Below are positions 1 to 64,000 of a DNA stretch of 64,000 bases, in pieces (the stretch's first letter is position 1; every line of letters starts with the position of its first letter). A program made the translations under genes and the position numbers. The notes under the pieces are model-generated. The model saw nothing but the letters and a program-made list of their open reading frames with translations, ran no database searches and was not told the DNA's origin. Source of the stretch: Pseudomonadales bacterium (GTDB taxonomy: Bacteria; Pseudomonadota; Gammaproteobacteria; Pseudomonadales; Ketobacteraceae). The DNA lies in assembly GCA_020062665.1 (NCBI GenBank), contig JAGUVW010000040.1:94730-158729 (forward strand), written 5' to 3'.

Positions 1-42
1 CGCTAGGTCTCTAGGGGCACTGGTAACACCAGCCTGCACGCA

Positions 43-1317
43 TCAATTCAGCTTTGTGTATTGGAGTCGGTTCTTATTGCCGGTTTCGATCCCGACCTTG
101 TATTGGAACTGTCCAAGGCTCAGCGCTTCATCGACCTTCGTCCATTCGCGCCTGCTGATTGGCCTGCCTAGGCGCTCATGCACCATTTCGCGCGTGACGG
201 GTTGCCCGGTCGAATAAACGGCTTGCACGATGTAATTGATGACTTGCTGGACTAGGGTCTGCCGCTTGTGGTTACTCCCTTCGCCAGCATCCTCTTCATC
301 GGGCTTGCGGGTTGCGTCGTCGAACATCTCCATTGAATCAGCGTCACCCCAAACGACAGGCAGGATGTCTGCCTTGCACATCACCGAGGCATGGCCGTCC
401 TCGTGCTGGTGGAGAGTCAGCACGGGAACTGTGGAGTACATGACCCCAAAGGCGGACGACAGGTTGCTCTTAGCGACTCGCATAACGAACGAATGCTCTT
501 GGCGTCGATCCCTCGCATGTACGAAGGACAGGCGCGGCGAGTTTGTCCATGCACTCGAACCCGCTACCGTGTCGGCGAAGTAGTCGTGCTTACCCTTGTT
601 TGAGTGCCCGATGATTGCGATGCAGATGTCGTACTGCTCTGCCAGCGCTTGGAGGTAGCCCAGCAGGCGCTTCACTGATCCGTCATCGTTCGGACTCTCG
701 CCCTTGCCCCATGTGGTAAGTCCGACAGCGGTATCAAGCACGACGAGCCGTAAAGGACGCGGCGGGTTATGGAATTGGGATGCCTCGTACTGCGCCTTCT
801 TGATGGAGCTTTCCAGATCCCGATACACGTCGAACGTCGAGCCTGTTGCGCGCCCTTGTGCGTCGCGCTTGGTGGCGGTGTAGGAGAAGGCTGCCAGCGT
901 CCCCAAATCGCCCCCGGCGTGAAGGTGCCGCTGTGTGATCCAGTCCGTTATTTCTTCGACGCTAATCCACAAGGTTGTCCAGTCCTCGCTGATACGAGCT
1001 GCCAGGGTTGCAAGGAACGACGACTTAGCGGTGCTGCCCCGTCCGAAGAAGCCGACAACGCACTTACAGGGAAGGAAAGGATCGACAAGGTATTCCAGCT
1101 TCAAGGATGCGATGTTTTTCGGCATGGCCCACTCCAATACGATGCTGTTCGGGTCTGTGGGTTGTGGTTGCGTCGAGATTCCACGCTTGACCAGTTCGCG
1201 GTTCAATGCAGCTTCTTGGCCCTTGCGGAAGTCCTCAAGCGCTTTATTGCGCTTCGCTTGCTCGTCGTCGTTCGACCAGAAATAGCCTTGGTCGTCGCGC
1301 GGTGGGATTTCAGCCAT
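43..1317 (-). CDS. RepA-like P-loop ATPase of an integrative element
   Basis: A 424-residue RecA-fold ATPase of the RepA/AAA_25 kind, found in plasmids, phage satellites and integrated islands, where it usually acts as a replicative helicase or a DNA-dependent ATPase. The Walker A loop is at residues 89-100 (GFFGRGSTAKSS) and Walker B is around 190-195 (LRLVVLD). A later stretch, IIGHSNKG, matches the sensor region of this fold. The C-terminal 80 residues look like a small winged-helix domain. I chose the ATG at 1317 because a strong ribosome binding site (ggggaggt) precedes it. The frame stays open to 1443, but that extension is low-complexity and Arg/Pro-rich. It sits on the same strand as the AlpA-like gene and the integrase, which suggests one mobile element. 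Its exact replication role is inferred. Confidence 0.75.
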   Translation of the reverse strand: MAEIPPRDDQGYFWSNDDEQAKRNKALEDFRKGQEAALNRELVKRGISTQPQPTDPNSIVLEWAMPKNIASLKLEYLVDPFLPCKCVVGFFGRGSTAKSSFLATLAARISEDWTTLWISVEEITDWITQRHLHAGGDLGTLAAFSYTATKRDAQGRATGSTFDVYRDLESSIKKAQYEASQFHNPPRPLRLVVLDTAVGLTTWGKGESPNDDGSVKRLLGYLQALAEQYDICIAIIGHSNKGKHDYFADTVAGSSAWTNSPRLSFVHARDRRQEHSFVMRVAKSNLSSAFGVMYSTVPVLTLHQHEDGHASVMCKADILPVVWGDADSMEMFDDATRKPDEEDAGEGSNHKRQTLVQQVINYIVQAVYSTGQPVTREMVHERLGRPISRREWTKVDEALSLGQFQYKVGIETGNKNRLQYTKLN

Positions 1318-1495
1318 GGCGCACCTCCCCGGCAGTGGGCGGCTGCGCGGCGGCTGGGGCCGAGATCGCAGGGTTGCCGCCATTGGGGTACTGGCTGGGG
1401 TGCTGTGCTTGCTGTAGCGGCGGCAGCGTCGCCCGCGTTTCATCTTGTATGACCGTGGAAGGCTGTCCCATACTTGGGCCGTTGATGTGGTTCAT
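1310..1495 (-). CDS. Possible small ORF overlapping the ATPase start
   Basis: An open frame of 61 codons that is rich in Pro, Gln and Ala, with no recognisable domain. Its stop overlaps the ATPase start (ATGGCTGA arrangement), as in translationally coupled genes, and a GGAG lies about 10 bases before its ATG. The composition is unremarkable for a shadow frame and the coding evidence is weak, so treat it as a candidate only. Confidence 0.25.
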   Translation of the reverse strand: MNHINGPSMGQPSTVIQDETRATLPPLQQAQHPSQYPNGGNPAISAPAAAQPPTAGEVRHG

Positions 1496-1641
1496 TCGTG
1501 TTCATCTCCGAGCGGCAGCGGTGTGCAGACCCTGCCGCTTTTTTGTTGATTGGCTGCGCATGGGCTAGGCGGCAGTGCAGTGCCACCTGAAATAGCCAGA
1601 GCGCTGTTCTGTTTGCGCATGGACGACCGCCTGTTATGGAC

Positions 1642-1905
1642 TTAGGCGGTCGCGATTTGCTGGCTGGTGCTGGTGCGTGCGCCCGACGCGAGCCATGCGA
1701 GAACATCGCGCTCGGCGTAGAAGACGCAACGGGTGCCGGGAGGCGTGAAGAAGCGGGGGCCGGTGCCCTTGTGACGGTGCTGCTCCCAAGTGTTGCGAGC
1801 AAGCCCGGTCAGATCGACCAGATCGTCAGTGCGCAGTGGGCGCTTCTTTGGGGAGTAGTTGAACAGCTCGCAAAGCTGCTCGAAGGACATGTTGTCGATT
1901 TGCAT
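1642..1905 (-). CDS. AlpA/excisionase-type helix-turn-helix protein
   Basis: An 87-residue basic protein with a MerR-like winged helix-turn-helix of the phage AlpA/Xis type. Residues about 24-60 read as recognition helices followed by the wing (TDDLVDLTGLARNTWEQHRHK, then GPRFFTPPGTRCVFY). The typical closing element DVLAWL is at about residue 67. In P4-like elements such proteins activate integrase transcription or act as directionality factors. It lies between the ATPase and the integrase on the same strand, as expected for an element regulator. The start is supported by its position in the family alignment and by the length. Which of the two roles it plays cannot be told from sequence. Confidence 0.7.
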   Translation of the reverse strand: MQIDNMSFEQLCELFNYSPKKRPLRTDDLVDLTGLARNTWEQHRHKGTGPRFFTPPGTRCVFYAERDVLAWLASGARTSTSQQIATA

Positions 1906-2150
1906 GGGCGATGCCTCTCAGCAAGCCCACCGATGCGCAAAACACAAAGGGCAGTCGGTGAGCGAACCGCATCGCGTTACCGATGCTAGTTGCCCGCCGT
2001 CTGCCCATGCAGCACTTTTCGTTGATCGCGTCCCGACGCATTGCGCGAAGTGACGGAAAGGCGAGGTGTGTTAGGGGTAACTGTAAAACGCTTGTCGTAG
2101 TCTTTGCAAGCTGTTGTTGCTGTTGATATTTTCGGGCGTGCCCGATTTTC

Positions 2151-3398
2151 TCAAGCCCGCAGCGGCACCACGTTCGCGCCATTCGCTTTGGCTGCCTGCT
2201 GCTCGATCCAGTCCGCGATGCGCTGCACCTCAGGCTTGAGATATTGCAGGTGACTCGTCTCAAGGTAGTGCTTGGCGGTCACGCCGCGCGGCACATGGTT
2301 CGTCAGTAGTTCGATCTTGTGCAGATCAACTCCGCAGTTCGCTACACCGAACGTCGTGAAGGTGCGACGCAGGTCGTGCGGCGTGATCTTCGTGCCCGCT
2401 ACCTCGCTGACCTTCTTCATGGTGTCGCGCGGGTCTTTGATATGCCCAGCCTTGCCCCAGGACGAGAACACGAACGGGCTACCCTTGACGCGCTGGCGTG
2501 TGGTCAGCAACTGCACCGCCTGCGTGGATAGCGGCAGCCATACGGGGTTGCGGTTCTTCGGATCAGGCAGGTGCCACCAGCCTTCATCAAGGTTGATCCT
2601 GTCCCATGTCAGCGCCGCCGCTTCGCCAATGCGCGCACCAGTGAGCACGAGGAAGATCACAAGGTCGATGCTTGCCAGCGTGTCACGGTTGTAGGCTTGG
2701 TCGCGCCACTGCTGGAGGGCTGACCACACGGGGCCAATCTTCGATTCAGGGATGCGGGTCTTGCGCTCGGGCAGCGTCACCCAATCGTCTTTGAGCACTG
2801 CCACGGGGTTGTGCAGGATCAGCGGGGTGCCGTCTGCGCGCTTGTACCTGCGACCAGCGAAGTTGATAAGAGCGCGGAGCACGCTGAACGCCTGCACCGC
2901 TTGCCCGGGGGCTGGTGCTTTGCCGCGTAGCCCCTTCGTCAGAATCTCGTTGTAGCGCTTGCGGCAGTCGTCTTCGGTGATGCCGGTGATGGGCTTGTGC
3001 TGCCATGCCTCAAAGGTTGTGGTCACATGCCGTTCAATCTCGCTCTTGCTGCTGTCCTTGAGCTTGCCCGGTCGCCCCATATAAGCGTCTGCGACCTGCC
3101 GCAGCGTCACCTTAGTAGCTTCGTCGGCCTTCTTCGCATCGCGCGGGTCAATGCCCTCGCGCATACCTTGCAGCACCTTCCGCGCCTTCTCGCGAGCCTC
3201 AAACTCTGTCCATTCACCGAAGGGGCCAATCGTGAAGCAGACGGCCTTACCCAGCACCCGGCCTTGAGCAACGAACACACGCTTGCCCGCAGCGGTGACG
3301 CGCAACCCGTAGCCCTTGAGGGAGTCGTCCCAGTGCATCGCGTAGCCCTCGGCGGGAGGCTGCACCTTGTCGATGAATGTCTTCGTTAGCTTCGCCAT
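2151..3398 (-). CDS. P4-type tyrosine site-specific integrase
   Basis: A 415-residue tyrosine recombinase with an N-terminal DUF4102 arm-binding domain (about 1-85), a SAM-like core-binding domain (about 95-200) and a catalytic domain (about 215-390). The catalytic residues are present: Arg256 in GARIGEA, Lys281 in DPKNRN, His341 and Arg344 in HDLRR, His368 in TNHVPRG and the nucleophile Tyr378 in AKHYLE. Integrases of this subfamily insert genomic islands and satellites at the 3' ends of tRNA genes. That matches the severed tRNA-Ser half about 160 bases from its start. The gene looks full length and intact, so the element may still be mobile. Confidence 0.95.
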   Translation of the reverse strand: MAKLTKTFIDKVQPPAEGYAMHWDDSLKGYGLRVTAAGKRVFVAQGRVLGKAVCFTIGPFGEWTEFEAREKARKVLQGMREGIDPRDAKKADEATKVTLRQVADAYMGRPGKLKDSSKSEIERHVTTTFEAWQHKPITGITEDDCRKRYNEILTKGLRGKAPAPGQAVQAFSVLRALINFAGRRYKRADGTPLILHNPVAVLKDDWVTLPERKTRIPESKIGPVWSALQQWRDQAYNRDTLASIDLVIFLVLTGARIGEAAALTWDRINLDEGWWHLPDPKNRNPVWLPLSTQAVQLLTTRQRVKGSPFVFSSWGKAGHIKDPRDTMKKVSEVAGTKITPHDLRRTFTTFGVANCGVDLHKIELLTNHVPRGVTAKHYLETSHLQYLKPEVQRIADWIEQQAAKANGANVVPLRA

Positions 3399-3557
3399 AA
3401 CTCTTCTCCTAGACGCTTCTTTAGCGTATTGTTAGCAATCTAGGCAATGTTAGGACAAGCTACGCCAAACAAACAACGACGATAAGTCGTTGAATTACAA
3501 AGGTGCAGCAAGCTAGGCGGGGCTGGGCCAAACTAGGTAAAATCAGCCCCCACAAAA
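3399..3557. promoter_or_regulatory. Integrase upstream region with repeated CTAGG motifs
   Basis: A non-coding stretch between the integrase start and the attachment site. The pentamer CTAGG begins at 3440, 3513 and 3533 in this short span, with a related TTAGG at about 3450. Repeats of this sort beside an attachment site are what integrase arm-binding sites look like, but no consensus for this integrase is known to me. No gene is visible here. Confidence 0.3.
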
Positions 3558-3615
3558 CTTGAAAACCGCCGAGGTTTTACGACCTCCCGGGGTTCGAATC
3601 CCTGGCCCACCGCCA
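3558..3615 (+). other. 3' fragment of tRNA-Ser(UGA): attachment-site scar
   Basis: From the anticodon loop (CTTGAAA, 3558-3564) onward this is the 3' half of a class II tRNA. There is a variable-arm stem gaggt/acctc at 3571-3586, a T-arm with loop TTCGAAT at 3593-3599, a 3' acceptor strand at 3605-3611, a discriminator G and an encoded CCA at 3613-3615. The bases before 3558 cannot pair to complete the anticodon stem, so the 5' half is missing. Tyrosine integrases commonly cross over in the anticodon loop. The scar therefore marks the right chromosomal junction, and an intact tRNA-Ser is predicted at the element's left end, outside this window. Confidence 0.85.
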
Positions 3616-3796
3616 TTTTTTCCTCTCTGATTCTCCTGCTTCCTCCGTTCCTCCATTCCTCCTGTCACCTGCCTTTCCGGCTGCATGTTTTATTCTTCTG
3701 ATGTATTCATCGCCACGCGACGCGCCTTTATACTTCCGCAACGGATAACAGCGGTTTAGCTGCGGCCGCAACAACTTACATCACGAGAGAATCTTT

Positions 3797-4501
3797 ATGG
3801 GTGCACAGTGGAAAGCCAAGGGCAAAGCCGAGTCTGCGGCCGCGAAAGGCAAAATCTTCACCAAACTTACCCGTGAAATCATGGTGGCGGCCCGTAACGG
3901 CGCCGACCCCAGCATGAACTCCCGCCTGCGCATGGCCATCGAACAGGCCAAGAAGGCCTCGATGCCGAAAGACACGCTGGAGCGGGCCATCAAGAAAGGT
4001 GCTGGCCTGCTGGACGAAGTGGTGCACTACGAGCACGTGACCTATGAAGGCTTCGCACCGCACCGGGTGCCGGTGATCGTGGAGTGCCTGACCGACAACA
4101 ACAATCGTACCGCCCAGAGCATGCGCATCCTGTTCCGCAAGGGCCAGCTGGGTAACTCCGGTTCCGTGTCCTGGGATTTCAAGCATCTGGGCCTGATTGA
4201 AGCCACACCGGATTCGCCGGATGCAGACCCTGAAATGGCGGCGATTGAAGCCGGTGCCCAGGATCTGGAGCCGGCGGAAAACGGTGCCACCCTGTTCATG
4301 ACCGATCCCACCGACCTGGATGCCGTGAGCCGCGCGTTGCCGGCGCAAGGTTTCTCCGTGGTGTCAGCTTCCTTGGGCTACCGGCCGAAAAACCCGGTTA
4401 CCCTGCCTGATGACGAGGCGAGGGCCGAAGTGGAAGCCTTCCTGGAAGCCATCGATGCCGATGACGACGTGCAGAATGTGTACGTGGGTCTGGCGGGTTA
4501 A
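3797..4501 (+). CDS. YebC/PmpR (TACO1) family protein
   Basis: A 234-residue YebC-family protein. It has the conserved N-terminus ([10 protein letters not shown], here in place of the more usual MAGHSKW), the block [16 protein letters not shown] at about 20-35, and the acidic C-terminal domain ending [11 protein letters not shown]. Family members bind nucleic acid; some act as transcriptional regulators, and more recent work ties them to relieving ribosome stalling. The MGAQWKAK start resembles the YeeN-like branch rather than the ruvC-linked YebC, and no ruv genes lie nearby. The ATG is preceded by gagaga. It is the first chromosomal gene after the integration scar and looks monocistronic. 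Confidence 0.85.
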
Positions 4502-4510
4502 GTCAGCGAC

Positions 4511-4537
4511 AGAGGCGGGCTTTGCAGGCTCGCCTCT
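4511..4537 (+). terminator. Candidate terminator after the YebC-family gene
   Basis: An inverted repeat, AGAGGCG ... CGCCTCT, just downstream of the stop codon. It has GC-rich inner pairing and only a weak T-rich tail (tgatgttt). It could be an inefficient intrinsic terminator. Confidence 0.45.
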
Positions 4538-4766
4538 TGATGTTTCACTTCATATTTTTTCTTTAACTACCTGAATTTTAAGTTTTATCGCAACCACATC
4601 CCCTTCATCAGAATATGCTTTGGCTAATTTGTGGCCATGCTAACTGCCTTCTATACTGAAATGTGCTCGCGTTAACCAAAGTGATGCCAGATCAGTCCCG
4701 TTTTTGAACCTGGCGTTGCCCGTTTCTTTCTGCTGTGTGCTTCGGCACGGGGCTTTGAACCATTCT

Positions 4767-6887
4767 ATGTTCGGGATTCAGCTTCGCTCGCTTCTGTTGC
4801 TATCCCTGATCCTGTTTGTTGTTCCCTCGGACATTGTGCTGGCCAGTCCGGGTGGTGCGTCGTTGCCGGTCTCCCACGCCCACGGGCGGTATGGGCTGGC
4901 GTCGGTGGTGGACTATGCGCTGGATCGGGAGGGCTCTGCGGACATCGCCACCGTGATGGCCCTGGGCGATGCCTTTGGCTTTCAGCGCAACCAGTCGGAA
5001 ACCCTCGCGTTTGGTTATGTGGATGCGGTTTACTGGATTCGAATCCGCCTGCAGTCGACGGATGCGGACAGTTCCGCTTGGCTGCTGGAGCTTTCCGGCC
5101 TTGGTCGCGCCATTGACGAAATCGACGCCTGGTTGCCCGGCACGTCCGGGCAGCTGCAGCATTTCCGCGCCGGTGACGCGGTGCCGTTTCATGCCCGCCG
5201 TATCAGCCATCACGCCATTCTGTTTCCTTTTCACCTGCAGGCGCAGCAGCCGGTAGAGTTGTATCTGCGGGTGAAAACCAACGGCACGCTGCAGATTCCC
5301 CTGACGCTGTGGAGCACCGAGCACTACGTGGAAAGCGAACACCACGATTCCCTGCTGGAAGGGCTGTTCTACGGTGTGCTGCTGATCATGATCTTCTACA
5401 ACGCCTTCATCTATCTGTCGGTGCGGGACAGCAGTTACATCATCTATGTGTTGTATCTGGTGTGTGTGCTGATGTTTGCCGTCTCGCTCAAAGGCGTTGG
5501 GTTCGAATACCTGTGGCCGGATCAGCCCTGGTGGAACAACAAGAGCAACCTGGTGTTCGCCGAGCTGGGTGTGCTGTGTGTGCTGCTGTTTGCCCGCAGC
5601 TTTCTGCAGACACCTGTCAATACACCTATCATCAATTACGTGATTGCAGCACTGATTCTGGCGAGCATCGCGTCGTTTCCCTTTGTGGTGCTGGCGAGTC
5701 ATCGGATCGCCGCTGCCATTCTGTCGATCCAGTATCTGCTGACCGTTTTCTTTGTGGTGGTGGCGGCGTCGATCTGTCTCAAACGTGGTTTCAAGGCGGC
5801 GCGCTACTATCTGCTGGCGTGGCTGGGCGTGCTGCTGTCGATCCTGATCTGGGTGCTGAACAGCTTCAACTGGATTCATTCCTATTGGGTGGGCGCGTAC
5901 GTGTTCCAGCTGGGAACCTCGATCCAGGTGCTGCTGTTTTCGTTCGCGCTGGCGGACCGCATCAACCTGATGCGGGTGGAACGGGAATCGGCGCTCAAGC
6001 TGCAGCTGGCGCACTCCAAACGGCTGGTGTCGATGGCGCAGATGTTCGAGAAGTTTGTGCCGAAGCAGTTTTTGCGGCGGATCGCGCGCGAAGGCATCGA
6101 GAATATCCAGCTGGGCAAGGCGGAAGCGGACGAGATTTCCGTGCTGTTCGCGGATATCCGGGGCTTCACGTCGTTGTCGGAATCGCTCACTCCGCAGGAG
6201 CTGCTGAACTTTCTCAATGCCTGCTTCACCCGGCTGGACAAGGTGATTCACGAGCATGATGGCTTCATCGACAAGTTCATGGGCGATGGGGTGATGGCGT
6301 TGTTCGAGCAAAGTCCCGACACCTGCGCGGCACGCAATGCGGTGATGGCGGCCATCGACATGCATCGGGCGGTGGCAGTGTATAACGAGCATCGCGCCCG
6401 CTCCGGCTATGCACCCATCGACATTGGCATTGGCGTCAACACCGGTTCGGTAATCATTGGCACCGTGGGTTCCAGCGAACGCATGGATTCAACCGTGCTG
6501 GGTGACAACGTGAACGTGGCTGCGCGGCTGCAGGAGCTGACCAAAGCATTTGGCGCCCGCATCATCATCTCGGAGCAGACCCGCTCCGCGTTGCGGGATG
6601 AGCCTGATTTGCATTTGCGTGAGCTGGGATCGGTACCGGTGCGTGGGCGGAAGAACGCGGTGCGCCTGTTCGAAGTCATGAATGCCGATAGTGCGGACTT
6701 GCTGGCCCAAAAACAGAGGGCGTTGCCGCGCTATCAGGTTGCCCTGGAATGTCATCGCCGTGGCGACTGGGCTGGGGCGGTGCAGGGCTGGCGTGAGTGT
6801 CTGGCGTCTGCACCGCAGGATTCGGTGTGCCGACACTGGCTGGCAGAAGCAGAACGACACTTGGCTGCCGGAGCTTCTGCCCCCTGA
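4767..6887 (+). CDS. Membrane-anchored class III adenylate/guanylate cyclase (7TMR-DISM type)
   Basis: About 706 residues. After a hydrophobic signal segment comes a periplasmic 7TMR-DISMED2-like sensory domain (about 30-175), then seven predicted membrane helices (about 185-400). A short coiled linker leads to a class III cyclase domain (about 450-640). Metal- and substrate-binding motifs are intact: FADIRGFTSLSE and DKFMGDGVMALF, then NTGSVIIGTVG and GDNVNVAARL. The tail of about 50 residues resembles a TPR-like helical end. The DISM input domain is thought to sense carbohydrate-type ligands. I prefer the ATG at 4767, which opens directly into a signal-like segment; a TTG at 4704 keeps the same frame open. 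Product (cAMP or cGMP) is not settled; cAMP is more usual. Confidence 0.85.
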   Translation: MFGIQLRSLLLLSLILFVVPSDIVLASPGGASLPVSHAHGRYGLASVVDYALDREGSADIATVMALGDAFGFQRNQSETLAFGYVDAVYWIRIRLQSTDADSSAWLLELSGLGRAIDEIDAWLPGTSGQLQHFRAGDAVPFHARRISHHAILFPFHLQAQQPVELYLRVKTNGTLQIPLTLWSTEHYVESEHHDSLLEGLFYGVLLIMIFYNAFIYLSVRDSSYIIYVLYLVCVLMFAVSLKGVGFEYLWPDQPWWNNKSNLVFAELGVLCVLLFARSFLQTPVNTPIINYVIAALILASIASFPFVVLASHRIAAAILSIQYLLTVFFVVVAASICLKRGFKAARYYLLAWLGVLLSILIWVLNSFNWIHSYWVGAYVFQLGTSIQVLLFSFALADRINLMRVERESALKLQLAHSKRLVSMAQMFEKFVPKQFLRRIAREGIENIQLGKAEADEISVLFADIRGFTSLSESLTPQELLNFLNACFTRLDKVIHEHDGFIDKFMGDGVMALFEQSPDTCAARNAVMAAIDMHRAVAVYNEHRARSGYAPIDIGIGVNTGSVIIGTVGSSERMDSTVLGDNVNVAARLQELTKAFGARIIISEQTRSALRDEPDLHLRELGSVPVRGRKNAVRLFEVMNADSADLLAQKQRALPRYQVALECHRRGDWAGAVQGWRECLASAPQDSVCRHWLAEAERHLAAGASAP

Positions 6888-7070
6888 TTTTGTTCGTGCC
6901 GACTTAACTGGCTGAAAATACCGGCACAAATGCAAGTGGCTAAATCAATTTGGGAATATTGCCTGGGCAAAGTCGGCATTTCGTTGCCTTTTCCTGTGTT
7001 TATTTTACAGCTGCCGAACAGGACGGGGTTTACTATCCCGTGCATCACCCAGCCGCTGCGAATTCCCCCA

Positions 7071-7098
7071 TTAACTCCCTGCCAAAATGAGTTAAAAT
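7071..7098 (+). promoter_or_regulatory. Candidate gacA promoter overlapping a dyad
   Basis: A perfect 7-bp inverted repeat (TTAACTC at 7071-7077, GAGTTAA at 7089-7095) overlaps a plausible sigma70 promoter: TTAACT at 7071-7076, a 16-base spacer and TAAAAT at 7093-7098. It lies about 50 bases before the gacA start, so a repressor could bind over it. The promoter boxes fit only moderately. Confidence 0.35.
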
Positions 7099-7149
7099 CG
7101 GATTTTGCACCCGGCATTCCCATGCCTGACATTTCCAACGGAGCTGTTA

Positions 7150-7809
7150 GTGATCAAGATCTTCATAGTGGATGACCATGATCTGGTGCGGACCGGAATT
7201 TCCCGGATGCTGGCGGATATCGCCGGTATCAAGGTCGTCGGGGAGGCCGCCAGTGGCGAAGATGCCTTGAAACTGATTCGGGACGCGCGCCCGGACGTGG
7301 TGTTGATGGATGCCAAGATGCCCGGCATCGGTGGGCTTGAAGCCACCCGCAAGCTGTTGCGCCAGAATGCCGATGTGAAAGTGATTGCCGTGACCGCCTG
7401 CGGCGAAGAGCCGTTCCCGTCGCGCTTCCTGCAGGCCGGTGCATCCGGCTATCTCACCAAGGGCGCCGCGATGGACGAAATGGTGAAGGCGATCCGTCTC
7501 GTTCACTCCGGCCAGCGCTACATCTCCCCCGATATCGCCCAGCAGCTGGCACTGAAACCATTTCGCCCCGAAGCGGAGGCGTCACCCTTCGATCAGCTGT
7601 CTGAGCGTGAGATGCAGATCGCGCTGATGATCGTGAACTGCCAGAAGGTGCAGGAGATTTCCGACAAGCTGTTTCTGAGCCCCAAGACGGTCAACAGTTA
7701 CCGCTATCGCGTTTTCGAAAAGCTGGGTATCACCAGCGATGTGGAGCTGACCTTGCTGGCGGTTCGTCATGGTATGCTGGATGTGGAGTCGTTGCCCAAC
7801 AGCCAGTAA
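7150..7809 (+). CDS. gacA: GacA/UvrY response regulator
   Basis: A 219-residue LuxR-type response regulator. The receiver domain (1-120) carries the acidic pair in IVDDHD and the phospho-acceptor Asp54 in VVLMDAKMPGIGGLEA. The C-terminal LuxR helix-turn-helix includes SERE and LSPKTVNSYRYR. Sequence blocks such as KGAA and SGQRYI are hallmarks of GacA/UvrY, the partner of BarA/GacS that drives the CsrB-type small RNAs and so relieves CsrA/RsmA repression of biofilm and carbon genes. The GTG at 7150 is chosen because GGAG precedes it and the receiver starts there. uvrC follows within 15 bases, the classic gacA-uvrC pairing. Confidence 0.95.
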   Translation: MIKIFIVDDHDLVRTGISRMLADIAGIKVVGEAASGEDALKLIRDARPDVVLMDAKMPGIGGLEATRKLLRQNADVKVIAVTACGEEPFPSRFLQAGASGYLTKGAAMDEMVKAIRLVHSGQRYISPDIAQQLALKPFRPEAEASPFDQLSEREMQIALMIVNCQKVQEISDKLFLSPKTVNSYRYRVFEKLGITSDVELTLLAVRHGMLDVESLPNSQ

Positions 7810-7821
7810 TACAGGTGTCCC

Positions 7822-9636
7822 ATCGATATCGATGCCTTTCTGCAATCCCTGACCACGCACCCTGGTGTCTACCGCATGTTGGACGCCCAGGGCGATGTGT
7901 TGTACGTGGGCAAGGCCCGCAACCTCAAGAATCGTGTCACGTCCTATTTTCGCGGCCGCCAGCACTCGGTGAAAACCCAGGCGCTGGTGCAGAAAATTGC
8001 GAACATCGAAGTCACCGTCACCCTCAGTGAAACCGAAGCGCTGTTGCTGGAACAGACGCTGATCAAGTCCCTCAAGCCGCCGTTCAATATTCTGCTGCGG
8101 GATGACAAGTCCTATCCCTACATCTATCTGTCGAAGCAGGACTATCCGCGCCTGGCCTATTACCGGGGTGCGAAGAATCTGCCGGGGCGTTTTTTCGGGC
8201 CCTTCCCCAGCGCGGTGGCAGTGCGGGAAACGCTGAATATTCTGCAGAAGATTTTCAAGGTGAGGCAGTGCGAGGACAGCTTTTATAAAAACCGTTCGCG
8301 GCCCTGCCTGCAGCATCAGATTGGCCGCTGCAAGGCGCCCTGCGTGGGGCTGGTGAGCGACAAAGAATACGCCGAGGATGTGCGTCACACGGTGATGTTC
8401 CTGGAAGGCAAGAATTCTGAAATTCATGCCGAGCTGAATCGCGCCATGCATACGGCAGCGGAGCAATTGCAGTTCGAGCAGGCGGCGGAGCTGCGGGATC
8501 AGCTGGCCGCGCTCACCCATGTGCAATCCCAGCAGTTTGTGGAGCACGAGAACGGCAACGCGGATGTGTTCGGCGTGGCGATCCAGTCGGGCATCGCCTG
8601 TGTCCAGATCATTTATGTGCGCGGCGGCCGGGTGCTGGGGAACAAGAGTTATTTCCCGTCGATGCAGGCGGAGGAAACGGTCGCGGAACTGCTGGAAGCC
8701 TTTGTGCCCCAGTATTACCTGGGCAACAAGGCGGGGCGGGATCTGCCGCAGCTGATCCTGGTGCCGGAACTGTTCGAGTCGGCCGACGCCCTCGCGCAGG
8801 TGTTGCAGCAGGAAGAGGGCAGGAAGGTTGCGGTGATGGCCAGTGTACGTGGCACTCGCGCCGGCTGGCAACGTCTGGCCCAGACCAACGCCGAGCAATA
8901 TCTGGCAAGCCATCTGGCCAATCGCGAGAACCTGTTCCAACGTTTCGAATCCCTGCGCGATGCGTTGAATCTGGATGAAATTCCTGGTCGGCTGGAATGT
9001 TTCGACATTTCCCACACCATGGGCGAAGGCACCGTGGCCAGTTGCGTGGTGTTCGAGCACAGCGGGCCGGTCAAATCGCAATACCGCCGCTTCAATATTG
9101 AAGGCATTCAGGCCGGCGACGATTACGCCGCCATGCAGCAGGCGCTCGAGCGGCGCTATACCCGGCTGAAAAAAGGCGAGGCCAAGCTGCCGGATGTACT
9201 GATCATCGACGGCGGCAAGGGCCAGATGAAGCAGGCGCTGCAAGTGCTGTCCGACCTGCAGATTCAGGGCGTGCTGGTGCTGGGCGTGGCGAAAGGGGAA
9301 ACCCGCAAGCCGGGACTGGAAACGCTGTTCCTGGATGATTCCGGCAGCGGCTTCGCCCTGGAGCGGGACAATCCCGGCCTGCATCTGATCCAGCATATCC
9401 GCGATGAGGCGCACCGGTTTGCCATTACCGGTCACCGGGCGCGGCGGGAGAAGAAGCGCAATACCTCGGTGCTGGAGGACATTCCCGGCATCGGGCCGAA
9501 GCGGCGGCGGGAGCTGCTCAGCCATTTCGGCGGGTTGCAGGGGCTGGCCAAGGCCAGTCAGGCGGAAATTGCACGGGTTCCCGGTATCAGCAAGAAAGTC
9601 GCCGAAGACATTTATGCGGCCCTACACAACGTTTAA
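7822..9636 (+). CDS. uvrC: UvrABC excinuclease subunit C; start codon unresolved
   Basis: Nucleotide excision repair nuclease of about 604 residues, close to the usual 610. It shows the N-terminal GIY-YIG domain (GVYR then [12 protein letters not shown]), a cysteine-bearing stretch ([13 protein letters not shown]), a UvrB-binding UVR motif near [11 protein letters not shown], the RNase H-like endonuclease core ([20 protein letters not shown]) and tandem helix-hairpin-helix motifs. The first in-frame ATG, at 7876, falls after the essential GVY and would delete the catalytic tyrosine, so translation must begin earlier. In this frame there is no ATG/GTG/TTG between the gacA stop and GVY: only CTG at 7840 and ATC at 7822 or 7828. 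A GTG at 7815 is one frame off. I list from 7822, where family similarity begins. Confidence 0.9.
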
Positions 9637-9672
9637 ACTGTGCGCTGACTTTACAGACAGAGACAGTGCTTC

Positions 9673-10251
9673 ATGCAGGACACGGCGACGCGCCCGGCCC
9701 ATCTGACCATCCCCAACATCCTCACGTGGTCCCGGATCATCATGATTCCGGTGTTTGTGCTGGTTTATTACCTGGATTACCGCTGGAGCGGCTTCGTGGC
9801 GGCGGTCATCTTCGCTGCGGCGGGCGTCACGGATTGGATCGACGGCTATCTGGCGCGCAAATGGGGGCAGATGACCAAGCTGGGCGCCTTTCTCGATCCG
9901 GTGGCGGACAAACTGATGGTGGCCACGGCGCTGGTGGTGCTGGTGGAGGAGCACGGCAATTTCTGGCTGTCGGTGCCGGCCGCCGTGATCATCGGCCGCG
10001 AAATCACGATTTCTGCTTTGCGGGAATGGATGGCGGAGCTGGGCAAGCGGGCCAGTGTGGCGGTGTCGTTTGTCGGCAAAGTAAAAACCACGTTCCAGAT
10101 GATTGCGATTACCGGCCTGATTGCGAATCCCCCGGATATGGAAAACTGGGTGGTGTGGCTGGCCTATCTGTTGCTGTACGTCGCCACGGGGCTGACATTG
10201 TGGTCGATGCTGGTGTATCTGAAAGCCGCCTGGCCGGCATTGCGTGACTAA
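9673..10251 (+). CDS. pgsA: CDP-diacylglycerol-glycerol-3-phosphate 3-phosphatidyltransferase
   Basis: A 192-residue integral membrane enzyme that commits CDP-diacylglycerol to phosphatidylglycerol synthesis. The CDP-alcohol phosphotransferase signature is complete at about residues 56-79: DWIDGYLAR, then GAFLDPVADK, with four aspartates. About five or six membrane helices are apparent. It follows uvrC by 36 bases and probably shares its transcript, the arrangement seen in many gammaproteobacteria, and is followed by tRNA-Gly and tRNA-Cys. Confidence 0.95.
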   Translation: MQDTATRPAHLTIPNILTWSRIIMIPVFVLVYYLDYRWSGFVAAVIFAAAGVTDWIDGYLARKWGQMTKLGAFLDPVADKLMVATALVVLVEEHGNFWLSVPAAVIIGREITISALREWMAELGKRASVAVSFVGKVKTTFQMIAITGLIANPPDMENWVVWLAYLLLYVATGLTLWSMLVYLKAAWPALRD

Positions 10252-10295
10252 CTTCAATGGCATCAATGCGTTGAAAACAAAACGTCTTCAAATGG

Positions 10296-10323
10296 TTGAC
10301 TGGGAAGGCGTTGTGGGTAGAAT
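10296..10323 (+). promoter_or_regulatory. Promoter of the tRNA-Gly/tRNA-Cys unit
   Basis: Sigma70-type boxes TTGACT (10296-10301) and TAGAAT (10318-10323), with a 16-base spacer, about 34 bases before the tRNA-Gly gene. Confidence 0.65.
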
Positions 10324-10356
10324 AGGCATCCCACGAAGCACTGGCTTCTGGTTAAA

Positions 10357-10432
10357 GCGGGTATAGCTCAGTTGGTAGAGCGCGACCTTGCCAAGGTCGA
10401 GGTCACGAGTTCGAGCCTCGTTACCCGCTCCA
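10357..10432 (+). tRNA. glyT: tRNA-Gly(GCC)
   Basis: A 76-base cloverleaf with acceptor GCGGGTA / TACCCGC, anticodon loop TTGCCAA (anticodon GCC at 10390-10392), T-loop TTCGAGC and an encoded CCA. It follows pgsA, and a clear promoter precedes it. Confidence 0.97.
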
Positions 10433-10479
10433 AATTCCGAAAGGATTTTCCTCCAACATCTCCTTTCACAGCAGTTCTC

Positions 10480-10553
10480 GGCGCGATAGCAAAGCGGTTA
10501 TGCCACGGATTGCAAATCCGTTGAGGCCGGTTCGACTCCGGCTCGCGCCTCCA
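10480..10553 (+). tRNA. cysT: tRNA-Cys(GCA)
   Basis: A 74-base cloverleaf with acceptor GGCGCGA / TCGCGCC, anticodon loop ATTGCAAA (anticodon GCA at 10512-10514), T-arm GCCGG TTCGACT CCGGC and an encoded CCA. It closely resembles the E. coli cysT sequence and is probably cotranscribed with the tRNA-Gly 47 bases upstream. Confidence 0.97.
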
Positions 10554-10631
10554 TCTTCTCCCTTCTCATTCCAGCAAAACGTACATCACCAGATTTTCAA
10601 TGACCGGCTTCGCAGTTACTCCGCAGCGCTT

Positions 10632-11093
10632 TCACGCAGCCGATCTGTTCCAGGTTGTTTCGGCCCGCTGTTGCAGCGCGTAGGCCACGCCGTTGAAGCC
10701 GTTCAGGATGTCGGTGCCAAACAGCCCGGTCACTACGGGTGTTAGCAGGCCGGAAAAGGCGTCCCAGGTTTGATAGCGGCAACTGTTCGGACCGGTGGCG
10801 GTGAGCAATTGCGTGCGCTCGGCTTTCAGCAGAACGTTGCAGCCCAGCTTCATACCCCAGGCAAGGCGTTCCGGCTTGTCCACCGCAGTCACCGTCTCCA
10901 CCTGCAGGCGGTCGCCGCGAATCGGCATTCGCACATGCAGATCCACCGGATCGCCCACCACCAGACTCGTGTCCACTTGGTGCGTGAACGGGTTCCATTC
11001 ACTGTAGCGGGCAGTGTCCACCAGAATCGACCACACCCAATCCCGCGGCGCCCGGATGTCGACGATGTCGGAATAAATAGTGTGCTTGAGCAT
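10632..11093 (-). CDS. SRPBCC (START-like) small-molecule-binding protein
   Basis: A 153-residue protein with the helix-grip pattern of the polyketide-cyclase/SRPBCC superfamily. It opens with a strand (TIYSDIVDIRAP), then WSILVDTARYSEWNPF, which is the typical first helix and turn, and ends in the long C-terminal helix (FNGVAYALQQRAE). Such proteins bind hydrophobic ligands in a deep cavity; some are cyclases, many only bind. It is the last gene of the sulfotransferase cassette, 9 bases after the SDR gene, so it may bind the same lipid-like substrate. No catalytic function can be assigned. Confidence 0.7.
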   Translation of the reverse strand: MLKHTIYSDIVDIRAPRDWVWSILVDTARYSEWNPFTHQVDTSLVVGDPVDLHVRMPIRGDRLQVETVTAVDKPERLAWGMKLGCNVLLKAERTQLLTATGPNSCRYQTWDAFSGLLTPVVTGLFGTDILNGFNGVAYALQQRAETTWNRSAA

Positions 11094-11102
11094 GGCGAAC
11101 TC

Positions 11103-12116
11103 CTAGCGATAAGCGTCGATAAGTTGCTGGCTGTGTTGCCACAGCTGGGTGCCGTTGCTGGGATCACGAGCCAGTGGCGACATGGCTTTTTCCCGCATCA
11201 TGTGCAGATAGGCGCCAGTGCGCTTTCCCATCTCGGGAGCGCAGGCGAGGTAAATCACCGGCTCGGCGGCCTGCTCTGGCGAGCGGAACAACAGCTTCAT
11301 GATGGGGCCGAGGATCGGCTTGATGTAGGCGGGGGATTCACGCGCGATATTCGATGCGATGGGGCCGGGGCAGAGCGCGTGTACGGCGATGCGAATATCA
11401 TTTTCCGGGTTGAGCCGTCGCGACAATTCCGTGGCGAACGTGCACAGATGCAGCTTGGTCTTGCCGTAATGTTTCATGCCATCGCGCATGCCGTAGTTTT
11501 CGAACGCGGCGAAGCGGGAGAAGTCGATGGGGTCTGACGACTGGTGCGCTTCTGATGCCACAAAAATCACGCGGGGTGCCGGATGGTCTTCATCGGCGGG
11601 CTGAATCACGCCGTCGCTGAGCCAGCGCTCCAGCAGAATCCGGTTCGCCAGAAAATGCACGGCGAACATCAGCTCGAAGCCCTGGGGCGAGCGCCGCGCC
11701 TGCAGTGGCATCAAACCGGCATTCATCACTGCGATGTCGATCTTGATCTTGCGATCGCGCAAACTGTCGCAGAGCTTGTGCACCGACGTGGTGTCCGCCA
11801 GATCCACTTTCAGCATCTCCACATTGGGATTGCCTGACAGCTTTTTCACTTCCTCACCCGCTTCGGGAATGCCGCTGCGGCACGCCATGATGATGCGACC
11901 ACCCCGCTGCGCCAATTGCACCGCAATCGCTTTGCCCAGGCCGCTGTTGGCACCGGTGATCAGGCAGGTTTTGCCGTCGATGCGCGCGTTGGGATCGAGC
12001 GGGCCGATCACTCCCTTGTTGCTGAAACGGTCATAGATCGCGGTGACCACCGCGCTGACAATGCCTTTGTGGCCTACCGCATTGGCGCCACTCTCCAAAT
12101 TATTTTTGTTATTCAT
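11103..12116 (-). CDS. Short-chain dehydrogenase/reductase
   Basis: A 337-residue SDR resembling retinol/protochlorophyllide-type members. The nucleotide-binding motif TGANSGLG is near residue 54, NAG is present (AVMNAGLM), and the catalytic pair appears as Y-G-K-T-K, with serine upstream in VASEAHQS. It should oxidise or reduce an alcohol or ketone with NAD(P). I chose the ATG at 12116, which overlaps the end of the sulfotransferase gene by 8 bases; another ATG at 12128 is in frame. The tight overlap suggests translational coupling, so the enzyme may create or consume the hydroxyl that the sulfotransferase uses. Confidence 0.8.
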   Translation of the reverse strand: MNNKNNLESGANAVGHKGIVSAVVTAIYDRFSNKGVIGPLDPNARIDGKTCLITGANSGLGKAIAVQLAQRGGRIIMACRSGIPEAGEEVKKLSGNPNVEMLKVDLADTTSVHKLCDSLRDRKIKIDIAVMNAGLMPLQARRSPQGFELMFAVHFLANRILLERWLSDGVIQPADEDHPAPRVIFVASEAHQSSDPIDFSRFAAFENYGMRDGMKHYGKTKLHLCTFATELSRRLNPENDIRIAVHALCPGPIASNIARESPAYIKPILGPIMKLLFRSPEQAAEPVIYLACAPEMGKRTGAYLHMMREKAMSPLARDPSNGTQLWQHSQQLIDAYR

Positions 12117-13380
12117 GGGGAATTCCATATTGCTGGCGATAGTAGCCGTAAGTGCGTTCGATATCCGCCGGTGTCAGGTTGAAATCGGCGAGGTTGTAGC
12201 GGTGCTTTCCGTAGCGGTTTTGCACATCCTTTTTGCTCACATCGATCACCGCCTGGCGGGTTTTGTTCGTGAAAGGAATGCCGGCGAATTGGTAAATGCG
12301 CTCGATCTCCTGCAGAGGGTTCTGCACCAGATCGTAGTAGGACACATCGATGAATCGCGCGTCGCCGAATTCTTCTCGCACGGCAATGGAGCGACGCATC
12401 AGGCGATCCACCTTGCGTACCCAGTGTTGCGCCACTTCCACCGGGTCCACATTGTCGCTGAACACACCGCGCCCGTGGGACACCATGCTGCAGAACGAGC
12501 CGGTGGTCTTCTGCGGATCGCGGTGGGTCTGCACAATGACAGCTTCCGGGAACACCTTCAGAATGGTGTCGAGGAATTCCATGTGGTGGGGCGTTTTCAG
12601 CACCCAGTTTTTCGCCGGTCGCTGCCACATGAGAATTTTCAGCAGCAGACGCAGGTATTCGTAGGCGCGGGTGTGATCCTGCTGTTCCAGCCAGGCGGCG
12701 TAGGAGGGTACATGCAAGGTAGCTTCTGGCGACTGGCTCATGAAGGACAGATCCAGCAGCAGGATGTCTTCTTCCGGCGCGTTGTGTTCCACCGGGTGAA
12801 TGGCGAAAAATTCCGGCGCCAGATAGGCAAGCCCTTTTTCCGCTGTGCGAGCTTGAGCGATCCGCGGTTCGGGATTGCCGGGTTTTTCATTCGGCAAGGG
12901 CAGGGGGTTGAGCGCTTCCCAGGACAGCAGTGCCCGCATGTCGGGATCCGCGGCCAGCAGGCGATGCAGCGTAGTGGTGCCTGTGCGCTGCAGGCCGGCG
13001 ATGACGATGATTTTTCCCAGATCCACATCGTGAATTTCGGGATGCAGTTTCAATAACGCCTGCACCCGCAGGCGAACGCAGAGGGCACTTTCCAGACGGG
13101 ATTTCTGGATCAGCTTTCCCAGTGGGGTAAGGTTGGCTTCGGAATTGATGGCGTCCACCAGCACCGACAAAGGCTGTAAAAACCATTCGTCGCCGAAATC
13201 ACTCAGTCCCGTTTTCTTGCGCGCGGCCTGCACCAGCTTGGCAACGGACAGATCGGGCAGTGCGCCCAATTTTTCCAGCATTCTGCCGGCGCCGTTGAAC
13301 GCGGCAATCGGTAGCGGGCGATAGGGTTTCCGGTAATTGTTCGATGTTTCGAGCATCTTTTTTGTCATGGTGTTGCTCAC
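12109..13380 (-). CDS. PAPS-dependent sulfotransferase
   Basis: A 423-residue sulfotransferase of the large Sulfotransfer_3-like family. The 5'-phosphosulfate-binding loop is at about 129-141 (LQRTGTTTLHRLL), and the 3'-phosphate-binding element reads VIVQTHRDPQKTTGS. LKTPHHMEFL in the middle is also typical. It would move sulfate from PAPS to a hydroxyl group on a small or lipid-like molecule. It is followed by an SDR and preceded by a DUF1214 protein and an APS kinase, all on one strand with very short gaps. The substrate is unknown; the neighbouring SDR and SRPBCC genes suggest a hydrophobic alcohol. Confidence 0.85.
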   Translation of the reverse strand: MSNTMTKKMLETSNNYRKPYRPLPIAAFNGAGRMLEKLGALPDLSVAKLVQAARKKTGLSDFGDEWFLQPLSVLVDAINSEANLTPLGKLIQKSRLESALCVRLRVQALLKLHPEIHDVDLGKIIVIAGLQRTGTTTLHRLLAADPDMRALLSWEALNPLPLPNEKPGNPEPRIAQARTAEKGLAYLAPEFFAIHPVEHNAPEEDILLLDLSFMSQSPEATLHVPSYAAWLEQQDHTRAYEYLRLLLKILMWQRPAKNWVLKTPHHMEFLDTILKVFPEAVIVQTHRDPQKTTGSFCSMVSHGRGVFSDNVDPVEVAQHWVRKVDRLMRRSIAVREEFGDARFIDVSYYDLVQNPLQEIERIYQFAGIPFTNKTRQAVIDVSKKDVQNRYGKHRYNLADFNLTPADIERTYGYYRQQYGIPHE

Positions 13381-13381
13381 G

Positions 13382-14608
13382 TCATGCAGGCGTCGTTGAT
13401 ATGGATGGTGCGTTTGCAGCAGAGGGTTCCGTCAGCCGCTTCAGTTCCTGCACCTTCACCACTCGTGTGCGCGGTTGCGGATGATCCTGCGCGCGAATCC
13501 AGCGGAAACACATGGTGCCGCTGCTGTGTCCCACCGTATTGATCCAGTTGGGCAGGCCGGGATTCTGATGGGCGACGATGATGCGCACTGATCCGTCGGG
13601 CTCGTAGTGGGCCAGATGCTTGTTGGTGTGAATGGTGAAGTAGCGGTAGTCAAGGGACTCCATCCAGTAATTGTTGAGCTGGAAATTCCAGTGCTCGCAC
13701 ACCGGCGGCATGGCCTCGATCACCAGCGCTTCATCCGGTGCCAGCGCCCAGTGGCTGTGGTAATAACGGATGTTGGGATCGCCACCGGCCTTGTTGGAAA
13801 CCTCGGGATCAAACAGCGGCAGTTCATTGCTGTGTTTCTGGAAATCCCGCGCCCACTTGGCAAATAACAGTGACGCGCCTGCGACCAGTGTGCTGGCGGA
13901 TTTCAATCCTTCATCCAGCCGCTGCGGCGTGATGGCGGAAGGCTCGTTGCCGCCATCGACGCGCTCGATAACCAGATCCGCCGGTTGTTCGTTCGCACGA
14001 TCGAGAAACGTCTGGCGCACAATCAGCGTGCCGGTTTCTTCCGTCATCGGCAGCCAGTTTTTTGTTTGCGGCTTGCTGCTGAGAATCAGCTCGAACGAAC
14101 CATCTGCATTCATTTCCAATTGCGAGGCTTCAATATAGCCGGTGGGAGGCAGCCCGCCACCCTGGCCGTAATGGCCGATGTGCGTGCCGAACCCCAGATA
14201 CTTGACCGTGTTGCGCTGGCCGCGAATACGATAGTCACAACGGCCATCCAGCCGCGCAGTCATATAAAAGTTGTCGGGATTGTCGGCGCCCATTTTTACG
14301 GTTTCGTGCACTACACGATGCAGCACTGGCGCTTGAGGATCGGCATACTCGATAAAGGCTTCCAGTCCGGCACGCGCCAGGCGCGTCAGATAGCGATAGC
14401 CTTCCGCTTGATTGAAGGGATCGGTGGGGGCGCCGGGAAACGTCAGGCTGGCGCCGGCGGCTTTGAGCGTGTCGCAAAACTCGTCCCAGGACTGGCCTGA
14501 CACCACGCGCTGTTCTGCGTGGGACGCTGGCGTCTTCCCCCGTAGCTTCAACCACCATAGTGAAAAGCGACGAAAAACAGCCAGCAGCTTGATCAGCAAA
14601 TTTCTCAT
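13382..14608 (-). CDS. DUF1214-domain protein
   Basis: A 408-residue protein with the DUF1214-like pattern: an N-terminal AEGYRYLTRLARAGLEAF block and a C-terminal barrel region containing CEHWNFQLNNYWMESLDYR. The first 20 residues are hydrophobic and basic (MRNLLIKLLAVFRRFSLWW), suggesting a membrane anchor. Family members recur next to sulfotransferases and oxidoreductases, but no biochemical activity is established that I know of. It lies 1 base from the sulfotransferase gene, firmly inside the cassette. Function unknown. Confidence 0.65.
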   Translation of the reverse strand: MRNLLIKLLAVFRRFSLWWLKLRGKTPASHAEQRVVSGQSWDEFCDTLKAAGASLTFPGAPTDPFNQAEGYRYLTRLARAGLEAFIEYADPQAPVLHRVVHETVKMGADNPDNFYMTARLDGRCDYRIRGQRNTVKYLGFGTHIGHYGQGGGLPPTGYIEASQLEMNADGSFELILSSKPQTKNWLPMTEETGTLIVRQTFLDRANEQPADLVIERVDGGNEPSAITPQRLDEGLKSASTLVAGASLLFAKWARDFQKHSNELPLFDPEVSNKAGGDPNIRYYHSHWALAPDEALVIEAMPPVCEHWNFQLNNYWMESLDYRYFTIHTNKHLAHYEPDGSVRIIVAHQNPGLPNWINTVGHSSGTMCFRWIRAQDHPQPRTRVVKVQELKRLTEPSAANAPSISTTPA

Positions 14609-14623
14609 GAATATGTTCCGATA

Positions 14624-15256
14624 TCAGGCAGACTGCTGGAGCGCACCGAGTAACCCGGCAGATTTCATGTGCGCCAGAATGACGTCCACCTCCTGCTGCA
14701 GGGTCAGGTGATCGGAGCGCAGATGGATTTCCGGCCGCGTGGGCGCTTCGTAAGGATCGTCGATGCCGGTAAAGTTCTTGATCTCGCCGGCACGGGCTTT
14801 CTTGTACAGGCCCTTGGGATCGCGGCGCTCAGCTTCTGCCAATTCACAGTCGACAAAAATCTCCAGAAACGGAAAACCCGCATCAATGTGCAGTTGGCGC
14901 ACCAGTTCTCGATCTGCGCTGTACGGACTGATAAAGCTGGACAGTACGATCAAACCTGCGTCCACGAACAGCTTGGATACTTCGCCCACACGGCGGATGT
15001 TTTCGGCACGGTCGGCGGCGGAAAAGCCCAGGTTGCGATTGATGCCGAGGCGGATGTTGTCGCCATCGAGCCGGTAGCAGAGCTTGCCCATATCGGCGAG
15101 GCACGCTTCCAATGCCACCGCAATGGTGCTCTTGCCACTGCCGGACAGACCGGTAAACCAGAGGGTGGCGCCGGTTTGCTGCAGAATGCGGGAACGGGTG
15201 GTGCGATCGATCTGGCCGTGATGCCAGTGGACGTTGGTGGCGATCTGAGTCGTCAT
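14624..15256 (-). CDS. cysC: Adenylylsulfate (APS) kinase
   Basis: A 210-residue APS kinase that phosphorylates adenylylsulfate to PAPS. The P-loop GLSGSGKS is at residues 36-43, DGDNIR and GLNRNLGF-like (GINRNLGF) motifs follow, and the family pattern FISPYSADRELVR and DPKGLYKKARAGEIKNFTGIDDPYE is intact. The start at 15256 is chosen for its cgagg ribosome binding site and its match to the normal CysC length; the frame stays open upstream. No cysD/cysN is adjacent, so this copy seems dedicated to feeding the sulfotransferase in the same operon rather than to general sulfate assimilation. Confidence 0.93.
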   Translation of the reverse strand: MTTQIATNVHWHHGQIDRTTRSRILQQTGATLWFTGLSGSGKSTIAVALEACLADMGKLCYRLDGDNIRLGINRNLGFSAADRAENIRRVGEVSKLFVDAGLIVLSSFISPYSADRELVRQLHIDAGFPFLEIFVDCELAEAERRDPKGLYKKARAGEIKNFTGIDDPYEAPTRPEIHLRSDHLTLQQEVDVILAHMKSAGLLGALQQSA

Positions 15257-15289
15257 GGTGCGCCTCGCGGAATAATTTTGTTGTTTTTG

Positions 15290-15305
15290 ACTATCCATCA
15301 TTAGG
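15290..15305. promoter_or_regulatory. Candidate TetR operator, copy 1
   Basis: The 16-mer ACTATCCATCATTAGG matches the second site at 15375-15390 in 12 of 16 positions. It lies close to the predicted transcription start of the cysC-led operon. Operator identity is inferred from position and repetition. Confidence 0.4.
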
Positions 15306-15315
15306 CTGTAAGTTG

Positions 15316-15344
15316 AATTTATTCCCCGTAAATCGATTTTGCAA
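15316..15344 (-). promoter_or_regulatory. Candidate promoter of the sulfotransferase operon
   Basis: Reading leftward, TTGCAA (15344-15339) and TAAATT (15321-15316) are separated by exactly 17 bases, giving a leader of about 50 bases before cysC. Confidence 0.5.
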
Positions 15345-15367
15345 GTGTTTTGCGAAAATATATGCCC

Positions 15368-15373
15368 TATAAT
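15368..15373 (+). promoter_or_regulatory. Consensus -10 box (TATAAT) of the TetR gene
   Basis: A perfect TATAAT lies about 37 bases before the TetR start codon. No well-spaced -35 box is obvious: TTGCGA at 15350 is only 12 bases away. The operator-like repeat begins immediately downstream. Confidence 0.5.
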
Positions 15374-15374
15374 A

Positions 15375-15390
15375 CCTATCATTCGTTAGG
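15375..15390. promoter_or_regulatory. Candidate TetR operator, copy 2
   Basis: The imperfect palindrome CCTATCATTCGTTAGG covers the predicted transcription start of the TetR gene. It is similar to the 16-mer at 15290-15305. Binding here would give autorepression. Confidence 0.45.
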
Positions 15391-15409
15391 GTTGTGGGAG
15401 AGCAGCAAG

Positions 15410-16030
15410 ATGACGGGCGATGCAGTAAAAACACAGATCGATTCGACGCTGGAACGGATTCTCGACGCAGGGGAAGTGTTGTTTGCGGAGTATGGTTACG
15501 AAGGCACAACCCTGCGCCAGATCGCCCAGCGTGTCGGCATCAAGGAGCCCAGTATTTACGCGCACTTTGCCGGCAAGGAGGCGATATATGGTGCTGTCAT
15601 CGATCGCGCTCTGCAGCCTTTTCATGCAGAAATGGAAAGCTGGATCAAGACAGAAATGACGTTGCGGGATCTGCTGGTGATTCCCCGCAAGCTGCTGGCG
15701 TTGCATTCACGCCATCCCTACGCCGCGCGCATCATGCACCGGGAGTTCTGCAATCCGGTCGACCGCATCAGCCCGAAGGTGATGGTCTGGCTCAACCAGA
15801 TCGCCCTGCAAAGCCAGGTGTTCATGTCGGAGCTGCAGGAACCGGGGCAGCAGCCACTGGATCAGGCGCGCGTGGTCACCCACATTGTGACGCTCACCAA
15901 CATTACCCTGGGCTTTTTTTCCACCCAGGGCATGCAGGCAAATCTGCTGAAGGATCAATACGATGAAGAACGAATGTTCGAGGAATACGTGAACATTCTG
16001 ACCCGCATTTTTCGCGGACTGCTGTTCTGA
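15410..16030 (+). CDS. TetR/AcrR family repressor of the sulfotransferase cassette
   Basis: A 206-residue TetR-family protein. The N-terminal helix-turn-helix is clear (ILDAGEVLFAEYGYEGTT, then LRQIAQRVGIKEPSIYAHF and AGKEAIY). The rest is a helical ligand-binding domain with the CerR/YbiH-like pattern HREFCNP. The ATG at 15410 has gggag 9 bases ahead. It is transcribed away from cysC across a gap of about 150 bases that holds both promoters and two operator-like repeats. The likely role is ligand-relieved repression of the cassette and itself; the inducer is unknown. Confidence 0.85.
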   Translation: MTGDAVKTQIDSTLERILDAGEVLFAEYGYEGTTLRQIAQRVGIKEPSIYAHFAGKEAIYGAVIDRALQPFHAEMESWIKTEMTLRDLLVIPRKLLALHSRHPYAARIMHREFCNPVDRISPKVMVWLNQIALQSQVFMSELQEPGQQPLDQARVVTHIVTLTNITLGFFSTQGMQANLLKDQYDEERMFEEYVNILTRIFRGLLF

Positions 16031-16621
16031 TCAGCCTTTGATGACGGTGCGTTTTTCCTTGAAAGCTTCCACGTGTTCGCGGATTGAACGCTCCATCTCG
16101 CTCAGGTCGTCCTTGGGGTTCAGTACTTTCTCCCCGTCCTTGGGGGACATGCCTTTATAGATATAGACGCTTTCCAGCATCATCTTGCGCACGGGTGAGT
16201 GCTTGTCCAGGCCCCGCTCCTTGCAAATGATGTCCACCGACAGCGCGAATGCCTTGTCATAGCCGTGACGATCGATGGAAATGGTGCGAAAACGCGGCTT
16301 GGAAAGCTCTTCGGAATTGACCCGGATTTCAAACACATGGGCCGGTTTGCGGCCTTCCCGGTGGCGCACGCGCTCCTTCAGCCCCACGATGCGACCGTCC
16401 GGGTGAATCAGGCGCTCGATCGAAAGATCCTTGCGCATGAAGTGGGCGCGCTGACGCTGGGCCAGCTCCACATCCTTGGCCTGGGCTTCTTCGAGGGTTT
16501 CGAGCAGTTCTTCTTCCGTCAGGAACCGCCCGTTCTTCTTGAGCGGGTAGTACACCTGATATTCCTTGCTGTTCCATGCACGGTAGACGCGAATGTAGTC
16601 TTCACTGACCGATATAGCCAT
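16031..16621 (-). CDS. Conserved-looking hypothetical protein
   Basis: A 196-residue, charged, apparently soluble protein that I do not recognise. The N-terminal third opens IRVYRAWNSKEYQVYYPLKK and is followed by a coiled, acidic helix (EEELLETLEEAQAKDVELAQ). The middle is basic and strand-rich (FRTISIDRHGYDKAFALSV), and the C-terminus is a charged helix. It has no signal peptide or membrane segment. Its stop abuts the TetR stop, so the two genes converge. It stands alone upstream of tRNA-Leu. Codon use looks normal for the window. Confidence 0.6.
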   Translation of the reverse strand: MAISVSEDYIRVYRAWNSKEYQVYYPLKKNGRFLTEEELLETLEEAQAKDVELAQRQRAHFMRKDLSIERLIHPDGRIVGLKERVRHREGRKPAHVFEIRVNSEELSKPRFRTISIDRHGYDKAFALSVDIICKERGLDKHSPVRKMMLESVYIYKGMSPKDGEKVLNPKDDLSEMERSIREHVEAFKEKRTVIKG

Positions 16622-16720
16622 GACGTAAGAGATTCCGTTGAGTGAAGCGGACTAACAAAAGTTGTTGATGCTCCAATAATTACCAACAATGCCGCGTTTT
16701 TCAACCCGACCAATAAGGCA

Positions 16721-16749
16721 TTGAATGGGCTAGGGGTTCTCCCTATAAT
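16721..16749 (+). promoter_or_regulatory. Promoter of tRNA-Leu
   Basis: TTGAAT (16721-16726) and a perfect TATAAT (16744-16749) with a 17-base spacer, ending 33 bases before the tRNA-Leu gene. Confidence 0.75.
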
Positions 16750-16782
16750 GCTGCAGCCTTTTCATGGCACCTCACCACTCTG

Positions 16783-16871
16783 GCCCGGGTGGCGAAACAG
16801 GTAGACGCAAGGGACTTAAAATCCCTCGGGGGGCGACCCCCGTACCGGTTCGATTCCGGTCCCGGGCACCA
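16783..16871 (+). tRNA. tRNA-Leu(UAA)
   Basis: An 89-base class II tRNA. Acceptor GCCCGGG pairs with CCCGGGC, the anticodon stem is GGGAC/ATCCC with anticodon TAA at 16817-16819, there is a long variable arm (GGGGGGCGACCCCC), the T-arm is CCGG TTCGATT CCGG, and CCA is encoded. A strong sigma70 promoter precedes it. Confidence 0.96.
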
Positions 16872-16906
16872 TCCTGTCAGTCCCGGGCCAGCCCGATTCC
16901 AACTGT

Positions 16907-18025
16907 TCAATTGCTTTTTCTCGCAAGTTTGCGCAGCCGTTTCAGTTCATCCAGCGCTTCCGCTGGGGGTTCTTCGCCGCTGGAGCCACCGTAATAGAAA
17001 TACAGGTGGGACTCGAATTCATTCAGGCAGCGGTGTGAATAGTCCGGCACCGCCAGCTTCACGCACTCCTTCAGATACAGATTGGCGAGGGAGGTTTCGG
17101 TCTGCTCCCCCAGAATCCGCTGCAGTATCGCAATCAGATACAGATTGCGGGCCACCTCGATCCTTGCGTCCGTTTTCATCACATCCTTTTGCATTTGCGC
17201 GCGCCAGGCCAGCGCCATGGGGCGGGTGGCTTCATCCAGAATGAATTCGTGCTTCAGGTTGAAGTTTGCGCCCAGGGTTTCGTACATCTGGATTTCGACG
17301 GGTTTGAAACGGCTGGCATTCTGCGCCAGGTAATCGATGCCTTTCTGCCATTGGTCGATTCGTTGCAGCAGATCAGGATCGAGACCCTCGATTTGCTGGT
17401 AGCGGTTCAGCTTTTCGCGGCTCAGCTTCAGATCGTTATCTGTGATCAGCGTGATGTCCAGCAATCGCTCCAGCGTTTTGCCGCCGCTGATGCGGGAATT
17501 TTTGATGTCCGCCCGTTGCAGATATTCCAGGTAGGCCGCTTCGGCAATGGCGTAGTTGCGCACATAGTAGTTGAATTCGGCGTAACTGAACGGATTGGCG
17601 AACAGTTCCCGCGACACCGTGGTGGCGCCGCTTGCCATCACACCGTCCTGGATGTGGCAGCTGCTGCAGAGGATCGGCGCCGAACTGAGCAGATACTGGG
17701 CGGTGGCGAAATTGCCGGTATTGAACAGGTGACGGGCCTGCTTGAGCTGATCCACCAGGCTGGCCTGGGAGATCTGGCGCACCACCGCATGACGCTGCAG
17801 CAGATGCGGCTGGGTCTGCATGGAGTGGATCAGCTGATCCAGTTGAGAGGCAATTAATGCCTGATTTTCCCCTGCGCGAAACCGCGTATCGTTGTAGATG
17901 TAAGGGATCAGTGCCGACAGGGAGTTACCTGCCTTGCGCATTTCCTGGTTGATGTCTTCGGCCAGGGCGGGCAGGTGGATGGATGTCGTCAGGGTCAGCA
18001 GGGCCAGCCAGTGTTTCAGTTTCAA
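16907..18025 (-). CDS. Secreted CxxCH (single heme c-type) protein of unknown role
   Basis: A 372-residue protein with a clear Sec signal peptide (cleavage near LPALA, residue 22) and one heme-c attachment motif, CSSCH, at residues 120-124. The rest is strongly helical and TPR-like in rhythm, with segments such as NYAIAEAAYLEYLQRADI. It contains conserved-looking Asp/Tyr blocks (PYIYNDTRFR). It is probably a periplasmic monoheme protein, but I recognise no named family, and the sixth heme ligand is not obvious. It is flanked by tRNA-Leu and the divergent cyclic-nucleotide-binding gene. Confidence 0.7.
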   Translation of the reverse strand: MKLKHWLALLTLTTSIHLPALAEDINQEMRKAGNSLSALIPYIYNDTRFRAGENQALIASQLDQLIHSMQTQPHLLQRHAVVRQISQASLVDQLKQARHLFNTGNFATAQYLLSSAPILCSSCHIQDGVMASGATTVSRELFANPFSYAEFNYYVRNYAIAEAAYLEYLQRADIKNSRISGGKTLERLLDITLITDNDLKLSREKLNRYQQIEGLDPDLLQRIDQWQKGIDYLAQNASRFKPVEIQMYETLGANFNLKHEFILDEATRPMALAWRAQMQKDVMKTDARIEVARNLYLIAILQRILGEQTETSLANLYLKECVKLAVPDYSHRCLNEFESHLYFYYGGSSGEEPPAEALDELKRLRKLARKSN

Positions 18026-18169
18026 GAAATTCCCCTTAAAGAGCGTTTGATTATGGGTAAATATTTAACCGTTATTACCGGCTACCGGCAGTGGGCCAGA
18101 TCAATAGCAGCAGAGATTTTCACCAGGATGGCCTATAGTTAAAACACTGATCCACAGGGAAATGGAACC

Positions 18170-18670
18170 ATGAAAGCATCCGGTCTGGAAAGGGTTCACA
18201 TGTTGCAGGGTGTTCCCACGTTTGGCGGCATCAACGATGCCGTGCTGTCCTATTTGCTCAAAGAATCCCGTACCATCAATCTCAGCGCCGGCACCCTGAT
18301 CTTTTCCGAGGGTGAATATACCGCGTCCATGTTCATCGTTGAAGATGGCGAGGTTGCCATCTACAAGCAGAAGGAGGGGCGCAACTGCATCATGGCTGTG
18401 CTGGGTGAGGGGGATTGCCTGGGCGAGATGGCGTTGTTCGATTACATGCCCCGCAGTGCGTCGGCAGTGGCAAAGACGGATTGTCGCCTGATCGAAATTA
18501 CCTCGCAGAACCTGTATGGTGTGTACCAGATGGACATGGAGCAATTCGCGCTGATTCAGATGAATCTGGGGCGGGAGATTGCTCGCCGTCTGCGCAAGGC
18601 CGATGAGCATTGTGTACGCTGTCCGTTGCGCACGGATTCCGAAATCAAGACGTTCCGGCAGTACCAATAA
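18170..18670 (+). CDS. Single-domain cyclic-nucleotide-binding protein
   Basis: A 166-residue protein made almost wholly of one CRP-type cyclic-nucleotide-binding domain (about 20-135). The phosphate-binding cassette reads GEMALFDYMPRSASAVA, including the Glu and Arg that contact the cyclic nucleotide, so binding looks competent. There is no helix-turn-helix: the tail is a helix with two cysteines (CVRCPL). It could relay cAMP, for example from the class III cyclase at 4767-6887, to a protein partner; c-di-GMP is another ligand known for this fold. The downstream DUF2189 gene starts 18 bases later. Confidence 0.8.
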   Translation: MKASGLERVHMLQGVPTFGGINDAVLSYLLKESRTINLSAGTLIFSEGEYTASMFIVEDGEVAIYKQKEGRNCIMAVLGEGDCLGEMALFDYMPRSASAVAKTDCRLIEITSQNLYGVYQMDMEQFALIQMNLGREIARRLRKADEHCVRCPLRTDSEIKTFRQYQ

Positions 18671-18688
18671 AAGCAAGAGAGTGGGGGC

Positions 18689-19447
18689 ATGGAAGAGAAA
18701 AAGGGAGCTGCACCTGGGGGCAGCAAGAGTTTCATAGCGCCTTCGCGCAAGCTGGAATTTTCCGCGCCGTTACGCTGGCTGCGCTTGGGGTGGCAGGATT
18801 ACACGGCGTCGCTGCGCTTGAGTATCGAATACGGCGCCTTTTTTGCGCTGGGTGGTCTGTTGCTCACCGTCATTGTGTTTCTCAGTTCCGATTCAATGAC
18901 GCTGCTGAGCCTGGGCGTGCTGTTTATTCTGCTAGGGCCGCTGTTTGCTTTTGGGCTTTACGATATCAGCCGCCAGCTGCAGAAAGGGGAGCCGCCGACA
19001 CTCATTCATTCCATTCATCAGATTCGCAACAGCGCGGCCAATCAGTGGGTATTTGCCGTAGTGGTGATCGTCATCGGGTTGATCTGGATGCGGGCGGCCA
19101 CCATGATTCACATTTTCTATCCCGACGATGCCGAACCGGCGCTGGAAGAGCTGCTCACCTTCCTTGCCATTGGTTCAGGTGTGGGGCTCTTCTTTGCGTC
19201 GCTGGTATTTGGAATCAGCGCTTTTTCATTGCCGATGATGGTGGATCGCAATGTGGATGCGATTACGGCTGCGCTGTCCAGTCTCAATGCCGTCATGACC
19301 AACAAGTGGGTGGCGGCGTTCTGGGCGCTGCTGATTCTGCTGTTGGTTGTGATCGGTTTTGCCACGTTGTATCTGGGCTTGATCGTGGTCTTGCCGGTGA
19401 TTGGGTACGCCACCTGGCATGGCTATCGCGATACGATCTTACCCTGA
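18689..19447 (+). CDS. DUF2189-type inner-membrane protein
   Basis: A 252-residue integral membrane protein with about six hydrophobic helices. The N-terminal LRWLRLGWQDYTAS and the LFAFGLYDISRQLQKGEPP block are typical of DUF2189, whose members are sometimes mislabelled as cytochrome oxidase subunits. No heme or copper ligands of an oxidase are seen. Its stop overlaps that of the convergent ubiG by a few bases. It probably shares a transcript with the cyclic-nucleotide-binding gene just upstream. Function unknown. Confidence 0.75.
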   Translation: MEEKKGAAPGGSKSFIAPSRKLEFSAPLRWLRLGWQDYTASLRLSIEYGAFFALGGLLLTVIVFLSSDSMTLLSLGVLFILLGPLFAFGLYDISRQLQKGEPPTLIHSIHQIRNSAANQWVFAVVVIVIGLIWMRAATMIHIFYPDDAEPALEELLTFLAIGSGVGLFFASLVFGISAFSLPMMVDRNVDAITAALSSLNAVMTNKWVAAFWALLILLLVVIGFATLYLGLIVVLPVIGYATWHGYRDTILP

Positions 19448-20173
19448 CTTTTGTGCGGCGAGCATATAGCTCACCGCCATCGATCTCTGCAGGGAAAAAC
19501 GCCGGCGGAATGGATTGAAACGGATGCCCGTGCGCCAGAAGGTGTTGACGCCCGATGAGAGCAGCAGGGCATCGAGGGTCGCCGGCGGCACGAATTTGCG
19601 CCACTCGTGAGTTCCCTTCGGCAGCAGGCGCAGCACATATTCCGCCCCGATGATAGCGAACAGAAAACTCAGCGGCGTTTTGTTGAGGGTGGACACAAAG
19701 GTGATGCCTCCCGGTTTGAGATTGCGATAGCACGCCGCCATGAACGCCGGCAAATCCCCCACATGCTCCACTACTTCCATGTTGAAGATCAGGTCAAAGG
19801 ATTCCTGCAGCGTGGTCACGTCCTGATAGCGATATTCGATGTGCAGTCCTTGTGATGTGGCATGTTCCTGGGCGATACGGATATTGCCTTCCGCCAGATC
19901 GATGCCTGTGACGTCGGCTCCCTGCCGGGCCAGCGCTTCCGACAGAATGCCGCCACCACAGCCGATATCCAGCACTTTCAGTCCGCTCAGGGGCCAGTCC
20001 TTGTTGCGATCGATGCGACCTTGCTGCGCCAGCACGTCCAGAATCACCTGCACGCGAAACCGGTTCATGACGTGCAGCGGCCACATCGGCCCCTGGGGAT
20101 TCCACCACATTTTGGCCAGTGCATTGAAGCGCGCCAGTTCCGCTGGGTCGCCGGTGGGATTCTGGCTTGTCAT
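19439..20173 (-). CDS. ubiG: Ubiquinone biosynthesis O-methyltransferase
   Basis: A 244-residue SAM-dependent methyltransferase that performs both O-methylations in ubiquinone synthesis. Motif I is LDIGCGGGILSEALA at about 67, and family markers include WWNPQGPMWPLHVMNR near the N-terminus and NMEVVEHV in the core. The C-terminal HEWRKFVPP-type block is also typical. The length matches UbiG. It is transcribed in the same direction as ppnN, which ends 18 bases before it starts. Confidence 0.95.
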   Translation of the reverse strand: MTSQNPTGDPAELARFNALAKMWWNPQGPMWPLHVMNRFRVQVILDVLAQQGRIDRNKDWPLSGLKVLDIGCGGGILSEALARQGADVTGIDLAEGNIRIAQEHATSQGLHIEYRYQDVTTLQESFDLIFNMEVVEHVGDLPAFMAACYRNLKPGGITFVSTLNKTPLSFLFAIIGAEYVLRLLPKGTHEWRKFVPPATLDALLLSSGVNTFWRTGIRFNPFRRRFSLQRSMAVSYMLAAQKSG

Positions 20174-20191
20174 TCAGCGTACCACTGTCAC

Positions 20192-21562
20192 TCACCGCAC
20201 CACGCGATAGCAGGGCTGGTATTTGCCTTCGCCGATCTTCATGCGGTTCTGCTCCACGAAAGTTCGCAGCAGTTCGTCCAGCGGTTCCATGATCTCGGGG
20301 TCGCCATGCAGTTCGAAGGGGCCTTTTTCCTTGATCAGGCGGATGCCATGCTCTTTCACGTTGCCGGCGACGATGCCGGAGAACGCGCGCCGCAGATTCG
20401 CCGCCAGCTGATGGATGGGCTGATCCTTTTTCAGATTGAGTTTGCCCATGGATTCATGAGTGGGCTCGAACGGATACTGCAGGTCGCCAGGAATATTCAG
20501 TTTCCAGTTGTAGTAGAACGCATCCTTGTGCTTGCGGCGGAAATGAAAGACTTCGTCGGCCCCGGTCTTGACCGTGCGTGCTACTTCTGCGGTGTCGCCG
20601 ATCACGATCTGGTAGCGGGACTGTGCCTTTTCCCCCAATGTGTTGCGAATGAAGCGGTTGATGGTGTCGAAGTAGGAGGCACTGGTTTCCGCTGCGGCAA
20701 AAATCAGCGGGAACGGGATGCGGGCGTTGCTGGGGTGCAACAGGACACCGAGAATGTAGAGAATTTCTTCCGCCGTACCCACGCCGCCGGGGAATACGAT
20801 GATGCCGTGACCGGTGCGCACGAATGCTTCCAGGCGCTTTTCGATGTCCGGCATGATCACCAGTTCGTTGACGATAGGATTGGGCGACTCCGCCGCGATG
20901 ATGCCCGGTTCGGTAATGCCGATGTAGCGACGATTGTATTGGTGCTGCTTGGAGTGGCCGATGGTGGCGCCTTTCATCGGTCCTTTCATGGCGCCAGGGC
21001 CGCAGCCTGTGATGATGTTCATGTCGCGCAGGCCCAGTTCATAGCCTACGTGTTTGGTGAATTCATATTCCTCGCGGCTGATGGAGTGGCCACCCCAGCA
21101 CACGATCAATGGCGTGGTTTCGCCTTTGCGCAGGATGTTGGCGTTGCGCAGGATGTGGAACACCGCGTCAGTGATGCCTTTCTTGTTGGCGAGGTTGAAG
21201 CGGTTGGAGTTGCGGATCTCGTTGGTGACATATACCACGTCCCGTAACACGGAAAACAGCTGTTCCCGAATACCGCGAATCATGCGGCCATCGACGAAGG
21301 CGCTGGCGGGTGGATTCAGCAGTTGCAGCTTGATGCCCCTGGACTGGCGCACAAAACGGATGTCGAAGTCGGCAAACTGCTCCAGGATTTCGGCGGTGTT
21401 GTCGTTGGTGTTGCCGGCGTTGAGCACGGCGAGGGCGCAGCGGCGGAAGATTCTGAACAGCATGGGGTCGGTCTGTTTGACCAGCTGATCCACTTCGGAA
21501 GGGGACAGCAATTCCAGCGAGGCTTCGGGGGAAACCGTCACCGAGGTGATTTTGGATGTCAT
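20192..21562 (-). CDS. ppnN: Pyrimidine/purine nucleotide 5'-monophosphate nucleosidase
   Basis: A 456-residue PpnN (YgdH) enzyme that cleaves the N-glycosidic bond of nucleoside monophosphates and, in E. coli, is controlled by (p)ppGpp. The LOG-family core contains GCGPGAMKGPMKGA and the motif FPGGVGTAEEI. The N-terminal (DUF4478-like) and C-terminal (DUF3412-like) extensions place it in the PpnN group rather than among short LOG proteins. It is apparently the first gene of a two-gene unit with ubiG. Confidence 0.92.
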   Translation of the reverse strand: MTSKITSVTVSPEASLELLSPSEVDQLVKQTDPMLFRIFRRCALAVLNAGNTNDNTAEILEQFADFDIRFVRQSRGIKLQLLNPPASAFVDGRMIRGIREQLFSVLRDVVYVTNEIRNSNRFNLANKKGITDAVFHILRNANILRKGETTPLIVCWGGHSISREEYEFTKHVGYELGLRDMNIITGCGPGAMKGPMKGATIGHSKQHQYNRRYIGITEPGIIAAESPNPIVNELVIMPDIEKRLEAFVRTGHGIIVFPGGVGTAEEILYILGVLLHPSNARIPFPLIFAAAETSASYFDTINRFIRNTLGEKAQSRYQIVIGDTAEVARTVKTGADEVFHFRRKHKDAFYYNWKLNIPGDLQYPFEPTHESMGKLNLKKDQPIHQLAANLRRAFSGIVAGNVKEHGIRLIKEKGPFELHGDPEIMEPLDELLRTFVEQNRMKIGEGKYQPCYRVVR

Positions 21563-21697
21563 ACCGGGCGATGTTCCTTGTATTGATTTGGCCGGGGTGC
21601 AGGGGTGCGGGTTTTAAAATAATATACGCACATCATTGATAACTATAGCAACGGCTGGCCGCCGCGTTGCGGATGCCCAGCATACAGGGAGTCCTTT

Positions 21698-23335
21698 GTG
21701 GAAACCATCCAGACGATCCAGACCCGACCTTTCACAGATCAGAAGCCTGGCACCTCCGGCTTGCGCAAAAAGGTGCGGGTGTTCCAGCAGCCCCACTATC
21801 TGCAGAATTTCGTCCAGTCCATCGTTGATGCGTTGCCGGAATCCGGCCGTCAGCGCCTGGTGGTAGGTGGGGACGGCCGCTTCTACAACCGGGAGGCGAT
21901 CCAGATCATCCTGGAAATCCTGGTGGCGAATGGCATTCGCGAAGTGCTGGTGGGAGAGGGTGGAATCCTCTCCACGCCCGCAGTGTCTAACCTGATCCGC
22001 CAGACCGGAGCGGATGGTGGCATCGTGCTGTCGGCCAGTCACAATCCCGGTGGCCCGGACGAAGATTTTGGCATCAAGTTCAACAACGCGAGCGGTGCGC
22101 CGGCGCCCGAGAGTGTCACCCAGAAGATCTTCGACAGCACCCGATCGATTCAGCAGTATCGGCGCATGCCGTTACCGCCGGTGGATCTGTCGGCTGGACG
22201 CAGTTACCGATTTCTGGACACTGATGTGCACGTTGTCAGCAGTGTGGACGACTATGCCCGCCTGATGACGACGCTGTTTGATTTCGATCGCCTGCGGGAT
22301 GCGGTGAGTCAGGGTCGGGTGAATCTGCAGTTCGACGCCATGCACGCTGTGACCGGGCCTTATGCCCGGCGCATTTTCCACGACATGCTGGGGCTGAAAC
22401 CGGCGTTTCTTCATAACGTCTCGCCGTCAGAAGATTTCGGCGGCGGCCATCCCGATCCTAACCGCGTGCATGCCCATGACCTGTGGGAGCGCATGATGTC
22501 GGCGCAAGCCACCGATCTGGGCGCGGCATCTGATGGTGACGGCGACCGCAACATGATCATGGGGCGCAATACGTTCGTTAGCCCCAGCGACAGCCTGGCC
22601 CTGATCGCTGAGCACAGCGCCTGCATTCCCCAGTTCCGCAGCGGGCTGATCGGCGTGGCGCGCTCCATGCCCACCAGCACCGCCATTGATCGCGTGGCCG
22701 CGGCCCTCGGCATTCCCTGCTATGAAACACCCACTGGCTGGAAATTCTTCGGTAACCTGCTGGATGCCGGCAAGGTGCGCCTGTGCGGCGAGGAAAGCTT
22801 TGGCACCAGCGGTGACCACGTGCGCGAGAAAGACGGCGTCTGGGCCGTGCTGTGCTGGCTGAGCATTCTGGTGGAAACCGGCCTGTCTGTGCAGGAACTG
22901 CTGCAGCGGCACTGGGCCCGTTTTGGTCGCAGCTATTATTGCCGGCATGATTACGAGGGGCTGGCGGCGCCGGCAGCCGAGGCGGTGATGCAGGGTCTGC
23001 TGGCGGATGCTGACACCATCGCGCGGCAGTCTTTTGCGGGAAATGCCATCGCCAAGGTGGATTCCTTTACCTATGCCGATCCGGTGGACGGCAGCATTTC
23101 CGCCAACCAGGGCGTGCGCATCCTGTTCGAAAACGGCAACCGGATTGTCTACCGGCTGTCGGGAACCGGCACCGACAGCGCCACGCTCAGGGTGTATCTG
23201 GAGCAGATCGAACAACGCATGGATCACCTGCAGCACGACGCCCTGGAGTTCAACCGTGAGCTGGGCCGGTTTGCCCACCAGGTGGCGCAAATCGGGGCGC
23301 TGACCGGTGCGCAGGCACCCTCTGTCATGACCTGA
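21698..23335 (+). CDS. pgm: Phosphoglucomutase (PGM1-like)
   Basis: A 545-residue alpha-D-phosphohexomutase interconverting glucose-1-P and glucose-6-P. The active-site serine loop is LSASHNPGG at about residue 113, the metal-binding loop is SDGDGDRN, the sugar-specificity loop is GEESFGTSG and the phosphate-binding loop is RLSGTGT. The eukaryote-like PGM1 length and the phrase KPGTSGLRKKV near the N-terminus fit the alpha-glucose-specific type. The start is a GTG with cagggag ahead. Together with galU at the right edge it would supply UDP-glucose to the polysaccharide genes. Confidence 0.93.
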   Translation: METIQTIQTRPFTDQKPGTSGLRKKVRVFQQPHYLQNFVQSIVDALPESGRQRLVVGGDGRFYNREAIQIILEILVANGIREVLVGEGGILSTPAVSNLIRQTGADGGIVLSASHNPGGPDEDFGIKFNNASGAPAPESVTQKIFDSTRSIQQYRRMPLPPVDLSAGRSYRFLDTDVHVVSSVDDYARLMTTLFDFDRLRDAVSQGRVNLQFDAMHAVTGPYARRIFHDMLGLKPAFLHNVSPSEDFGGGHPDPNRVHAHDLWERMMSAQATDLGAASDGDGDRNMIMGRNTFVSPSDSLALIAEHSACIPQFRSGLIGVARSMPTSTAIDRVAAALGIPCYETPTGWKFFGNLLDAGKVRLCGEESFGTSGDHVREKDGVWAVLCWLSILVETGLSVQELLQRHWARFGRSYYCRHDYEGLAAPAAEAVMQGLLADADTIARQSFAGNAIAKVDSFTYADPVDGSISANQGVRILFENGNRIVYRLSGTGTDSATLRVYLEQIEQRMDHLQHDALEFNRELGRFAHQVAQIGALTGAQAPSVMT

Positions 23336-23417
23336 AGCCGCTGTGCCGTGCACTTGACTGGGCACGCCACATTCCACAGAATCCCTGCCCTTGAATCCTT
23401 TTTTGCTGGAAGTGGTA

Positions 23418-23705
23418 ATGAAAACAGTCGAACTAAGCGGGGAAGAACTCGATTATCAGATGTATTGCCATGCCTGCAAGGTCACCGGGCAGACGGCGTC
23501 CCGCAGTGCGTTTGATGCCGGTTACCGTCAGGGCCAGTTCCATTTCCAGCAGGACAAGACGCTGCTGCTGGATCTGCTGGAAACCTACCGGGTCAACGTG
23601 CAGTTTCTGGCGCAAGAGTGGCTGGCATCGAGTGATCGCGGCAGCGCCTGGGGTGAATCGCCGCTGGTGGCCGTCTGTCGCCTGATCCTGAAGCTGAACA
23701 GCTGA
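23418..23705 (+). CDS. Small hypothetical protein
   Basis: A 95-residue, probably cytoplasmic, helical protein. It opens MKTVELSGEELDYQM and has two cysteines in YCHACKV. I recognise no family. The ATG at 23418 has ggaag ahead; a TTG at 23391 is a less likely start. It lies between pgm and a crotonase, with short gaps on both sides. Confidence 0.6.
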   Translation: MKTVELSGEELDYQMYCHACKVTGQTASRSAFDAGYRQGQFHFQQDKTLLLDLLETYRVNVQFLAQEWLASSDRGSAWGESPLVAVCRLILKLNS

Positions 23706-23735
23706 TTCACCTCCTCACCGTCGCAGGGGCCGCCG

Positions 23736-24536
23736 ATGAATTCCTCGTTAAAATTCCAGCTTACTGAAGACAGCATTGCCATCCTCACCATGAACCGGCC
23801 GGAGGTGCGCAATGCCATCGACGAGGACATGATCGATGGCTTCGAGCGGGCGGTGCAGAAGATCAACAGCGAAGACAATATCAAGGTTGTGATTCTGACG
23901 GGTGCCGGTTCCGCGTTCTGCGCCGGCGGCAACGTCAAGGACATGCAGAACAAGAACAGCATCTTCGGCGGTACGCCTGCCCAGCTGCGCAACAACTATC
24001 AGCGACACATCCAGCGCATTCCGCTGGCCCTGCACGATCTGAAGGTGCCGGCGATTGCGGCGGTGAACGGCCCGGCCTATGGTGCCGGCTGCGATATTTC
24101 CCTGATGTGTGACATGCGGATCGCAGCGGAAGAAGCCACTTTCGCGGAAAGCTTCATCAAGCTGGGCCTGATTCCCGGCGACGGCGGGGCGTGGTTTCTG
24201 CCCAGAGCAATTGGACGCGCGCGCGCAGCGGAGATGTCCTTTACCGGTGACGCCATCGATGCCGCCACCGCCGCCAAGTGGGGCCTGGTCAATCGCACCG
24301 TGCCAGCCAACCAGTTGATGCCCGAAGCGCTGGCACTGGCCAGACGCATTGCACGCAACCCCGCCACCGCGATTCGCATGAGCAAGCAATTGCTGAAAGA
24401 AAGCGAGCGGCAGTCGCTGCCCAGTCTGCTGGAAATGTCCGCCGCCATGCAGGCACTGGCGCACTATACCCGCGACCATTCAGAGGCCGTGGAAGCCTTT
24501 CTGCAGAAGCGCCCGCCGGCCTTCACGGGGGAGTAA
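23736..24536 (+). CDS. Crotonase/enoyl-CoA hydratase family protein
   Basis: A 266-residue crotonase-fold enzyme. The oxyanion-hole segments are FCAGGNVKDM (about 67) and NGPAYGAGCDIS (about 110). Of the two acidic residues used by enoyl-CoA hydratases, the first position is Asp rather than Glu (GAGCD), while a Glu is present near the second (TFAESFIKLGL). It is therefore probably a crotonase acting on an acyl-CoA, but the hydratase reaction should not be assumed. The length and the C-terminal helix (HYTRDHSEAVEAFLQKRPPAF) are normal. No fatty-acid operon is adjacent. Confidence 0.85.
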   Translation: MNSSLKFQLTEDSIAILTMNRPEVRNAIDEDMIDGFERAVQKINSEDNIKVVILTGAGSAFCAGGNVKDMQNKNSIFGGTPAQLRNNYQRHIQRIPLALHDLKVPAIAAVNGPAYGAGCDISLMCDMRIAAEEATFAESFIKLGLIPGDGGAWFLPRAIGRARAAEMSFTGDAIDAATAAKWGLVNRTVPANQLMPEALALARRIARNPATAIRMSKQLLKESERQSLPSLLEMSAAMQALAHYTRDHSEAVEAFLQKRPPAFTGE

Positions 24537-24624
24537 CCCAAGGTCGCGAACCCTGACTATACTGAACAAGGTGGGCAAACCGATTTTTGTTGAGCAACAG
24601 CAAAGCAAATCTTCAGGGGGTTGA

Positions 24625-25665
24625 GTGGGCAATCCGTTACTCCGGATCCAGTTGCTGCGCAAGCTGTGGGTGCATCTGACCCCGCTGGAAATGTTCGGCC
24701 TGACCTCGCCGGATCGCGTGCAGCGCTCGGGCCAGGGCCTGGGGGATGTACGCCGTCGTGAACTTGCCAACCTGCTCAATATCGAGCGTCAACTGCATGA
24801 GCTGCGGCGCGGACATGCAGCCCTGGATACCGCCGGGCGTATCGTCAAAACGGCGGAAATCCGCGACATCAAGGAAGTGAAATTCTCGTCCATCATCGAA
24901 GGCACCGACGAGCAGGAAGTTCGCAACGAAGTATTGCCGGATCTGATCAAGCTGCTGGACGTAGCCGCCGAGATCAACCGGTTCGAGGCACTGGAACGTC
25001 TGCTGCGTCTGCAGAAACTCTATCTGCTGACCGAGCGCATCATTTTGGGGCTGGATATCGATGACGTCGACAAGGGCGCCATCGACCGGCGCTGGTTCAA
25101 TCGCTGGAAGCTGAATGCCTGCGAGATTTCGAACGGTGCGCTGCAGCAGCTGTGGGCCCGGATTCTGGTTCGGGAGTTGAGTAACCCTGGCAGCACCAGT
25201 CTCAAAGCATTGGAATACCTGGCCTTTTTCACACTGGAGGACGCCGAGAACCTGAACCGTCTGGCGTCCTGGGCCTGTGGGGATTTCGTCTATCGCAGCG
25301 CGTTGCAGGCGTTGCCGGATCACTTCGATTCCGAACTGTTCGAGCGTCTGGAAGAACAGGGCATCGTGCGCGGTGTGCTGGGCAAAGTGCTGTCCCGGTC
25401 GCTGGTGAGCGAAATCGACGACGGCTTCCGCTGCCGCCTTATCATCGCCGACCGCTGCATTACCATCACCTCGACACAACCCCGCAATGAGCTGCACGTG
25501 CCCGCGTATATGATTACCCATGTGGGGCGGGAGCTGCTGAGCCTGGTGGCACCGCCGGTGGATCAGGCTTACCTGGAGCTGGTGGTGCAGGATCTGCAGG
25601 CCCGGGGCATGAGCCTTCAAGTCACTGAAATGTCACAGGATAGATTCAGTCAGCAAACCGGATAA
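24625..25665 (+). CDS. DUF2806-like protein
   Basis: A 346-residue, mostly helical protein with no signal peptide. The central block DRRWFNRWKLNACEISNGALQQLWARILVRELSNPGS-like region (about 152-192, here described by its ends DRRWFNRW and LWARIL) is the typical core of DUF2806, followed by a typical ALEYLAFFTLEDAENL. The GTG start has a caggggg site. The gene precedes the large c-di-GMP protein by about 90 bases on the same strand. No biochemical role is known to me. Confidence 0.65.
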   Translation: MGNPLLRIQLLRKLWVHLTPLEMFGLTSPDRVQRSGQGLGDVRRRELANLLNIERQLHELRRGHAALDTAGRIVKTAEIRDIKEVKFSSIIEGTDEQEVRNEVLPDLIKLLDVAAEINRFEALERLLRLQKLYLLTERIILGLDIDDVDKGAIDRRWFNRWKLNACEISNGALQQLWARILVRELSNPGSTSLKALEYLAFFTLEDAENLNRLASWACGDFVYRSALQALPDHFDSELFERLEEQGIVRGVLGKVLSRSLVSEIDDGFRCRLIIADRCITITSTQPRNELHVPAYMITHVGRELLSLVAPPVDQAYLELVVQDLQARGMSLQVTEMSQDRFSQQTG

Positions 25666-25752
25666 ATCTTCGCCGGTTCCTTTCATTCCCGGAAATTTGA
25701 CTAAACTTGTTCATATGAATGCTTGGTCATCTATGAACAGGGCAGGTGTGCG

Positions 25753-28700
25753 GTGGAGAAGCGGAAGTTCCCACGACAAGGTCTGGGGGTCGAGGCAATT
25801 TATGTCATCGATAATGACAATGCCTGTACTGGCGTCATCCATGATTTCAGTCAGGATGGTTTGTTCATCACCTTTGGCGACGACGGCCAGTTCGAGGATA
25901 TCCGCCGCCAGCGCGTGCTGATGGGCGCCAAGGTCGAGATCATCGTTCCTATCGACGGCAAGCAGACCACCTTTCACACCACGCTTGTTCATATCAACGA
26001 AAGCGGAATGGGCGTGACCTACACCGGCAACAAGTTCCGCGCCTTCCAGCAGCTGGTTCAGGCCCGTCAGCAAACGATGTCTGCCGACGACGAAACCGCC
26101 CGCGCGATTGTTGAAGGCCAGCGCGTTACCGATGAGTCCCGCCGCCTGAAAATCCTCAACGCCTGCAATGCGCACGTGAAGGAATTCATGGATGAGATGC
26201 TGCATGAATTTCTCAATGTGCTCGAAGACAACCTGCTCAAGGAAGCAGGCAAGCAGAAGAATGATGCGGCGCAGCACCCGTATTTCGACGCCATGGCCCA
26301 TTTCAAGCGGCAGCACAAAGCATTGCCGGGCCTTGTCATTGGCAAGATCACAGCCGACGCGCAGGATATTGTCCACGGCCGCTACAAGCCGCCTGCAACG
26401 GGAGCCGTGTCTGGCAATGGTGATCAACATCTGTCGCTGGTGGAAAAAAGTGATTTTGAAGAATGGCTGATTGTGCGGGTTGTCGTGTCGCGTGCAGATT
26501 TGCAGCTGCGCGAACCGCTCATCGAAGTTCAGCTGCGCCTTGATGCCGCGTTTGGCAAAGACGATGGCAAACGTCTGCTTAATCCATTTTCGCCTGCCAT
26601 GATCACGCAGGCGTTCCATGGTGCCATTCATGGGTTTCATCTGACCGCCACCGTGGAACGGCTGGTGTTCAAAGTGTTTCAGGATGTGGTTCTGAACAAC
26701 CTGGCGCGACTTTACAAAGGATTGAATGCCATCTTTGTGAAGCATGGAGTGTTGCCGGATATCGATGTCACCCGTTACCTGGCGGCAGAAGCAATGAAGC
26801 GCAATCGAGCCAGTCAGGCGCCATCGCCCAGCGGCGCGAATGCGGTGACACCTGCAAACGTAGCGACAGCTTCTGAACCGGCAGCCGCTCGCCCTGTTGC
26901 GGGTAGTGGCGCATCTGCGGCCAGTGCAGCGCCAGCCACAGGTGCAATGTCGTCTGCACAAAGTGCGCCGGGCTCGGCGACACCGGGTTCCTCGTTCCAG
27001 GCCCTGAAAGAAGGGCTCGAACGTGCCCGGCATGCCTATTCCGCTGCATCGCGGCTGATGAAATTGCAGCGCACAAAGGACGAGGGTTCACCCCAGTCGC
27101 TGCGTCACGAGACGCCGGCAACGCCCGCTGACCCGCAGATCACGCAGCAGGCCATTCGCACGCTCAACGGCGTGCAACAGCAGTTGCTGGACAATGAGAT
27201 CACACTCAACGAACCAGGATCGCTGGTGCGGTACATGGTTCAGCTTTCCCAGGAAGACGGCGTTACATTGACGGAACAGGAAGTGGAATCCGCCGAGGTG
27301 GTGGAAAACCTGTTCAGCAATATTGTGGATCATCAACGCATCGTACCCGATCTGAAACCTGAACTGCGCAAACTAGAAGTGCCGATTCTGAAAGTTCTGC
27401 TGCAGGATCCCCGGCTGTTCTCCTCCGAATATCATCCCGCGCGTCAGTTCGTAAACTATGTCGCGCTGTTGGCAGACAAGGAAAGTGTCAACCTCAATTC
27501 CAACCGTCCGACCATTCTGGACAGTATTCGCATCGTGCTGACCAGCCCCCTGGAAGGCAATGAAGCCTTTGTCGAGGGATTGTCTCGTCTCGATAAAGTG
27601 GTCGATCGGGAAAAGAAAATCATCGAACGCAACCTTGCCCGGGTGACTGAAGCCTGTGAAGGCCAGCAGCGTATCCAGATGGCGAACAATCGCGTCGAAC
27701 GGGAGTTGGCAGAGCGTCTGCAGGGCAGATCCATTCCGCGTATTTTCAACGAACTGCTGGTGGGCGGCTGGAAAGATCTGATGCGGCTTTGCTATCTGCG
27801 CGAGGGCGTGGAGAGCCGAGCCTGGGAAATGACGCTGGTGGTGGTGGATCAGCTGATGGTTCGCCTGGTGTCAGGGGAATACGATGAAAGCAAGCTGCTG
27901 TTCAAAGCGGAAGAATTGCAGAAGCTGATCGAGAAAGGACTGTCCAAGGTGCCCGACAGCAAGGGGAGAAACGCGGATATCATCGCCCAGCTCCGGGAAA
28001 TGCTGGTGCAGGGTATTGCCGCCGACACCGAGATGGTGGTCTATGAAGCCGTCGAACGCCCAGGGCAGGCGACTCCCGCGCAGAGTGTGGCACCCGAGGC
28101 GGACGATAAATCCATGCAGCGCTGGATTGTGCGCGCGCGCAAACTGAAAGAAGGACAGTGGCTGGAATTCGATGCTATGTCGTCCACATCGCATCTGTAC
28201 CAGATTGCCTGGATCGCCGAACACCAAACCCGCTTCGTGTTTGTGAATCACCACGGCATGAAGGTTTCAGACATGGCGCTGGAAGAAGTGGCGCAAAAAC
28301 TCAAGTCAGGTGAACTCGTTGTGCTGAGTGACGCCGTTTTGCCGGCGGTGGAAAACGGGTTGGATTCCCTGGTGCAGAAAATTTACGACCAACTGGCGCT
28401 CGAATCCGCGCACGATCAGCTTACCGGCATGAAAACCCGCAAGGAATTCGAGCGCTGCCTGGCACAAAGCGTGGCGCGGGCGAAGCAATACGATAAACAA
28501 TACGTGCTGATCTATCTGGATATCACCCAGTTCAAGGTCATCAACAATACCTGTGGCTACGAGGCAGGCGACAACCTGCTGCGCGATATCGGTACCCGAT
28601 TCCGCAGCGTATTGAACAAGGATGCCACCGCAGGCCGTATCGGCGGGAACGAATTTGGTGTGATTGCCATGGTGGATTCCGATCAGCATGGTTTTCAGAT

Positions 28701-29688
28701 TGCGACTGAACTCAAGGCAGCAGTGGAAGAAAAACGGTTCATTGCCGGTGGGCAGAGTTTTGTCATCGAAACCGTCACATCGATGCTTACCTTTGACAGG
28801 CACAACGATCAGGTGCTGGAGTTGCTGCGTTCCGTGGAATCCGCAGTGGCCATCGCCAAGAAGCTAGGGCACAGGGAGATTCAGGTCGTCACGCAGGGCG
28901 ACAGCCGCATCGAAGAACGTGACGAAGTGATGGCCTGGGTGGCACGCATCAATCGTGCCCTCGATATGAATACACTGAAGCTGCGCTGCCAGAAAATCGC
29001 ACCGGTGGAGGAGGGCGGCGATGTTCTTCCCCATTACGAAGTGCTGCTCACTGTGGTGGACGACAAGGGTGAGCATTTGCCGCCCGCCGATTTCATTCGC
29101 GCAGCGGAAGAGTACAGCCGCATGGCTGCCGTGGATCGCTGGGTTATCGACACCGTATTGCGCTGGATGACCAATCACAAGGAAAAACTCTCCACCATCG
29201 GTGGCTTCTCGATCAATCTGTCTGGCCACTCCATGAATGATGATTCTTTCCTGGACTTCATGTTCGAGAATCTGGTGCGCTACGGCGTTCCACGTGACAA
29301 GTTGATTTTTGAAGTGACGGAAACAACGGCGGTAGCGAATCTGGAAGACGCGGCCGATTTCATCAAGGAAATGCGCGGTATCGGCTGCAGGTTCTCACTC
29401 GATGACTTCGGCGCGGGCCAGTCGTCGTATGCCTATCTCAAGAAATTGCCGGTGGATTTCATCAAGATCGATGGCGCATTCGTCAAGAATATCGCCGAAG
29501 ACGATGTGGATTATGCGCTGGTCAAATCCATTACCGAAATGGGACACTTCCTCAACAAAAAGATCATCGCCGAGTACGTTTCCGACAAGGAAATCATGGA
29601 GGTGGTCAAGGATATCGGTGTCGACTATGTGCAGGGCTACTATCTGGGCAAGCCCCGCTTCATGGAAGACCTCGCCATGTCGATCTGA
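25753..29688 (+). CDS. Large PilZ-DUF1631-GGDEF-EAL cyclic-di-GMP protein
   Basis: A 1311-residue soluble protein. An N-terminal PilZ-like domain (about 1-110, opening MEKRKFPRQ) is followed by a long DUF1631 region (about 130-830, with an Ala/Pro/Ser-rich linker near 355-420). Then come a GGDEF domain (about 900-1050) and an EAL domain (about 1070-1305). The GGDEF signature is GGNEF, so cyclase activity is doubtful. The EAL domain keeps its catalytic set: Glu in EVLL, Asn in INLS, Glu in FEVTE, the pair in LDDFG, Lys in FIKIDG, Glu in AEYV and Gln in VQGYY. Net phosphodiesterase activity is likely. The GTG at 25753 has cagggcagg ahead. A DUF1631-only paralogue is at 52348-54648. Confidence 0.9.
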   Translation: MEKRKFPRQGLGVEAIYVIDNDNACTGVIHDFSQDGLFITFGDDGQFEDIRRQRVLMGAKVEIIVPIDGKQTTFHTTLVHINESGMGVTYTGNKFRAFQQLVQARQQTMSADDETARAIVEGQRVTDESRRLKILNACNAHVKEFMDEMLHEFLNVLEDNLLKEAGKQKNDAAQHPYFDAMAHFKRQHKALPGLVIGKITADAQDIVHGRYKPPATGAVSGNGDQHLSLVEKSDFEEWLIVRVVVSRADLQLREPLIEVQLRLDAAFGKDDGKRLLNPFSPAMITQAFHGAIHGFHLTATVERLVFKVFQDVVLNNLARLYKGLNAIFVKHGVLPDIDVTRYLAAEAMKRNRASQAPSPSGANAVTPANVATASEPAAARPVAGSGASAASAAPATGAMSSAQSAPGSATPGSSFQALKEGLERARHAYSAASRLMKLQRTKDEGSPQSLRHETPATPADPQITQQAIRTLNGVQQQLLDNEITLNEPGSLVRYMVQLSQEDGVTLTEQEVESAEVVENLFSNIVDHQRIVPDLKPELRKLEVPILKVLLQDPRLFSSEYHPARQFVNYVALLADKESVNLNSNRPTILDSIRIVLTSPLEGNEAFVEGLSRLDKVVDREKKIIERNLARVTEACEGQQRIQMANNRVERELAERLQGRSIPRIFNELLVGGWKDLMRLCYLREGVESRAWEMTLVVVDQLMVRLVSGEYDESKLLFKAEELQKLIEKGLSKVPDSKGRNADIIAQLREMLVQGIAADTEMVVYEAVERPGQATPAQSVAPEADDKSMQRWIVRARKLKEGQWLEFDAMSSTSHLYQIAWIAEHQTRFVFVNHHGMKVSDMALEEVAQKLKSGELVVLSDAVLPAVENGLDSLVQKIYDQLALESAHDQLTGMKTRKEFERCLAQSVARAKQYDKQYVLIYLDITQFKVINNTCGYEAGDNLLRDIGTRFRSVLNKDATAGRIGGNEFGVIAMVDSDQHGFQIATELKAAVEEKRFIAGGQSFVIETVTSMLTFDRHNDQVLELLRSVESAVAIAKKLGHREIQVVTQGDSRIEERDEVMAWVARINRALDMNTLKLRCQKIAPVEEGGDVLPHYEVLLTVVDDKGEHLPPADFIRAAEEYSRMAAVDRWVIDTVLRWMTNHKEKLSTIGGFSINLSGHSMNDDSFLDFMFENLVRYGVPRDKLIFEVTETTAVANLEDAADFIKEMRGIGCRFSLDDFGAGQSSYAYLKKLPVDFIKIDGAFVKNIAEDDVDYALVKSITEMGHFLNKKIIAEYVSDKEIMEVVKDIGVDYVQGYYLGKPRFMEDLAMSI

Positions 29689-29772
29689 GTGGCGAATGAA
29701 AGCCGCAGCGGATTGACCTGCGGCAGCAAAACGTTGTTAATAGTGCCTGCATTCACCAGGAATCAGGGCCCA

Positions 29773-30780
29773 ATGAAATTCAACAAGGACAAGCTTCGCA
29801 GCAGCCGGGAAACGCCGTTCCTCGTCATCGATTTCATGATGCTGGGGCTGGTGTTCATCAATCTGGCCTGGCTGTTGTTCGATACGCTGTTCACCAGCAA
29901 GCTGGTAAGGCAGGCACTGGAATGGCTGTCACCGACTTTCACTGAGTTCTATGCCAGCGAAATTCATGTCAATTTCATTCTCTATGATCTGGCCTTTGTG
30001 GCGGTATTCCTGACGGAATTTGTGATTCGTTGGGGTTTTGCCATTCGTAACCAGACCTATCACCGCTGGTTCTTCTATCCCTTCGTGCACTGGTATGACC
30101 TGCTCGGGTGCATTCCGGTTGGTTCATTCCGCTGGTTGCGTCTGCTGCGGATCATTTCCATCGTCTATCGATTGCAGAAATACCAGATTATCGACATCTC
30201 GAATCTTTATCTTGTCCGCTTCGTCAGAAAGTACATGAACGTGTTAGTGGAGGAGCTGAGTGATCGCGTGGTCATCCATGTTATCGACGGCATTCAGGAC
30301 GAGATTTCAGTTGGCACGCCAGTGATGGAGAAAATCGTGCAGCAGGTGATATTGCCGAACAAGCCGCTGGTGATCGAGTGGATCGCGTCTCGCATCAATG
30401 ATCTTGCCGACAATGTGTATCAACCACGCCGGCCTGATCTAAAACTCTACATTGATGGCGTGATTGCATCATCTATCGCTCAGGATCAGAAGGTCGCCGC
30501 TCTCGAAAAATTGCCGGTGATCGGTCAGGCAGTGACAGAAATCATAGAAACCACGGTGAGCGATATCGTGTTCAACGTACTGGATCGCGTGGTAATGGAT
30601 ATCGGTGCCGAAGAAACCGATATTTGGGTGCGTGACATCACCGATCAGGTGATCGCCCGTCTGTTGCAGCCAAGTGCACAGTTGAATGCAGCCGGCAGGG
30701 ATGTGCTGATCGATATTCTTGATGTGGTCAAAGATGAAGTCCGCATCCAGCGTTGGAAATTGAAGGAAGTCACGCCATGA
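29773..30780 (+). CDS. Voltage-sensor-like membrane protein without a pore domain
   Basis: A 335-residue protein whose first about 140 residues look like the S1-S4 voltage sensor of cation channels. S1 is around 17-40; S2, around 67-92, has the typical LTEFVIRW; S3 is around 100-118 (WYDLLGCIP). S4 carries Arg at 120, 123 and 126, with another at 133 (FRWLRLLRIISIVYRL). Beyond S4 there is no further membrane pair and no GYG-type selectivity filter. Instead about 190 residues form an amphipathic helical domain. Family members are sometimes annotated as ion transporters. The ATG at 29773 follows caggg. The amidase start overlaps its stop, so the two are probably coupled. Confidence 0.7.
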   Translation: MKFNKDKLRSSRETPFLVIDFMMLGLVFINLAWLLFDTLFTSKLVRQALEWLSPTFTEFYASEIHVNFILYDLAFVAVFLTEFVIRWGFAIRNQTYHRWFFYPFVHWYDLLGCIPVGSFRWLRLLRIISIVYRLQKYQIIDISNLYLVRFVRKYMNVLVEELSDRVVIHVIDGIQDEISVGTPVMEKIVQQVILPNKPLVIEWIASRINDLADNVYQPRRPDLKLYIDGVIASSIAQDQKVAALEKLPVIGQAVTEIIETTVSDIVFNVLDRVVMDIGAEETDIWVRDITDQVIARLLQPSAQLNAAGRDVLIDILDVVKDEVRIQRWKLKEVTP

Positions 30781-32264
30781 TTCATTTTGATGAATATCGC
30801 CAATGGGATGCAGTCGCGATGGCTGAGCGCGTGCAGAAGGGCGATGTCACCGCAATGGAGCTGCTGGAGTGTGCGCACGCTCGCCACTGCGCAGTTAACG
30901 CAGACATCAATGCGATTATCAATCCGATGTTCTTCAATGCCCGTCGCTATCTGCGCAAGAGCCAACCTGAGGGAGCGTTGGCAGGCGTGCCGATGGTGCT
31001 CAAGGATTTGCTCGGGCATTTCCCCGGTGTTCCCACCAGCGGTGGCTCCCGCTCATCGCAGTACGTCATGCAGACGATACCGTCTACGTTGGTGTCTCGG
31101 CTGTGCGAGCAGGGCGCCGTGATCATAGGAAAAACCAACACGCCGGAGTTCGGGCTGTTGGCTACCACTGAAAATACGGCATTTGGGGTGACGCGCAATC
31201 CCTGGCATCGCGAGCGTACTGCAGGTGGCTCCAGTGGTGGCACAGCGGCCGCGGTGTCGGCCGGAATCGTGCCTGTCGGTACTGCGGGTGATGGTGGTGG
31301 TTCCATCCGGATACCGGCATCCTGCTGTGGCTTGTTCGGGTTGAAGCCCACTCGTGGCCTGGTGCCGTCAGGGCCGGAATTTGGCGAAGTATGGGACGGC
31401 GCAGTAAGCGAACATGTGATCACCCGCAGCGTTCGTGATTCCGCCAGGGTATTGGATCAGATCGCAGGCCCGGACGATTTCTCGCACACACCGACAACAC
31501 CTGCCGCTACGAAATTCGAGGCATCGTTCCGCCACTCGCCGGGTAAATTGCGGGTTGCATTTTCCTGCGTATCACCATTGGGCGGCGCAGTGAGCATGAG
31601 CTGCGTGTCAGCTGTTCACCATGCAGCAAAGTTGCTGGAATCAATGGGTCATCATGTAGAAGAAGCCGCTCCCGTACTAAACGCGGACGACATCGTGAAA
31701 TCCTACACCGATATCTACATTGCTCACGTGACGGCGGAAATAGATCAACTTCAAACGATTCATGGTCGTCGCTATGCGATGCAAAGTGTCGAACCGCTGT
31801 CTTATTTTATCAGCCGCATCGGGCAACGCTTTTCCGCAGCGGCCCATCTGTTATCGCGACAGCGCTGGCCCCGTTTGCAGGGCGTCATGGCCGCGTTCCA
31901 TCAACAATATGACGTGTGGCTCACGCCTGTTTTGGCCGCGTCACCATATCCGCTGGGAGCGCTGTACTCTTCGCGGCTGGAGCAGCGACTGGCCACTGTT
32001 GCCAATCTCACGGGCCTGCATCGGCTCTTGCCAGTGAATATCCTCTATCAGGTCAGCAGCGAGCAGCTGAAAAAGGTTCCATTCACGCAGATAGCCAATC
32101 TTACCGGCCAACCTGCCATGTCCGTGCCGCTGTATTGGGATGATGCAAACCTCCCGGTAGGCGTGCAGTTCGTTGCACCGGTCGGTGGTGATTTGCGATT
32201 GTTGCAGCTGGCGTATCAACTGGAAGAAGCGCAGCCGTGGTTCAAGCGAGTACCGGCGCTTTGA
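30777..32264 (+). CDS. Amidase-signature family hydrolase
   Basis: A 495-residue amidase of the Ser-cisSer-Lys class. Catalytic Lys is in MVLKDLLG (about 79), the cis-Ser is in the glycine-serine stretch AGGSSGGTAAAV (about 155), and the nucleophile Ser is in GDGGGSIRIPASCCG (about 176). It is related to GatA, but no gatB or gatC is adjacent, so a general amide hydrolase is more likely than tRNA amidation. The start codon overlaps the stop of the membrane protein (ATGA). The gene converges directly with the HD-GYP gene, with no gap. The substrate is unknown. Confidence 0.87.
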   Translation: MIHFDEYRQWDAVAMAERVQKGDVTAMELLECAHARHCAVNADINAIINPMFFNARRYLRKSQPEGALAGVPMVLKDLLGHFPGVPTSGGSRSSQYVMQTIPSTLVSRLCEQGAVIIGKTNTPEFGLLATTENTAFGVTRNPWHRERTAGGSSGGTAAAVSAGIVPVGTAGDGGGSIRIPASCCGLFGLKPTRGLVPSGPEFGEVWDGAVSEHVITRSVRDSARVLDQIAGPDDFSHTPTTPAATKFEASFRHSPGKLRVAFSCVSPLGGAVSMSCVSAVHHAAKLLESMGHHVEEAAPVLNADDIVKSYTDIYIAHVTAEIDQLQTIHGRRYAMQSVEPLSYFISRIGQRFSAAAHLLSRQRWPRLQGVMAAFHQQYDVWLTPVLAASPYPLGALYSSRLEQRLATVANLTGLHRLLPVNILYQVSSEQLKKVPFTQIANLTGQPAMSVPLYWDDANLPVGVQFVAPVGGDLRLLQLAYQLEEAQPWFKRVPAL

Positions 32265-33608
32265 TCAATTGATGCTGTACTCATCTGCGGCGGGTGAGAT
32301 GTCCTGTTGAACTTCTTTCAGTCCCTGCTGAATGACAGATTTGAGTTTTTCATCCTTGATCGATTGCAGGAAAACATCGAGTGTCTTTTTGATGCGCAGG
32401 GTGTGCCACTCGATTTCATCCAGCATCAGCGTGACATCATCCACTTCCCGATAGGCGAAGGTCAGTTTTTCCTTGCGAACCTGCTCCAGCCAACGCAGGT
32501 AACCCTCATCGAGAATGCCGGAGCCTCGCACGATTCGCAGAATCTGTACTAGGATAGTTCGCGCGCTGACCAGCAGCTTGTGATCGCTGCGATCCTTGAA
32601 TTGCGACATCAACGATTCCAGTCCCTGCAGCATATGGGACAACAGATCGTTCTTCTGTTTCAGCTTGTTGACCTCTCCATCGATGGTTTCGTTGGTCAGG
32701 AAGGGCTTTTCATCCAGGTCAGCATTTCTCAGCACCAGAATCAGCGCCTTGTAAGTGTCGTAGAAATGGCTTTCGCTATTGACCTGCAGCAGCGGCATCA
32801 GATCCCGCAGATTGCGCCCATTGGGCACCAAGCGTTTCCGGTACACCGCGATAACACTTTCCGCCAATGCCACCACCTGGCTTTCCAGTGTCAGCTGGTG
32901 GGCAAACCGCCCGTTGGGGTATCCGGTGCCATCGCAACGCTCGTGGTGTTCGAGCACAGCCTGTGCTATGGCGGGCTTGATGCCGTTTACGCTCTCCAAC
33001 ACCTTGTACGAGATCACAGTATGCGCTTGGATCTGACGCCACTCAGCCGGCGACAATTCTTCCTTTTTCTCCACCACCAGGGGATCGATATGCATCATGC
33101 CGATGTCGTGACACAAACCCGCCATGAAGCAGATTTCCACCTGCTGATCAGTCAGTTTCATCTTGATGGCCACCAGCACCGCCAGCCAGGTGACACTGAC
33201 GCTCTGCCAGTACAGCTTGGGCATCTGCTCGCGCATGACTGTCAGTTTCTGGCGAATGATGGGGTAACGTGCGTAGGCCGAACACAACTGCTTGATGGTA
33301 GGCTCGATGTTGGCGCGCTGATGAATCATCAGCACCTGAGGATACTGCTTCACAGCCGTCAGCAAATCCTTGAACAGCTCGGCAGCACCGAGACTGTTTG
33401 CAACGTCAACGCTGGACTCAATGGGTTTTACCAGTTTGAAGCGAACGATCTTGTCGGCGATTTTCTGATTGATGGGCGAGCCCTTGCGAACCAGAAGCAC
33501 GCCTTGATCGTTATAAATGTCTTCAGAGGCTATGATTTCCCTTTTTTCCCCCAGCAGGGTCAAACGCTCCGTGTACGCTTTGTCGTGCAACGGGTCGAAA
33601 TCAGTCAT
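32265..33608 (-). CDS. HD-GYP domain protein (probable c-di-GMP phosphodiesterase)
   Basis: A 447-residue protein with a central HD-GYP domain (about 130-270). It contains the metal pair LCHDIGMMH, a following HTVISYKVLE and the signature HHERCDGTGYPNG (GYP present). The N-terminal 110 residues are a small region not clearly like a receiver. The C-terminal 170 residues are helical, with no transmembrane segment. It should hydrolyse c-di-GMP. It lies about 90 bases downstream of yfiR on the same strand and may be the last gene of the tpsB-yfiR unit, placing a phosphodiesterase with a diguanylate cyclase control module. Confidence 0.85.
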   Translation of the reverse strand: MTDFDPLHDKAYTERLTLLGEKREIIASEDIYNDQGVLLVRKGSPINQKIADKIVRFKLVKPIESSVDVANSLGAAELFKDLLTAVKQYPQVLMIHQRANIEPTIKQLCSAYARYPIIRQKLTVMREQMPKLYWQSVSVTWLAVLVAIKMKLTDQQVEICFMAGLCHDIGMMHIDPLVVEKKEELSPAEWRQIQAHTVISYKVLESVNGIKPAIAQAVLEHHERCDGTGYPNGRFAHQLTLESQVVALAESVIAVYRKRLVPNGRNLRDLMPLLQVNSESHFYDTYKALILVLRNADLDEKPFLTNETIDGEVNKLKQKNDLLSHMLQGLESLMSQFKDRSDHKLLVSARTILVQILRIVRGSGILDEGYLRWLEQVRKEKLTFAYREVDDVTLMLDEIEWHTLRIKKTLDVFLQSIKDEKLKSVIQQGLKEVQQDISPAADEYSIN

Positions 33609-33695
33609 TTCGGGAATCTATATAGATAAACAGGCTGTATTAAGGCTAGCAGAGCGGCCCTGTTGAGCAAGGGAGCATTGGAGGAATATGCAATA

Positions 33696-34271
33696 TTACC
33701 TTTCGTTGATGATGCGGGCGAGAGCAAGCAGATCGGAGCTGATCAACAGACCGTTTTCGATGGCCTTGGCCAGGTTGATTTCGAAAGACTGCTGATCCGA
33801 TGTGCGCATGATGTTGACCACACCACCTCGAGTTGCAAAGTCCTCGGTGTTGCCAACGCTGAGCACGAACAAGTGATTAATATTCTTGAAGAACTTTTCC
33901 AGTTCGTTGGTGCGGTCGATGCCCACGAACAGAATGTGACAGCCGGCGCGAATCTTTTCGTAATCCGTCGTGCGGACAACATCGAGCACACGATCGCGAA
34001 TGGTGGCGCCGTTCACCATGTCGAGAAATTCCCCAAACGGAACAGCACCATACAGACACATCTTCAGCGGACTGGAAGGGGACGAAAATGCATCCTCCGG
34101 CCATTCGACAAAGTTGGCGAAGTTATAGAGAAACAGCGCCTTGACCTGATATTCCCTGACTTGCTGCAAATCATCATCGGCAAAAGTGCTCGGAGGCAGC
34201 GCCAACAGAACGCCGATCCAAAGATAAAAAGTTCCGATGCGGATTAGTTGTGTCAATGAATTGATTTTCAT
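33696..34271 (-). CDS. YfiR-like periplasmic protein (DUF4154)
   Basis: A 191-residue protein with a Sec signal peptide (cleavage near PPSTFA, about 31) and the YfiR/DUF4154 pattern: VKALFLYNFANFVEWPEDAF near the mature N-terminus, then CLYGAVPFG, CHILFVG and a final FEINLAKAIENGLLISSDLLALA. In Pseudomonas and E. coli, YfiR is a periplasmic repressor that holds the diguanylate cyclase YfiN/TpbB inactive. The YfiN-type gene is only 2 kb away on the other strand. Here yfiR is directly downstream of the tpsB gene (19 bases), not beside yfiN. The ATG at 34271 matches the signal peptide; an upstream extension is not credible. Confidence 0.85.
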   Translation of the reverse strand: MKINSLTQLIRIGTFYLWIGVLLALPPSTFADDDLQQVREYQVKALFLYNFANFVEWPEDAFSSPSSPLKMCLYGAVPFGEFLDMVNGATIRDRVLDVVRTTDYEKIRAGCHILFVGIDRTNELEKFFKNINHLFVLSVGNTEDFATRGGVVNIMRTSDQQSFEINLAKAIENGLLISSDLLALARIINER

Positions 34272-34290
34272 GATGAGCAATATTGTCGTC

Positions 34291-36024
34291 CTAGAATTGT
34301 AGACCAAAATGCCCATAGATGATGGGCTCGAATGTGTCTTGCGCGAGCGGCAATGATGATTGCTCAGACAAAGGAAAGCCAAGCGTAACTCTGCCCGACA
34401 GACCATTTTTCCGTTCCGCTTCCAGGCCTATGCCCGCTGCAATGAACGAAGCAGTGTTGTTGTACTCGTCATTCTGCATCCCATACACACCGTCCAGAAA
34501 AATAAATGGAGCAAGGCTGATGCTCTGGGCACTTTTCCAGCCGGAAAATATATGTTCCAGACCAATGCGATAGGCCTGGTCTGCGCTGAACAGGGCTGGT
34601 TCGTATCCGCGGACCGATGTTGCCCCGGTGAGAGACATGCGCTCCGCATCGGGAATCACCGAATAAGTGGCAAGTGCGTTAAGGTTCAACGACGTCAACT
34701 GACCGCTGATCATCGCCGCACTCCACAAATGCTGCAGCGAGTAGTTCAATCGGACTCCCCAAAACTCACTGTCGATGGCAGCACTGTTGGTCTTGGTGAC
34801 ATGCCCGAGCAGCGGTGCCAGATACAATCCCTGATTCAGACGGATGTCCGTGCGCATTACCGACATTCTCACGCCGGCTTCCAGGGTGATGTAATCGATA
34901 TCTTCTTCAAACACATCGCGAAACTCATCGCTGGTAACCACGGATTGTTTGAACCCAATGTTGAGCAACGCATGTGCCTTGGCATTCTGCTCATTCAGCA
35001 ACTTCGAATCACCGGCAAACTGGAGGGTTAGCAAGTGACCCTCCAGTCCGAATTGCGCAAGGTCGCCTGCTATTTCAAACTGATTGCTGCTGAGAGCGGT
35101 GCTGAATCGGGTTTTAGCGGACAGGGGCAAGCCATACTGGATGCCGCCATACAGATTGCCGGACTCGTTGGTGGCCACCGCCGTCATTTGCAATTGATCG
35201 CCGAGTCCTGCCACATTGTTGCGCGAATGCCCCAGTGAAGCGCGTGCCACGCCGGTATCCTGCACGCCCCAGTTATCGATGCGCACCAATGTCTCTGCAG
35301 GCTTTTCCTGTTGAACGCGCAGATTGAGTCTCGTTTCACCCTGGCGCCGACCCACTGAATAGAAACCAAATACCTTCAACCCAGGCATGGCATTGACCTG
35401 TGATACCGCCTGTCGGACGGCTGGCTCATACACGACCTGGCCCAGCAGTGGCTCAAACGGAGCAGAAATCTGATCACGGGTATAGAGGTCGTTCTTCATG
35501 ATGTTGACTTCGGCAAGGCGGCCGGCCAGCACGTTCAACGTCAGGGTTTCATCGCGGATTTCCTGCGGCAACACGAACACCTGGTTGAAGGTCAATCCCT
35601 TGTCGTGATACACCACTGTCAGTTTGTCCGCCAGCCGGTGCATTTCTGATATGGACATCCAAGATGAGCGGGCTCGCGCAAATGCATTCAGCTGCTGACG
35701 GATGAATTCATTGGTAATTCCGTACTGAGGGAACAGTACATCACCACGCAGCTCTACCCGTCGAATCCGGACTTTGCCGTCAACGATTCTTTCTGCAGGT
35801 ACCCCAGTAGTGGGCGATGATGCCACACTTGCAGGGCTCTCTCCTTCAAGCGTCAGATCATGGCCAAACGTAGCTGCAACGCCAGATCGTGCTTCGGCAG
35901 CAAATCCGAGCCTCATTACCAGCATCATAAAAAAAACCAATAGCATCAGCCCTTTGCCAAGCCGCAGCGTGTAAAGGGCTGATGTTCGGATCTTGCGGGA
36001 ATTTAACGGATACAGGGGAATCAA
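34291..36024 (-). CDS. TpsB-type two-partner secretion transporter (ShlB/FhaC family)
   Basis: A 577-residue Omp85-related outer-membrane transporter. After a hydrophobic leader comes a periplasmic region with a linker and a POTRA-like domain (about 85-165, IRRVELRGDVLFP and DKLTVVYHDKGLTF), a second POTRA (about 170-235), and a 16-strand-type barrel. The barrel contains the conserved VRGY motif of loop L6 (TGATSVRGYEPA, about 465), and the protein ends in an aromatic (HFGLQF). It exports a filamentous-haemagglutinin-type partner. The start is a TTG; another candidate start is ATG at 35946. The cognate exoprotein is probably the TpsA-like gene at 37412-38497. It is divergent from the YfiN-like gene. 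Confidence 0.88.
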   Translation of the reverse strand: MIPLYPLNSRKIRTSALYTLRLGKGLMLLVFFMMLVMRLGFAAEARSGVAATFGHDLTLEGESPASVASSPTTGVPAERIVDGKVRIRRVELRGDVLFPQYGITNEFIRQQLNAFARARSSWMSISEMHRLADKLTVVYHDKGLTFNQVFVLPQEIRDETLTLNVLAGRLAEVNIMKNDLYTRDQISAPFEPLLGQVVYEPAVRQAVSQVNAMPGLKVFGFYSVGRRQGETRLNLRVQQEKPAETLVRIDNWGVQDTGVARASLGHSRNNVAGLGDQLQMTAVATNESGNLYGGIQYGLPLSAKTRFSTALSSNQFEIAGDLAQFGLEGHLLTLQFAGDSKLLNEQNAKAHALLNIGFKQSVVTSDEFRDVFEEDIDYITLEAGVRMSVMRTDIRLNQGLYLAPLLGHVTKTNSAAIDSEFWGVRLNYSLQHLWSAAMISGQLTSLNLNALATYSVIPDAERMSLTGATSVRGYEPALFSADQAYRIGLEHIFSGWKSAQSISLAPFIFLDGVYGMQNDEYNNTASFIAAGIGLEAERKNGLSGRVTLGFPLSEQSSLPLAQDTFEPIIYGHFGLQF

Positions 36025-36194
36025 CTTGCGAAAATCCCACTCAGCTACTTTTATTTATATTTGAATGTAAGTATATATGCGGTTTGAAATTTTTGTATGG
36101 ACAGCTGAAATCTGATCGGCAGGCACAAGCGCCGCAGCAGCACACTCAGCTTCCAGACTGGCACTGGGCATTAGAGGACAATCAGTCATTTAGC

Positions 36195-37409
36195 ATGTTG
36201 GACTTCCGCAAGCTCAAGATCAAAACCAAGCTGGCGTTGGTTGTCCTGCTCACGTCCACAATCGGTCTGGTGTTGACGGGGGCGGGCGTGTTTGCTTTCG
36301 ATCGCATGAAACAACGTGAAATCCTGTCCGAAGAGCTGAATATACTGACTCGCGTGATAGCTGAACGGAGTGCGGCAGCGCTGAGTTTTCGCGATGCCAC
36401 TCGCGCGAGTGACAACCTCGCGTCACTTCTGGTGCGCGAATCGGTTCAGGTTGCCTGCATGTATGATTCTGCGGGCAACGTTTTCGCTCAGGCAACCCGC
36501 AACAAGGATAGTGCCGCTGCCTCATGTCCGCTCAACCCGCAACGGGAAGGCAGCACCTTCAGTGAACGCTCACTGGAAGTCAATCAACCGATCCTGCTGA
36601 ATGGGCAGGCCATCGGCACAGTCACCGTGATTACTGGCCTTGATGATCTCGATCGCCGTCTGCAAGGACAGGTGCTGGTCAGTCTGGGCGTGCTCGCTCT
36701 GTCTCTGGTGACAGCATTTCTGGTGACGCAAAGGCTGCAGCAGGCTATCTACCGGCCGATCGTGCAGTTGGGCGAAGTAGCGCGCAAGATTACCGAACAT
36801 AGTAACTTTGCTATCCGCGCGCAGAAATTGAATGACGATGAAATCGGCGATGCGATCGATGCATTCAACGCCATGCTGGGCAAGATAGAGCAGGACAAGG
36901 ATGAGCTGACCAGGCTCGCCTACTACGATCCTCTGACGCGGCTCGCTAACCGTCGCATGTTCAGTGAGCGACTGGTGTTCGCTTTGGAGAACGCCCGTCG
37001 CAGCGGGGACAAAATGGGATTGCTGTTCCTGGATCTCGACCGATTCAAAGCCATCAATGACGAGCTCGGGCACGACATCGGCGATCTGCTGCTGAAGTCT
37101 GTTGCCAAGCGGCTTGAGTCGGCCCTTCCCGAGACGGCTACTGCATTCCGGCTCGGAGGTGACGAATTCACCGTGCTGCAGGTAGGCGTGAGCGAGGAAG
37201 ACATGGAAAAAACCGCGCAAGCCATTCTGCAGTCCTTTACAGAGCCCCTTATTCTTGCCGGGAGGCAGCTGTCCATTTCATCCAGTATCGGAATTGCAAT
37301 ATCCGATGGGCATGACAACGTCAGCTCCATCATGAAAAGTGCGGACGTGGCGCTCTATCGAGCCAAAGACTCAGGTCGCTGCAACTACAAGTTCTTTCAC
37401 CGAACCTGA
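36195..37409 (+). CDS. YfiN/TpbB-type membrane diguanylate cyclase (CHASE8-HAMP-GGDEF)
   Basis: A 404-residue inner-membrane protein with two membrane helices (about 15-36 and about 155-175). The periplasmic region between them resembles CHASE8 (SEELNILTRVIAERSAAALSF). A HAMP domain and an intact GGDEF domain follow (RLGGDEFTVLQ), so it should make c-di-GMP. No RxxD inhibitory site is visible just before the signature, so product feedback may be weak. YfiN proteins are held inactive by periplasmic YfiR; a YfiR gene is close by. The ATG at 36195 is chosen for its position before the first helix; the frame is open upstream. No YfiB outer-membrane lipoprotein is seen. Confidence 0.88.
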   Translation: MLDFRKLKIKTKLALVVLLTSTIGLVLTGAGVFAFDRMKQREILSEELNILTRVIAERSAAALSFRDATRASDNLASLLVRESVQVACMYDSAGNVFAQATRNKDSAAASCPLNPQREGSTFSERSLEVNQPILLNGQAIGTVTVITGLDDLDRRLQGQVLVSLGVLALSLVTAFLVTQRLQQAIYRPIVQLGEVARKITEHSNFAIRAQKLNDDEIGDAIDAFNAMLGKIEQDKDELTRLAYYDPLTRLANRRMFSERLVFALENARRSGDKMGLLFLDLDRFKAINDELGHDIGDLLLKSVAKRLESALPETATAFRLGGDEFTVLQVGVSEEDMEKTAQAILQSFTEPLILAGRQLSISSSIGIAISDGHDNVSSIMKSADVALYRAKDSGRCNYKFFHRT

Positions 37410-37411
37410 CG

Positions 37412-38497
37412 TCAGTCTGGCAATGAACCGCCGATCAGCAGGCGCCCCAAATAACGTTTGATTGCGCGCTTTTTTTCACATTCACTGTTCCGGGATTCAT
37501 CGGGAAGGCAATCCTCTATCAGGCTGTCGAGCGCACTGACATCACTGGAGGGGCGTTCCACGAGTGGACTATCAAGATCATCCAGGTTGTTTTCGTTGCC
37601 CAACACTTCGGAAACAATATCGTCAGCCTGCTGCTCGTCATCAATCACAGTTGGAGGAGGCTGGAGCACAATATTCTGCGTGATCTCCCCATAACCAATG
37701 CCGATGGCATTGACCAATCCGGTATTGCGAACGGCCTGTACGTTGAGAGAGCTCAGGTACTGCACATTGATATGTATGTTACCGTTGACCGCACGAATTT
37801 CACCTGCATTGTCCAGCAGCACCGCGTCCGGGGAAATGTCCTGCAGAATGCCTTGTGAAATCTGCACGCCGATTTCACCGCTGGTGTCGGTAACCACAAT
37901 GGGGCCACCAGCAACAGCCAGGTTGATATTGCCGTCATTCGCCGTCAGCGTGCCGTCATTTTCGATGAACTGAGCTATCAGCGTAATTCCATTACGTGTT
38001 GTGGTGGTGACGGCGCCTTCGACCCGGACGCCACCGATGCGGCCATCGCTGTCAACGAGTGTCATATCGCCCGTCTGCGTGTAGCGATTGAATTCATCGT
38101 CGGTAAGCGTCATGTCGGACAGGAACAAGCCACCAACATTGACGGTGGCACCGGATCCGATCAGTACTCCTGCTGTATTGAAAATAAAAACCTGACCGTT
38201 GGCATTCAGACTGCCGAAAATCTCGCTCGGCGCTCCGGAAAAATCCCGATTCAGGGCAATGGAGGAGGTAAGTGGCTGAATGAAGTTGACCTGTTCACCC
38301 GCCTGAATGTTGAAAGACTGCCAGTTAATGACGATGTTCTGACTGTTTTGCTGAATATCCGTCACTGCCCCGGCAGTGTTAATGCTGGCGTCACCTGACA
38401 CGACGCTTCCCCCCGCAGGGGCTGAGTGAGCGAAGTCCGCTGTGCCTGCAAGAACTGCGAGAAATGCCAGTCCATTGTATTTGACCCAGGTTCTCAT
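37412..38497 (-). CDS. Small TpsA-like exoprotein with haemagglutinin activity (TPS) domain
   Basis: A 361-residue secreted protein. After a signal peptide (cleavage near AHSA) comes the two-partner-secretion domain found at the N-terminus of filamentous haemagglutinins: GDASINTAGAVTDIQQNS and NIQAGEQVNFIQP early, then SLNANGQVFIFNTAGVLIG and VNVGGLFLSD. The beta-helix repeats end near residue 260, followed by an acidic, low-complexity stretch (DDEQQADDIV) and a C-terminus with two cysteines flanking a charged segment. TpsA proteins usually exceed 1000 residues, so this is minimal. The C-terminal cysteines could be a retention device, as in HMW-like adhesins. It converges with the YfiN-type gene, 2 bases apart. 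Partner: the TpsB at 34291-36024. Confidence 0.82.
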   Translation of the reverse strand: MRTWVKYNGLAFLAVLAGTADFAHSAPAGGSVVSGDASINTAGAVTDIQQNSQNIVINWQSFNIQAGEQVNFIQPLTSSIALNRDFSGAPSEIFGSLNANGQVFIFNTAGVLIGSGATVNVGGLFLSDMTLTDDEFNRYTQTGDMTLVDSDGRIGGVRVEGAVTTTTRNGITLIAQFIENDGTLTANDGNINLAVAGGPIVVTDTSGEIGVQISQGILQDISPDAVLLDNAGEIRAVNGNIHINVQYLSSLNVQAVRNTGLVNAIGIGYGEITQNIVLQPPPTVIDDEQQADDIVSEVLGNENNLDDLDSPLVERPSSDVSALDSLIEDCLPDESRNSECEKKRAIKRYLGRLLIGGSLPD

Positions 38498-38687
38498 CAG
38501 AATTGCCACATTCAAAAGTAGATGCCGTTTTTTGAAGTGTAGCACTCTGAGCGCTTTTCTCAGGATTCTGCCGATGGATGAGCGCTTGCACAGCTGGGTG
38601 CAGACAAAGTTGTGCAGCACCCGCGGTACAGCATGATTGGGCGGGAAACGCGACACCATAGTCGTGTCGCGCCACCCTGCAGCAGCA

Positions 38688-39251
38688 TCAGAACCAGATC
38701 ATCATGCCAACGAACCCGCCTTCCTCGATATTCTGATCGCGTCCTTCCTCAGGGCCAGCCTCTGCGCGACGATACCCTGCGTGAATCCAGGCGCGCTCGA
38801 TGATGCGATACTGGATGCGGGCAGAAAAGTCATAGAACGATTCAAATTCGCCAAAGGTCAGAATGTCAGGGGCATAGTAAAGGTCTCCGCGCAGACTTAC
38901 ATTGGGCACATTCGGCAGATCCCAAGTCAGAAATCCACCCAGACCAAGCGCGGTACCATCCTGGTCGATCAAGTCGGCATCAATGAAGTAGTAGCGCCCA
39001 CCCAATCCAGCGAGAATGCCCGATTCCTTGTTTACGCTGTCCGCCACAAAAAGGCTGGCGTAGAACATGTCACCATTGTCCGTGTGATGCAGGGCACCGC
39101 CCCCCACGTTCAGTTCGGACTTGCGGAGCTGGCTGGTGAAATCCAGGCTGACTGCATCGTTATTGATTGCGAGGTCGATGGTATGGGCCTGGGCATATGC
39201 GGCCATAGCGGAAGCAATCGTCAAGGTTATGATTTGTCGAGAAAAGTGCAT
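38688..39251 (-). CDS. YfaZ-like outer-membrane protein
   Basis: A 187-residue protein with a signal peptide (cleavage near AQAHT, about 22), followed by alternating beta-strand segments and a C-terminal Phe (GMMIWF) expected of an outer-membrane barrel. The DNGDMFYASLFVAD and LGGRYYF blocks match the YfaZ family. Aggagttccag gives a strong ribosome binding site for the ATG at 39251. It lies upstream of the TpsA-like gene on the same strand with a 190-base gap, so they may or may not be cotranscribed. Function is unknown. Confidence 0.75.
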   Translation of the reverse strand: MHFSRQIITLTIASAMAAYAQAHTIDLAINNDAVSLDFTSQLRKSELNVGGGALHHTDNGDMFYASLFVADSVNKESGILAGLGGRYYFIDADLIDQDGTALGLGGFLTWDLPNVPNVSLRGDLYYAPDILTFGEFESFYDFSARIQYRIIERAWIHAGYRRAEAGPEEGRDQNIEEGGFVGMMIWF

Positions 39252-39585
39252 CTGGAACTCCTGACCTTGTGCAACAGGGAATTGGAACTGGCCAATTATC
39301 GGGATCTTTGTCCTATCAATCAATAAATGGCGGATTTTTTTGGTTTTTTTGTCCTGCATGCCAGGAACGTGGAAAAAACCAGAGGTCGCAACTCAGCGTT
39401 CTAACCCTACGCAGCTTAGGCCGCAGGCTTTTCGCTGCGTATTTGGCAATATTACCTATCCAGCCAGCTGCAGATGTCCTTGTAAGGTTATAATTTTTTT
39501 AGAATAATTCAGAAATTGTTCACAGGTGGTCTACGCTTAAGGATATTTGGATCACTCCAGCTTTCGACGATGCGCCCAGGCTAAT
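39252..39585. other. Intergenic region between the YfaZ-like and SPOR genes
   Basis: This 334-base divergent spacer has no credible gene. It contains a 7-bp inverted repeat ACGCAGC/GCTGCGT (39409-39440) with an 18-base loop, and a consensus TATAAT at 39489-39494 facing the SPOR gene, but no well-placed -35 box. The dyad lacks a T-tract, so it is not an obvious terminator. Confidence 0.4.
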
Positions 39586-40251
39586 ATGGTTCATGATTTT
39601 GCCAAGTCTCCTCGCGTTGGTTCGGTATCCGGTGCTGCGCATCAAATCGAGCCACCACGAACCCGCAAACTGCCGAAGGGACGTTGGATTCTGGTGTTTC
39701 TCGTTGCGGTCTCATTGGTTTATTGGCGAATTAGTTCAGTAGAAACAATGCCTGATACGGATTTTGTTCCGGGCGACACCGAAACCCGTGAGTATCAGCA
39801 GGCGCTTCAGCAACAGGAGCAAGAGCAACTGATTGCATCCAGGGCGGAAGATGTCGCTAAAAAGGCCGAGCAGCAGCGACTCACGGCCGATCTTCAAGCC
39901 AAGCTGAAGAACCAGACGGTGGCCGACCCGGAATTTGGGTTCTATGAAACCCTACCGGATAGTGCCTGGAGGGTGCCAGTACAGCAGGGCGTCTATGTTT
40001 CCGAGGAAGAACGAAAAAAGCGAGCAAGCCAGCGTTTCATGCTTCAGGCTGCTTCCGTCCGTGATGCCGCAGAGGCGCAGCGAATCGTGCAGCGCCTTCG
40101 TCAGCTGGGACTGCAGGCCTTTTTCAGTCATGATGAAACGGGCGGCTGGTATCGCATCAACGTAGGGCCTTTTGACAATGTCTCCAAGATGAACAAGGCC
40201 GAAGACATTCTGGTCTCTCTGCGCATGATGCCGCTCAAGCGAAAGCTGTAG
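39586..40251 (+). CDS. SPOR-domain membrane protein
   Basis: A 221-residue bitopic inner-membrane protein: a short cytoplasmic segment, one membrane helix (about 35-52, WILVFLVAVSLVYW), a coiled, Gln/Glu-rich linker (about 75-115) and a C-terminal SPOR domain (about 145-220, FMLQAASVRDAAEAQRIVQRL ... YRINVGPFD). SPOR domains bind denuded glycan strands of septal peptidoglycan, as in FtsN and DedD. The ATG at 39586 is the likely start, and the frame is open from 39547. Isolated from cell-division genes, it could be a general envelope protein. Confidence 0.8.
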   Translation: MVHDFAKSPRVGSVSGAAHQIEPPRTRKLPKGRWILVFLVAVSLVYWRISSVETMPDTDFVPGDTETREYQQALQQQEQEQLIASRAEDVAKKAEQQRLTADLQAKLKNQTVADPEFGFYETLPDSAWRVPVQQGVYVSEEERKKRASQRFMLQAASVRDAAEAQRIVQRLRQLGLQAFFSHDETGGWYRINVGPFDNVSKMNKAEDILVSLRMMPLKRKL

Positions 40252-40334
40252 AGCAGTTGATCATTCCCCTGGTCTTGGGTGCTTTTTGATCGGGCGCATT
40301 TTGGTCGTCATTCCAATCGACCGGTTTACGGGCT

Positions 40335-40353
40335 TTATGATCACGAATCATAA
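40335..40353. promoter_or_regulatory. Perfect dyad upstream of the exopolysaccharide operon, copy 1
   Basis: TTATGAT (40335-40341) and ATCATAA (40347-40353) form perfect 7-bp arms around 5 bases. No T-tract follows. It lies 160-178 bases before the operon's first start codon, so it could be an operator. The binding protein is unknown. Confidence 0.35.
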
Positions 40354-40382
40354 GTCTATGATATTGAGCAGGTTTAAAGGTT

Positions 40383-40406
40383 TGCATTAATGCTGTTCTT
40401 AATGCA
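40383..40406. promoter_or_regulatory. Perfect dyad upstream of the exopolysaccharide operon, copy 2
   Basis: TGCATTAA (40383-40390) and TTAATGCA (40399-40406) form perfect 8-bp arms around 8 bases, about 107 bases before the operon's first start codon. No T-tract follows. Two strong dyads in one leader suggest a regulated promoter. Confidence 0.4.
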
Positions 40407-40512
40407 CAGAATATCAACAGGCCTGTGCTATCATCCCTCGGAGATCGCTTCCGTCCAGAGGGCACCTGGCCCCGTTACCATGCTGTAAACTTCTGATTTA
40501 AAGGGATTTCGC

Positions 40513-41925
40513 GTGTTTCATATACGCATATTCAACCACTACCTTCCCGTTCAGTACATTGCCCTCGCATTTATAGAATACTGGCTATTGTTGCTAGCAG
40601 TTTATTTGGCTGTTGATATCAGGCTTCCGGATGAGGCAGTCCGCTATTTTGACTTGAATGATCCTTACACGTTGCGAGCAAGTCTTTTCGCGATCGTTAT
40701 GCTTTGCTGCACCCTGTCATTGGGTGTCTATGAGTCCAAGCTGAAAGAAGGATTTTCCGGCGTCGCCGTTCGATCTGTTGTCAGCTTCTTTCTGCTGGGC
40801 GCTGCATTACTGACGGTACTGTATTACCTGTTTCCGGAAATGCAGCTGGGGCGGGGTGTGCTGTCCATCGCTGTAGTTCTGTCGCTGTTGTTGTGCCTGC
40901 TATCGCGGGCGATCTTCTACCTGGTCGTGGATGCTGCCCGGCTCAAGCGCAACGTCCTGATCCTCGGCGCGGGCGCCAAGGCGCTCGAAATCCAGGCATT
41001 GATCGAATCACCGGGCAGAAAGTCGTCCTGCAACCTGATTGGTTTTGTTGCTGCAGACAGCTCGGAGTCCAGCGTGGATCCGGATCGCCTCATTGAGTTG
41101 GGGGATGAGCTGCTGCCGTTCTGCAACACGCAGCGTGTCGACGAGATCATCGTTGCCTTGGATGAACGACGCAAGAACATGGGTGGGCGTCTGCCAATAG
41201 ACTCGTTGCTTGACTGCAAGCTTGCGGGAATAGAGGTTCACGATGCGGTTCGTTTTTGTGAAAGGGAGTTGGGCCGCATTGAGCTCAATCAATTGGATCC
41301 GAGCTGGATGCTCTATTCCGAGGGATTCCGGTATTCCGGCGTGCGCGATGTGTCAAAGCGCATTTTTGATATTGTGATTTGTCTGGTGCTGTTGGTGGTG
41401 GTCTGGCCGTTCATGCTGTTAACGGCCATTGCCGTATTCCTGGATGATGGTATGCCGGTGCTGTATCGGCAGACGCGGGTGGGGTTGAACGGCAAGCTGT
41501 TCAATCTCTACAAGTTTCGCAGCATGCGCAAGGATGCCGAAAAGAACGGAGCTGTCTGGGCAAGACAGAATGACGACCGTATTACCAAGGTTGGTGCGTT
41601 CATCCGGAATACCCGCCTCGATGAACTCCCGCAGATCTACAATGTTTTGAAGGGTGATATGAGTTTTGTGGGGCCGCGGCCGGAACGGCCGGAATTCGTC
41701 GGCGACCTCAATGAAAAGATTCCTTTTTTTCGCGAGCGCCACAGGGTGAAGCCTGGCCTGATGGGGTGGGCTCAGCTCAAGTATCCATATGGCGCATCCA
41801 TAGAAGATGCAGCGCAAAAATTGCGCTATGACTTGTATTACACGAAGAATCACAGTTTGTTGTTGGATATTCTGATCGTCATTCAGACCGTGGAAGTGGT
41901 GTTGCTCGGAAAGGGTGTTCGATAG
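40513..41925 (+). CDS. Exopolysaccharide initiating sugar-phosphate transferase (exosortase-associated type)
   Basis: A 470-residue polyprenyl-phosphate hexose-1-phosphate transferase of the kind grouped with exosortase/PEP-CTERM polysaccharide loci (TIGR03013-like). Four N-terminal membrane helices precede a CoA-binding-like fold (LILGAGAKALEIQ, about 150). A further helix leads into the catalytic bacterial-sugar-transferase domain, with KFRSMRKDAEKNG, DELPQIYNVLKGDMSFVGPRPERP and RHRVKPGLMGWAQL. It loads the first sugar on undecaprenyl phosphate. The GTG start has aaggg ahead. It is the first gene of an operon encoding export and chain-length proteins. Confidence 0.88.
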   Translation: MFHIRIFNHYLPVQYIALAFIEYWLLLLAVYLAVDIRLPDEAVRYFDLNDPYTLRASLFAIVMLCCTLSLGVYESKLKEGFSGVAVRSVVSFFLLGAALLTVLYYLFPEMQLGRGVLSIAVVLSLLLCLLSRAIFYLVVDAARLKRNVLILGAGAKALEIQALIESPGRKSSCNLIGFVAADSSESSVDPDRLIELGDELLPFCNTQRVDEIIVALDERRKNMGGRLPIDSLLDCKLAGIEVHDAVRFCERELGRIELNQLDPSWMLYSEGFRYSGVRDVSKRIFDIVICLVLLVVVWPFMLLTAIAVFLDDGMPVLYRQTRVGLNGKLFNLYKFRSMRKDAEKNGAVWARQNDDRITKVGAFIRNTRLDELPQIYNVLKGDMSFVGPRPERPEFVGDLNEKIPFFRERHRVKPGLMGWAQLKYPYGASIEDAAQKLRYDLYYTKNHSLLLDILIVIQTVEVVLLGKGVR

Positions 41926-41957
41926 GAACGACTATACTTATGACCTGAGGTGAAACA

Positions 41958-42572
41958 ATGAAACATCTTTTTTTTGCAGGCCTGTTGGTGGTAGCGATGG
42001 TCGGCTGCTCCAGTACGAAGGTGGAACAGGGGCAACCGCCTGTGGGCAACCAGGCTGCCCAGCAGGAGATCTATAAAATTGGTGCAGGGGACTCGCTTGC
42101 TGTAACTGTCTGGCGCAACCCTGATCTGTCGGTGAGCGTTCCAGTTCGGCCCGACGGAATGATTTCAGTGCCCTTGGTTGGTGACATTCAGGCTGCAGGC
42201 CAGCAGCCGCAGGAGCTGGCGCAGGCTTTGACCACCCGCCTGGAGAATTATGTCAGGAACCCGCAAGTAACCGTGGTTGTCACAAATGCAGCGAGTTCCG
42301 AATTCCTGCATCGCGTGCGCGTCACGGGTGCTGTGAACAATCCGGCATCATTACCTTACCAGAAAGGCATGACGGTTATGGATGTGGTGCTGGAATCTGG
42401 TGGTGTAACCGAATTTGCCAATGCCAACAATACCAAGCTCTATCGCAACACTACGGAAGGGACCAAGGTCTATAGTGTGAAACTCAAGGACATCCTTGAG
42501 AAAGGTGACATCAGAACCAACTACCCGCTGCAACCGGGTGATATCGTCACCATTCCAGAGCGCCTGTTCTGA
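41958..42572 (+). CDS. Wza-like polysaccharide export lipoprotein
   Basis: A 204-residue outer-membrane lipoprotein. The lipobox is VVAMVGCSS, giving a lipidated Cys17. A Poly_export domain follows (YKIGAGDSLAVTVWRNPDLS, then VRPDGMISVPLVGDI), and a SLBB-type domain follows that (VRVTGAVNNPASLPY). It is shorter than E. coli Wza and lacks its C-terminal helix, as in exosortase-linked loci. It should form the outer-membrane exit channel for the polysaccharide. It lies 32 bases after the sugar transferase, and the chain-length gene starts 22 bases after it. Confidence 0.9.
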   Translation: MKHLFFAGLLVVAMVGCSSTKVEQGQPPVGNQAAQQEIYKIGAGDSLAVTVWRNPDLSVSVPVRPDGMISVPLVGDIQAAGQQPQELAQALTTRLENYVRNPQVTVVVTNAASSEFLHRVRVTGAVNNPASLPYQKGMTVMDVVLESGGVTEFANANNTKLYRNTTEGTKVYSVKLKDILEKGDIRTNYPLQPGDIVTIPERLF

Positions 42573-42594
42573 ATTTGGGAGAGACAGCAACCTG

Positions 42595-44136
42595 ATGAAT
42601 GCTACCGGTTCGCCAGCAACATTTATTTTTGATTTTATCAAGGTACTTTTCCGGGAAGCCGTCTGGTATCGGACATACGTTGCACTTTGTTTTGCTGCGG
42701 TGTCGCTTGCCGTGCTTGGGGTAGGCCTGGTCTATCCCAAGACGTTTGAATCCTATGCCACCGTGCATGCGGATCAGCAGAACATCATACGCCCACTGTT
42801 GGCGGGCCAGGCTGCAACGACCACCGTTACCGATCAGACGCGGGTAGTTCGTGAAGTTGCAACGTCGCCGAGATTGCTCAAGCAGGTGGTTGAGGAGCTC
42901 TCGCTGGTTTCTGATCCATCCAACGCAGTCCAGGTTGAGTCTCGGGTGAATTCCCTGCGTGGAGCCCTGCGGATCGAGGGTGTAGGTGATAGTTATATCA
43001 AAATTGGATATAGCGGTGCCAACCAGAGTGAAGTCTACAACATCGTTTCCAAAGTGACCGATCTGTTTATCAAGAACTCCTACGAATCCAAGCGCAAGGA
43101 AAGCAAGGAGGCGTTTCTTTTCATCGACAAGCAGGTCAAGGCCTATAAAGCGCAGCTGCAGGAAGCCGAGTCCAATTTAAAAGCCTTCACGGCCAATAAC
43201 CTTGATGGCACTGAAGCCTCGGCGGAGGCGCGCATAGCAAATTTGCGGCAGCAAATCGAAAACACCCGCTTGAGCATCGAAGAAGCAGAAACGCGAATCA
43301 AATCGCTGGAGAACGAACTGTCACAGGAAGGGCAATTCGTGCAGCGGAGGTTCCGATCCGATGTTTTCCGGGAAAGCTTGATGGAGGCACAGAGCCAGCT
43401 TGAAGTGCTGCGTCTTTCCTACACCGATGATCATCCTGATGTGGTTTCCCTCAAGCATAAAATTGAGGACATGAAGCGTGCGATGTCTGAAGCAGATCAG
43501 CGACAGGTGTCATCCAGCCAATCTTCCGGTTCAGCGTCTGACCCCAACATCAATCCGCTCTATGAAGAATTGCGTTCTCGTATCTCTACCGAGAAAGTTG
43601 AGCTGCATTCCATGCGGCGCCGGCTGGAGCGCTCGCAAAAACTGTTGAGCGAAGAGTTTGAGCGCTTGCAGCGTATTGCCAACCGGCAAGCTGAGCTTGC
43701 AGAGCTCACACGCGACTACGACGTCAACCGCTCGATTTATGAGGATATGTTGAGCCGAAAGGAACGCGCGCGACTTTCCATGACGTTGGATGTGGAGGGT
43801 CAAGGCGTCACCTACAGGATTCAGGAACCTGCGGTATTTCCTCTGACTCCGAAGGGTCTGAGATTGATTCACTTTTTCTTTGCGGGGCCTGTATTGGGTC
43901 TGATTGCACCCTTTGCCATCCTCGCGGCCTTCATCTATTTCGATCCCCGGATTCGGTTTGTTGGCCGCCTTGAGTCCATAACAACTGTACCTGTATTGGG
44001 CGTAGTTCCCCACATTACATCGCCGCTCTCCAAACGGGTCATGAAGACGGATGTCATGCTGCTTGTCGGATTCCTTTTCATTGTGATGTGCGTGTATATC
44101 GCCTTGGCATTTGCGCGTCATCAGGGAGTTATTTAG
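42595..44136 (+). CDS. Polysaccharide chain-length determinant (Wzz-type, no kinase domain)
   Basis: A 513-residue inner-membrane protein with a Wzz N-terminal helix (about 25-45), a long periplasmic coiled-coil region (about 160-420), the PCP-type C-terminal block RARLSMTLDVEGQGVTYRIQEPAVFP, and two further membrane helices at the end. It matches the exosortase-associated chain-length proteins (TIGR03007-like), in which the kinase is a separate protein. The ATG at 42595 is preferred; the frame is open upstream inside the preceding gene. Its stop overlaps the start of the next gene (TAGTG). Confidence 0.88.
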   Translation: MNATGSPATFIFDFIKVLFREAVWYRTYVALCFAAVSLAVLGVGLVYPKTFESYATVHADQQNIIRPLLAGQAATTTVTDQTRVVREVATSPRLLKQVVEELSLVSDPSNAVQVESRVNSLRGALRIEGVGDSYIKIGYSGANQSEVYNIVSKVTDLFIKNSYESKRKESKEAFLFIDKQVKAYKAQLQEAESNLKAFTANNLDGTEASAEARIANLRQQIENTRLSIEEAETRIKSLENELSQEGQFVQRRFRSDVFRESLMEAQSQLEVLRLSYTDDHPDVVSLKHKIEDMKRAMSEADQRQVSSSQSSGSASDPNINPLYEELRSRISTEKVELHSMRRRLERSQKLLSEEFERLQRIANRQAELAELTRDYDVNRSIYEDMLSRKERARLSMTLDVEGQGVTYRIQEPAVFPLTPKGLRLIHFFFAGPVLGLIAPFAILAAFIYFDPRIRFVGRLESITTVPVLGVVPHITSPLSKRVMKTDVMLLVGFLFIVMCVYIALAFARHQGVI

Positions 44137-44885
44137 TGGAAAAAGACTTCGACTCAAAAGGCAAACGATCACAGGTTGTCGATATGCCCAAACAATCAGC
44201 CTCTGGCCATGGAAAGATTTCCAACATGGCGGAGCTTGGCCGCATGTCGGTGGAAGAAATGGCCGCGCGCAAGATCATTTATCCGGGCATGCCGCAAAAG
44301 GGTGTGCTCAACACCTTCCGCGAGCTGAGGACGGAACTGGTTAAGCTGGCCGGAAATCGCAACATAGTCGTCATGGTCACCGGTGTGTCATCCCATTCCG
44401 GAACCAGCTTTGTTTCAACCAATCTGGGTGCAGTTTTCGCGCTGGATAAAACAAAAACGGCCATGCTGATCGATTGCAACCTGTATGATCCTTCGCTGAG
44501 CTCGCTGCTGGATGTTGAGCCGGATTATGGTTTGACCGATTATCTGGCGGAAGAAAAGCTTGATGTAAATGACATCATTTATGCCACTGGAATTCCGCGC
44601 CTGCGCGTTGTCCCGGTTGGCACTCACACGGAAGCCGGTGCGGAGTATTTTGGTTCATCACGCATGAAGCACTTTGTCGATGGGCTCAAAACCCGCTATC
44701 CGGATCGTTATCTGATTATTGATGCTCCTCCCATTGGATTGTGGGCAGAGGCACGCATTCTGGCGGATCTCAGCGATTACGTCGTATTGGTTGTGCCGTA
44801 TGGGCGTGTAAATGAAGCTCAGGTGACTGCAGCGATTGATGCACTGGGTGAAGAAAAGCTCGCGGGAATTATCTTCAACAACTGA
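44136..44885 (+). CDS. BY-kinase-like ATPase with a degenerate Walker A motif
   Basis: A 249-residue protein with the MinD/BY-kinase fold of CpsD/CapB. Walker A is replaced by GVSSHSGTS at residues 83-91, with Thr where Lys is expected. Walker A' is intact (AMLIDCNLYDP), as is Walker B (YLIIDAPP). There is no C-terminal tyrosine cluster, the protein ending EEKLAGIIFNN. In normal family members the lysine and tyrosine tail are needed for autophosphorylation that cycles the chain-length protein. This one probably partners the Wzz-type protein without classical kinase chemistry. The start is a GTG with cagggag ahead. Confidence 0.8.
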   Translation: MEKDFDSKGKRSQVVDMPKQSASGHGKISNMAELGRMSVEEMAARKIIYPGMPQKGVLNTFRELRTELVKLAGNRNIVVMVTGVSSHSGTSFVSTNLGAVFALDKTKTAMLIDCNLYDPSLSSLLDVEPDYGLTDYLAEEKLDVNDIIYATGIPRLRVVPVGTHTEAGAEYFGSSRMKHFVDGLKTRYPDRYLIIDAPPIGLWAEARILADLSDYVVLVVPYGRVNEAQVTAAIDALGEEKLAGIIFNN

Positions 44886-44910
44886 TCAATAAATGAATCT
44901 GGGGAAGTGT

Positions 44911-46182
44911 ATGGGTTTCAAGAGCCGATTCGCCATTGGAGCAACGGCGCTGCTCTATGTGCAGGGGGCTAGTGCGTTTGAGCTTACGTTATTTGCGGGG
45001 GCGGAGCTCGAGTGGACGGATAACGTGTTTCTCAGCGACCAGAACAAGCGCAATGACTTGCTGGAAGTCATCAATGTGGGCGCGCGCGCTGAGGAGGCGG
45101 AGGCCTGGTACACCGTCAACATCAATTACGATATCTCTTATGAACAGTATGAAAGGGAATCCTATGATGCTGAGACCTATTTTAATGGTGCCGCCAGCAT
45201 TAATCTGATTCCACTGCCGGATCGGTTTGAGTGGCTGTTTTCAGTTGAATCTGAAACGACGCTTTCCCAGTCGGTACTGCCGGATACGCCGGATAACCGG
45301 GATCAGCGCAACACCTACACAACGGCACCCCGGCTGACGCTGCTGTCCTTGCCCAGGGATGACGTGTATCTGACGGCCGAAGCCAGCAAGGTCACATTCC
45401 GCAATGCGACCGACAGCGAAAGTGATCGCCTCGGTGGCAGTTTGTCCTGGCTTCACGCGCTGTCTTCTTTGACGGGCCTGAATGTTTCTGCGGGATATGA
45501 GAAGGTGAACTTCGAGGTAAGCGAAGACTATGAGCGTGAATATTACAACATCGGTTTCGATCGTGAACTGAAGAGCGGCGCGTTCTCAATCTCTGCCGGA
45601 CAAACCCGGCTGACGCCCGAATTCACCGAAGAGCTGGATGGTCTGAATTTCCTTGCTTCGCTCGAGTGGGGGCTTGATGCGCATACGCTGCGAATTGAGG
45701 CGGCGCACGATCTTACCGACACAAGCGTCGCGTTTGAAGAGGGCGTGAGAACGGAGTTTGAACAGTTTTCTGTCGATGATGTCAATACAGCGGAAGTTGA
45801 CATCATTACCCGAACACGGCTAACACTGTCAGACACTTACTCCCCCAATCGAACATCGAGCATTTATGGAGAGATATACACTGACCAGGAAAAATCAGAA
45901 ACCGATGACTCGGAAACTGATCGTGCTGGCGGTGTGTTGACGTTCAGAAGGGAGATGCGCCCTGGATTGAATGCTGAGCTGATGTTGGCTTACGAAAAAT
46001 CCCGAGAGCTGCCAACAGAAATCGAGGATGATACTGCCAACATCAGGCTCAGTCTTGCCAAGCAGTTTGGCGAGCCGCTGACAGTGGCCTCCTGGATTGA
46101 ACGCGAAGATTCTGACAGCGACATTGATCTTCTTGACTATGAAGCTCACAGGGTTGGAATATCGCTTACCGCAGAGTTTTAA
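44911..46182 (+). CDS. Outer-membrane beta-barrel protein of the polysaccharide locus
   Basis: A 423-residue protein with a signal peptide (cleavage near GASAFELT) and many amphipathic, acidic beta-strands with periodic aromatics, ending in Phe (GISLTAEF). The layout (LFAGAELEWTDNVFLSD, then many short strands) resembles the TIGR03016-like outer-membrane proteins of exosortase polysaccharide clusters. It could form an export or anchoring barrel. The ATG at 44911 follows ggggaag; an in-frame ATG at 44893 is less favoured. It is the last gene before a clear terminator. Confidence 0.78.
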   Translation: MGFKSRFAIGATALLYVQGASAFELTLFAGAELEWTDNVFLSDQNKRNDLLEVINVGARAEEAEAWYTVNINYDISYEQYERESYDAETYFNGAASINLIPLPDRFEWLFSVESETTLSQSVLPDTPDNRDQRNTYTTAPRLTLLSLPRDDVYLTAEASKVTFRNATDSESDRLGGSLSWLHALSSLTGLNVSAGYEKVNFEVSEDYEREYYNIGFDRELKSGAFSISAGQTRLTPEFTEELDGLNFLASLEWGLDAHTLRIEAAHDLTDTSVAFEEGVRTEFEQFSVDDVNTAEVDIITRTRLTLSDTYSPNRTSSIYGEIYTDQEKSETDDSETDRAGGVLTFRREMRPGLNAELMLAYEKSRELPTEIEDDTANIRLSLAKQFGEPLTVASWIEREDSDSDIDLLDYEAHRVGISLTAEF

Positions 46183-46200
46183 TTCGGAAATCGCTTCCAT

Positions 46201-46240
46201 GGGCCCGGCAGGACAAGCGTGTCTACCGGGCCTTTTCTTT
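46201..46240 (+). terminator. Intrinsic terminator of the exopolysaccharide operon
   Basis: Stem GGCCCGG (46202-46208) with CCGGGCC (46226-46232) and a T-rich tail (ttttcttt), starting 18 bases after the barrel-protein stop. The convergent prsT gene ends at 46264. Confidence 0.88.
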
Positions 46241-46263
46241 GTTCTGCTGCTGCACCTGCCAGC

Positions 46264-48876
46264 CTATCTGGATTTGACAGTGTCCAAGTGCGCTTTTATT
46301 TCCTCGTTGTCCGGCTGAAGTTGCGCCGCCTTTTCGAGCGCGCTCAGGGCAATGTCCTTTCTTCCAGCCTTGAAGGCAATCCAACCAAAGGTGTCGAGAA
46401 TCGCTGCGTTGTTGCCGGTCAGCTCAACAGCTTTTTCTGCATAGGTCAATGCCTCTGACATACGATTGGCTTCCATCAGGAGCCAGGCCAGATTGTTCAG
46501 GATAACAGGCTGATACTGATTGATTGCAAGTGACTCCTGATAGGCAAGCATGGCGTCTTTTGCGTTGCCTTTTTCCTGATAGCGAAGGCCTGCTATGTTC
46601 CTGACAACAGCGCTTTTTGGCAGTTTCTGTCGCCATTCCGCCAGAAACTTTTCCTGTTCGGCGGGTGTTTCCTTTTCCATCGTTTTCCAGATATCAGCAC
46701 CCAATGGATCATTGGGGTTCTGTTTCCAGCTGTTCAGGTAGTTCGCCCTGGCAGTTGTCATATCACCCTTGGCCGCCGCGATGTCGCCCTGTGCATGCAG
46801 CGTAGTGGGCTTTTCCGGTACAAGGTTGCCAAGCTCGACCATCACTTTCTCTGCCTCAATAACGTTTTCATCCGCCAGTTCAATTTTGATGAGCAGATGG
46901 AGCAGGGCAGGGCTGACTTCGTTATTCTGCATTGCTTCCAAAACGGTATCGCGCGCGCTGTCATAGTTGCCCGCCTGAGCCAGGCTGGAAGCGTATGAAA
47001 GGTAAATCTGTGAATACAGACTTGTCGTGACGCGATTGTAGCTGGATTTGGATGCAGCCTTGTTAGCGTGCTCGGTGGCCTGAGCCCAGTTTCTTTCGCG
47101 GAATGCCTGCGATGCCAGTATGTAGTCAGGCCCCCAGGCACTCGCCGACTGATCCGAAATCTGATTCAGATACTGCCGTGCGACTTCGGATTGGTTGGTG
47201 CTGCCATACGCCACAACGATCGCGCCGAGGGCTCCAATATCATTGTTGTCCGACGCAACCAGCAGCTTGCCGATTCTTACGACCTGATTGTAGTCTTTTG
47301 CCAGCATGCTTTTGCGCAGCTGAGCGCGCAGGACGGCTGGCTCGGAGGGTGATTTCGCATAGAGGTCATCCAGCAATTTGGCGCCCGTCTGTGGTTCCAA
47401 CCGCAACAGTATTAAACCGCCCAGAGCCTGACTCTGAATGGAAGCTGACTGGCTGATGTCGCGCGCAAAGCGGGTCAGTTCTTCTCTTTTGCCCATCATC
47501 GCATACTGGGCAGCGAGTCGTTCCTGGATGCCAAGATCTTCCCTGTCGGCGGAGTAGGCATTTTCGGCTTCCTGCAGTGCCTTGTCCGGCTGACCAAGCG
47601 CATTGTAGGCATTGGCGAGCGCCAGACGAAGCATGCCACGCTTCGGATCCAGTTCCAGTACGCGATGGATAGTGTCAATTCCTTTTGCAGTATTGCCCGT
47701 TGCCAGCAGCGCAAGGCCGTACACGCTCAGGATATCCGGATCTTTGGGGTGTTGCTGGATGTTCGCCTCAATGGTCTTCAGTGCCTGCTCGGGATTGCGC
47801 ATGCGCAACTGGGATTCGGCGAAGGCGCGCAACACTTCAGGCGAGGCCGTTTCGGGATCGATGGTGTCTTCGAAAAACTCTTCGGCGCCCTTGTAATCAC
47901 CCTGCTGGAATTTGATAAGCCCCAGCACAGAGCCCGCCAATTTCGCATGATCAGTAACATAGAGCTTGGAAAATATGGCTTCGGCGTCCTTGAGATCACC
48001 GGTTTTCAGTTTTTCGATTCCCTGCTCAAACTCGTTCTGCAGCTCCTGGGCTTTGGGGTTGGCGTCCGCTATGAGCTTGGAGTAGATGAGTGCCTCGCCA
48101 GACCGATTCTGCCGGCTCAGCGTGGATGCCATTGCCTGCAGTACTTCCAGGCGTTTGAGCGTCATTGAATCCGTGCGGGGAAGCGAAATCAGGGCCTGGC
48201 TCAGCAGGTCTTCGGCTCCCTCATAGTCTTTCCGGGCATACTTTAGCTTGGCTTTTTCCAGCAGCGCGTCCACATAGCCTGGTGAGTAGGTCAACGCCTG
48301 CTCCAGCGCCTGGTTTTGTCGCGCCGTATCGCTGCGCTTGCCGTAGTAGAAGGAACGAACGACTTCTGTGGCGGCCTTTTGTTCCTGCGTGGTGGACACG
48401 GCCGCAACGCGATCGATCTGGCTTTTGGCTTCATCGAGATTACCCCGCTGCAGCAGTGAGATGGCCTTCAGGCGATTCAATTCCCACGAAGCTTTGAAGT
48501 TGTCGCCAGACGGTGCAGCGCTTAAAAGACTCTCCAGGGATTTGAACTTGCCTTGCTGGAGATAATTCTTGCCCAGCAGTTCAATCACGTTGACATTGTC
48601 TTGCGGCAGTTCGAGCAACACTCTGACAGACTGACTGTAATTGCCTTGTTCGAAATAGATGCGCGCGATCAGCAGCTGGGCACCCAGACTGCTGGCATCT
48701 TCCTTGAGCGCGTTGCGTGCTTCGATACTGGCAGCGGAGTACTGTCCTTGCTGGAAGTAGCTCTCCGCCCGCATCAGAATGTCGTTGCTTTTGTTTGCGC
48801 TCTGATCGGCCTGGTTGCAGGCGGACGTCAATACGGAGGAAGCAAGCAGCAGGGCGGTAAGGGTTTTGAGCTTCAT
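46264..48876 (-). CDS. prsT: PrsT-type TPR lipoprotein of the exosortase-linked polysaccharide system
   Basis: An 870-residue lipoprotein (lipobox TSACN, Cys20) made of about 20 tetratricopeptide-like repeats: for example EQGNYSQSVRVLLELPQDN early, and NNLAWLLMEANRMSEALTYA and ALSALEKAAQLQPDNEEIKAHL at the end. It matches the PEP-CTERM-system TPR lipoprotein PrsT in length and repeat content. Such scaffolds may hold the periplasmic export machinery. Its start overlaps the prsR stop (ATGA), and it closes the operon. No PEP-CTERM sorting tag is present in this protein. Confidence 0.85.
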   Translation of the reverse strand: MKLKTLTALLLASSVLTSACNQADQSANKSNDILMRAESYFQQGQYSAASIEARNALKEDASSLGAQLLIARIYFEQGNYSQSVRVLLELPQDNVNVIELLGKNYLQQGKFKSLESLLSAAPSGDNFKASWELNRLKAISLLQRGNLDEAKSQIDRVAAVSTTQEQKAATEVVRSFYYGKRSDTARQNQALEQALTYSPGYVDALLEKAKLKYARKDYEGAEDLLSQALISLPRTDSMTLKRLEVLQAMASTLSRQNRSGEALIYSKLIADANPKAQELQNEFEQGIEKLKTGDLKDAEAIFSKLYVTDHAKLAGSVLGLIKFQQGDYKGAEEFFEDTIDPETASPEVLRAFAESQLRMRNPEQALKTIEANIQQHPKDPDILSVYGLALLATGNTAKGIDTIHRVLELDPKRGMLRLALANAYNALGQPDKALQEAENAYSADREDLGIQERLAAQYAMMGKREELTRFARDISQSASIQSQALGGLILLRLEPQTGAKLLDDLYAKSPSEPAVLRAQLRKSMLAKDYNQVVRIGKLLVASDNNDIGALGAIVVAYGSTNQSEVARQYLNQISDQSASAWGPDYILASQAFRERNWAQATEHANKAASKSSYNRVTTSLYSQIYLSYASSLAQAGNYDSARDTVLEAMQNNEVSPALLHLLIKIELADENVIEAEKVMVELGNLVPEKPTTLHAQGDIAAAKGDMTTARANYLNSWKQNPNDPLGADIWKTMEKETPAEQEKFLAEWRQKLPKSAVVRNIAGLRYQEKGNAKDAMLAYQESLAINQYQPVILNNLAWLLMEANRMSEALTYAEKAVELTGNNAAILDTFGWIAFKAGRKDIALSALEKAAQLQPDNEEIKAHLDTVKSR

Positions 48877-50243
48877 GATGGGTCTCTACCGTTTTCGATG
48901 ACGTGCAGGTTGTATTTCTTGATCAGGTCGTACAGGGTGGGGCGCGTAATTCCCAAGAGTTTGGCGGCGGCCGAGATGTTGCCGTCGGACAGACTGATGG
49001 CGCGCACGATGGCGGACTTTTCTGCATCCTGACGCACGGTGCGCAGGTTCAGGGAAATATCTTCCGCCTCCGGCAATCCCAGATCGACGATGCCGATGGT
49101 GCGCTGGTCACTCATGATCACAGCGCGTTTGATCTTGTTTTCCATCTCGCGGATGTTGCCGGGCCACTCGTAGGCTTCGATGGCATTGGTGGCTTCCGGC
49201 GTGAATCCCTTGATGCTCTTGCTCAACTGCTCGGCATATTTGTTCAGCAGATGGCGGGCAATCAGGATCTTGTCGCCACCGCGATCACGCAGCGAGGGCA
49301 GTTCGACGACGATTTCACTGATGCGGTAGAAAAGGTCTTCGCGGAAGGTGCCTTCACTCACCATCTCGCTGAGGTTTTTGTTGGTGGCGCACACAACCCG
49401 AACATCGACGGGCACTTCTTCGCGCCCACCCAACCGTTCGATGACACGCTCCTGAAGAAAACGCAGCAGCTTGGCCTGCAGTGGCAGTGGCATGTCACCG
49501 ATTTCGTCGAGAAACAGGGTGCCGCCGTCTGCGACTTCCACTTTGCCCAGGGTGCGCTTGTTGGCGCCAGTGAAAGCGCCCTTTTCGTAACCGAAGAGCT
49601 CGCTCTCCATCAGATTTTCTGGCACGGCGGCGCAGTTGATGGCGACGAAGCGCTTGTCACGGCGCTTGCTGAGGTGGTGCACCGCGCGGGCGATGACTTC
49701 TTTCCCGGTGCCTGATTCTCCCAGGATGAGGCAGGTCACGTCGGCGGGTGCCAGTTTCTCGATCGTGCGACAGACACTGAGCATGCGCTCGTCGGCGGCG
49801 ATGACACCAGGCAAAGGCGACTGGCGGGATTCCTGCAGGCGGCGGTTCTCCTGCTCCAGCGACCACATCTGATAGGCGCGCTGCACAATCAGATCAAGGG
49901 TGTCGGTGTTGACGGGTTTCTGATAGAAGTCGTAGGCGCCAAGCGCCACGGCGCGCAGGGCGTTGGAGTAATCGTGATAACCGGTGACGACGATGATCTT
50001 GGTGGTCGGTGCGAGGCGCAGCGTTTCCTGAATGGTGGCAAAGCCTTCCTCGACGCCTTCTTCATCCGGCGGCAGACCGAGATCCTGCAGGACAACGGCG
50101 GGCTCATGCATGCGTATGGCGGCGATGGCACTTTTCCGATCTGAGGCGACGACCACTTCATATTTGTCGAAATGCCAGCGTAACTGGCTTTGCAGACCCA
50201 GATCGTCTTCCACTATCAGCAGTACGGGTTTTTGTTCACTCAT
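48873..50243 (-). CDS. prsR: PrsR-type sigma54-dependent response regulator
   Basis: A 456-residue NtrC-class regulator. The receiver domain has an acidic pocket (VEDD) and phospho-acceptor Asp54. The central AAA+ domain has GESGTGKE (175-182), GAFTGA (222-227) and [13 protein letters not shown], so sigma54 contact should be intact. A Fis-type helix-turn-helix ends the protein ([20 protein letters not shown]). It is the PEP-CTERM-box-type regulator usually paired with PrsK. It is predicted to control the polysaccharide operon, although I could not find a well-spaced sigma54 promoter upstream of it. Confidence 0.9.
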
Positions 50244-50259
50244 CGGATCAGATCACTTG

Positions 50260-52326
50260 TCATTCCGGTTTTTGCGTGTGAATCGGGATCGATATGGTGA
50301 AAGTGGTGCCAATCTTGGGCTCACTCTTGACCGTAACATCGCCGCCCAGGTTGCGGATGAATTCCCGCGTTTGGTAGACCCCAATCCCCATTCCCTTGCC
50401 GGACTTGGTGGTGTCAAAGGGGCGAAACAGACGGGTTTTGATGAAGTGTGCATCCATGCCGGTACCATTGTCTTCGACATCGATGATGGCAAAAGTGCCG
50501 TCACCCCGCAGCGTCACATCGACATAACCATCAGACGGCGTGGCCTCCTGCGCGTTCTTGATGATATGGGTGACGATCATCTCCAGATTTTCTTCATCGG
50601 CCACCACTTTAAGTGAATCGTCCAAAATTCTCAACGATGGCCGGGGCAGGCGATCCTGGCACTTCTTGACGGAATTGATGACCACGGATTTGAGGGCGAG
50701 AGGACGGCCGGAGGAAGGCTGGGTCTGCTGCAGTTTTTTCAGCAGATTGCTCATTCTTTGGACGGAGTTGTCGATGGTGCGAATCATGTCGTCAATGAAC
50801 GCAGGGTTTTCCTTGTGCTTGGCGGCGTTTTCCACCACCAGGGCCTGCTGGGCGATGAGGTTCTTCAGGTCATGCATCACGAACGCCGACAGTTTGTTGT
50901 AGGCGTCGAACTGCTTGGACTGGGCCAGCATTTCAGCGGCCTCGTTGCGCGACACATAGACTGCCACTTCACGGCCCACGGTTTTCAGCAGATCCAGATC
51001 CTCCCAGGTGAGCTGGGAATCCCGCGGTGGCGTCGTCAGCACGATAAAGCCCACCAACTCCTTGTCCACCAGCAGGGGAATGATCAGCCAGATATCGTTG
51101 ATGGCGCGAGCCCACTGCGGCAGCGTGTCGTTGAAATTGCTGAGCTCGTGCTCCTTGGGCGCACTGGGTGAAAACACCCATTCATGCTCTTTCATCACGC
51201 GGCAGAAATCGCTGTCCGCAAGCTCTTCAAAATCGGTGGTGTCGATGCCCAGGTTGAGGGTGGCGGCGGGCACCATCTTGCCGTATTTGTTGTTGAGCCA
51301 GAGCATGCCGCCGGGGCTCTTGAACGTGCCAGCCACGGCCGCAATGGCCTTGAGGTGATAGTCCTGGCTTGAATCACCGGAACTGGACAACTGATGAATC
51401 AGGTTGAGCCACTGGGAACGGTAATCGTACTTGTGCACGAAAAAATGCTTGTCGATGAAAACGCTGAGACTGGTGCGGGCGGTGTCGGAAATGAACATGG
51501 CGGCGATACCGATCAGCGCGCTCAAAATCAGCGTGACCTGCAGGATGCTGCCCCAGTTGCCGCCAAAGGACTTGATGTAGTAGCCACCGGCCGCCATGAG
51601 CGCCAGGAAGAATCCGGCAGCGGTGAGACTGGTGGTGTAGAAGGCCATCGGACGTGAAATGACGACCCGCGATGGCAGCGGCGAATGCTGGCCCACCGCG
51701 AACATGCCGATCGAAAGGAATATCGCAACGAACCCGTTGACCGCGCCACGAGCCTGCCACAGCAGCGGATCGAGTTTGCCGAACAGCGCCGCGTAGGAAA
51801 ACAGATACAGGTCATAAAGAAAAATACCTGCCAATCCGATGCTGAGAATCTTGCTCAGACGGTGGTTGGTGGCATTGCGGAACAGCTGCTCCACCGCAAC
51901 CACGCCTACCATGGTCAGCAGCAGCGAGCCCCAGACATAAAGACTGTAGGCCTGCTCCGGCTCCCGCAGCAGCATGGGAATGATCAGAATCAGCAGCAGC
52001 CCCAGCAACACCCACAGGCAATTCAGGAACAGGAAAGGGCCACGCAGCTGGCTGGATTTCTTGATGAAGCGTATCTGCTGCAGTGACGCCACTACCCAGA
52101 AACCCACGCGCGCAGTTTCCATGATGAGCAGATGACGCACACTGATTTGCTGGTTGATGGCATCGAAGGCCAGCAGACCACACCAGATCGCGGAAAACAT
52201 CGTGCCGACCGCAATGGCGAATGAGGCCTGCGATTTCAGGATCAGATAGGCGGAGACAATGAAAAGGGCGGCAAACAGCAGTGAGCCGCCCATGTAACTG
52301 ATGAACGTTACGTTCTCAAAAAGCAT
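50260..52326 (-). CDS. prsK: PrsK-type membrane histidine kinase
   Basis: A 688-residue sensor kinase. Nine or ten N-terminal helices (about 10-290) form a large membrane sensor, followed by a GAF-like domain (about 310-445), a dimerisation/phospho-acceptor region with FVMHDLKNLIAQQALVV (about 475) and an HATPase domain with HIIKNAQEA, DNGTGM and GKGMGIGVYQTREF. This is the architecture of PrsK, the partner of PrsR. It starts 21 bases after the DUF1631 gene and ends 16 bases before prsR. The signal it senses is unknown. Confidence 0.92.
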   Translation of the reverse strand: MLFENVTFISYMGGSLLFAALFIVSAYLILKSQASFAIAVGTMFSAIWCGLLAFDAINQQISVRHLLIMETARVGFWVVASLQQIRFIKKSSQLRGPFLFLNCLWVLLGLLLILIIPMLLREPEQAYSLYVWGSLLLTMVGVVAVEQLFRNATNHRLSKILSIGLAGIFLYDLYLFSYAALFGKLDPLLWQARGAVNGFVAIFLSIGMFAVGQHSPLPSRVVISRPMAFYTTSLTAAGFFLALMAAGGYYIKSFGGNWGSILQVTLILSALIGIAAMFISDTARTSLSVFIDKHFFVHKYDYRSQWLNLIHQLSSSGDSSQDYHLKAIAAVAGTFKSPGGMLWLNNKYGKMVPAATLNLGIDTTDFEELADSDFCRVMKEHEWVFSPSAPKEHELSNFNDTLPQWARAINDIWLIIPLLVDKELVGFIVLTTPPRDSQLTWEDLDLLKTVGREVAVYVSRNEAAEMLAQSKQFDAYNKLSAFVMHDLKNLIAQQALVVENAAKHKENPAFIDDMIRTIDNSVQRMSNLLKKLQQTQPSSGRPLALKSVVINSVKKCQDRLPRPSLRILDDSLKVVADEENLEMIVTHIIKNAQEATPSDGYVDVTLRGDGTFAIIDVEDNGTGMDAHFIKTRLFRPFDTTKSGKGMGIGVYQTREFIRNLGGDVTVKSEPKIGTTFTISIPIHTQKPE

Positions 52327-52347
52327 TGGATGCCATTCAGTGAATGC

Positions 52348-54648
52348 TTAGCTTGCCAGTTTCTTCAACCGGTTCGAGATATTCCCCATCGCGCGATCAA
52401 ACAACACACCGGAATCCAGCAGCTTCACATATCCCTTCTGCAAGTCGTGGGCGACTTCATTCACGCGCTTTTCGAACACGCGCAGGCCGAAGCGATTGAC
52501 GAACACCAGGGAATCGCCCGGATCGGTAATCATTGCCAGCTTGCAGCGGAAGGTGCGCGGACTGTTCGGCGGCGAATAGATGACCCAGGTGCCAGGCCGC
52601 AGGTTGTTGGCCTTGGTTACGAACTCCTGTGCTGCAGCCTGCATTTTCAACTGCTGACGTTCCACCGCAGTCATTTCTTCCCATGTCTTGCCTGGTGCGG
52701 TCGGTGTCTGACCCAGGGCCGCAAGGTGTTCGGGTTTGAGCCCGGTCAGCTGAGCATCGTCGAGGCGCTGCTGAATCACCAGCTCGAAAGTCTGTTCAAT
52801 GACGGACAGGGTGTTGAGCACAGACTCCCGCGAAATGGAGCCGCCTTCAAGCCCGTGGGAAACCTTGCGCATCACCTCATCCCGCAGGCGTTCCACGCGG
52901 GAAAGCGAACGTTCATCCTGATGAGGGCGCAACGCCCAGGCGATATCATCGATGACCTGATTGGCTTCCAGCCACTCGGTGCTTTCGGCGCCATGCTTGA
53001 GGTGAACGTACATCAGCACCTTCTGCCAGTCGCGCACCAGGAACGACATGATGTTGTCGGGAATATGCGCATCGCGCAGCCGCTTGAGCAACGCCTGATT
53101 GGCCTGGTCGCGGGCATGCTCTGCCTTGGCCTTGCCCTGGGCGGCTTCCTGGGTACGCTTTTCCAGTACGTTCGCCTTGTTGACCTCGCTCTTCAGCGCG
53201 TTCTGCAGTTGCACCAGCGCTTGCTCGAACACGACGATGTCGCCGCTGAAGTGCTCGATCACATGATGCACGACGCGGTTGACTTCCTTGTACAGCAGAT
53301 CCTGCGCTTCCTTTTCCGCCTGATCCCAGCCGACGGCCGAAGCGGCGATGTCGTTGATGAACTTGCGGGCAGGATGATCGCTGTGACTGAAGAATTCCCG
53401 ATCCTTCAGCGCGACTTTCAACACGGGAATCTGCAGGCGACTGATGAGCGCCTGAAACGGCACGGGAAGATTGCGGTCATCCAGCACGAAATCGAAGAAC
53501 ATGGCCACCAGGTTGATGATGTCTTCATCGGACTGGTTCAGCGCGTCGGGTTTGCCCTTGGCCTTGTTTTCTTCCAGCACCTTCTCGACGACGGTGCGGA
53601 TGTTATAGAGATGCGGTTGCTCCAGATAATCGGCAGACAGCTGCAGGGTGGTCAGCGAATCGATCAGCTGTTCCGGTGCAATGGGAGCGGAGGTTGCGGT
53701 GACCGGACGGGAAACAGCATTGGGAATATGAATGCCGGTCTGACGCAGTTGCTGGAACATGCTGAGCACTTGCCCGAGGCTCACCGAGCCGGTGTAGCCT
53801 GGTCCCTGCATGCCGGGCTGCGCCTGCGCTCCCATCTGACCCATTGCAGCTGCCGCTTGGGCGATTCCCTGCGCCACGGCAGGGTCAGTAGCTGCCGCTG
53901 CGGCGGCTTCGGCAACCGTTGGTGCCACGGCCGACGCACTCTTCTTCACACCGAAGCGGATCTGCGGCAACACGCCGGCGCTGACCATCAGTTCGTTGGC
54001 CAGCGAGTAGATATTCTTGAGTTCGACGATGACGGTCCGATCCAGATGCTTGAGCAGGATCACCTTGCAGCGGATATCCAGATCCAGCACGCGCAGCGCC
54101 CTGGCGACGGCATTGCAGATTTGCGCGGGATCGAGCGGATTGTTGCCTTCGTTGACTTTGACATCAGGCAGCAGGTAGTCGAAGCGACAGTTCAGTTGGT
54201 AAAGCAGCTCCTGATTATCGATGCGGGCCTTGTTGACGATCCCGACGATGGCGACATCCTGTTCCATGTCGTCCTTGTCCACCAGTTGGATGGATTCAAG
54301 ACTGATGCTTTCCTGCTGCGTTTTTTTGCCTGCGCCTGAAATACGGCTTTTGGTGAGATTGCGGAAATTTTCTTCGAAACCTTCTTTAAACAGCGACCAG
54401 ACCTGCGGCTTCTTGATCCGCACTTCGCGCATGGAATCGAAATAGAGATTCTGCTCCTTGTTGGAGCCAGCCTTGCTGGCGAGATCAAAGAACAGATCAT
54501 CGCAGCTGGTAAAGAAATGGCTGAAATTATTCGACAGGATGGCGAAGCTGTTTTCCTTCACCTGTTTCACCAGTGACGGGAGTGTGGCTGCGACACTGTT
54601 CGTGTTGCCGCTGCGGTGCTCAGAATCACTCATCATCTCGGTTCCCAT
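52348..54648 (-). CDS. DUF1631-only protein heading the prsK-prsR-prsT operon
   Basis: A 766-residue soluble protein that aligns with the middle of the PilZ-DUF1631-GGDEF-EAL protein at 25753-29688. Shared blocks include IPVLKVALKDREFFS with HPARKFIN (versus VPILKVLLQDPRLFS with HPARQFVN), LVRDWQKVLMYVHLKHGAES, and VFVNRFGLRV near the C-terminus. An Ala-rich linker lies near residue 240-280. It has no PilZ-, GGDEF- or EAL-type domain. No activity is known to me. It leads an operon whose other genes are two-component and lipoprotein genes of the polysaccharide system, so a role in the same output is likely. The start at 54648 is the first Met; Met at 54636 or 54633 is also possible. Confidence 0.82.
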   Translation of the reverse strand: MGTEMMSDSEHRSGNTNSVAATLPSLVKQVKENSFAILSNNFSHFFTSCDDLFFDLASKAGSNKEQNLYFDSMREVRIKKPQVWSLFKEGFEENFRNLTKSRISGAGKKTQQESISLESIQLVDKDDMEQDVAIVGIVNKARIDNQELLYQLNCRFDYLLPDVKVNEGNNPLDPAQICNAVARALRVLDLDIRCKVILLKHLDRTVIVELKNIYSLANELMVSAGVLPQIRFGVKKSASAVAPTVAEAAAAAATDPAVAQGIAQAAAAMGQMGAQAQPGMQGPGYTGSVSLGQVLSMFQQLRQTGIHIPNAVSRPVTATSAPIAPEQLIDSLTTLQLSADYLEQPHLYNIRTVVEKVLEENKAKGKPDALNQSDEDIINLVAMFFDFVLDDRNLPVPFQALISRLQIPVLKVALKDREFFSHSDHPARKFINDIAASAVGWDQAEKEAQDLLYKEVNRVVHHVIEHFSGDIVVFEQALVQLQNALKSEVNKANVLEKRTQEAAQGKAKAEHARDQANQALLKRLRDAHIPDNIMSFLVRDWQKVLMYVHLKHGAESTEWLEANQVIDDIAWALRPHQDERSLSRVERLRDEVMRKVSHGLEGGSISRESVLNTLSVIEQTFELVIQQRLDDAQLTGLKPEHLAALGQTPTAPGKTWEEMTAVERQQLKMQAAAQEFVTKANNLRPGTWVIYSPPNSPRTFRCKLAMITDPGDSLVFVNRFGLRVFEKRVNEVAHDLQKGYVKLLDSGVLFDRAMGNISNRLKKLAS

Positions 54649-54776
54649 TGCCGATCCACCGTTCCTGCACTTTTAGCCTATTCTGGCTGATTTATAACCA
54701 GGCAACAATGTCAATAAGGCACTGTTTTTGTGAAAGCTATAGGACAAAAAGTTACAAAATGCACCTTTTGCCAGTG

Positions 54777-54798
54777 TACGTGAAAGGAAATGCACGTA
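54777..54798. promoter_or_regulatory. 22-bp perfect dyad upstream of the DUF1631-prsKRT operon
   Basis: TACGTG (54777-54782) and CACGTA (54793-54798) are perfect 6-bp arms around 10 bases, about 130-150 bases before the operon's start. The total length is 22, like many dimeric-regulator sites. It could also relate to the nearby end of meaB, but no T-tract follows on that strand. The protein that binds is unknown; PrsR itself is one candidate. Confidence 0.35.
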
Positions 54799-54812
54799 AA
54801 AGGGCAAGATGC

Positions 54813-55775
54813 TCACCCTTTCAGCGATTCTACAATCCTGTGGGCGGCAATGTAAGGCGTTGTTTGTGCGGCAATTACTTTATTTTGCATGGCGTCACAA
54901 ACTGATCGGGCATGAGGGTCATGTTTGAGGCGGCGATCGATGAGTTCATGGACGAGACGCCACATCCACTCCTGATTCTGGCGGTTGCGCTTGTGGGCAA
55001 ATACGCCGGCATCCTGCGCCTTGTGGCGGTATTCCTCGATCATGGCCCAAATGGTGTCAATGTTGTGGTTTTCCAGGGCGGAACAAAGCAATACGCGAGG
55101 TTGCCAGAACGCGGAGTGCTGCAGAATGCTGAGGGCATTGCTGTAATGTTGACGGGTTTGCTCCGCCATTAATCTGGCGGCACCGTCGGCCTTGTTCACC
55201 ACGATGGCGTCGGCCAGTTCCAGAATGCCTTTCTTGATGCCCTGCAGTTCATCGCCGGCGTTGGGCAGCATCAGCACCAGAAAGAAATCCACCATGCTGG
55301 CCACTTCGTATTCCGACTGGCCCACGCCCACGGTTTCCACCAGGATCACGTCATAACCGGCGGCTTCGCACAGCAGCATGCTTTCGCGGGTTTTCTGCGC
55401 TACGCCACCCAGGGTGCCGCCGCTGGGGGAGGGGCGGATGAAAGCGTTATTCTGCTGTGACAGGACTTCCATGCGGGTTTTGTCGCCCAGGATGCTGCCG
55501 CCGGTGATGGGGGAGCTGGGGTCTACCGCCAGTACCGCAACCTTCTTACCCTGTTTGATCAGATAGAGGCCGAACGCTTCGATGAACGTGGATTTGCCCA
55601 CGCCGGGGATGCCGGTGATGCCGATGCGGATGCTGTTGCCCGTGTGGGGCAACAGGGATTCCAGCAGTTCCTGAGCTTGTTGGCGATGGCTGTCGAGCTT
55701 GCTTTCGGTCAGGGTGATGGCTTTTGCGAGGGCCCGTCGGTTCCCCTGCAAAAGCGCGGCAGTGTCGATCGACAT
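54813..55775 (-). CDS. meaB: MeaB-type GTPase chaperone of methylmalonyl-CoA mutase
   Basis: A 320-residue G3E-family GTPase (MeaB/ArgK). The P-loop is GIPGVGKST (about 55-63), Walker B-like elements are AVDPSS and ETVGVGQSE, the base-specificity motif is NKAD, and the C-terminal dimerisation helix (WMWRLVHELIDRRLKH) is typical. MeaB loads adenosylcobalamin and protects the mutase from inactivation. Its start lies 6 bases after the scpA stop, the usual arrangement. Confidence 0.95.
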   Translation of the reverse strand: MSIDTAALLQGNRRALAKAITLTESKLDSHRQQAQELLESLLPHTGNSIRIGITGIPGVGKSTFIEAFGLYLIKQGKKVAVLAVDPSSPITGGSILGDKTRMEVLSQQNNAFIRPSPSGGTLGGVAQKTRESMLLCEAAGYDVILVETVGVGQSEYEVASMVDFFLVLMLPNAGDELQGIKKGILELADAIVVNKADGAARLMAEQTRQHYSNALSILQHSAFWQPRVLLCSALENHNIDTIWAMIEEYRHKAQDAGVFAHKRNRQNQEWMWRLVHELIDRRLKHDPHARSVCDAMQNKVIAAQTTPYIAAHRIVESLKG

Positions 55776-55781
55776 CGGGGC

Positions 55782-57926
55782 TCAGGCCGCCTTGCTGATG
55801 GCGTCGAGCACCTTGCGGGCGGAAACCGGGATCTTGGTGCCAGGGCCGAAGATACCCTTCACGCCGGCAGCGTAGAGGAAGTCGTAGTCCTGACGGGGAA
55901 TCACGCCGCCCACTACCACGATGATGTCCTCGGCACCCTGTTCCTTCAGCGCGGCGATCAGGTCGGGCACCAGGGTTTTGTGGCCAGCCGCCTGAGAGGA
56001 TACGCCGATCACATGCACATCGTTTTCGATGGCCTGCTTGGCCACTTCCGCTGGAGTGGAGAAGAGCGGCGACAGGTCGATGTCGAAGCCGACGTCGGCG
56101 AACGCGGTGGCGATCACCTTGGCGCCACGATCATGGCCATCCTGGCCCATTTTAGCGACCAGCATGCGGGGGCGACGACCGTGTTTTTCCTCGAATGCGC
56201 GGATGTCGGACTGCATTTCGGTCCAGTCGGAATCGTTCTGGTAGGAACTGCCGTACACGCCGGAAACAGTTTTGGCGTTGGCGTTGTAGCGGCCCCAGAC
56301 TTTTTCGACGGCGTCGCTGATTTCACCCACGGTGGCGCGGGCCCGGGCAGCCTTGATGGCCAGATCCAAGCCGTTGCCTTCGCCGGATTTGGCCCAGGCG
56401 GTGAGGGCATCGAGCGCTGCCTGACAGGCTTTGGCGTCGCGGCTGGCGCGGATTTCCTTCAGGCGGGCGATCTGCTGCTCGCGCACGGAGGTGTTGTCGA
56501 TTTCCAGCACGTCGATTTCGTCTTCTTTCTTCAGGACGTATTTGTTCACGCCCACGATAACGTCTTCGCCGCGGTCGATGCGGGCCTGTTTGCGGGCTGC
56601 GGATTCTTCGATGCGCAGCTTGGGTTCGCCTTGTTCGATGGCTTTGGCCATGCCGCCGCGAGCCTGTACGTCTTCAATGATGGCCCACGCCTTGTCGGCG
56701 ATATCCTGGGTGAGTTTTTCCATCATGTACGAGCCGCCCCATGGGTCGACGACCTTGGTAATGCCGGTTTCTTCCTGGATCACGATCTGGGTGTTGCGGG
56801 CGATGCGGGCGGAGAACTCGGTGGGCAGTGCGATGGCTTCGTCGAAGGCGTTGGTGTGCAGGGACTGGGTGCCGCCGAATACTGCGGCAAGCGCTTCGAT
56901 GGTGGTGCGGATGACGTTGTTGTACGGGTCCTGTTCTGTCAGCGACCAGCCGGAGGTCTGGCAATGGGTGCGCAGGATGCGGGAGTCGGCTTTCTTCGGG
57001 TTGTATTCCTTGACGATGCGGTCCCACAGCAGACGCGCGGCGCGCAGCTTGGCGATTTCCATGTAGAAGTTCATGCCGATGCCGAAGAAGAACGACAGGC
57101 GCGGCGCGAATTGGTCGATGTCCAGACCGGCTTTCAGTGCGGTTTCGATGTATTCCTTGCCGTCGGCCAGGGTGAACGCCAGTTCCAGGGCGGCGTCGGC
57201 GCCTGCTTCCTGGATGTGGTAGCCAGAGATGGAAATGGAGTTGTACTTCGGCATGAATTCCGAGGTGTAGCCGATGATGTCGGCGATGATGCGCATGGAG
57301 CCTTCCGGCGGGTAGATATAGGTGTTGCGCACCATGAATTCTTTCAGGATGTCGTTCTGGATCGTGCCGGACAGTTTGTCCTGGCTCACGCCCTGTTCTT
57401 CGGCGGCGACGATGTACATGGCCAGTACCGGCAGTACCGCGCCGTTCATGGTCATGGAGACGGAAACGGTATCCAGCGGAATGCCGTCGAACAGGATTTT
57501 CATGTCTTCCACGGAATCAATGGCTACGCCGGCTTTGCCAACGTCACCGGTCACGCGCGGGTGGTCAGAGTCATAGCCACGGTGAGTAGCCAGGTCGAAT
57601 GCGACGGAAGCGCCTTGCTGGCCGGCAGCCAGGTTCTTGCGGTAGAAAGCGTTGGATTCAGCGGCGGTGGAGAAGCCGGCGTATTGGCGGATGGTCCAGG
57701 GGCGGCCGGCGTACATGGTGGCTTTGGGGCCGCGGACGAAGGGGGCAAGGCCCGGCATGGTGTCGGCGTAGGGGAGGTCTTTGATATCTGCTGCGGTGTA
57801 GAGAGGTTTGACGTCGATGCCTTCCGGCGTTTTCCAGACCAGGTGATCCGGTGATTTGCCCTTGGATTCCTTGGCGGCCAATGCTTCCCACTGAGCCAAT
57901 GTAGCCTTATCGCTGTTGTTCGTCAT
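55782..57926 (-). CDS. scpA: Adenosylcobalamin-dependent methylmalonyl-CoA mutase
   Basis: A 714-residue single-chain mutase interconverting succinyl-CoA and (R)-methylmalonyl-CoA, the same length as E. coli Sbm. The N-terminal TIM barrel includes [21 protein letters not shown] and the [13 protein letters not shown] substrate region. The C-terminal cobalamin domain has the base-off motif [13 protein letters not shown] and the following VVVGGVIP. I take the ATG at 57926, which has gaggtagtt ahead and gives the normal start; the frame is open to 57995. The gene probably serves propionate and branched-chain catabolism together with the epimerase on the other strand. Confidence 0.96.
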
Positions 57927-58277
57927 AACTACCTCAATTCGCACGCTATCTATGTCGGTGTCCGAGCAGTCACCCGTGCCGGTCACTTTCCCCAAAAGTG
58001 GTCATTGTAAGGGGAACAGGGGGAATTCGGAACGACAGGGGGCAGGCCGGGCGGGGAAAGCCCCACCAAAAGCGCCGGTAGACTACCCAAACAGGCGGCG
58101 AAAATCATCCGTTGTCGCGTTCGAAGCTGTAACAATTGGCAACAAAGTACTGATTTCGGGGCAATTTTGCCTGTGATACCTGCGGGTTGACCGGCGATTC
58201 GACTTCCCGCGTGGGGGCTTCGACCGTAGAATACCGCCTTTGCCAACCTGTTTGCCGATTGTATTAGAGGGGACACC
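57927..58277. other. Divergent regulatory gap between scpA and the epimerase
   Basis: A 351-base GC-rich spacer without a gene. A TAGAAT box at 58227-58232 could serve the epimerase, but no good -35 is visible. I looked for a cobalamin-riboswitch B12 box upstream of scpA and did not see one. Only short GC hairpins (for example GGGG/CCCC near 58035) are present. Confidence 0.4.
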
Positions 58278-58697
58278 ATGATTATCGGACTCGACCATAT
58301 CGCCATCGCTGTGCCGGACATCGAGAAGGCCATCAAGCGTTTCGCGGAAGACTTTGGCATTACCTATAAAGGCTGCGAGGACGTGGAAGACGCCAAGACC
58401 TCCACCGCGTTCTTCCCCATCGACGGCACCCAGATCGAGCTGGTGCATCCCCTGCGGGGCGAAGGCCCCATCGCCAAGTATCTGGAGAAGAAAGGTGGCG
58501 GCCTGCATCACATCTGCTTCCGCACTGATGACGTGGAAGGCGATATGAAGCGGCTGAAAGAGAAGGGCTATGAGTTCCTGTCAGATGCGCCCAAGCCCGG
58601 CGCCCACAATACCCGCGTGGCGTGGATTCATCCGAAATGCACCGACGGGGTGCTGATCGAAATCGCTGAACATCCGCAAGCCGATTACCACATGTAA
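58278..58697 (+). CDS. mce: Methylmalonyl-CoA epimerase
   Basis: A 139-residue glyoxalase-fold enzyme that inverts (S)- to (R)-methylmalonyl-CoA. It has two repeated beta-alpha-beta modules. Likely metal ligands are the His in GLDHIAIAV, the His in GGGLHHICF and the Glu in LIEIAEH. Glu-containing QIELVHPL matches the first module's acidic ligand. The ATG at 58278 follows gagggg. It is divergent from scpA/meaB, completing the propionyl-CoA pathway module except for propionyl-CoA carboxylase, which is not in the window. Confidence 0.93.
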   Translation: MIIGLDHIAIAVPDIEKAIKRFAEDFGITYKGCEDVEDAKTSTAFFPIDGTQIELVHPLRGEGPIAKYLEKKGGGLHHICFRTDDVEGDMKRLKEKGYEFLSDAPKPGAHNTRVAWIHPKCTDGVLIEIAEHPQADYHM

Positions 58698-58704
58698 ATC
58701 ATTT

Positions 58705-59319
58705 TCAGCAGCGGGACGCCACTTCATGAATTTTTGGCCAGTCCCGCTGCTGCATCAAACGCGCCGGCGTCAGCCAGCTCCCTCCGATACACAGCACGTT
58801 TTCCCGCGCCAGAAATTCCGCTGCTGATTCCTCGTTGATTCCCCCAGTGGGGAAAAACAGCATGCCGGGGAATACCGGCTTCATCGCGTCGATGAAATCC
58901 GTGCCGCCCGCCAGCGTGGCAGGGAACAGTTTCACCACGGGAATACCTTCGTTCTCTGCCTGCATGAGTTCGGTGGCGGTCATGATGCCGGGCACCAGCG
59001 GCAGCTTCGCGCTACGGGCCTTGCTGACCATTGCCAGATCCAGTCCCGGGCTCACGATGAATTGCGCGCCAGCATCCTCGGCGGCCTGCAGCTGGGCGAC
59101 ATTTTTCACGGTGCCGGCGCCGACTTTGATGGCGGGCCGCTCACGGGCAATCTGACGGATGGCATCCAGTGCGCAGGGCGTGCGCAGTGTGATTTCCAAA
59201 ATAGTGAAACCGCAGGCGGCAAGTGTGTCGGCCAGCGGCAGCGCCATATCCAGTTCCGGCAGTGCAATCACCGGCACGATTTTTTTGTTGTTGGCGAAGA
59301 AGGGCGTGATCGATTCCAT
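58705..59319 (-). CDS. eda: KDPG aldolase
   Basis: A 204-residue 2-dehydro-3-deoxyphosphogluconate/KHG aldolase, the last enzyme of the Entner-Doudoroff route. The general-base Glu lies in ILEITLRTP, Arg/Thr-rich VGAGTV follows, and the Schiff-base Lys is in VVKLFPA (about 131). The C-terminal FFPTGGINEES is a family marker. It starts 6 bases after the edd stop and ends the operon. Confidence 0.96.
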   Translation of the reverse strand: MESITPFFANNKKIVPVIALPELDMALPLADTLAACGFTILEITLRTPCALDAIRQIARERPAIKVGAGTVKNVAQLQAAEDAGAQFIVSPGLDLAMVSKARSAKLPLVPGIMTATELMQAENEGIPVVKLFPATLAGGTDFIDAMKPVFPGMLFFPTGGINEESAAEFLARENVLCIGGSWLTPARLMQQRDWPKIHEVASRC

Positions 59320-59325
59320 GAGGCC

Positions 59326-61131
59326 TCACAGGATGAAACTCGCGCCCTGATCCGCCGGGGACACCTGGGCGCGGGCATTGCTGAACAGTTGCCGGCCCAA
59401 CGTGGGCGGCGCAGGGGGCAGAACAAAGTCGTTGCGCTGAATCAGAATGGCGGCATCGACCTGCAGATTGATCTGGTTGCTGTTCCAGTCGATCCGGATC
59501 AGGTCGCCGGTCTGAATTTTACCGATCAGTCCGCCGCGACAGGCTTCCGGTGTGACGTGAATGGCGGCAGGAAATTTTCCCGACGCGCCGGACATGCGGC
59601 CGTCCGTCAGCAGTGCCACTTTGAAACCCTGATTCTGCAGCGACGTAAGCGCCGGCGACAGCTTGTGCAACTCCGGCATGCCGTTGGCCGCGGGCCCTTG
59701 TCCTGGCAGCACCGCCACAAAATCCAGCTGCAACTCGCCATTCTTATAGGCGCGCAGAAAACTTTCCTGGTCAGGAAAAACCCGCGCCGGTGCTGCTATG
59801 AAGTCGGGGATGTCCTTCGGCAGGGAAGAGGTCTTGATGATGGCGCGCCCCAGGTTGCCTTGCAGCAAACGCAAACCGCCGGTGGTGGAAAACGGTGAAT
59901 TGGCCGGGCGCAGAATGCTGCCGTCGGGCGACGGTGTGGGCGTGTCGCGCCAGTGCAGTTGCTCCTGCTGCCACACGGGATAGAGCGCGGTGTGCGTCAA
60001 CGGCAGGCCATGGGCGGTTTCAACTTCCGGAAAAAGAAGGCCGTTGTCCGCGAGCGTGCGCATGACGGCCGGCGTACCCCCCAGACGGTGGAAATCGTTG
60101 ACGTCTGCAGCGCCGTTGGGATAGAGCTTTGCCAGCAGCGGAATGAGTGCCGACAGATTGGCAATGTCCTGCCAGTCGATCAACCAGCCGGCCGTCTTGG
60201 CGATGGCCACCAGGTGCAGCGTGTGATTGGTGGAGCCACCGGTGGCCAGCAGCCCGATAATGGCGTTGACGATGTTTTCTGCCTCCAGCAATTCGCCGAT
60301 ACCTTTCGTTTGCGATTTGCATTTTTCTGCCAGCGTGGCAACTGCCAGTTCCGTCAGTGCGCGCCGCAGCGGCGTATCCGGTGTCACGAACGAACTTCCC
60401 GGCAATTGCAGCCCCATCATTTCCAGCAGCATCTGATTGGAATTGGCGGTGCCGTAAAACGTGCAGGTGCCGGCGGAGTGATAGGACGCTTCCTCTGATT
60501 GCAGCAACACATCCCGATCCACCTTGCCTTCGGCGTGGGCGATGCGGATACGGCTTTTTTCCTCGTTGGAAAGTCCGCTGGGCATGGGGCCTGACGGAAT
60601 AAACAATCCGGGCAGAAAACCAAACGACAGTGCCCCCATCAGCATGCCGGGCACGATCTTGTCGCAGATACCCAGATACAGTGCGCCATCGAAAACGTGA
60701 TGGGACAACGCAACCGCAGTAGACAACGCAATGGTGTCGCGACTGAACAGCGACAGCTCCATGCCCGGTTCGCCCTGGGTAACGCCATCGCACATGGCGG
60801 GCACACCGCCGGCGACCTGTGCAGTAGCACCGGCGCGCAGAGCAGCCTGCTTGATCTGATCCGGATAGTGGCCGTACGGCTGATGCGCCGACAGCATGTC
60901 GTTGTACGCGGTGACAATGCCGATGTTCGGTGTTTTCTCGGTATGGCGCAGCAGGATCTTTTCGTCGGGCGCCGCTGCAGCGTAACTGTGGGCAAGGTTG
61001 GTGCAGCCGATTCTGGCGCGCGCGGTGGGTTTGGCCCGCGCCAGATCACAGTTGCGCAGGTAGTCGCTGCGGGTCGGTTGGCTGCGCTCGCGAATGCGTT
61101 GGGTGATGGCGAGAATGGCGGGATGGGTCAT
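59326..61131 (-). CDS. edd: 6-phosphogluconate dehydratase
   Basis: A 601-residue iron-sulfur dehydratase of the IlvD/Edd family that converts 6-phosphogluconate to KDPG. Conserved features include NIGIVTAYNDMLSAHQPY, the cluster cysteines in PAMCDGVTQGEPGM and AGTCTFYGTANSNQM, and ATGGSTNHTLHL. The ATG at 61131 overlaps the pgl stop (ATGA) and has gagggg ahead; the frame stays open further upstream inside pgl but is not needed. It is coupled with pgl and eda in one operon. Confidence 0.95.
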   Translation of the reverse strand: MTHPAILAITQRIRERSQPTRSDYLRNCDLARAKPTARARIGCTNLAHSYAAAAPDEKILLRHTEKTPNIGIVTAYNDMLSAHQPYGHYPDQIKQAALRAGATAQVAGGVPAMCDGVTQGEPGMELSLFSRDTIALSTAVALSHHVFDGALYLGICDKIVPGMLMGALSFGFLPGLFIPSGPMPSGLSNEEKSRIRIAHAEGKVDRDVLLQSEEASYHSAGTCTFYGTANSNQMLLEMMGLQLPGSSFVTPDTPLRRALTELAVATLAEKCKSQTKGIGELLEAENIVNAIIGLLATGGSTNHTLHLVAIAKTAGWLIDWQDIANLSALIPLLAKLYPNGAADVNDFHRLGGTPAVMRTLADNGLLFPEVETAHGLPLTHTALYPVWQQEQLHWRDTPTPSPDGSILRPANSPFSTTGGLRLLQGNLGRAIIKTSSLPKDIPDFIAAPARVFPDQESFLRAYKNGELQLDFVAVLPGQGPAANGMPELHKLSPALTSLQNQGFKVALLTDGRMSGASGKFPAAIHVTPEACRGGLIGKIQTGDLIRIDWNSNQINLQVDAAILIQRNDFVLPPAPPTLGRQLFSNARAQVSPADQGASFIL

Positions 61132-61838
61132 GGGGATTCCCCTCCGGTAGCAATGACGGTGGCGGATGCGCCCAGTGTTTTCAGCAGCGGGTGCAGGGGT
61201 GATGTGCCTTGTTCTTCCACCACAAAATGCTGGAAGGCTCGCCACTTGTCAGCGCCGGGAATGAACAGCAACAGTGCGCGCGCCTGGCTCAACCACGGAA
61301 AACTCATGGAAATGCGCGGATGCGGAGCAGCTGCAGGGTGGACAGCAACATAGTGCTGGGTGCTTTTCATTGCGGTGGCAAAGTCGCTGGAGTCCGGAAA
61401 CAGCGATGCAGTGTGTCCATCCAGCCCCATCCCCAGCAGCACGATGTCGGGCTGGTGGATGTGAGCGGTCAGTGCATTGGCCTGTTCAACGCAGCCTTCC
61501 AGCGTGGGTGCCGTCAGAACATCGTGAAAGTGAGCATGGGTCGCTTCGTGATGGCGCAGATGCTGGCGCACCATCCCAATATTCTGATCGGCAGGCTGTT
61601 CCAGCGCGAAGCGTTCATCGACAAGAAAAACGTCCACGCGCGACCAGTCCAGCACGGCGTGGGCAAGCAGATCGAACACTGCGGCAGGGGACTTTCCACC
61701 CGACAGAAACAGCGAAACCCGCGTCTGCGTGTCCAGCCGTTCGCGCAGTAACAATACCAGCGCGTCGGCGCAACGGCGCGCTGCGTCCGCTTCGTCGCGG
61801 CACTGCCAGAGTTCCCACAATCTATTTGACGCCTTCAT
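61128..61838 (-). CDS. pgl: 6-phosphogluconolactonase
   Basis: A 236-residue NagB-fold lactonase of the DevB type. The substrate-binding SLFLSGGKSPAAVFDLL block and the catalytic-region FLVDERF are present, with LLGMGLDGHTASLFP further on. The ATG at 61838 overlaps the end of zwf and has ggaag 8 bases ahead, so the two are coupled; earlier Met codons in frame would extend into zwf and are less likely. It feeds 6-phosphogluconate to edd immediately downstream. Confidence 0.93.
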   Translation of the reverse strand: MKASNRLWELWQCRDEADAARRCADALVLLLRERLDTQTRVSLFLSGGKSPAAVFDLLAHAVLDWSRVDVFLVDERFALEQPADQNIGMVRQHLRHHEATHAHFHDVLTAPTLEGCVEQANALTAHIHQPDIVLLGMGLDGHTASLFPDSSDFATAMKSTQHYVAVHPAAAPHPRISMSFPWLSQARALLLFIPGADKWRAFQHFVVEEQGTSPLHPLLKTLGASATVIATGGESP

Positions 61839-63291
61839 ACCAGACACTTCCATCCTGTGCCAGCAGCAGCGTGGCACCAGCGGGGCCCCACGTGCCCGCC
61901 GCATAATATTCCGGTGGCGCGCTGGTGCTTTCCCAGTGCTGCAGAATTGGATCGACCCACGACCAGGCTTCTTCCAATTCATCCTGGCGCAGGAACAGGG
62001 TTTGATCGCCGTTGACTACATCCAGCAGCAGGCGCTCGTACGCTTCCGGCGAACGCTTGTTGCCGCGTACCGACGGACTCAGGTTGAGGTCAATCGTGCG
62101 CACATCCATGCCGGGGCCAAGCCGCTTGCCGCAGAGTTTCAGTGTGATCGATTCATTGGGCTGCAGCGTGATCACCAATTGGTTGTTCATCATCTGGCCC
62201 TTCGCTGTCGCGAAAATCCAATGCGGAATTTCCTTGAACTGCACCACGATTTCGCAGCTGCGCCGGGGCAGACGTTTGCCCGTGCGCAGATAGAATGGCA
62301 CGCCTGACCAGCGCATGTTGTCGATCAGCACTTTCAGCGCGACGAAGGTTTCCACGTTACTGGAATCGCTGACACCTTCTTCCTCGCAATAGCCCAGGCA
62401 TTCCTTGCCATCCACGATGCCAGCGGTGTATTGCCCGCGCACTACCTGATGGTTGATGTTGCCGTCCTGCAGTGGCCGCAGTGAGCGCAGTACTTTCAGT
62501 TTTTCATCGCGAATGCGATCGGGATCGAGATTCGACGGCGGCTCCATCGCCACGATACACAGCATCTGCAGCAGATGGTTCTGCACGATGTCCCGCAGCG
62601 CGCCGGTTTCCTCATAGAACTCGCCACGGCTTTCAACGCCGATGGATTCGGACACCGAAATCTGGATGTGATCGATGTAGTGATGATTCCACAAGGACTC
62701 GAACAGTGGATTGGCAAAGCGCAGCACCAGCAGGTTCTGCACGGTTTCCTTGCCCAGATAGTGGTCGATGCGATAGATCTGGGATTCGGTGAAATAATTC
62801 GACATCTGACCGCTGATGGTTTGCGCCGACGCCAGATTGCGGCCGATGGGCTTTTCCAGCACTACCCGCGACGATGGCGTGATGAAATCATGGCTGCCCA
62901 GACTGGAGGCGATCTGCCCGTAAAGCGACGAGTGAGTGGAAAAGTAGAATACCCGGGGGCGCTGGTCGCTGCTCAGATGTTCCCTCAGCGCGCGGTAGGA
63001 TTCCGATTTGTGCGCGTCGATGGATACGTAATGCAAATGTTTGGAAAACTGCTGCCAGCTGACTTCATCCCAGGATTCCACTGGCAGATACTGTTGCAGC
63101 TTGGCTTCGACCCGTTCCAGAAAAACATCACGGCGGGTGAGAGAGCGTCCCACGCACACCACGCGGGTGCCTGGCTGGAACGGATTGGAACGATAGACGT
63201 GATAGAGCGCCGGGAGCAGTTTGCGCAGCGCCAGATCGCCACTACCGCCGAAGAGGATGAAGTCGAACAACGGATTGCCGGACTCTTTCAT
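61822..63291 (-). CDS. zwf: Glucose-6-phosphate 1-dehydrogenase
   Basis: A 489-residue NADP-linked dehydrogenase that starts the Entner-Doudoroff and oxidative pentose-phosphate routes. The coenzyme fold is LFGGSGDLALRKLLPALY, the catalytic site is RIDHYLGKETVQNL, and EKPIGRNL and the loop GPGMDVRTIDL are typical. The ATG at 63291 has ggggagcacc ahead. It heads the zwf-pgl-edd-eda operon. HexR, the usual repressor gene next to zwf in pseudomonads, is absent; galU lies divergently instead. Confidence 0.96.
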   Translation of the reverse strand: MKESGNPLFDFILFGGSGDLALRKLLPALYHVYRSNPFQPGTRVVCVGRSLTRRDVFLERVEAKLQQYLPVESWDEVSWQQFSKHLHYVSIDAHKSESYRALREHLSSDQRPRVFYFSTHSSLYGQIASSLGSHDFITPSSRVVLEKPIGRNLASAQTISGQMSNYFTESQIYRIDHYLGKETVQNLLVLRFANPLFESLWNHHYIDHIQISVSESIGVESRGEFYEETGALRDIVQNHLLQMLCIVAMEPPSNLDPDRIRDEKLKVLRSLRPLQDGNINHQVVRGQYTAGIVDGKECLGYCEEEGVSDSSNVETFVALKVLIDNMRWSGVPFYLRTGKRLPRRSCEIVVQFKEIPHWIFATAKGQMMNNQLVITLQPNESITLKLCGKRLGPGMDVRTIDLNLSPSVRGNKRSPEAYERLLLDVVNGDQTLFLRQDELEEAWSWVDPILQHWESTSAPPEYYAAGTWGPAGATLLLAQDGSVWYEGVK

Positions 63292-63328
63292 GGTGCTCCC
63301 CAGGCCATCAGACCGCAGAAACCTTTCA

Positions 63329-63353
63329 TCAGTATAACTGACTGTTTTGACAG
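63329..63353. promoter_or_regulatory. Paired dyads between zwf and galU
   Basis: Two adjacent inverted repeats: TCAGT-ATA-ACTGA at 63329-63341 and CTGT-TTTG-ACAG at 63342-63353. The first contains TATACT on the zwf strand, a possible -10 box, but no good -35 lies at 17 bases. The pair may be an operator for zwf, for galU, or for both. Confidence 0.4.
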
Positions 63354-63478
63354 ATGTGGTACTAATCACAAGCCAATTCGCCCGGCTGGAAGATACCCCC
63401 CCGGAGCGTGTAGAATTCGCGCAGTTCGGCCTTTGTGCACCATTTCAGTTCCAATCAGCCTTAACCTGGATGTTAGCC

Positions 63479-64000
63479 ATGCTCACTAAATGTATCTTCC
63501 CGGTCGCCGGATACGGTACCCGCTTCCTGCCCGCCACCAAGTCACAGCCCAAGGAAATGCTGCCCATCGTCAACAAGCCCCTGGTGCAATACGGGGTGGA
63601 AGAAGCCATGGAAGCCGGTCTGACCGATATCGGATTCGTGACTGGACGGGGCAAACGCGCCATCGCCGACCACTTCGATATCAGTTACGAGCTGGAGCAC
63701 CAGATCCGCGGCACCGGCAAGGAAAAGTACCTGGACAGCATTCGCAAGGTCATCAACAGCTGCACCTTCACCTACACCCGCCAGTCGGAAATGAAAGGCC
63801 TCGGCCATGCCATTCTGACCTCTCGCGTCATGGTGGGCGATCAACCGTTCGGCGTGATCCTGGCGGACGACCTCTGCGTAGAGCAGTCCGAAGGCGTCAT
63901 GACCCAGATGGTGAAACTCTACAAGCAGTTCCGCTGCAGCATTGTGGCGATTGAAGAAGTGCCGATGGCGGACATTTCCCGCTATGGTGTGATCGCCGGC
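63479..64000 (+). CDS. galU: UTP-glucose-1-phosphate uridylyltransferase (truncated by the window edge)
   Basis: The first 174 codons of GalU, which runs off the right edge. The nucleotide-binding start is KCIFPVAGYGTRFLPATKS, followed by PKEMLPIVNKPLVQYGVEEA, then RQSEMKGLGHAIL and LADDLCV, all diagnostic. It makes UDP-glucose from the glucose-1-phosphate supplied by pgm. It is read away from zwf across a gap of about 190 bases that holds two dyads. Its closeness to the polysaccharide operon is consistent with supplying precursors, but GalU also serves lipopolysaccharide. Confidence 0.95.
   Translation, partial: MLTKCIFPVAGYGTRFLPATKSQPKEMLPIVNKPLVQYGVEEAMEAGLTDIGFVTGRGKRAIADHFDISYELEHQIRGTGKEKYLDSIRKVINSCTFTYTRQSEMKGLGHAILTSRVMVGDQPFGVILADDLCVEQSEGVMTQMVKLYKQFRCSIVAIEEVPMADISRYGVIAG

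Follow-up and report, generated by a model that had tools for sequence, protein, structure and literature searches.

Four genes, encoding a YfiR, a TpsB transporter, a cyclase of CHASE8-HAMP-GGDEF architecture, and a TpsA of short length, all lie inside 5 kb of the window, the 64,000-nucleotide stretch of DNA analyzed here as a whole; the host is a Ketobacter relative (Pseudomonadales, Ketobacteraceae). On the minus strand, yfiR (33696..34271) codes for a periplasmic YfiR/HmsC-like protein of 191 aa; its ORF, 33696-34406, contains an internal start, ATG 34271, and 33696-34271 is most likely the real gene. The outer-membrane two-partner secretion (TPS) transporter gene, tpsB (34291..36024, minus strand), encodes 577 aa when read from a TTG, and its real start may be internal to that ORF. 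Its POTRA_2 (PF08479) and ShlB barrel (PF03865) domains, both above the Pfam cut-offs, make the product a type Vb TpsB. A divergent intergenic region (36025..36194) separates it from the YfiN-type cyclase gene (36195..37409, plus strand; 404 aa), which most likely starts at ATG 36195; this gap measures 132-251 bases in nine relatives with the window's layout. The short tpsA gene (37412..38497, minus strand; 361 aa) ends in a segment (37412..37531, minus strand) coding for the C-terminal tail. The initial annotation gave tpsB and yfiR as 19 bases apart, the cyclase as divergent from tpsB, and the cyclase and tpsA genes as ending 2 bases apart, all of which agrees with our coordinates (tpsB end 34291 and yfiR ATG 34271; gene ends 37409 and 37412). 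Downstream of yfiR, with 87 bases between, lies a gene for an HD-GYP phosphodiesterase-like protein (32265..33608, minus strand; Pfam HD_5), and an exopolysaccharide-like cluster, named by eye, adjoins the locus. A promoter and terminator scan of the region gave no more than chance (7 terminators against 7.3 expected).

The YfiR assignment is well grounded: the protein matches PF13689 with 131 bits (cut-off 24.9), and all 15 Foldseek matches of its predicted structure at E <= 0.001 are solved YfiR chains (target TM 0.69-0.75). Its C72 and C111 align to C71 and C110 of Pseudomonas aeruginosa YfiR, so that one cysteine pair is kept, and the pocket that receives YfiB in P. aeruginosa is only partly kept (by a manual count on this alignment, A replaces I169 and S replaces P178). 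The cyclase carries the Pfam domains CHASE8, HAMP, and GGDEF, with an intact GGDEF motif and, as judged by eye, an inhibitory site that lacks RxxD, and its sensor part passes the NCBIfam model HK_near_YfiR_like (203 bits, cut-off 194). Both proteins fall below the cut-offs of the closest named families, the cyclase on the DgcN/YfiN equivalog model (254 bits, cut-off 325) and YfiR on the NCBIfam YfiR (34 bits, cut-off 85) and TOL_0243 YfiR-like (114 bits, cut-off 125) models. In P. aeruginosa, YfiR reportedly restrains YfiN; from what is known of the family, it likely holds back its CHASE8 partner, cyclase or kinase, at the loci described here as well.

Linkage of YfiR with two-partner secretion genes

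Besides the window, 28 loci in several Pseudomonadales families combine TPS genes with a YfiR of the same group (12 from the family, four kinase-type copies from a sister genus, L050, seven from a scan of named genomes, and L149, L152, L169, and L200 from searches of the order). In the locus comparison, L062, L065, and L074 were swapped for the longer L152, L169, and L149, and duplicates from the named-genome scan were dropped. The initial annotation had proposed a search for this linkage and held that its absence elsewhere would speak against its reading; 27 of the 28 loci join YfiR to TpsB. The remaining one, L049, is truncated by a contig edge and retains YfiR and a TpsA end bearing the tail. 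Five layouts with three orders of tpsB, tpsA, and yfiR were found: yfiR adjoins tpsB in layouts A and B, and tpsA is placed between them in layouts C to F. Some of the individual loci are incomplete, as no CHASE8 gene was seen near L050, no TpsA in cis was found at L149, and no cyclase lies within 15.5 kb at L044. We rejected chance linkage, the 16 genomes with the module (4.2-7.2 Mb) having only one to four ShlB rows each, some of them gene fragments. The module of four genes (yfiR, tpsB, tpsA, and cyclase) is conserved in relatives, and its carriers include two culturable environmental bacteria, Halovibrio salipaludis and Agaribacterium haliotis. At least 120 close relatives of this YfiR were also found in metagenomes.

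The YfiRs of TPS loci also form one group, on one side of a branch with an SH-aLRT of 99, in a quickly built tree with several long branches outside that group. L119 (<100 residues) was left out of this tree, L049 was labeled TPS by hand, since its cut ORF has the tail, and the YfiR HMM used for scoring had 21 seeds, three of them from non-TPS loci. The output at these loci varies, with a CHASE8 hybrid histidine kinase replacing the cyclase at some; no NCBIfam match to GlyGly-CTERM was obtained for the two sister-genus fusions tested. The HD-GYP gene, which had been counted among the members of the locus, is present in the window and is an optional neighbor: it lies next to yfiR at no more than 6 of the 12 family loci and is absent from all five stretches fetched from one sister genus, and we rejected it as a core part of the module.

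What stands beside YfiR in the outer membrane differs from locus to locus. Among 80 other YfiR loci, an HMM search found no TpsB, TPS, or tail match (as a control, the TpsB model recovered 11 of 11 unlinked ShlB genes); 43 carry a TonB-dependent receptor (by HMM; all five tested with Pfam were confirmed), four a YfiB-type OmpA gene, and in 33 no partner was found. As a TPS pair, a TonB receptor, or an OmpA protein accompanies YfiR depending on the locus, these observations suggest an exchangeable outer-membrane slot, here filled by the TPS pair. The initial annotation was right that YfiB is missing, with no OmpA- or YfiB-like gene among the eight genes of the window locus tested with Pfam; the slot is not empty, however, as the TPS pair lies where other loci have a TonB receptor or YfiB.

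A short TpsA with a two-cysteine tail

Read by eye, the window TpsA begins with a Sec signal peptide. It continues with an N-terminal TPS domain (PF05860, 86 bits), a beta-helix at about residues 31-279 that matched the secretion domains of EtpA, HxuA, and HMW1 in Foldseek, and it thus has the N-terminal features of a type Vb TpsA. The canonical TpsA stretch is NPNGI, and the window protein reads NTAGV where it is expected. In the AlphaFold2 model (mean pLDDT 83), the beta-helix is followed by a flexible, low-confidence linker and by a tail helix lying apart (residues 338-356); the tail comprises C330-x9-C340, this helix, and a LGRLLIGGSLPD end. TpsA exoproteins range from about 100 to 650 kDa (PMC5422565); the window protein has 361 aa and no stalk and is not a large exoprotein of type Vb, and long TpsAs are present at other loci of the TPS-linked group. 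As little is left beyond secretion domain, linker, and tail, the modeled protein is probably a sensor or plug, and an ordinary adhesin is not favored. The earlier proposal that adhesin export is tied to c-di-GMP therefore keeps the TPS-YfiR linkage and loses its typical adhesin.

The tail, two cysteines followed by about IKRYLGRLLIGGSLP, is common to the TpsAs of the module. C330 and C340 are invariant in all 45 rows of an alignment of the window protein with 44 short relatives, chosen among 61 homolog matches for high coverage, a selection biased towards tail-bearing proteins (dropped were the near copy P0001, the shorter or partial P0005, P0019, and P0024, and the distant P0049-P0061). A model of the tail matched 18 of 390 genomes of the order, 17 of them module carriers, and the eighteenth, in a genome without the module, is probably a chance match. 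Only five of these 17 are independent finds, because 12 supplied rows for the model; one, G358, was a previously unknown carrier found by the tail alone, and it contains the full module. The same model had no match in 368 other genomes of the class and 397 of the phylum, samples that partly overlap each other and that of the order.

Within the 16 module genomes, the tail is on 22 of 31 TPS proteins, including all 18 TpsAs in cis with a TPS-group YfiR. None of the nine tail-less proteins, whose C-terminal end could be judged in eight, has a YfiR in the fetched stretch. Two orphan tailed TpsAs occur in the genome G152, which also has a TpsB-YfiR-kinase locus without TpsA. An orphan tailed TpsA at L203 lies about 6.5 kb from a distant YfiR-kinase fusion. 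One TpsA of the TPS-linked group, that of L147, has the tail by pattern, yet was missed by the model. What is new here is this tail and its near-restriction to the module among the genomes searched.

A possible outer-membrane input to YfiR

The closest known system is YfiBNR of P. aeruginosa (DgcN/YfiR/YfiB in enterobacteria), which shares the YfiR fold and a CHASE8/PAS-HAMP-GGDEF cyclase with intact GGDEF, and in which an outer-membrane partner sequesters YfiR (PMC4887326). Here, in contrast, that partner is a TPS pair and not an OmpA/Pal lipoprotein, the gene layout is divergent, the output at some related loci is a histidine kinase, and the window cyclase and YfiR miss the cut-offs of the DgcN/YfiN and YfiR models. 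Loci with a TonB receptor, YfiR, and a CHASE8 kinase or cyclase (TOL_0243, HK_near_YfiR_like) likewise join an outer-membrane protein, YfiR, and a CHASE8 output, although the receptor is a TonB barrel and the YfiRs lie on other branches of the tree. In FecA/FpvA-type TonB transducers, a periplasmic extension relays the surface state to an inner-membrane regulator, a route of signaling similar to that considered here; however, no sigma/anti-sigma pair was seen at the window locus, and the extension is part of a secreted protein.

CdrAB-LapGD of P. aeruginosa shares a TPS exoprotein, a C-terminal cysteine pair, a periplasmic tail (predicted here), and a link to c-di-GMP, CdrA being compared by its published description. 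The LapG cleavage motif is a di-alanine, and no Ala-Ala was seen by eye in the linker of the window TpsA; the genome encodes a LapG-family gene. A cysteine hook is reported to hold the C-terminus of CdrA in CdrB (PMC7616799, PMC11898600), and its periplasmic tail is cleaved by LapG (PMC5422565). The systems differ in size (220 kDa for CdrA, 361 aa here) and in direction, as c-di-GMP sets the fate of the tail via LapG in the one, whereas the tail would act upstream of c-di-GMP in the other.

Our main reading, to which we give a probability of roughly one half, is that the TPS pair stands in for YfiB as the outer-membrane input to the YfiR-cyclase pathway and that the tail relieves inhibition. 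The short TpsA would be exported via TpsB, and its tail, predicted to be retained within the envelope, would stay periplasmic and bind YfiR, or YfiR and the CHASE8 domain of the cyclase together, lifting the predicted inhibition by YfiR. The presence of the tail, and hence of exported and retained TpsA, would capture YfiR and turn the cyclase on, and the state of the switch would change if TpsA were lost from the surface, pulled on, or processed there. The tail would thus be a periplasmic message acting on YfiR; it may also be merely an anchor. Of the initial annotation, the functional tie between the TPS pair and the YfiR module stands, with strong support from linkage, and the details need change: YfiR had been proposed to sense TpsB/TpsA traffic or the envelope state, and contact is likelier through the TpsA tail than through the TpsB POTRA domains, both being putative. 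The only partly kept YfiB pocket, the small number of independent tail finds, the L147 TpsA missed by the tail model, the gaps at L050, L149, and L044, and the orphan at L203 count against our main reading. Linkage by itself is also compatible with co-expression.

Co-expression alone is the best placed of the alternatives, although we consider it unlikely. YfiR and YfiN would form an ordinary periplasmic sensor, for example of redox state, and c-di-GMP would raise TPS export, as it does for CdrA, the pair being an output. FleQ places cdrAB under c-di-GMP control (PMC5422565), the cysteine pair kept in YfiR is redox-active in P. aeruginosa (PMC4887326), and the neighboring cluster is exopolysaccharide-like. 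Against this stand the separate group of YfiRs at TPS loci, the alternation of the neighbor slot with TonB receptors and YfiB, the limitation of the tail to the module, and a stalkless TpsA unsuited as an adhesin. Less probable still is that YfiR senses secretion load, the traffic reading of the initial annotation, through the POTRA domains of TpsB or unsecreted TpsA, with no retained tail. TpsB POTRA domains do recognize TpsA (PMC5422565), TpsB and YfiR distances correlate (r 0.89), and yfiR adjoins tpsB in two layouts; this reading leaves the confinement of the tail to the module unexplained and fits poorly with layouts C to F.

Tail distances correlate more closely with those of CHASE8 (r 0.95), YfiR (0.89), and TpsB (0.89) than with those of TpsA's own TPS domain (0.84), in support of our main reading, over only about 44 tail residues and with distances uncontrolled for the species tree. 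With the other parts held fixed, the partial correlation is 0.65 for CHASE8 (p 0.001) and -0.03 for YfiR (p 0.6), so that YfiR does not stand out as the point of contact, and the mirror-tree test did not mark it as the partner of the tail, as had been intended. These sequence distances point to the CHASE8 domain rather than YfiR as the counterpart of the tail. Direct action of the tail on CHASE8, with YfiR as a parallel regulator, agrees with CHASE8 giving the top correlation and the sole strong partial one in all three sets, and is nonetheless the least probable alternative, since a YfiR-CHASE8 correlation of 0.94 makes the partial estimate fragile and the tail would have to span the periplasm.

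If the tail is kept inside the envelope, as our main reading holds, the cell would likely read its own surface state through it. We put forward more tentatively that two-partner secretion acts here as a receptor, the exported protein being the sensor and its disulfide-closed periplasmic tail the ligand that switches YfiR and CHASE8 output; with the exported protein itself as sensor, the cell would count or feel its own displayed surface proteins. In searches of the open-licence literature on YfiR, CHASE8, two-partner secretion, and c-di-GMP, we saw no description of a TPS-YfiR system, and what was found on two-partner secretion together with YfiR and YfiN, or with diguanylate cyclases, handles the two topics separately. 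If our proposal is true, YfiR would serve widely to adapt exchangeable outer-membrane components (YfiB, TonB receptors, and TPS pairs) to equally exchangeable outputs, and TPS systems, known for secretion, would gain a signaling role. How surface contact or a displayed surface protein is sensed is a long-standing question, for which the short tail would offer a small, testable handle.

The YfiR module and its arrangement

The initial annotation had placed a YfiR/YfiN c-di-GMP module among the genes of a two-partner secretion (TPS) pair, an observation that is confirmed. Re-read from the window, its gene calls, spacing and strands are correct, and Pfam identifies each gene: an HD-GYP gene (32265-33608, minus strand), yfiR (33696-34271, minus), tpsB (34291-36024, minus), a cyclase gene (36195-37409, plus) and tpsA (37412-38497, minus). 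Solved YfiR structures are the first matches of the predicted YfiR structure, and two cysteines align with C71 and C110 of the Pseudomonas aeruginosa protein. The GGDEF motif of the cyclase is intact, and its inhibitory site, read by eye, lacks RxxD. A DUF1631-GGDEF-EAL protein is encoded at 25723-29688, on the far side of an amidase, with a relative close to the module in loci L034-L040. An exopolysaccharide-like cluster (40513-46182; WbaP-like, Wza-like, Wzc-like and tyrosine-kinase-like ORFs, named by eye) starts near the module and is a possible c-di-GMP output.

Linkage of these genes in other genomes, by which the annotation proposed to be judged, was found. Within a sample of 57 relatives, the window's own genome included, a close YfiR (at least 60% identity) is present in 13 of 15 genomes of the family. 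TpsB adjoins YfiR in all 12 family loci examined, the window not counted (split over two frames in L040), and TpsA shares the contig in 11; in the remaining one the contig breaks off, and its tailed TpsA sits at the end of another contig. Ten of the 12 have an adjacent CHASE8-GGDEF gene, the exceptions being L040, where the contig is cut, and L044, where none was found within 15.5 kb. Four of five sister-genus genomes carry a second, kinase-type copy of the module (L046-L049; L049 is cut). A scan of named genomes, several of the names being MAG names, gave 24 loci, including Ketobacter sp., Halovibrio salipaludis, Oleiphilus, Oleispira, Hahellaceae and Agaribacterium haliotis; seven of the 24 were new to the survey. 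Ketobacter belongs to the Ketobacteraceae (Pseudomonadales), and its locus L137 and G014:C15 of the window's family are one contig.

The window and 28 loci show five complete layouts, with tpsB, tpsA and yfiR arranged in three different orders. Ten loci read TpsA> <cyclase TpsB> YfiR> (layout A: the window, L034-L039, L138, L142, L200), four TpsA> TpsB> YfiR> <cyclase (B: L041, L042, L043/L174, L045) and five TpsB> TpsA> YfiR> CHASE8-kinase> (C: L046, L047, L048, L147, L148). Rarer are TpsB> TpsA> YfiR> <cyclase (D: L150), <cyclase TpsB> TpsA> YfiR> (E: L152, L169), TpsB> TpsA> YfiR> with no CHASE8 gene found (F: L050), and TpsB, YfiR and kinase with no TpsA in cis (G: L149); L040, L044, L049, L144 and L146 are incomplete. 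Linkage kept through such rearrangement speaks for a functioning unit and against the mere inheritance of one arrangement.

YfiR in other settings

PF13689 was found in 101 of 293 order genomes surveyed, from which 80 further places were fetched, among the matches listed. Together with the family and named-genome loci, these gave 108 YfiR loci, classed as TonB receptor (43), none found (34), TPS (27) and OmpA (4). One of the "none" loci, L049, is a TPS locus at a contig edge, so the totals are 28 TPS and 80 other. As 3 of the 80 order-survey places, among the matches listed, are TPS-linked, the TPS form is a minority. The commonest setting in the order sample is TonB-dependent receptor, YfiR and CHASE8 kinase or cyclase (L054-L133), with a receptor in 43 of the 80 non-TPS loci; all five upstream genes tested by Pfam there encode TonB-dependent receptors, and no partner was found in 33. 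None of these 80 loci, covered by stretches of roughly 13 kb of which some are cut, matched TpsB, TPS or tail models; in a control, the same TpsB model recovered 11 of 11 fetched unlinked ShlB genes, at 22-222 bits. In a quick, unrooted tree of 108 YfiR rows, the 29 TPS rows form one side of a single branch (SH-aLRT 99). Probable natural fusions were also seen, with YfiR-domain matches within open frames of 650-961 aa (G002:C1:112119, G031:C20:73782 and others).

The TpsA tail

The end of the YfiR-linked TpsA is available in 23 loci and in the window, and all of these proteins, from 358 to more than 4000 residues long, finish in two cysteines 8-17 residues apart, accompanied by a hydrophobic helix-like end, mostly I/L-G-G-x-L-P. 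A search with the window TpsA gave 61 relatives, and both cysteines are invariant in the window protein and 44 short relatives. In the AlphaFold2 prediction, residues 31-279 form a beta-helix with confidence, a linker at about 300-322 has low confidence, and the tail folds as a helix of its own (338-356).

A tail model built from 13 tails matches 22 of the 23 loci, missing L147, and 18 of 390 order genomes. Seventeen of these have the module, 12 of which had contributed rows to the model; G358, previously unknown, was discovered through the model and carries a full layout A locus. The eighteenth, G035, scores 25 bits in a frame of 38 residues; 12 kb of sequence there contains no TPS gene, and we judged the match to be chance. 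Searches of 369 genomes of the class and 398 of the phylum matched the window's own genome alone. Sixteen module genomes hold 31 TPS-domain matches, 22 with the tail and nine without. Of the tailed proteins, 18 have a YfiR of the TPS-linked group in cis; among the other four, one is at a contig break (G012), one lies beside a YfiR-like remnant (G011:C64) and two are orphans from G152, of which one (L203) is about 6.5 kb from a distant YfiR-kinase fusion. No YfiR was found in the fetched stretches around the nine tail-less proteins, of which eight end without the tail and one is cut; one such stretch (L159) has a separate small ORF with a weak, 13-bit tail match.

G011:C64 (L170) is a second tailed TpsA-TpsB pair, whose 30-residue YfiR-like remnant contains a stop, and G152 (L152/L149/L160/L161) combines at least 11 PF13689 matches with two loci of the TPS-YfiR type and two orphan tailed TpsAs. 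In the sister genus (L041-L045), TpsA is the C-terminal part of a single ORF, for example L045:1578-6437, after Ig-like (Big_1/Invasin_D3) repeats (Pfam run on L041, L043 and L045), with DUF4347 at the start in L045. An internal Gly-rich stretch and a hydrophobic segment precede the TPS domain, which lies far from the N-terminus; the ORF is perhaps a polyprotein. The short TpsA of three layout A loci has a gene of some 1800-2150 aa beside it (L138:129-5600, L142:1-5659, L200:10020-16481); that of L200 has Big_13, FG-GAP and LamG-like domains, and those of L138 and L200 have, by eye, lipoprotein-like N-termini.

A candidate outside-in signalling pathway

Tail distances in the 21 loci with all parts correlate with those of CHASE8 (0.95), YfiR (0.89), TpsB (0.89) and the TPS domain of the same TpsA (0.84); the values are 0.93, 0.91, 0.91 and 0.83 in a GGDEF-only set of 16, and 0.91, 0.80, 0.84 and 0.74 in a set thinned to 15. 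Once the other parts are controlled for, the partial correlation with CHASE8 is 0.65 (p 0.001; GGDEF-only 0.40, thinned 0.66), weak with the TPS domain (0.33, 0.25 and 0.32 in the three sets) and nil with YfiR (-0.03, 0.01 and -0.10). We read this as suggesting that the tail belongs with the periplasmic signalling side; the partner singled out by covariation, if any, would be CHASE8, not YfiR.

According to published work, P. aeruginosa YfiB captures YfiR at the outer membrane and frees YfiN (PMC4887326, PMC2837407, PMC5812517), and a C-terminal cysteine hook holds CdrA in CdrB, the periplasmic tail of CdrA being cleavable (PMC7616799, PMC11898600, PMC5422565). Joining the two suggests a mechanism in which TpsA would be exported via TpsB, kept back by its cysteine hook, and would show its tail to YfiR or to a YfiR-CHASE8 complex. 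The polarity, whereby a tail that is present would switch the cyclase on, is borrowed by analogy from YfiB.

The existence of kinase-type modules, one of them with an adjacent LuxR-type response regulator gene, shows that the conserved core is TpsB-TpsA-YfiR-CHASE8 rather than c-di-GMP. The earlier interpretation of a YfiR module tied to a TPS pair is supported in part and extended here: compared with YfiBNR, we rate the module as YfiBNR-like outside-in signalling in which the outer-membrane part is new.
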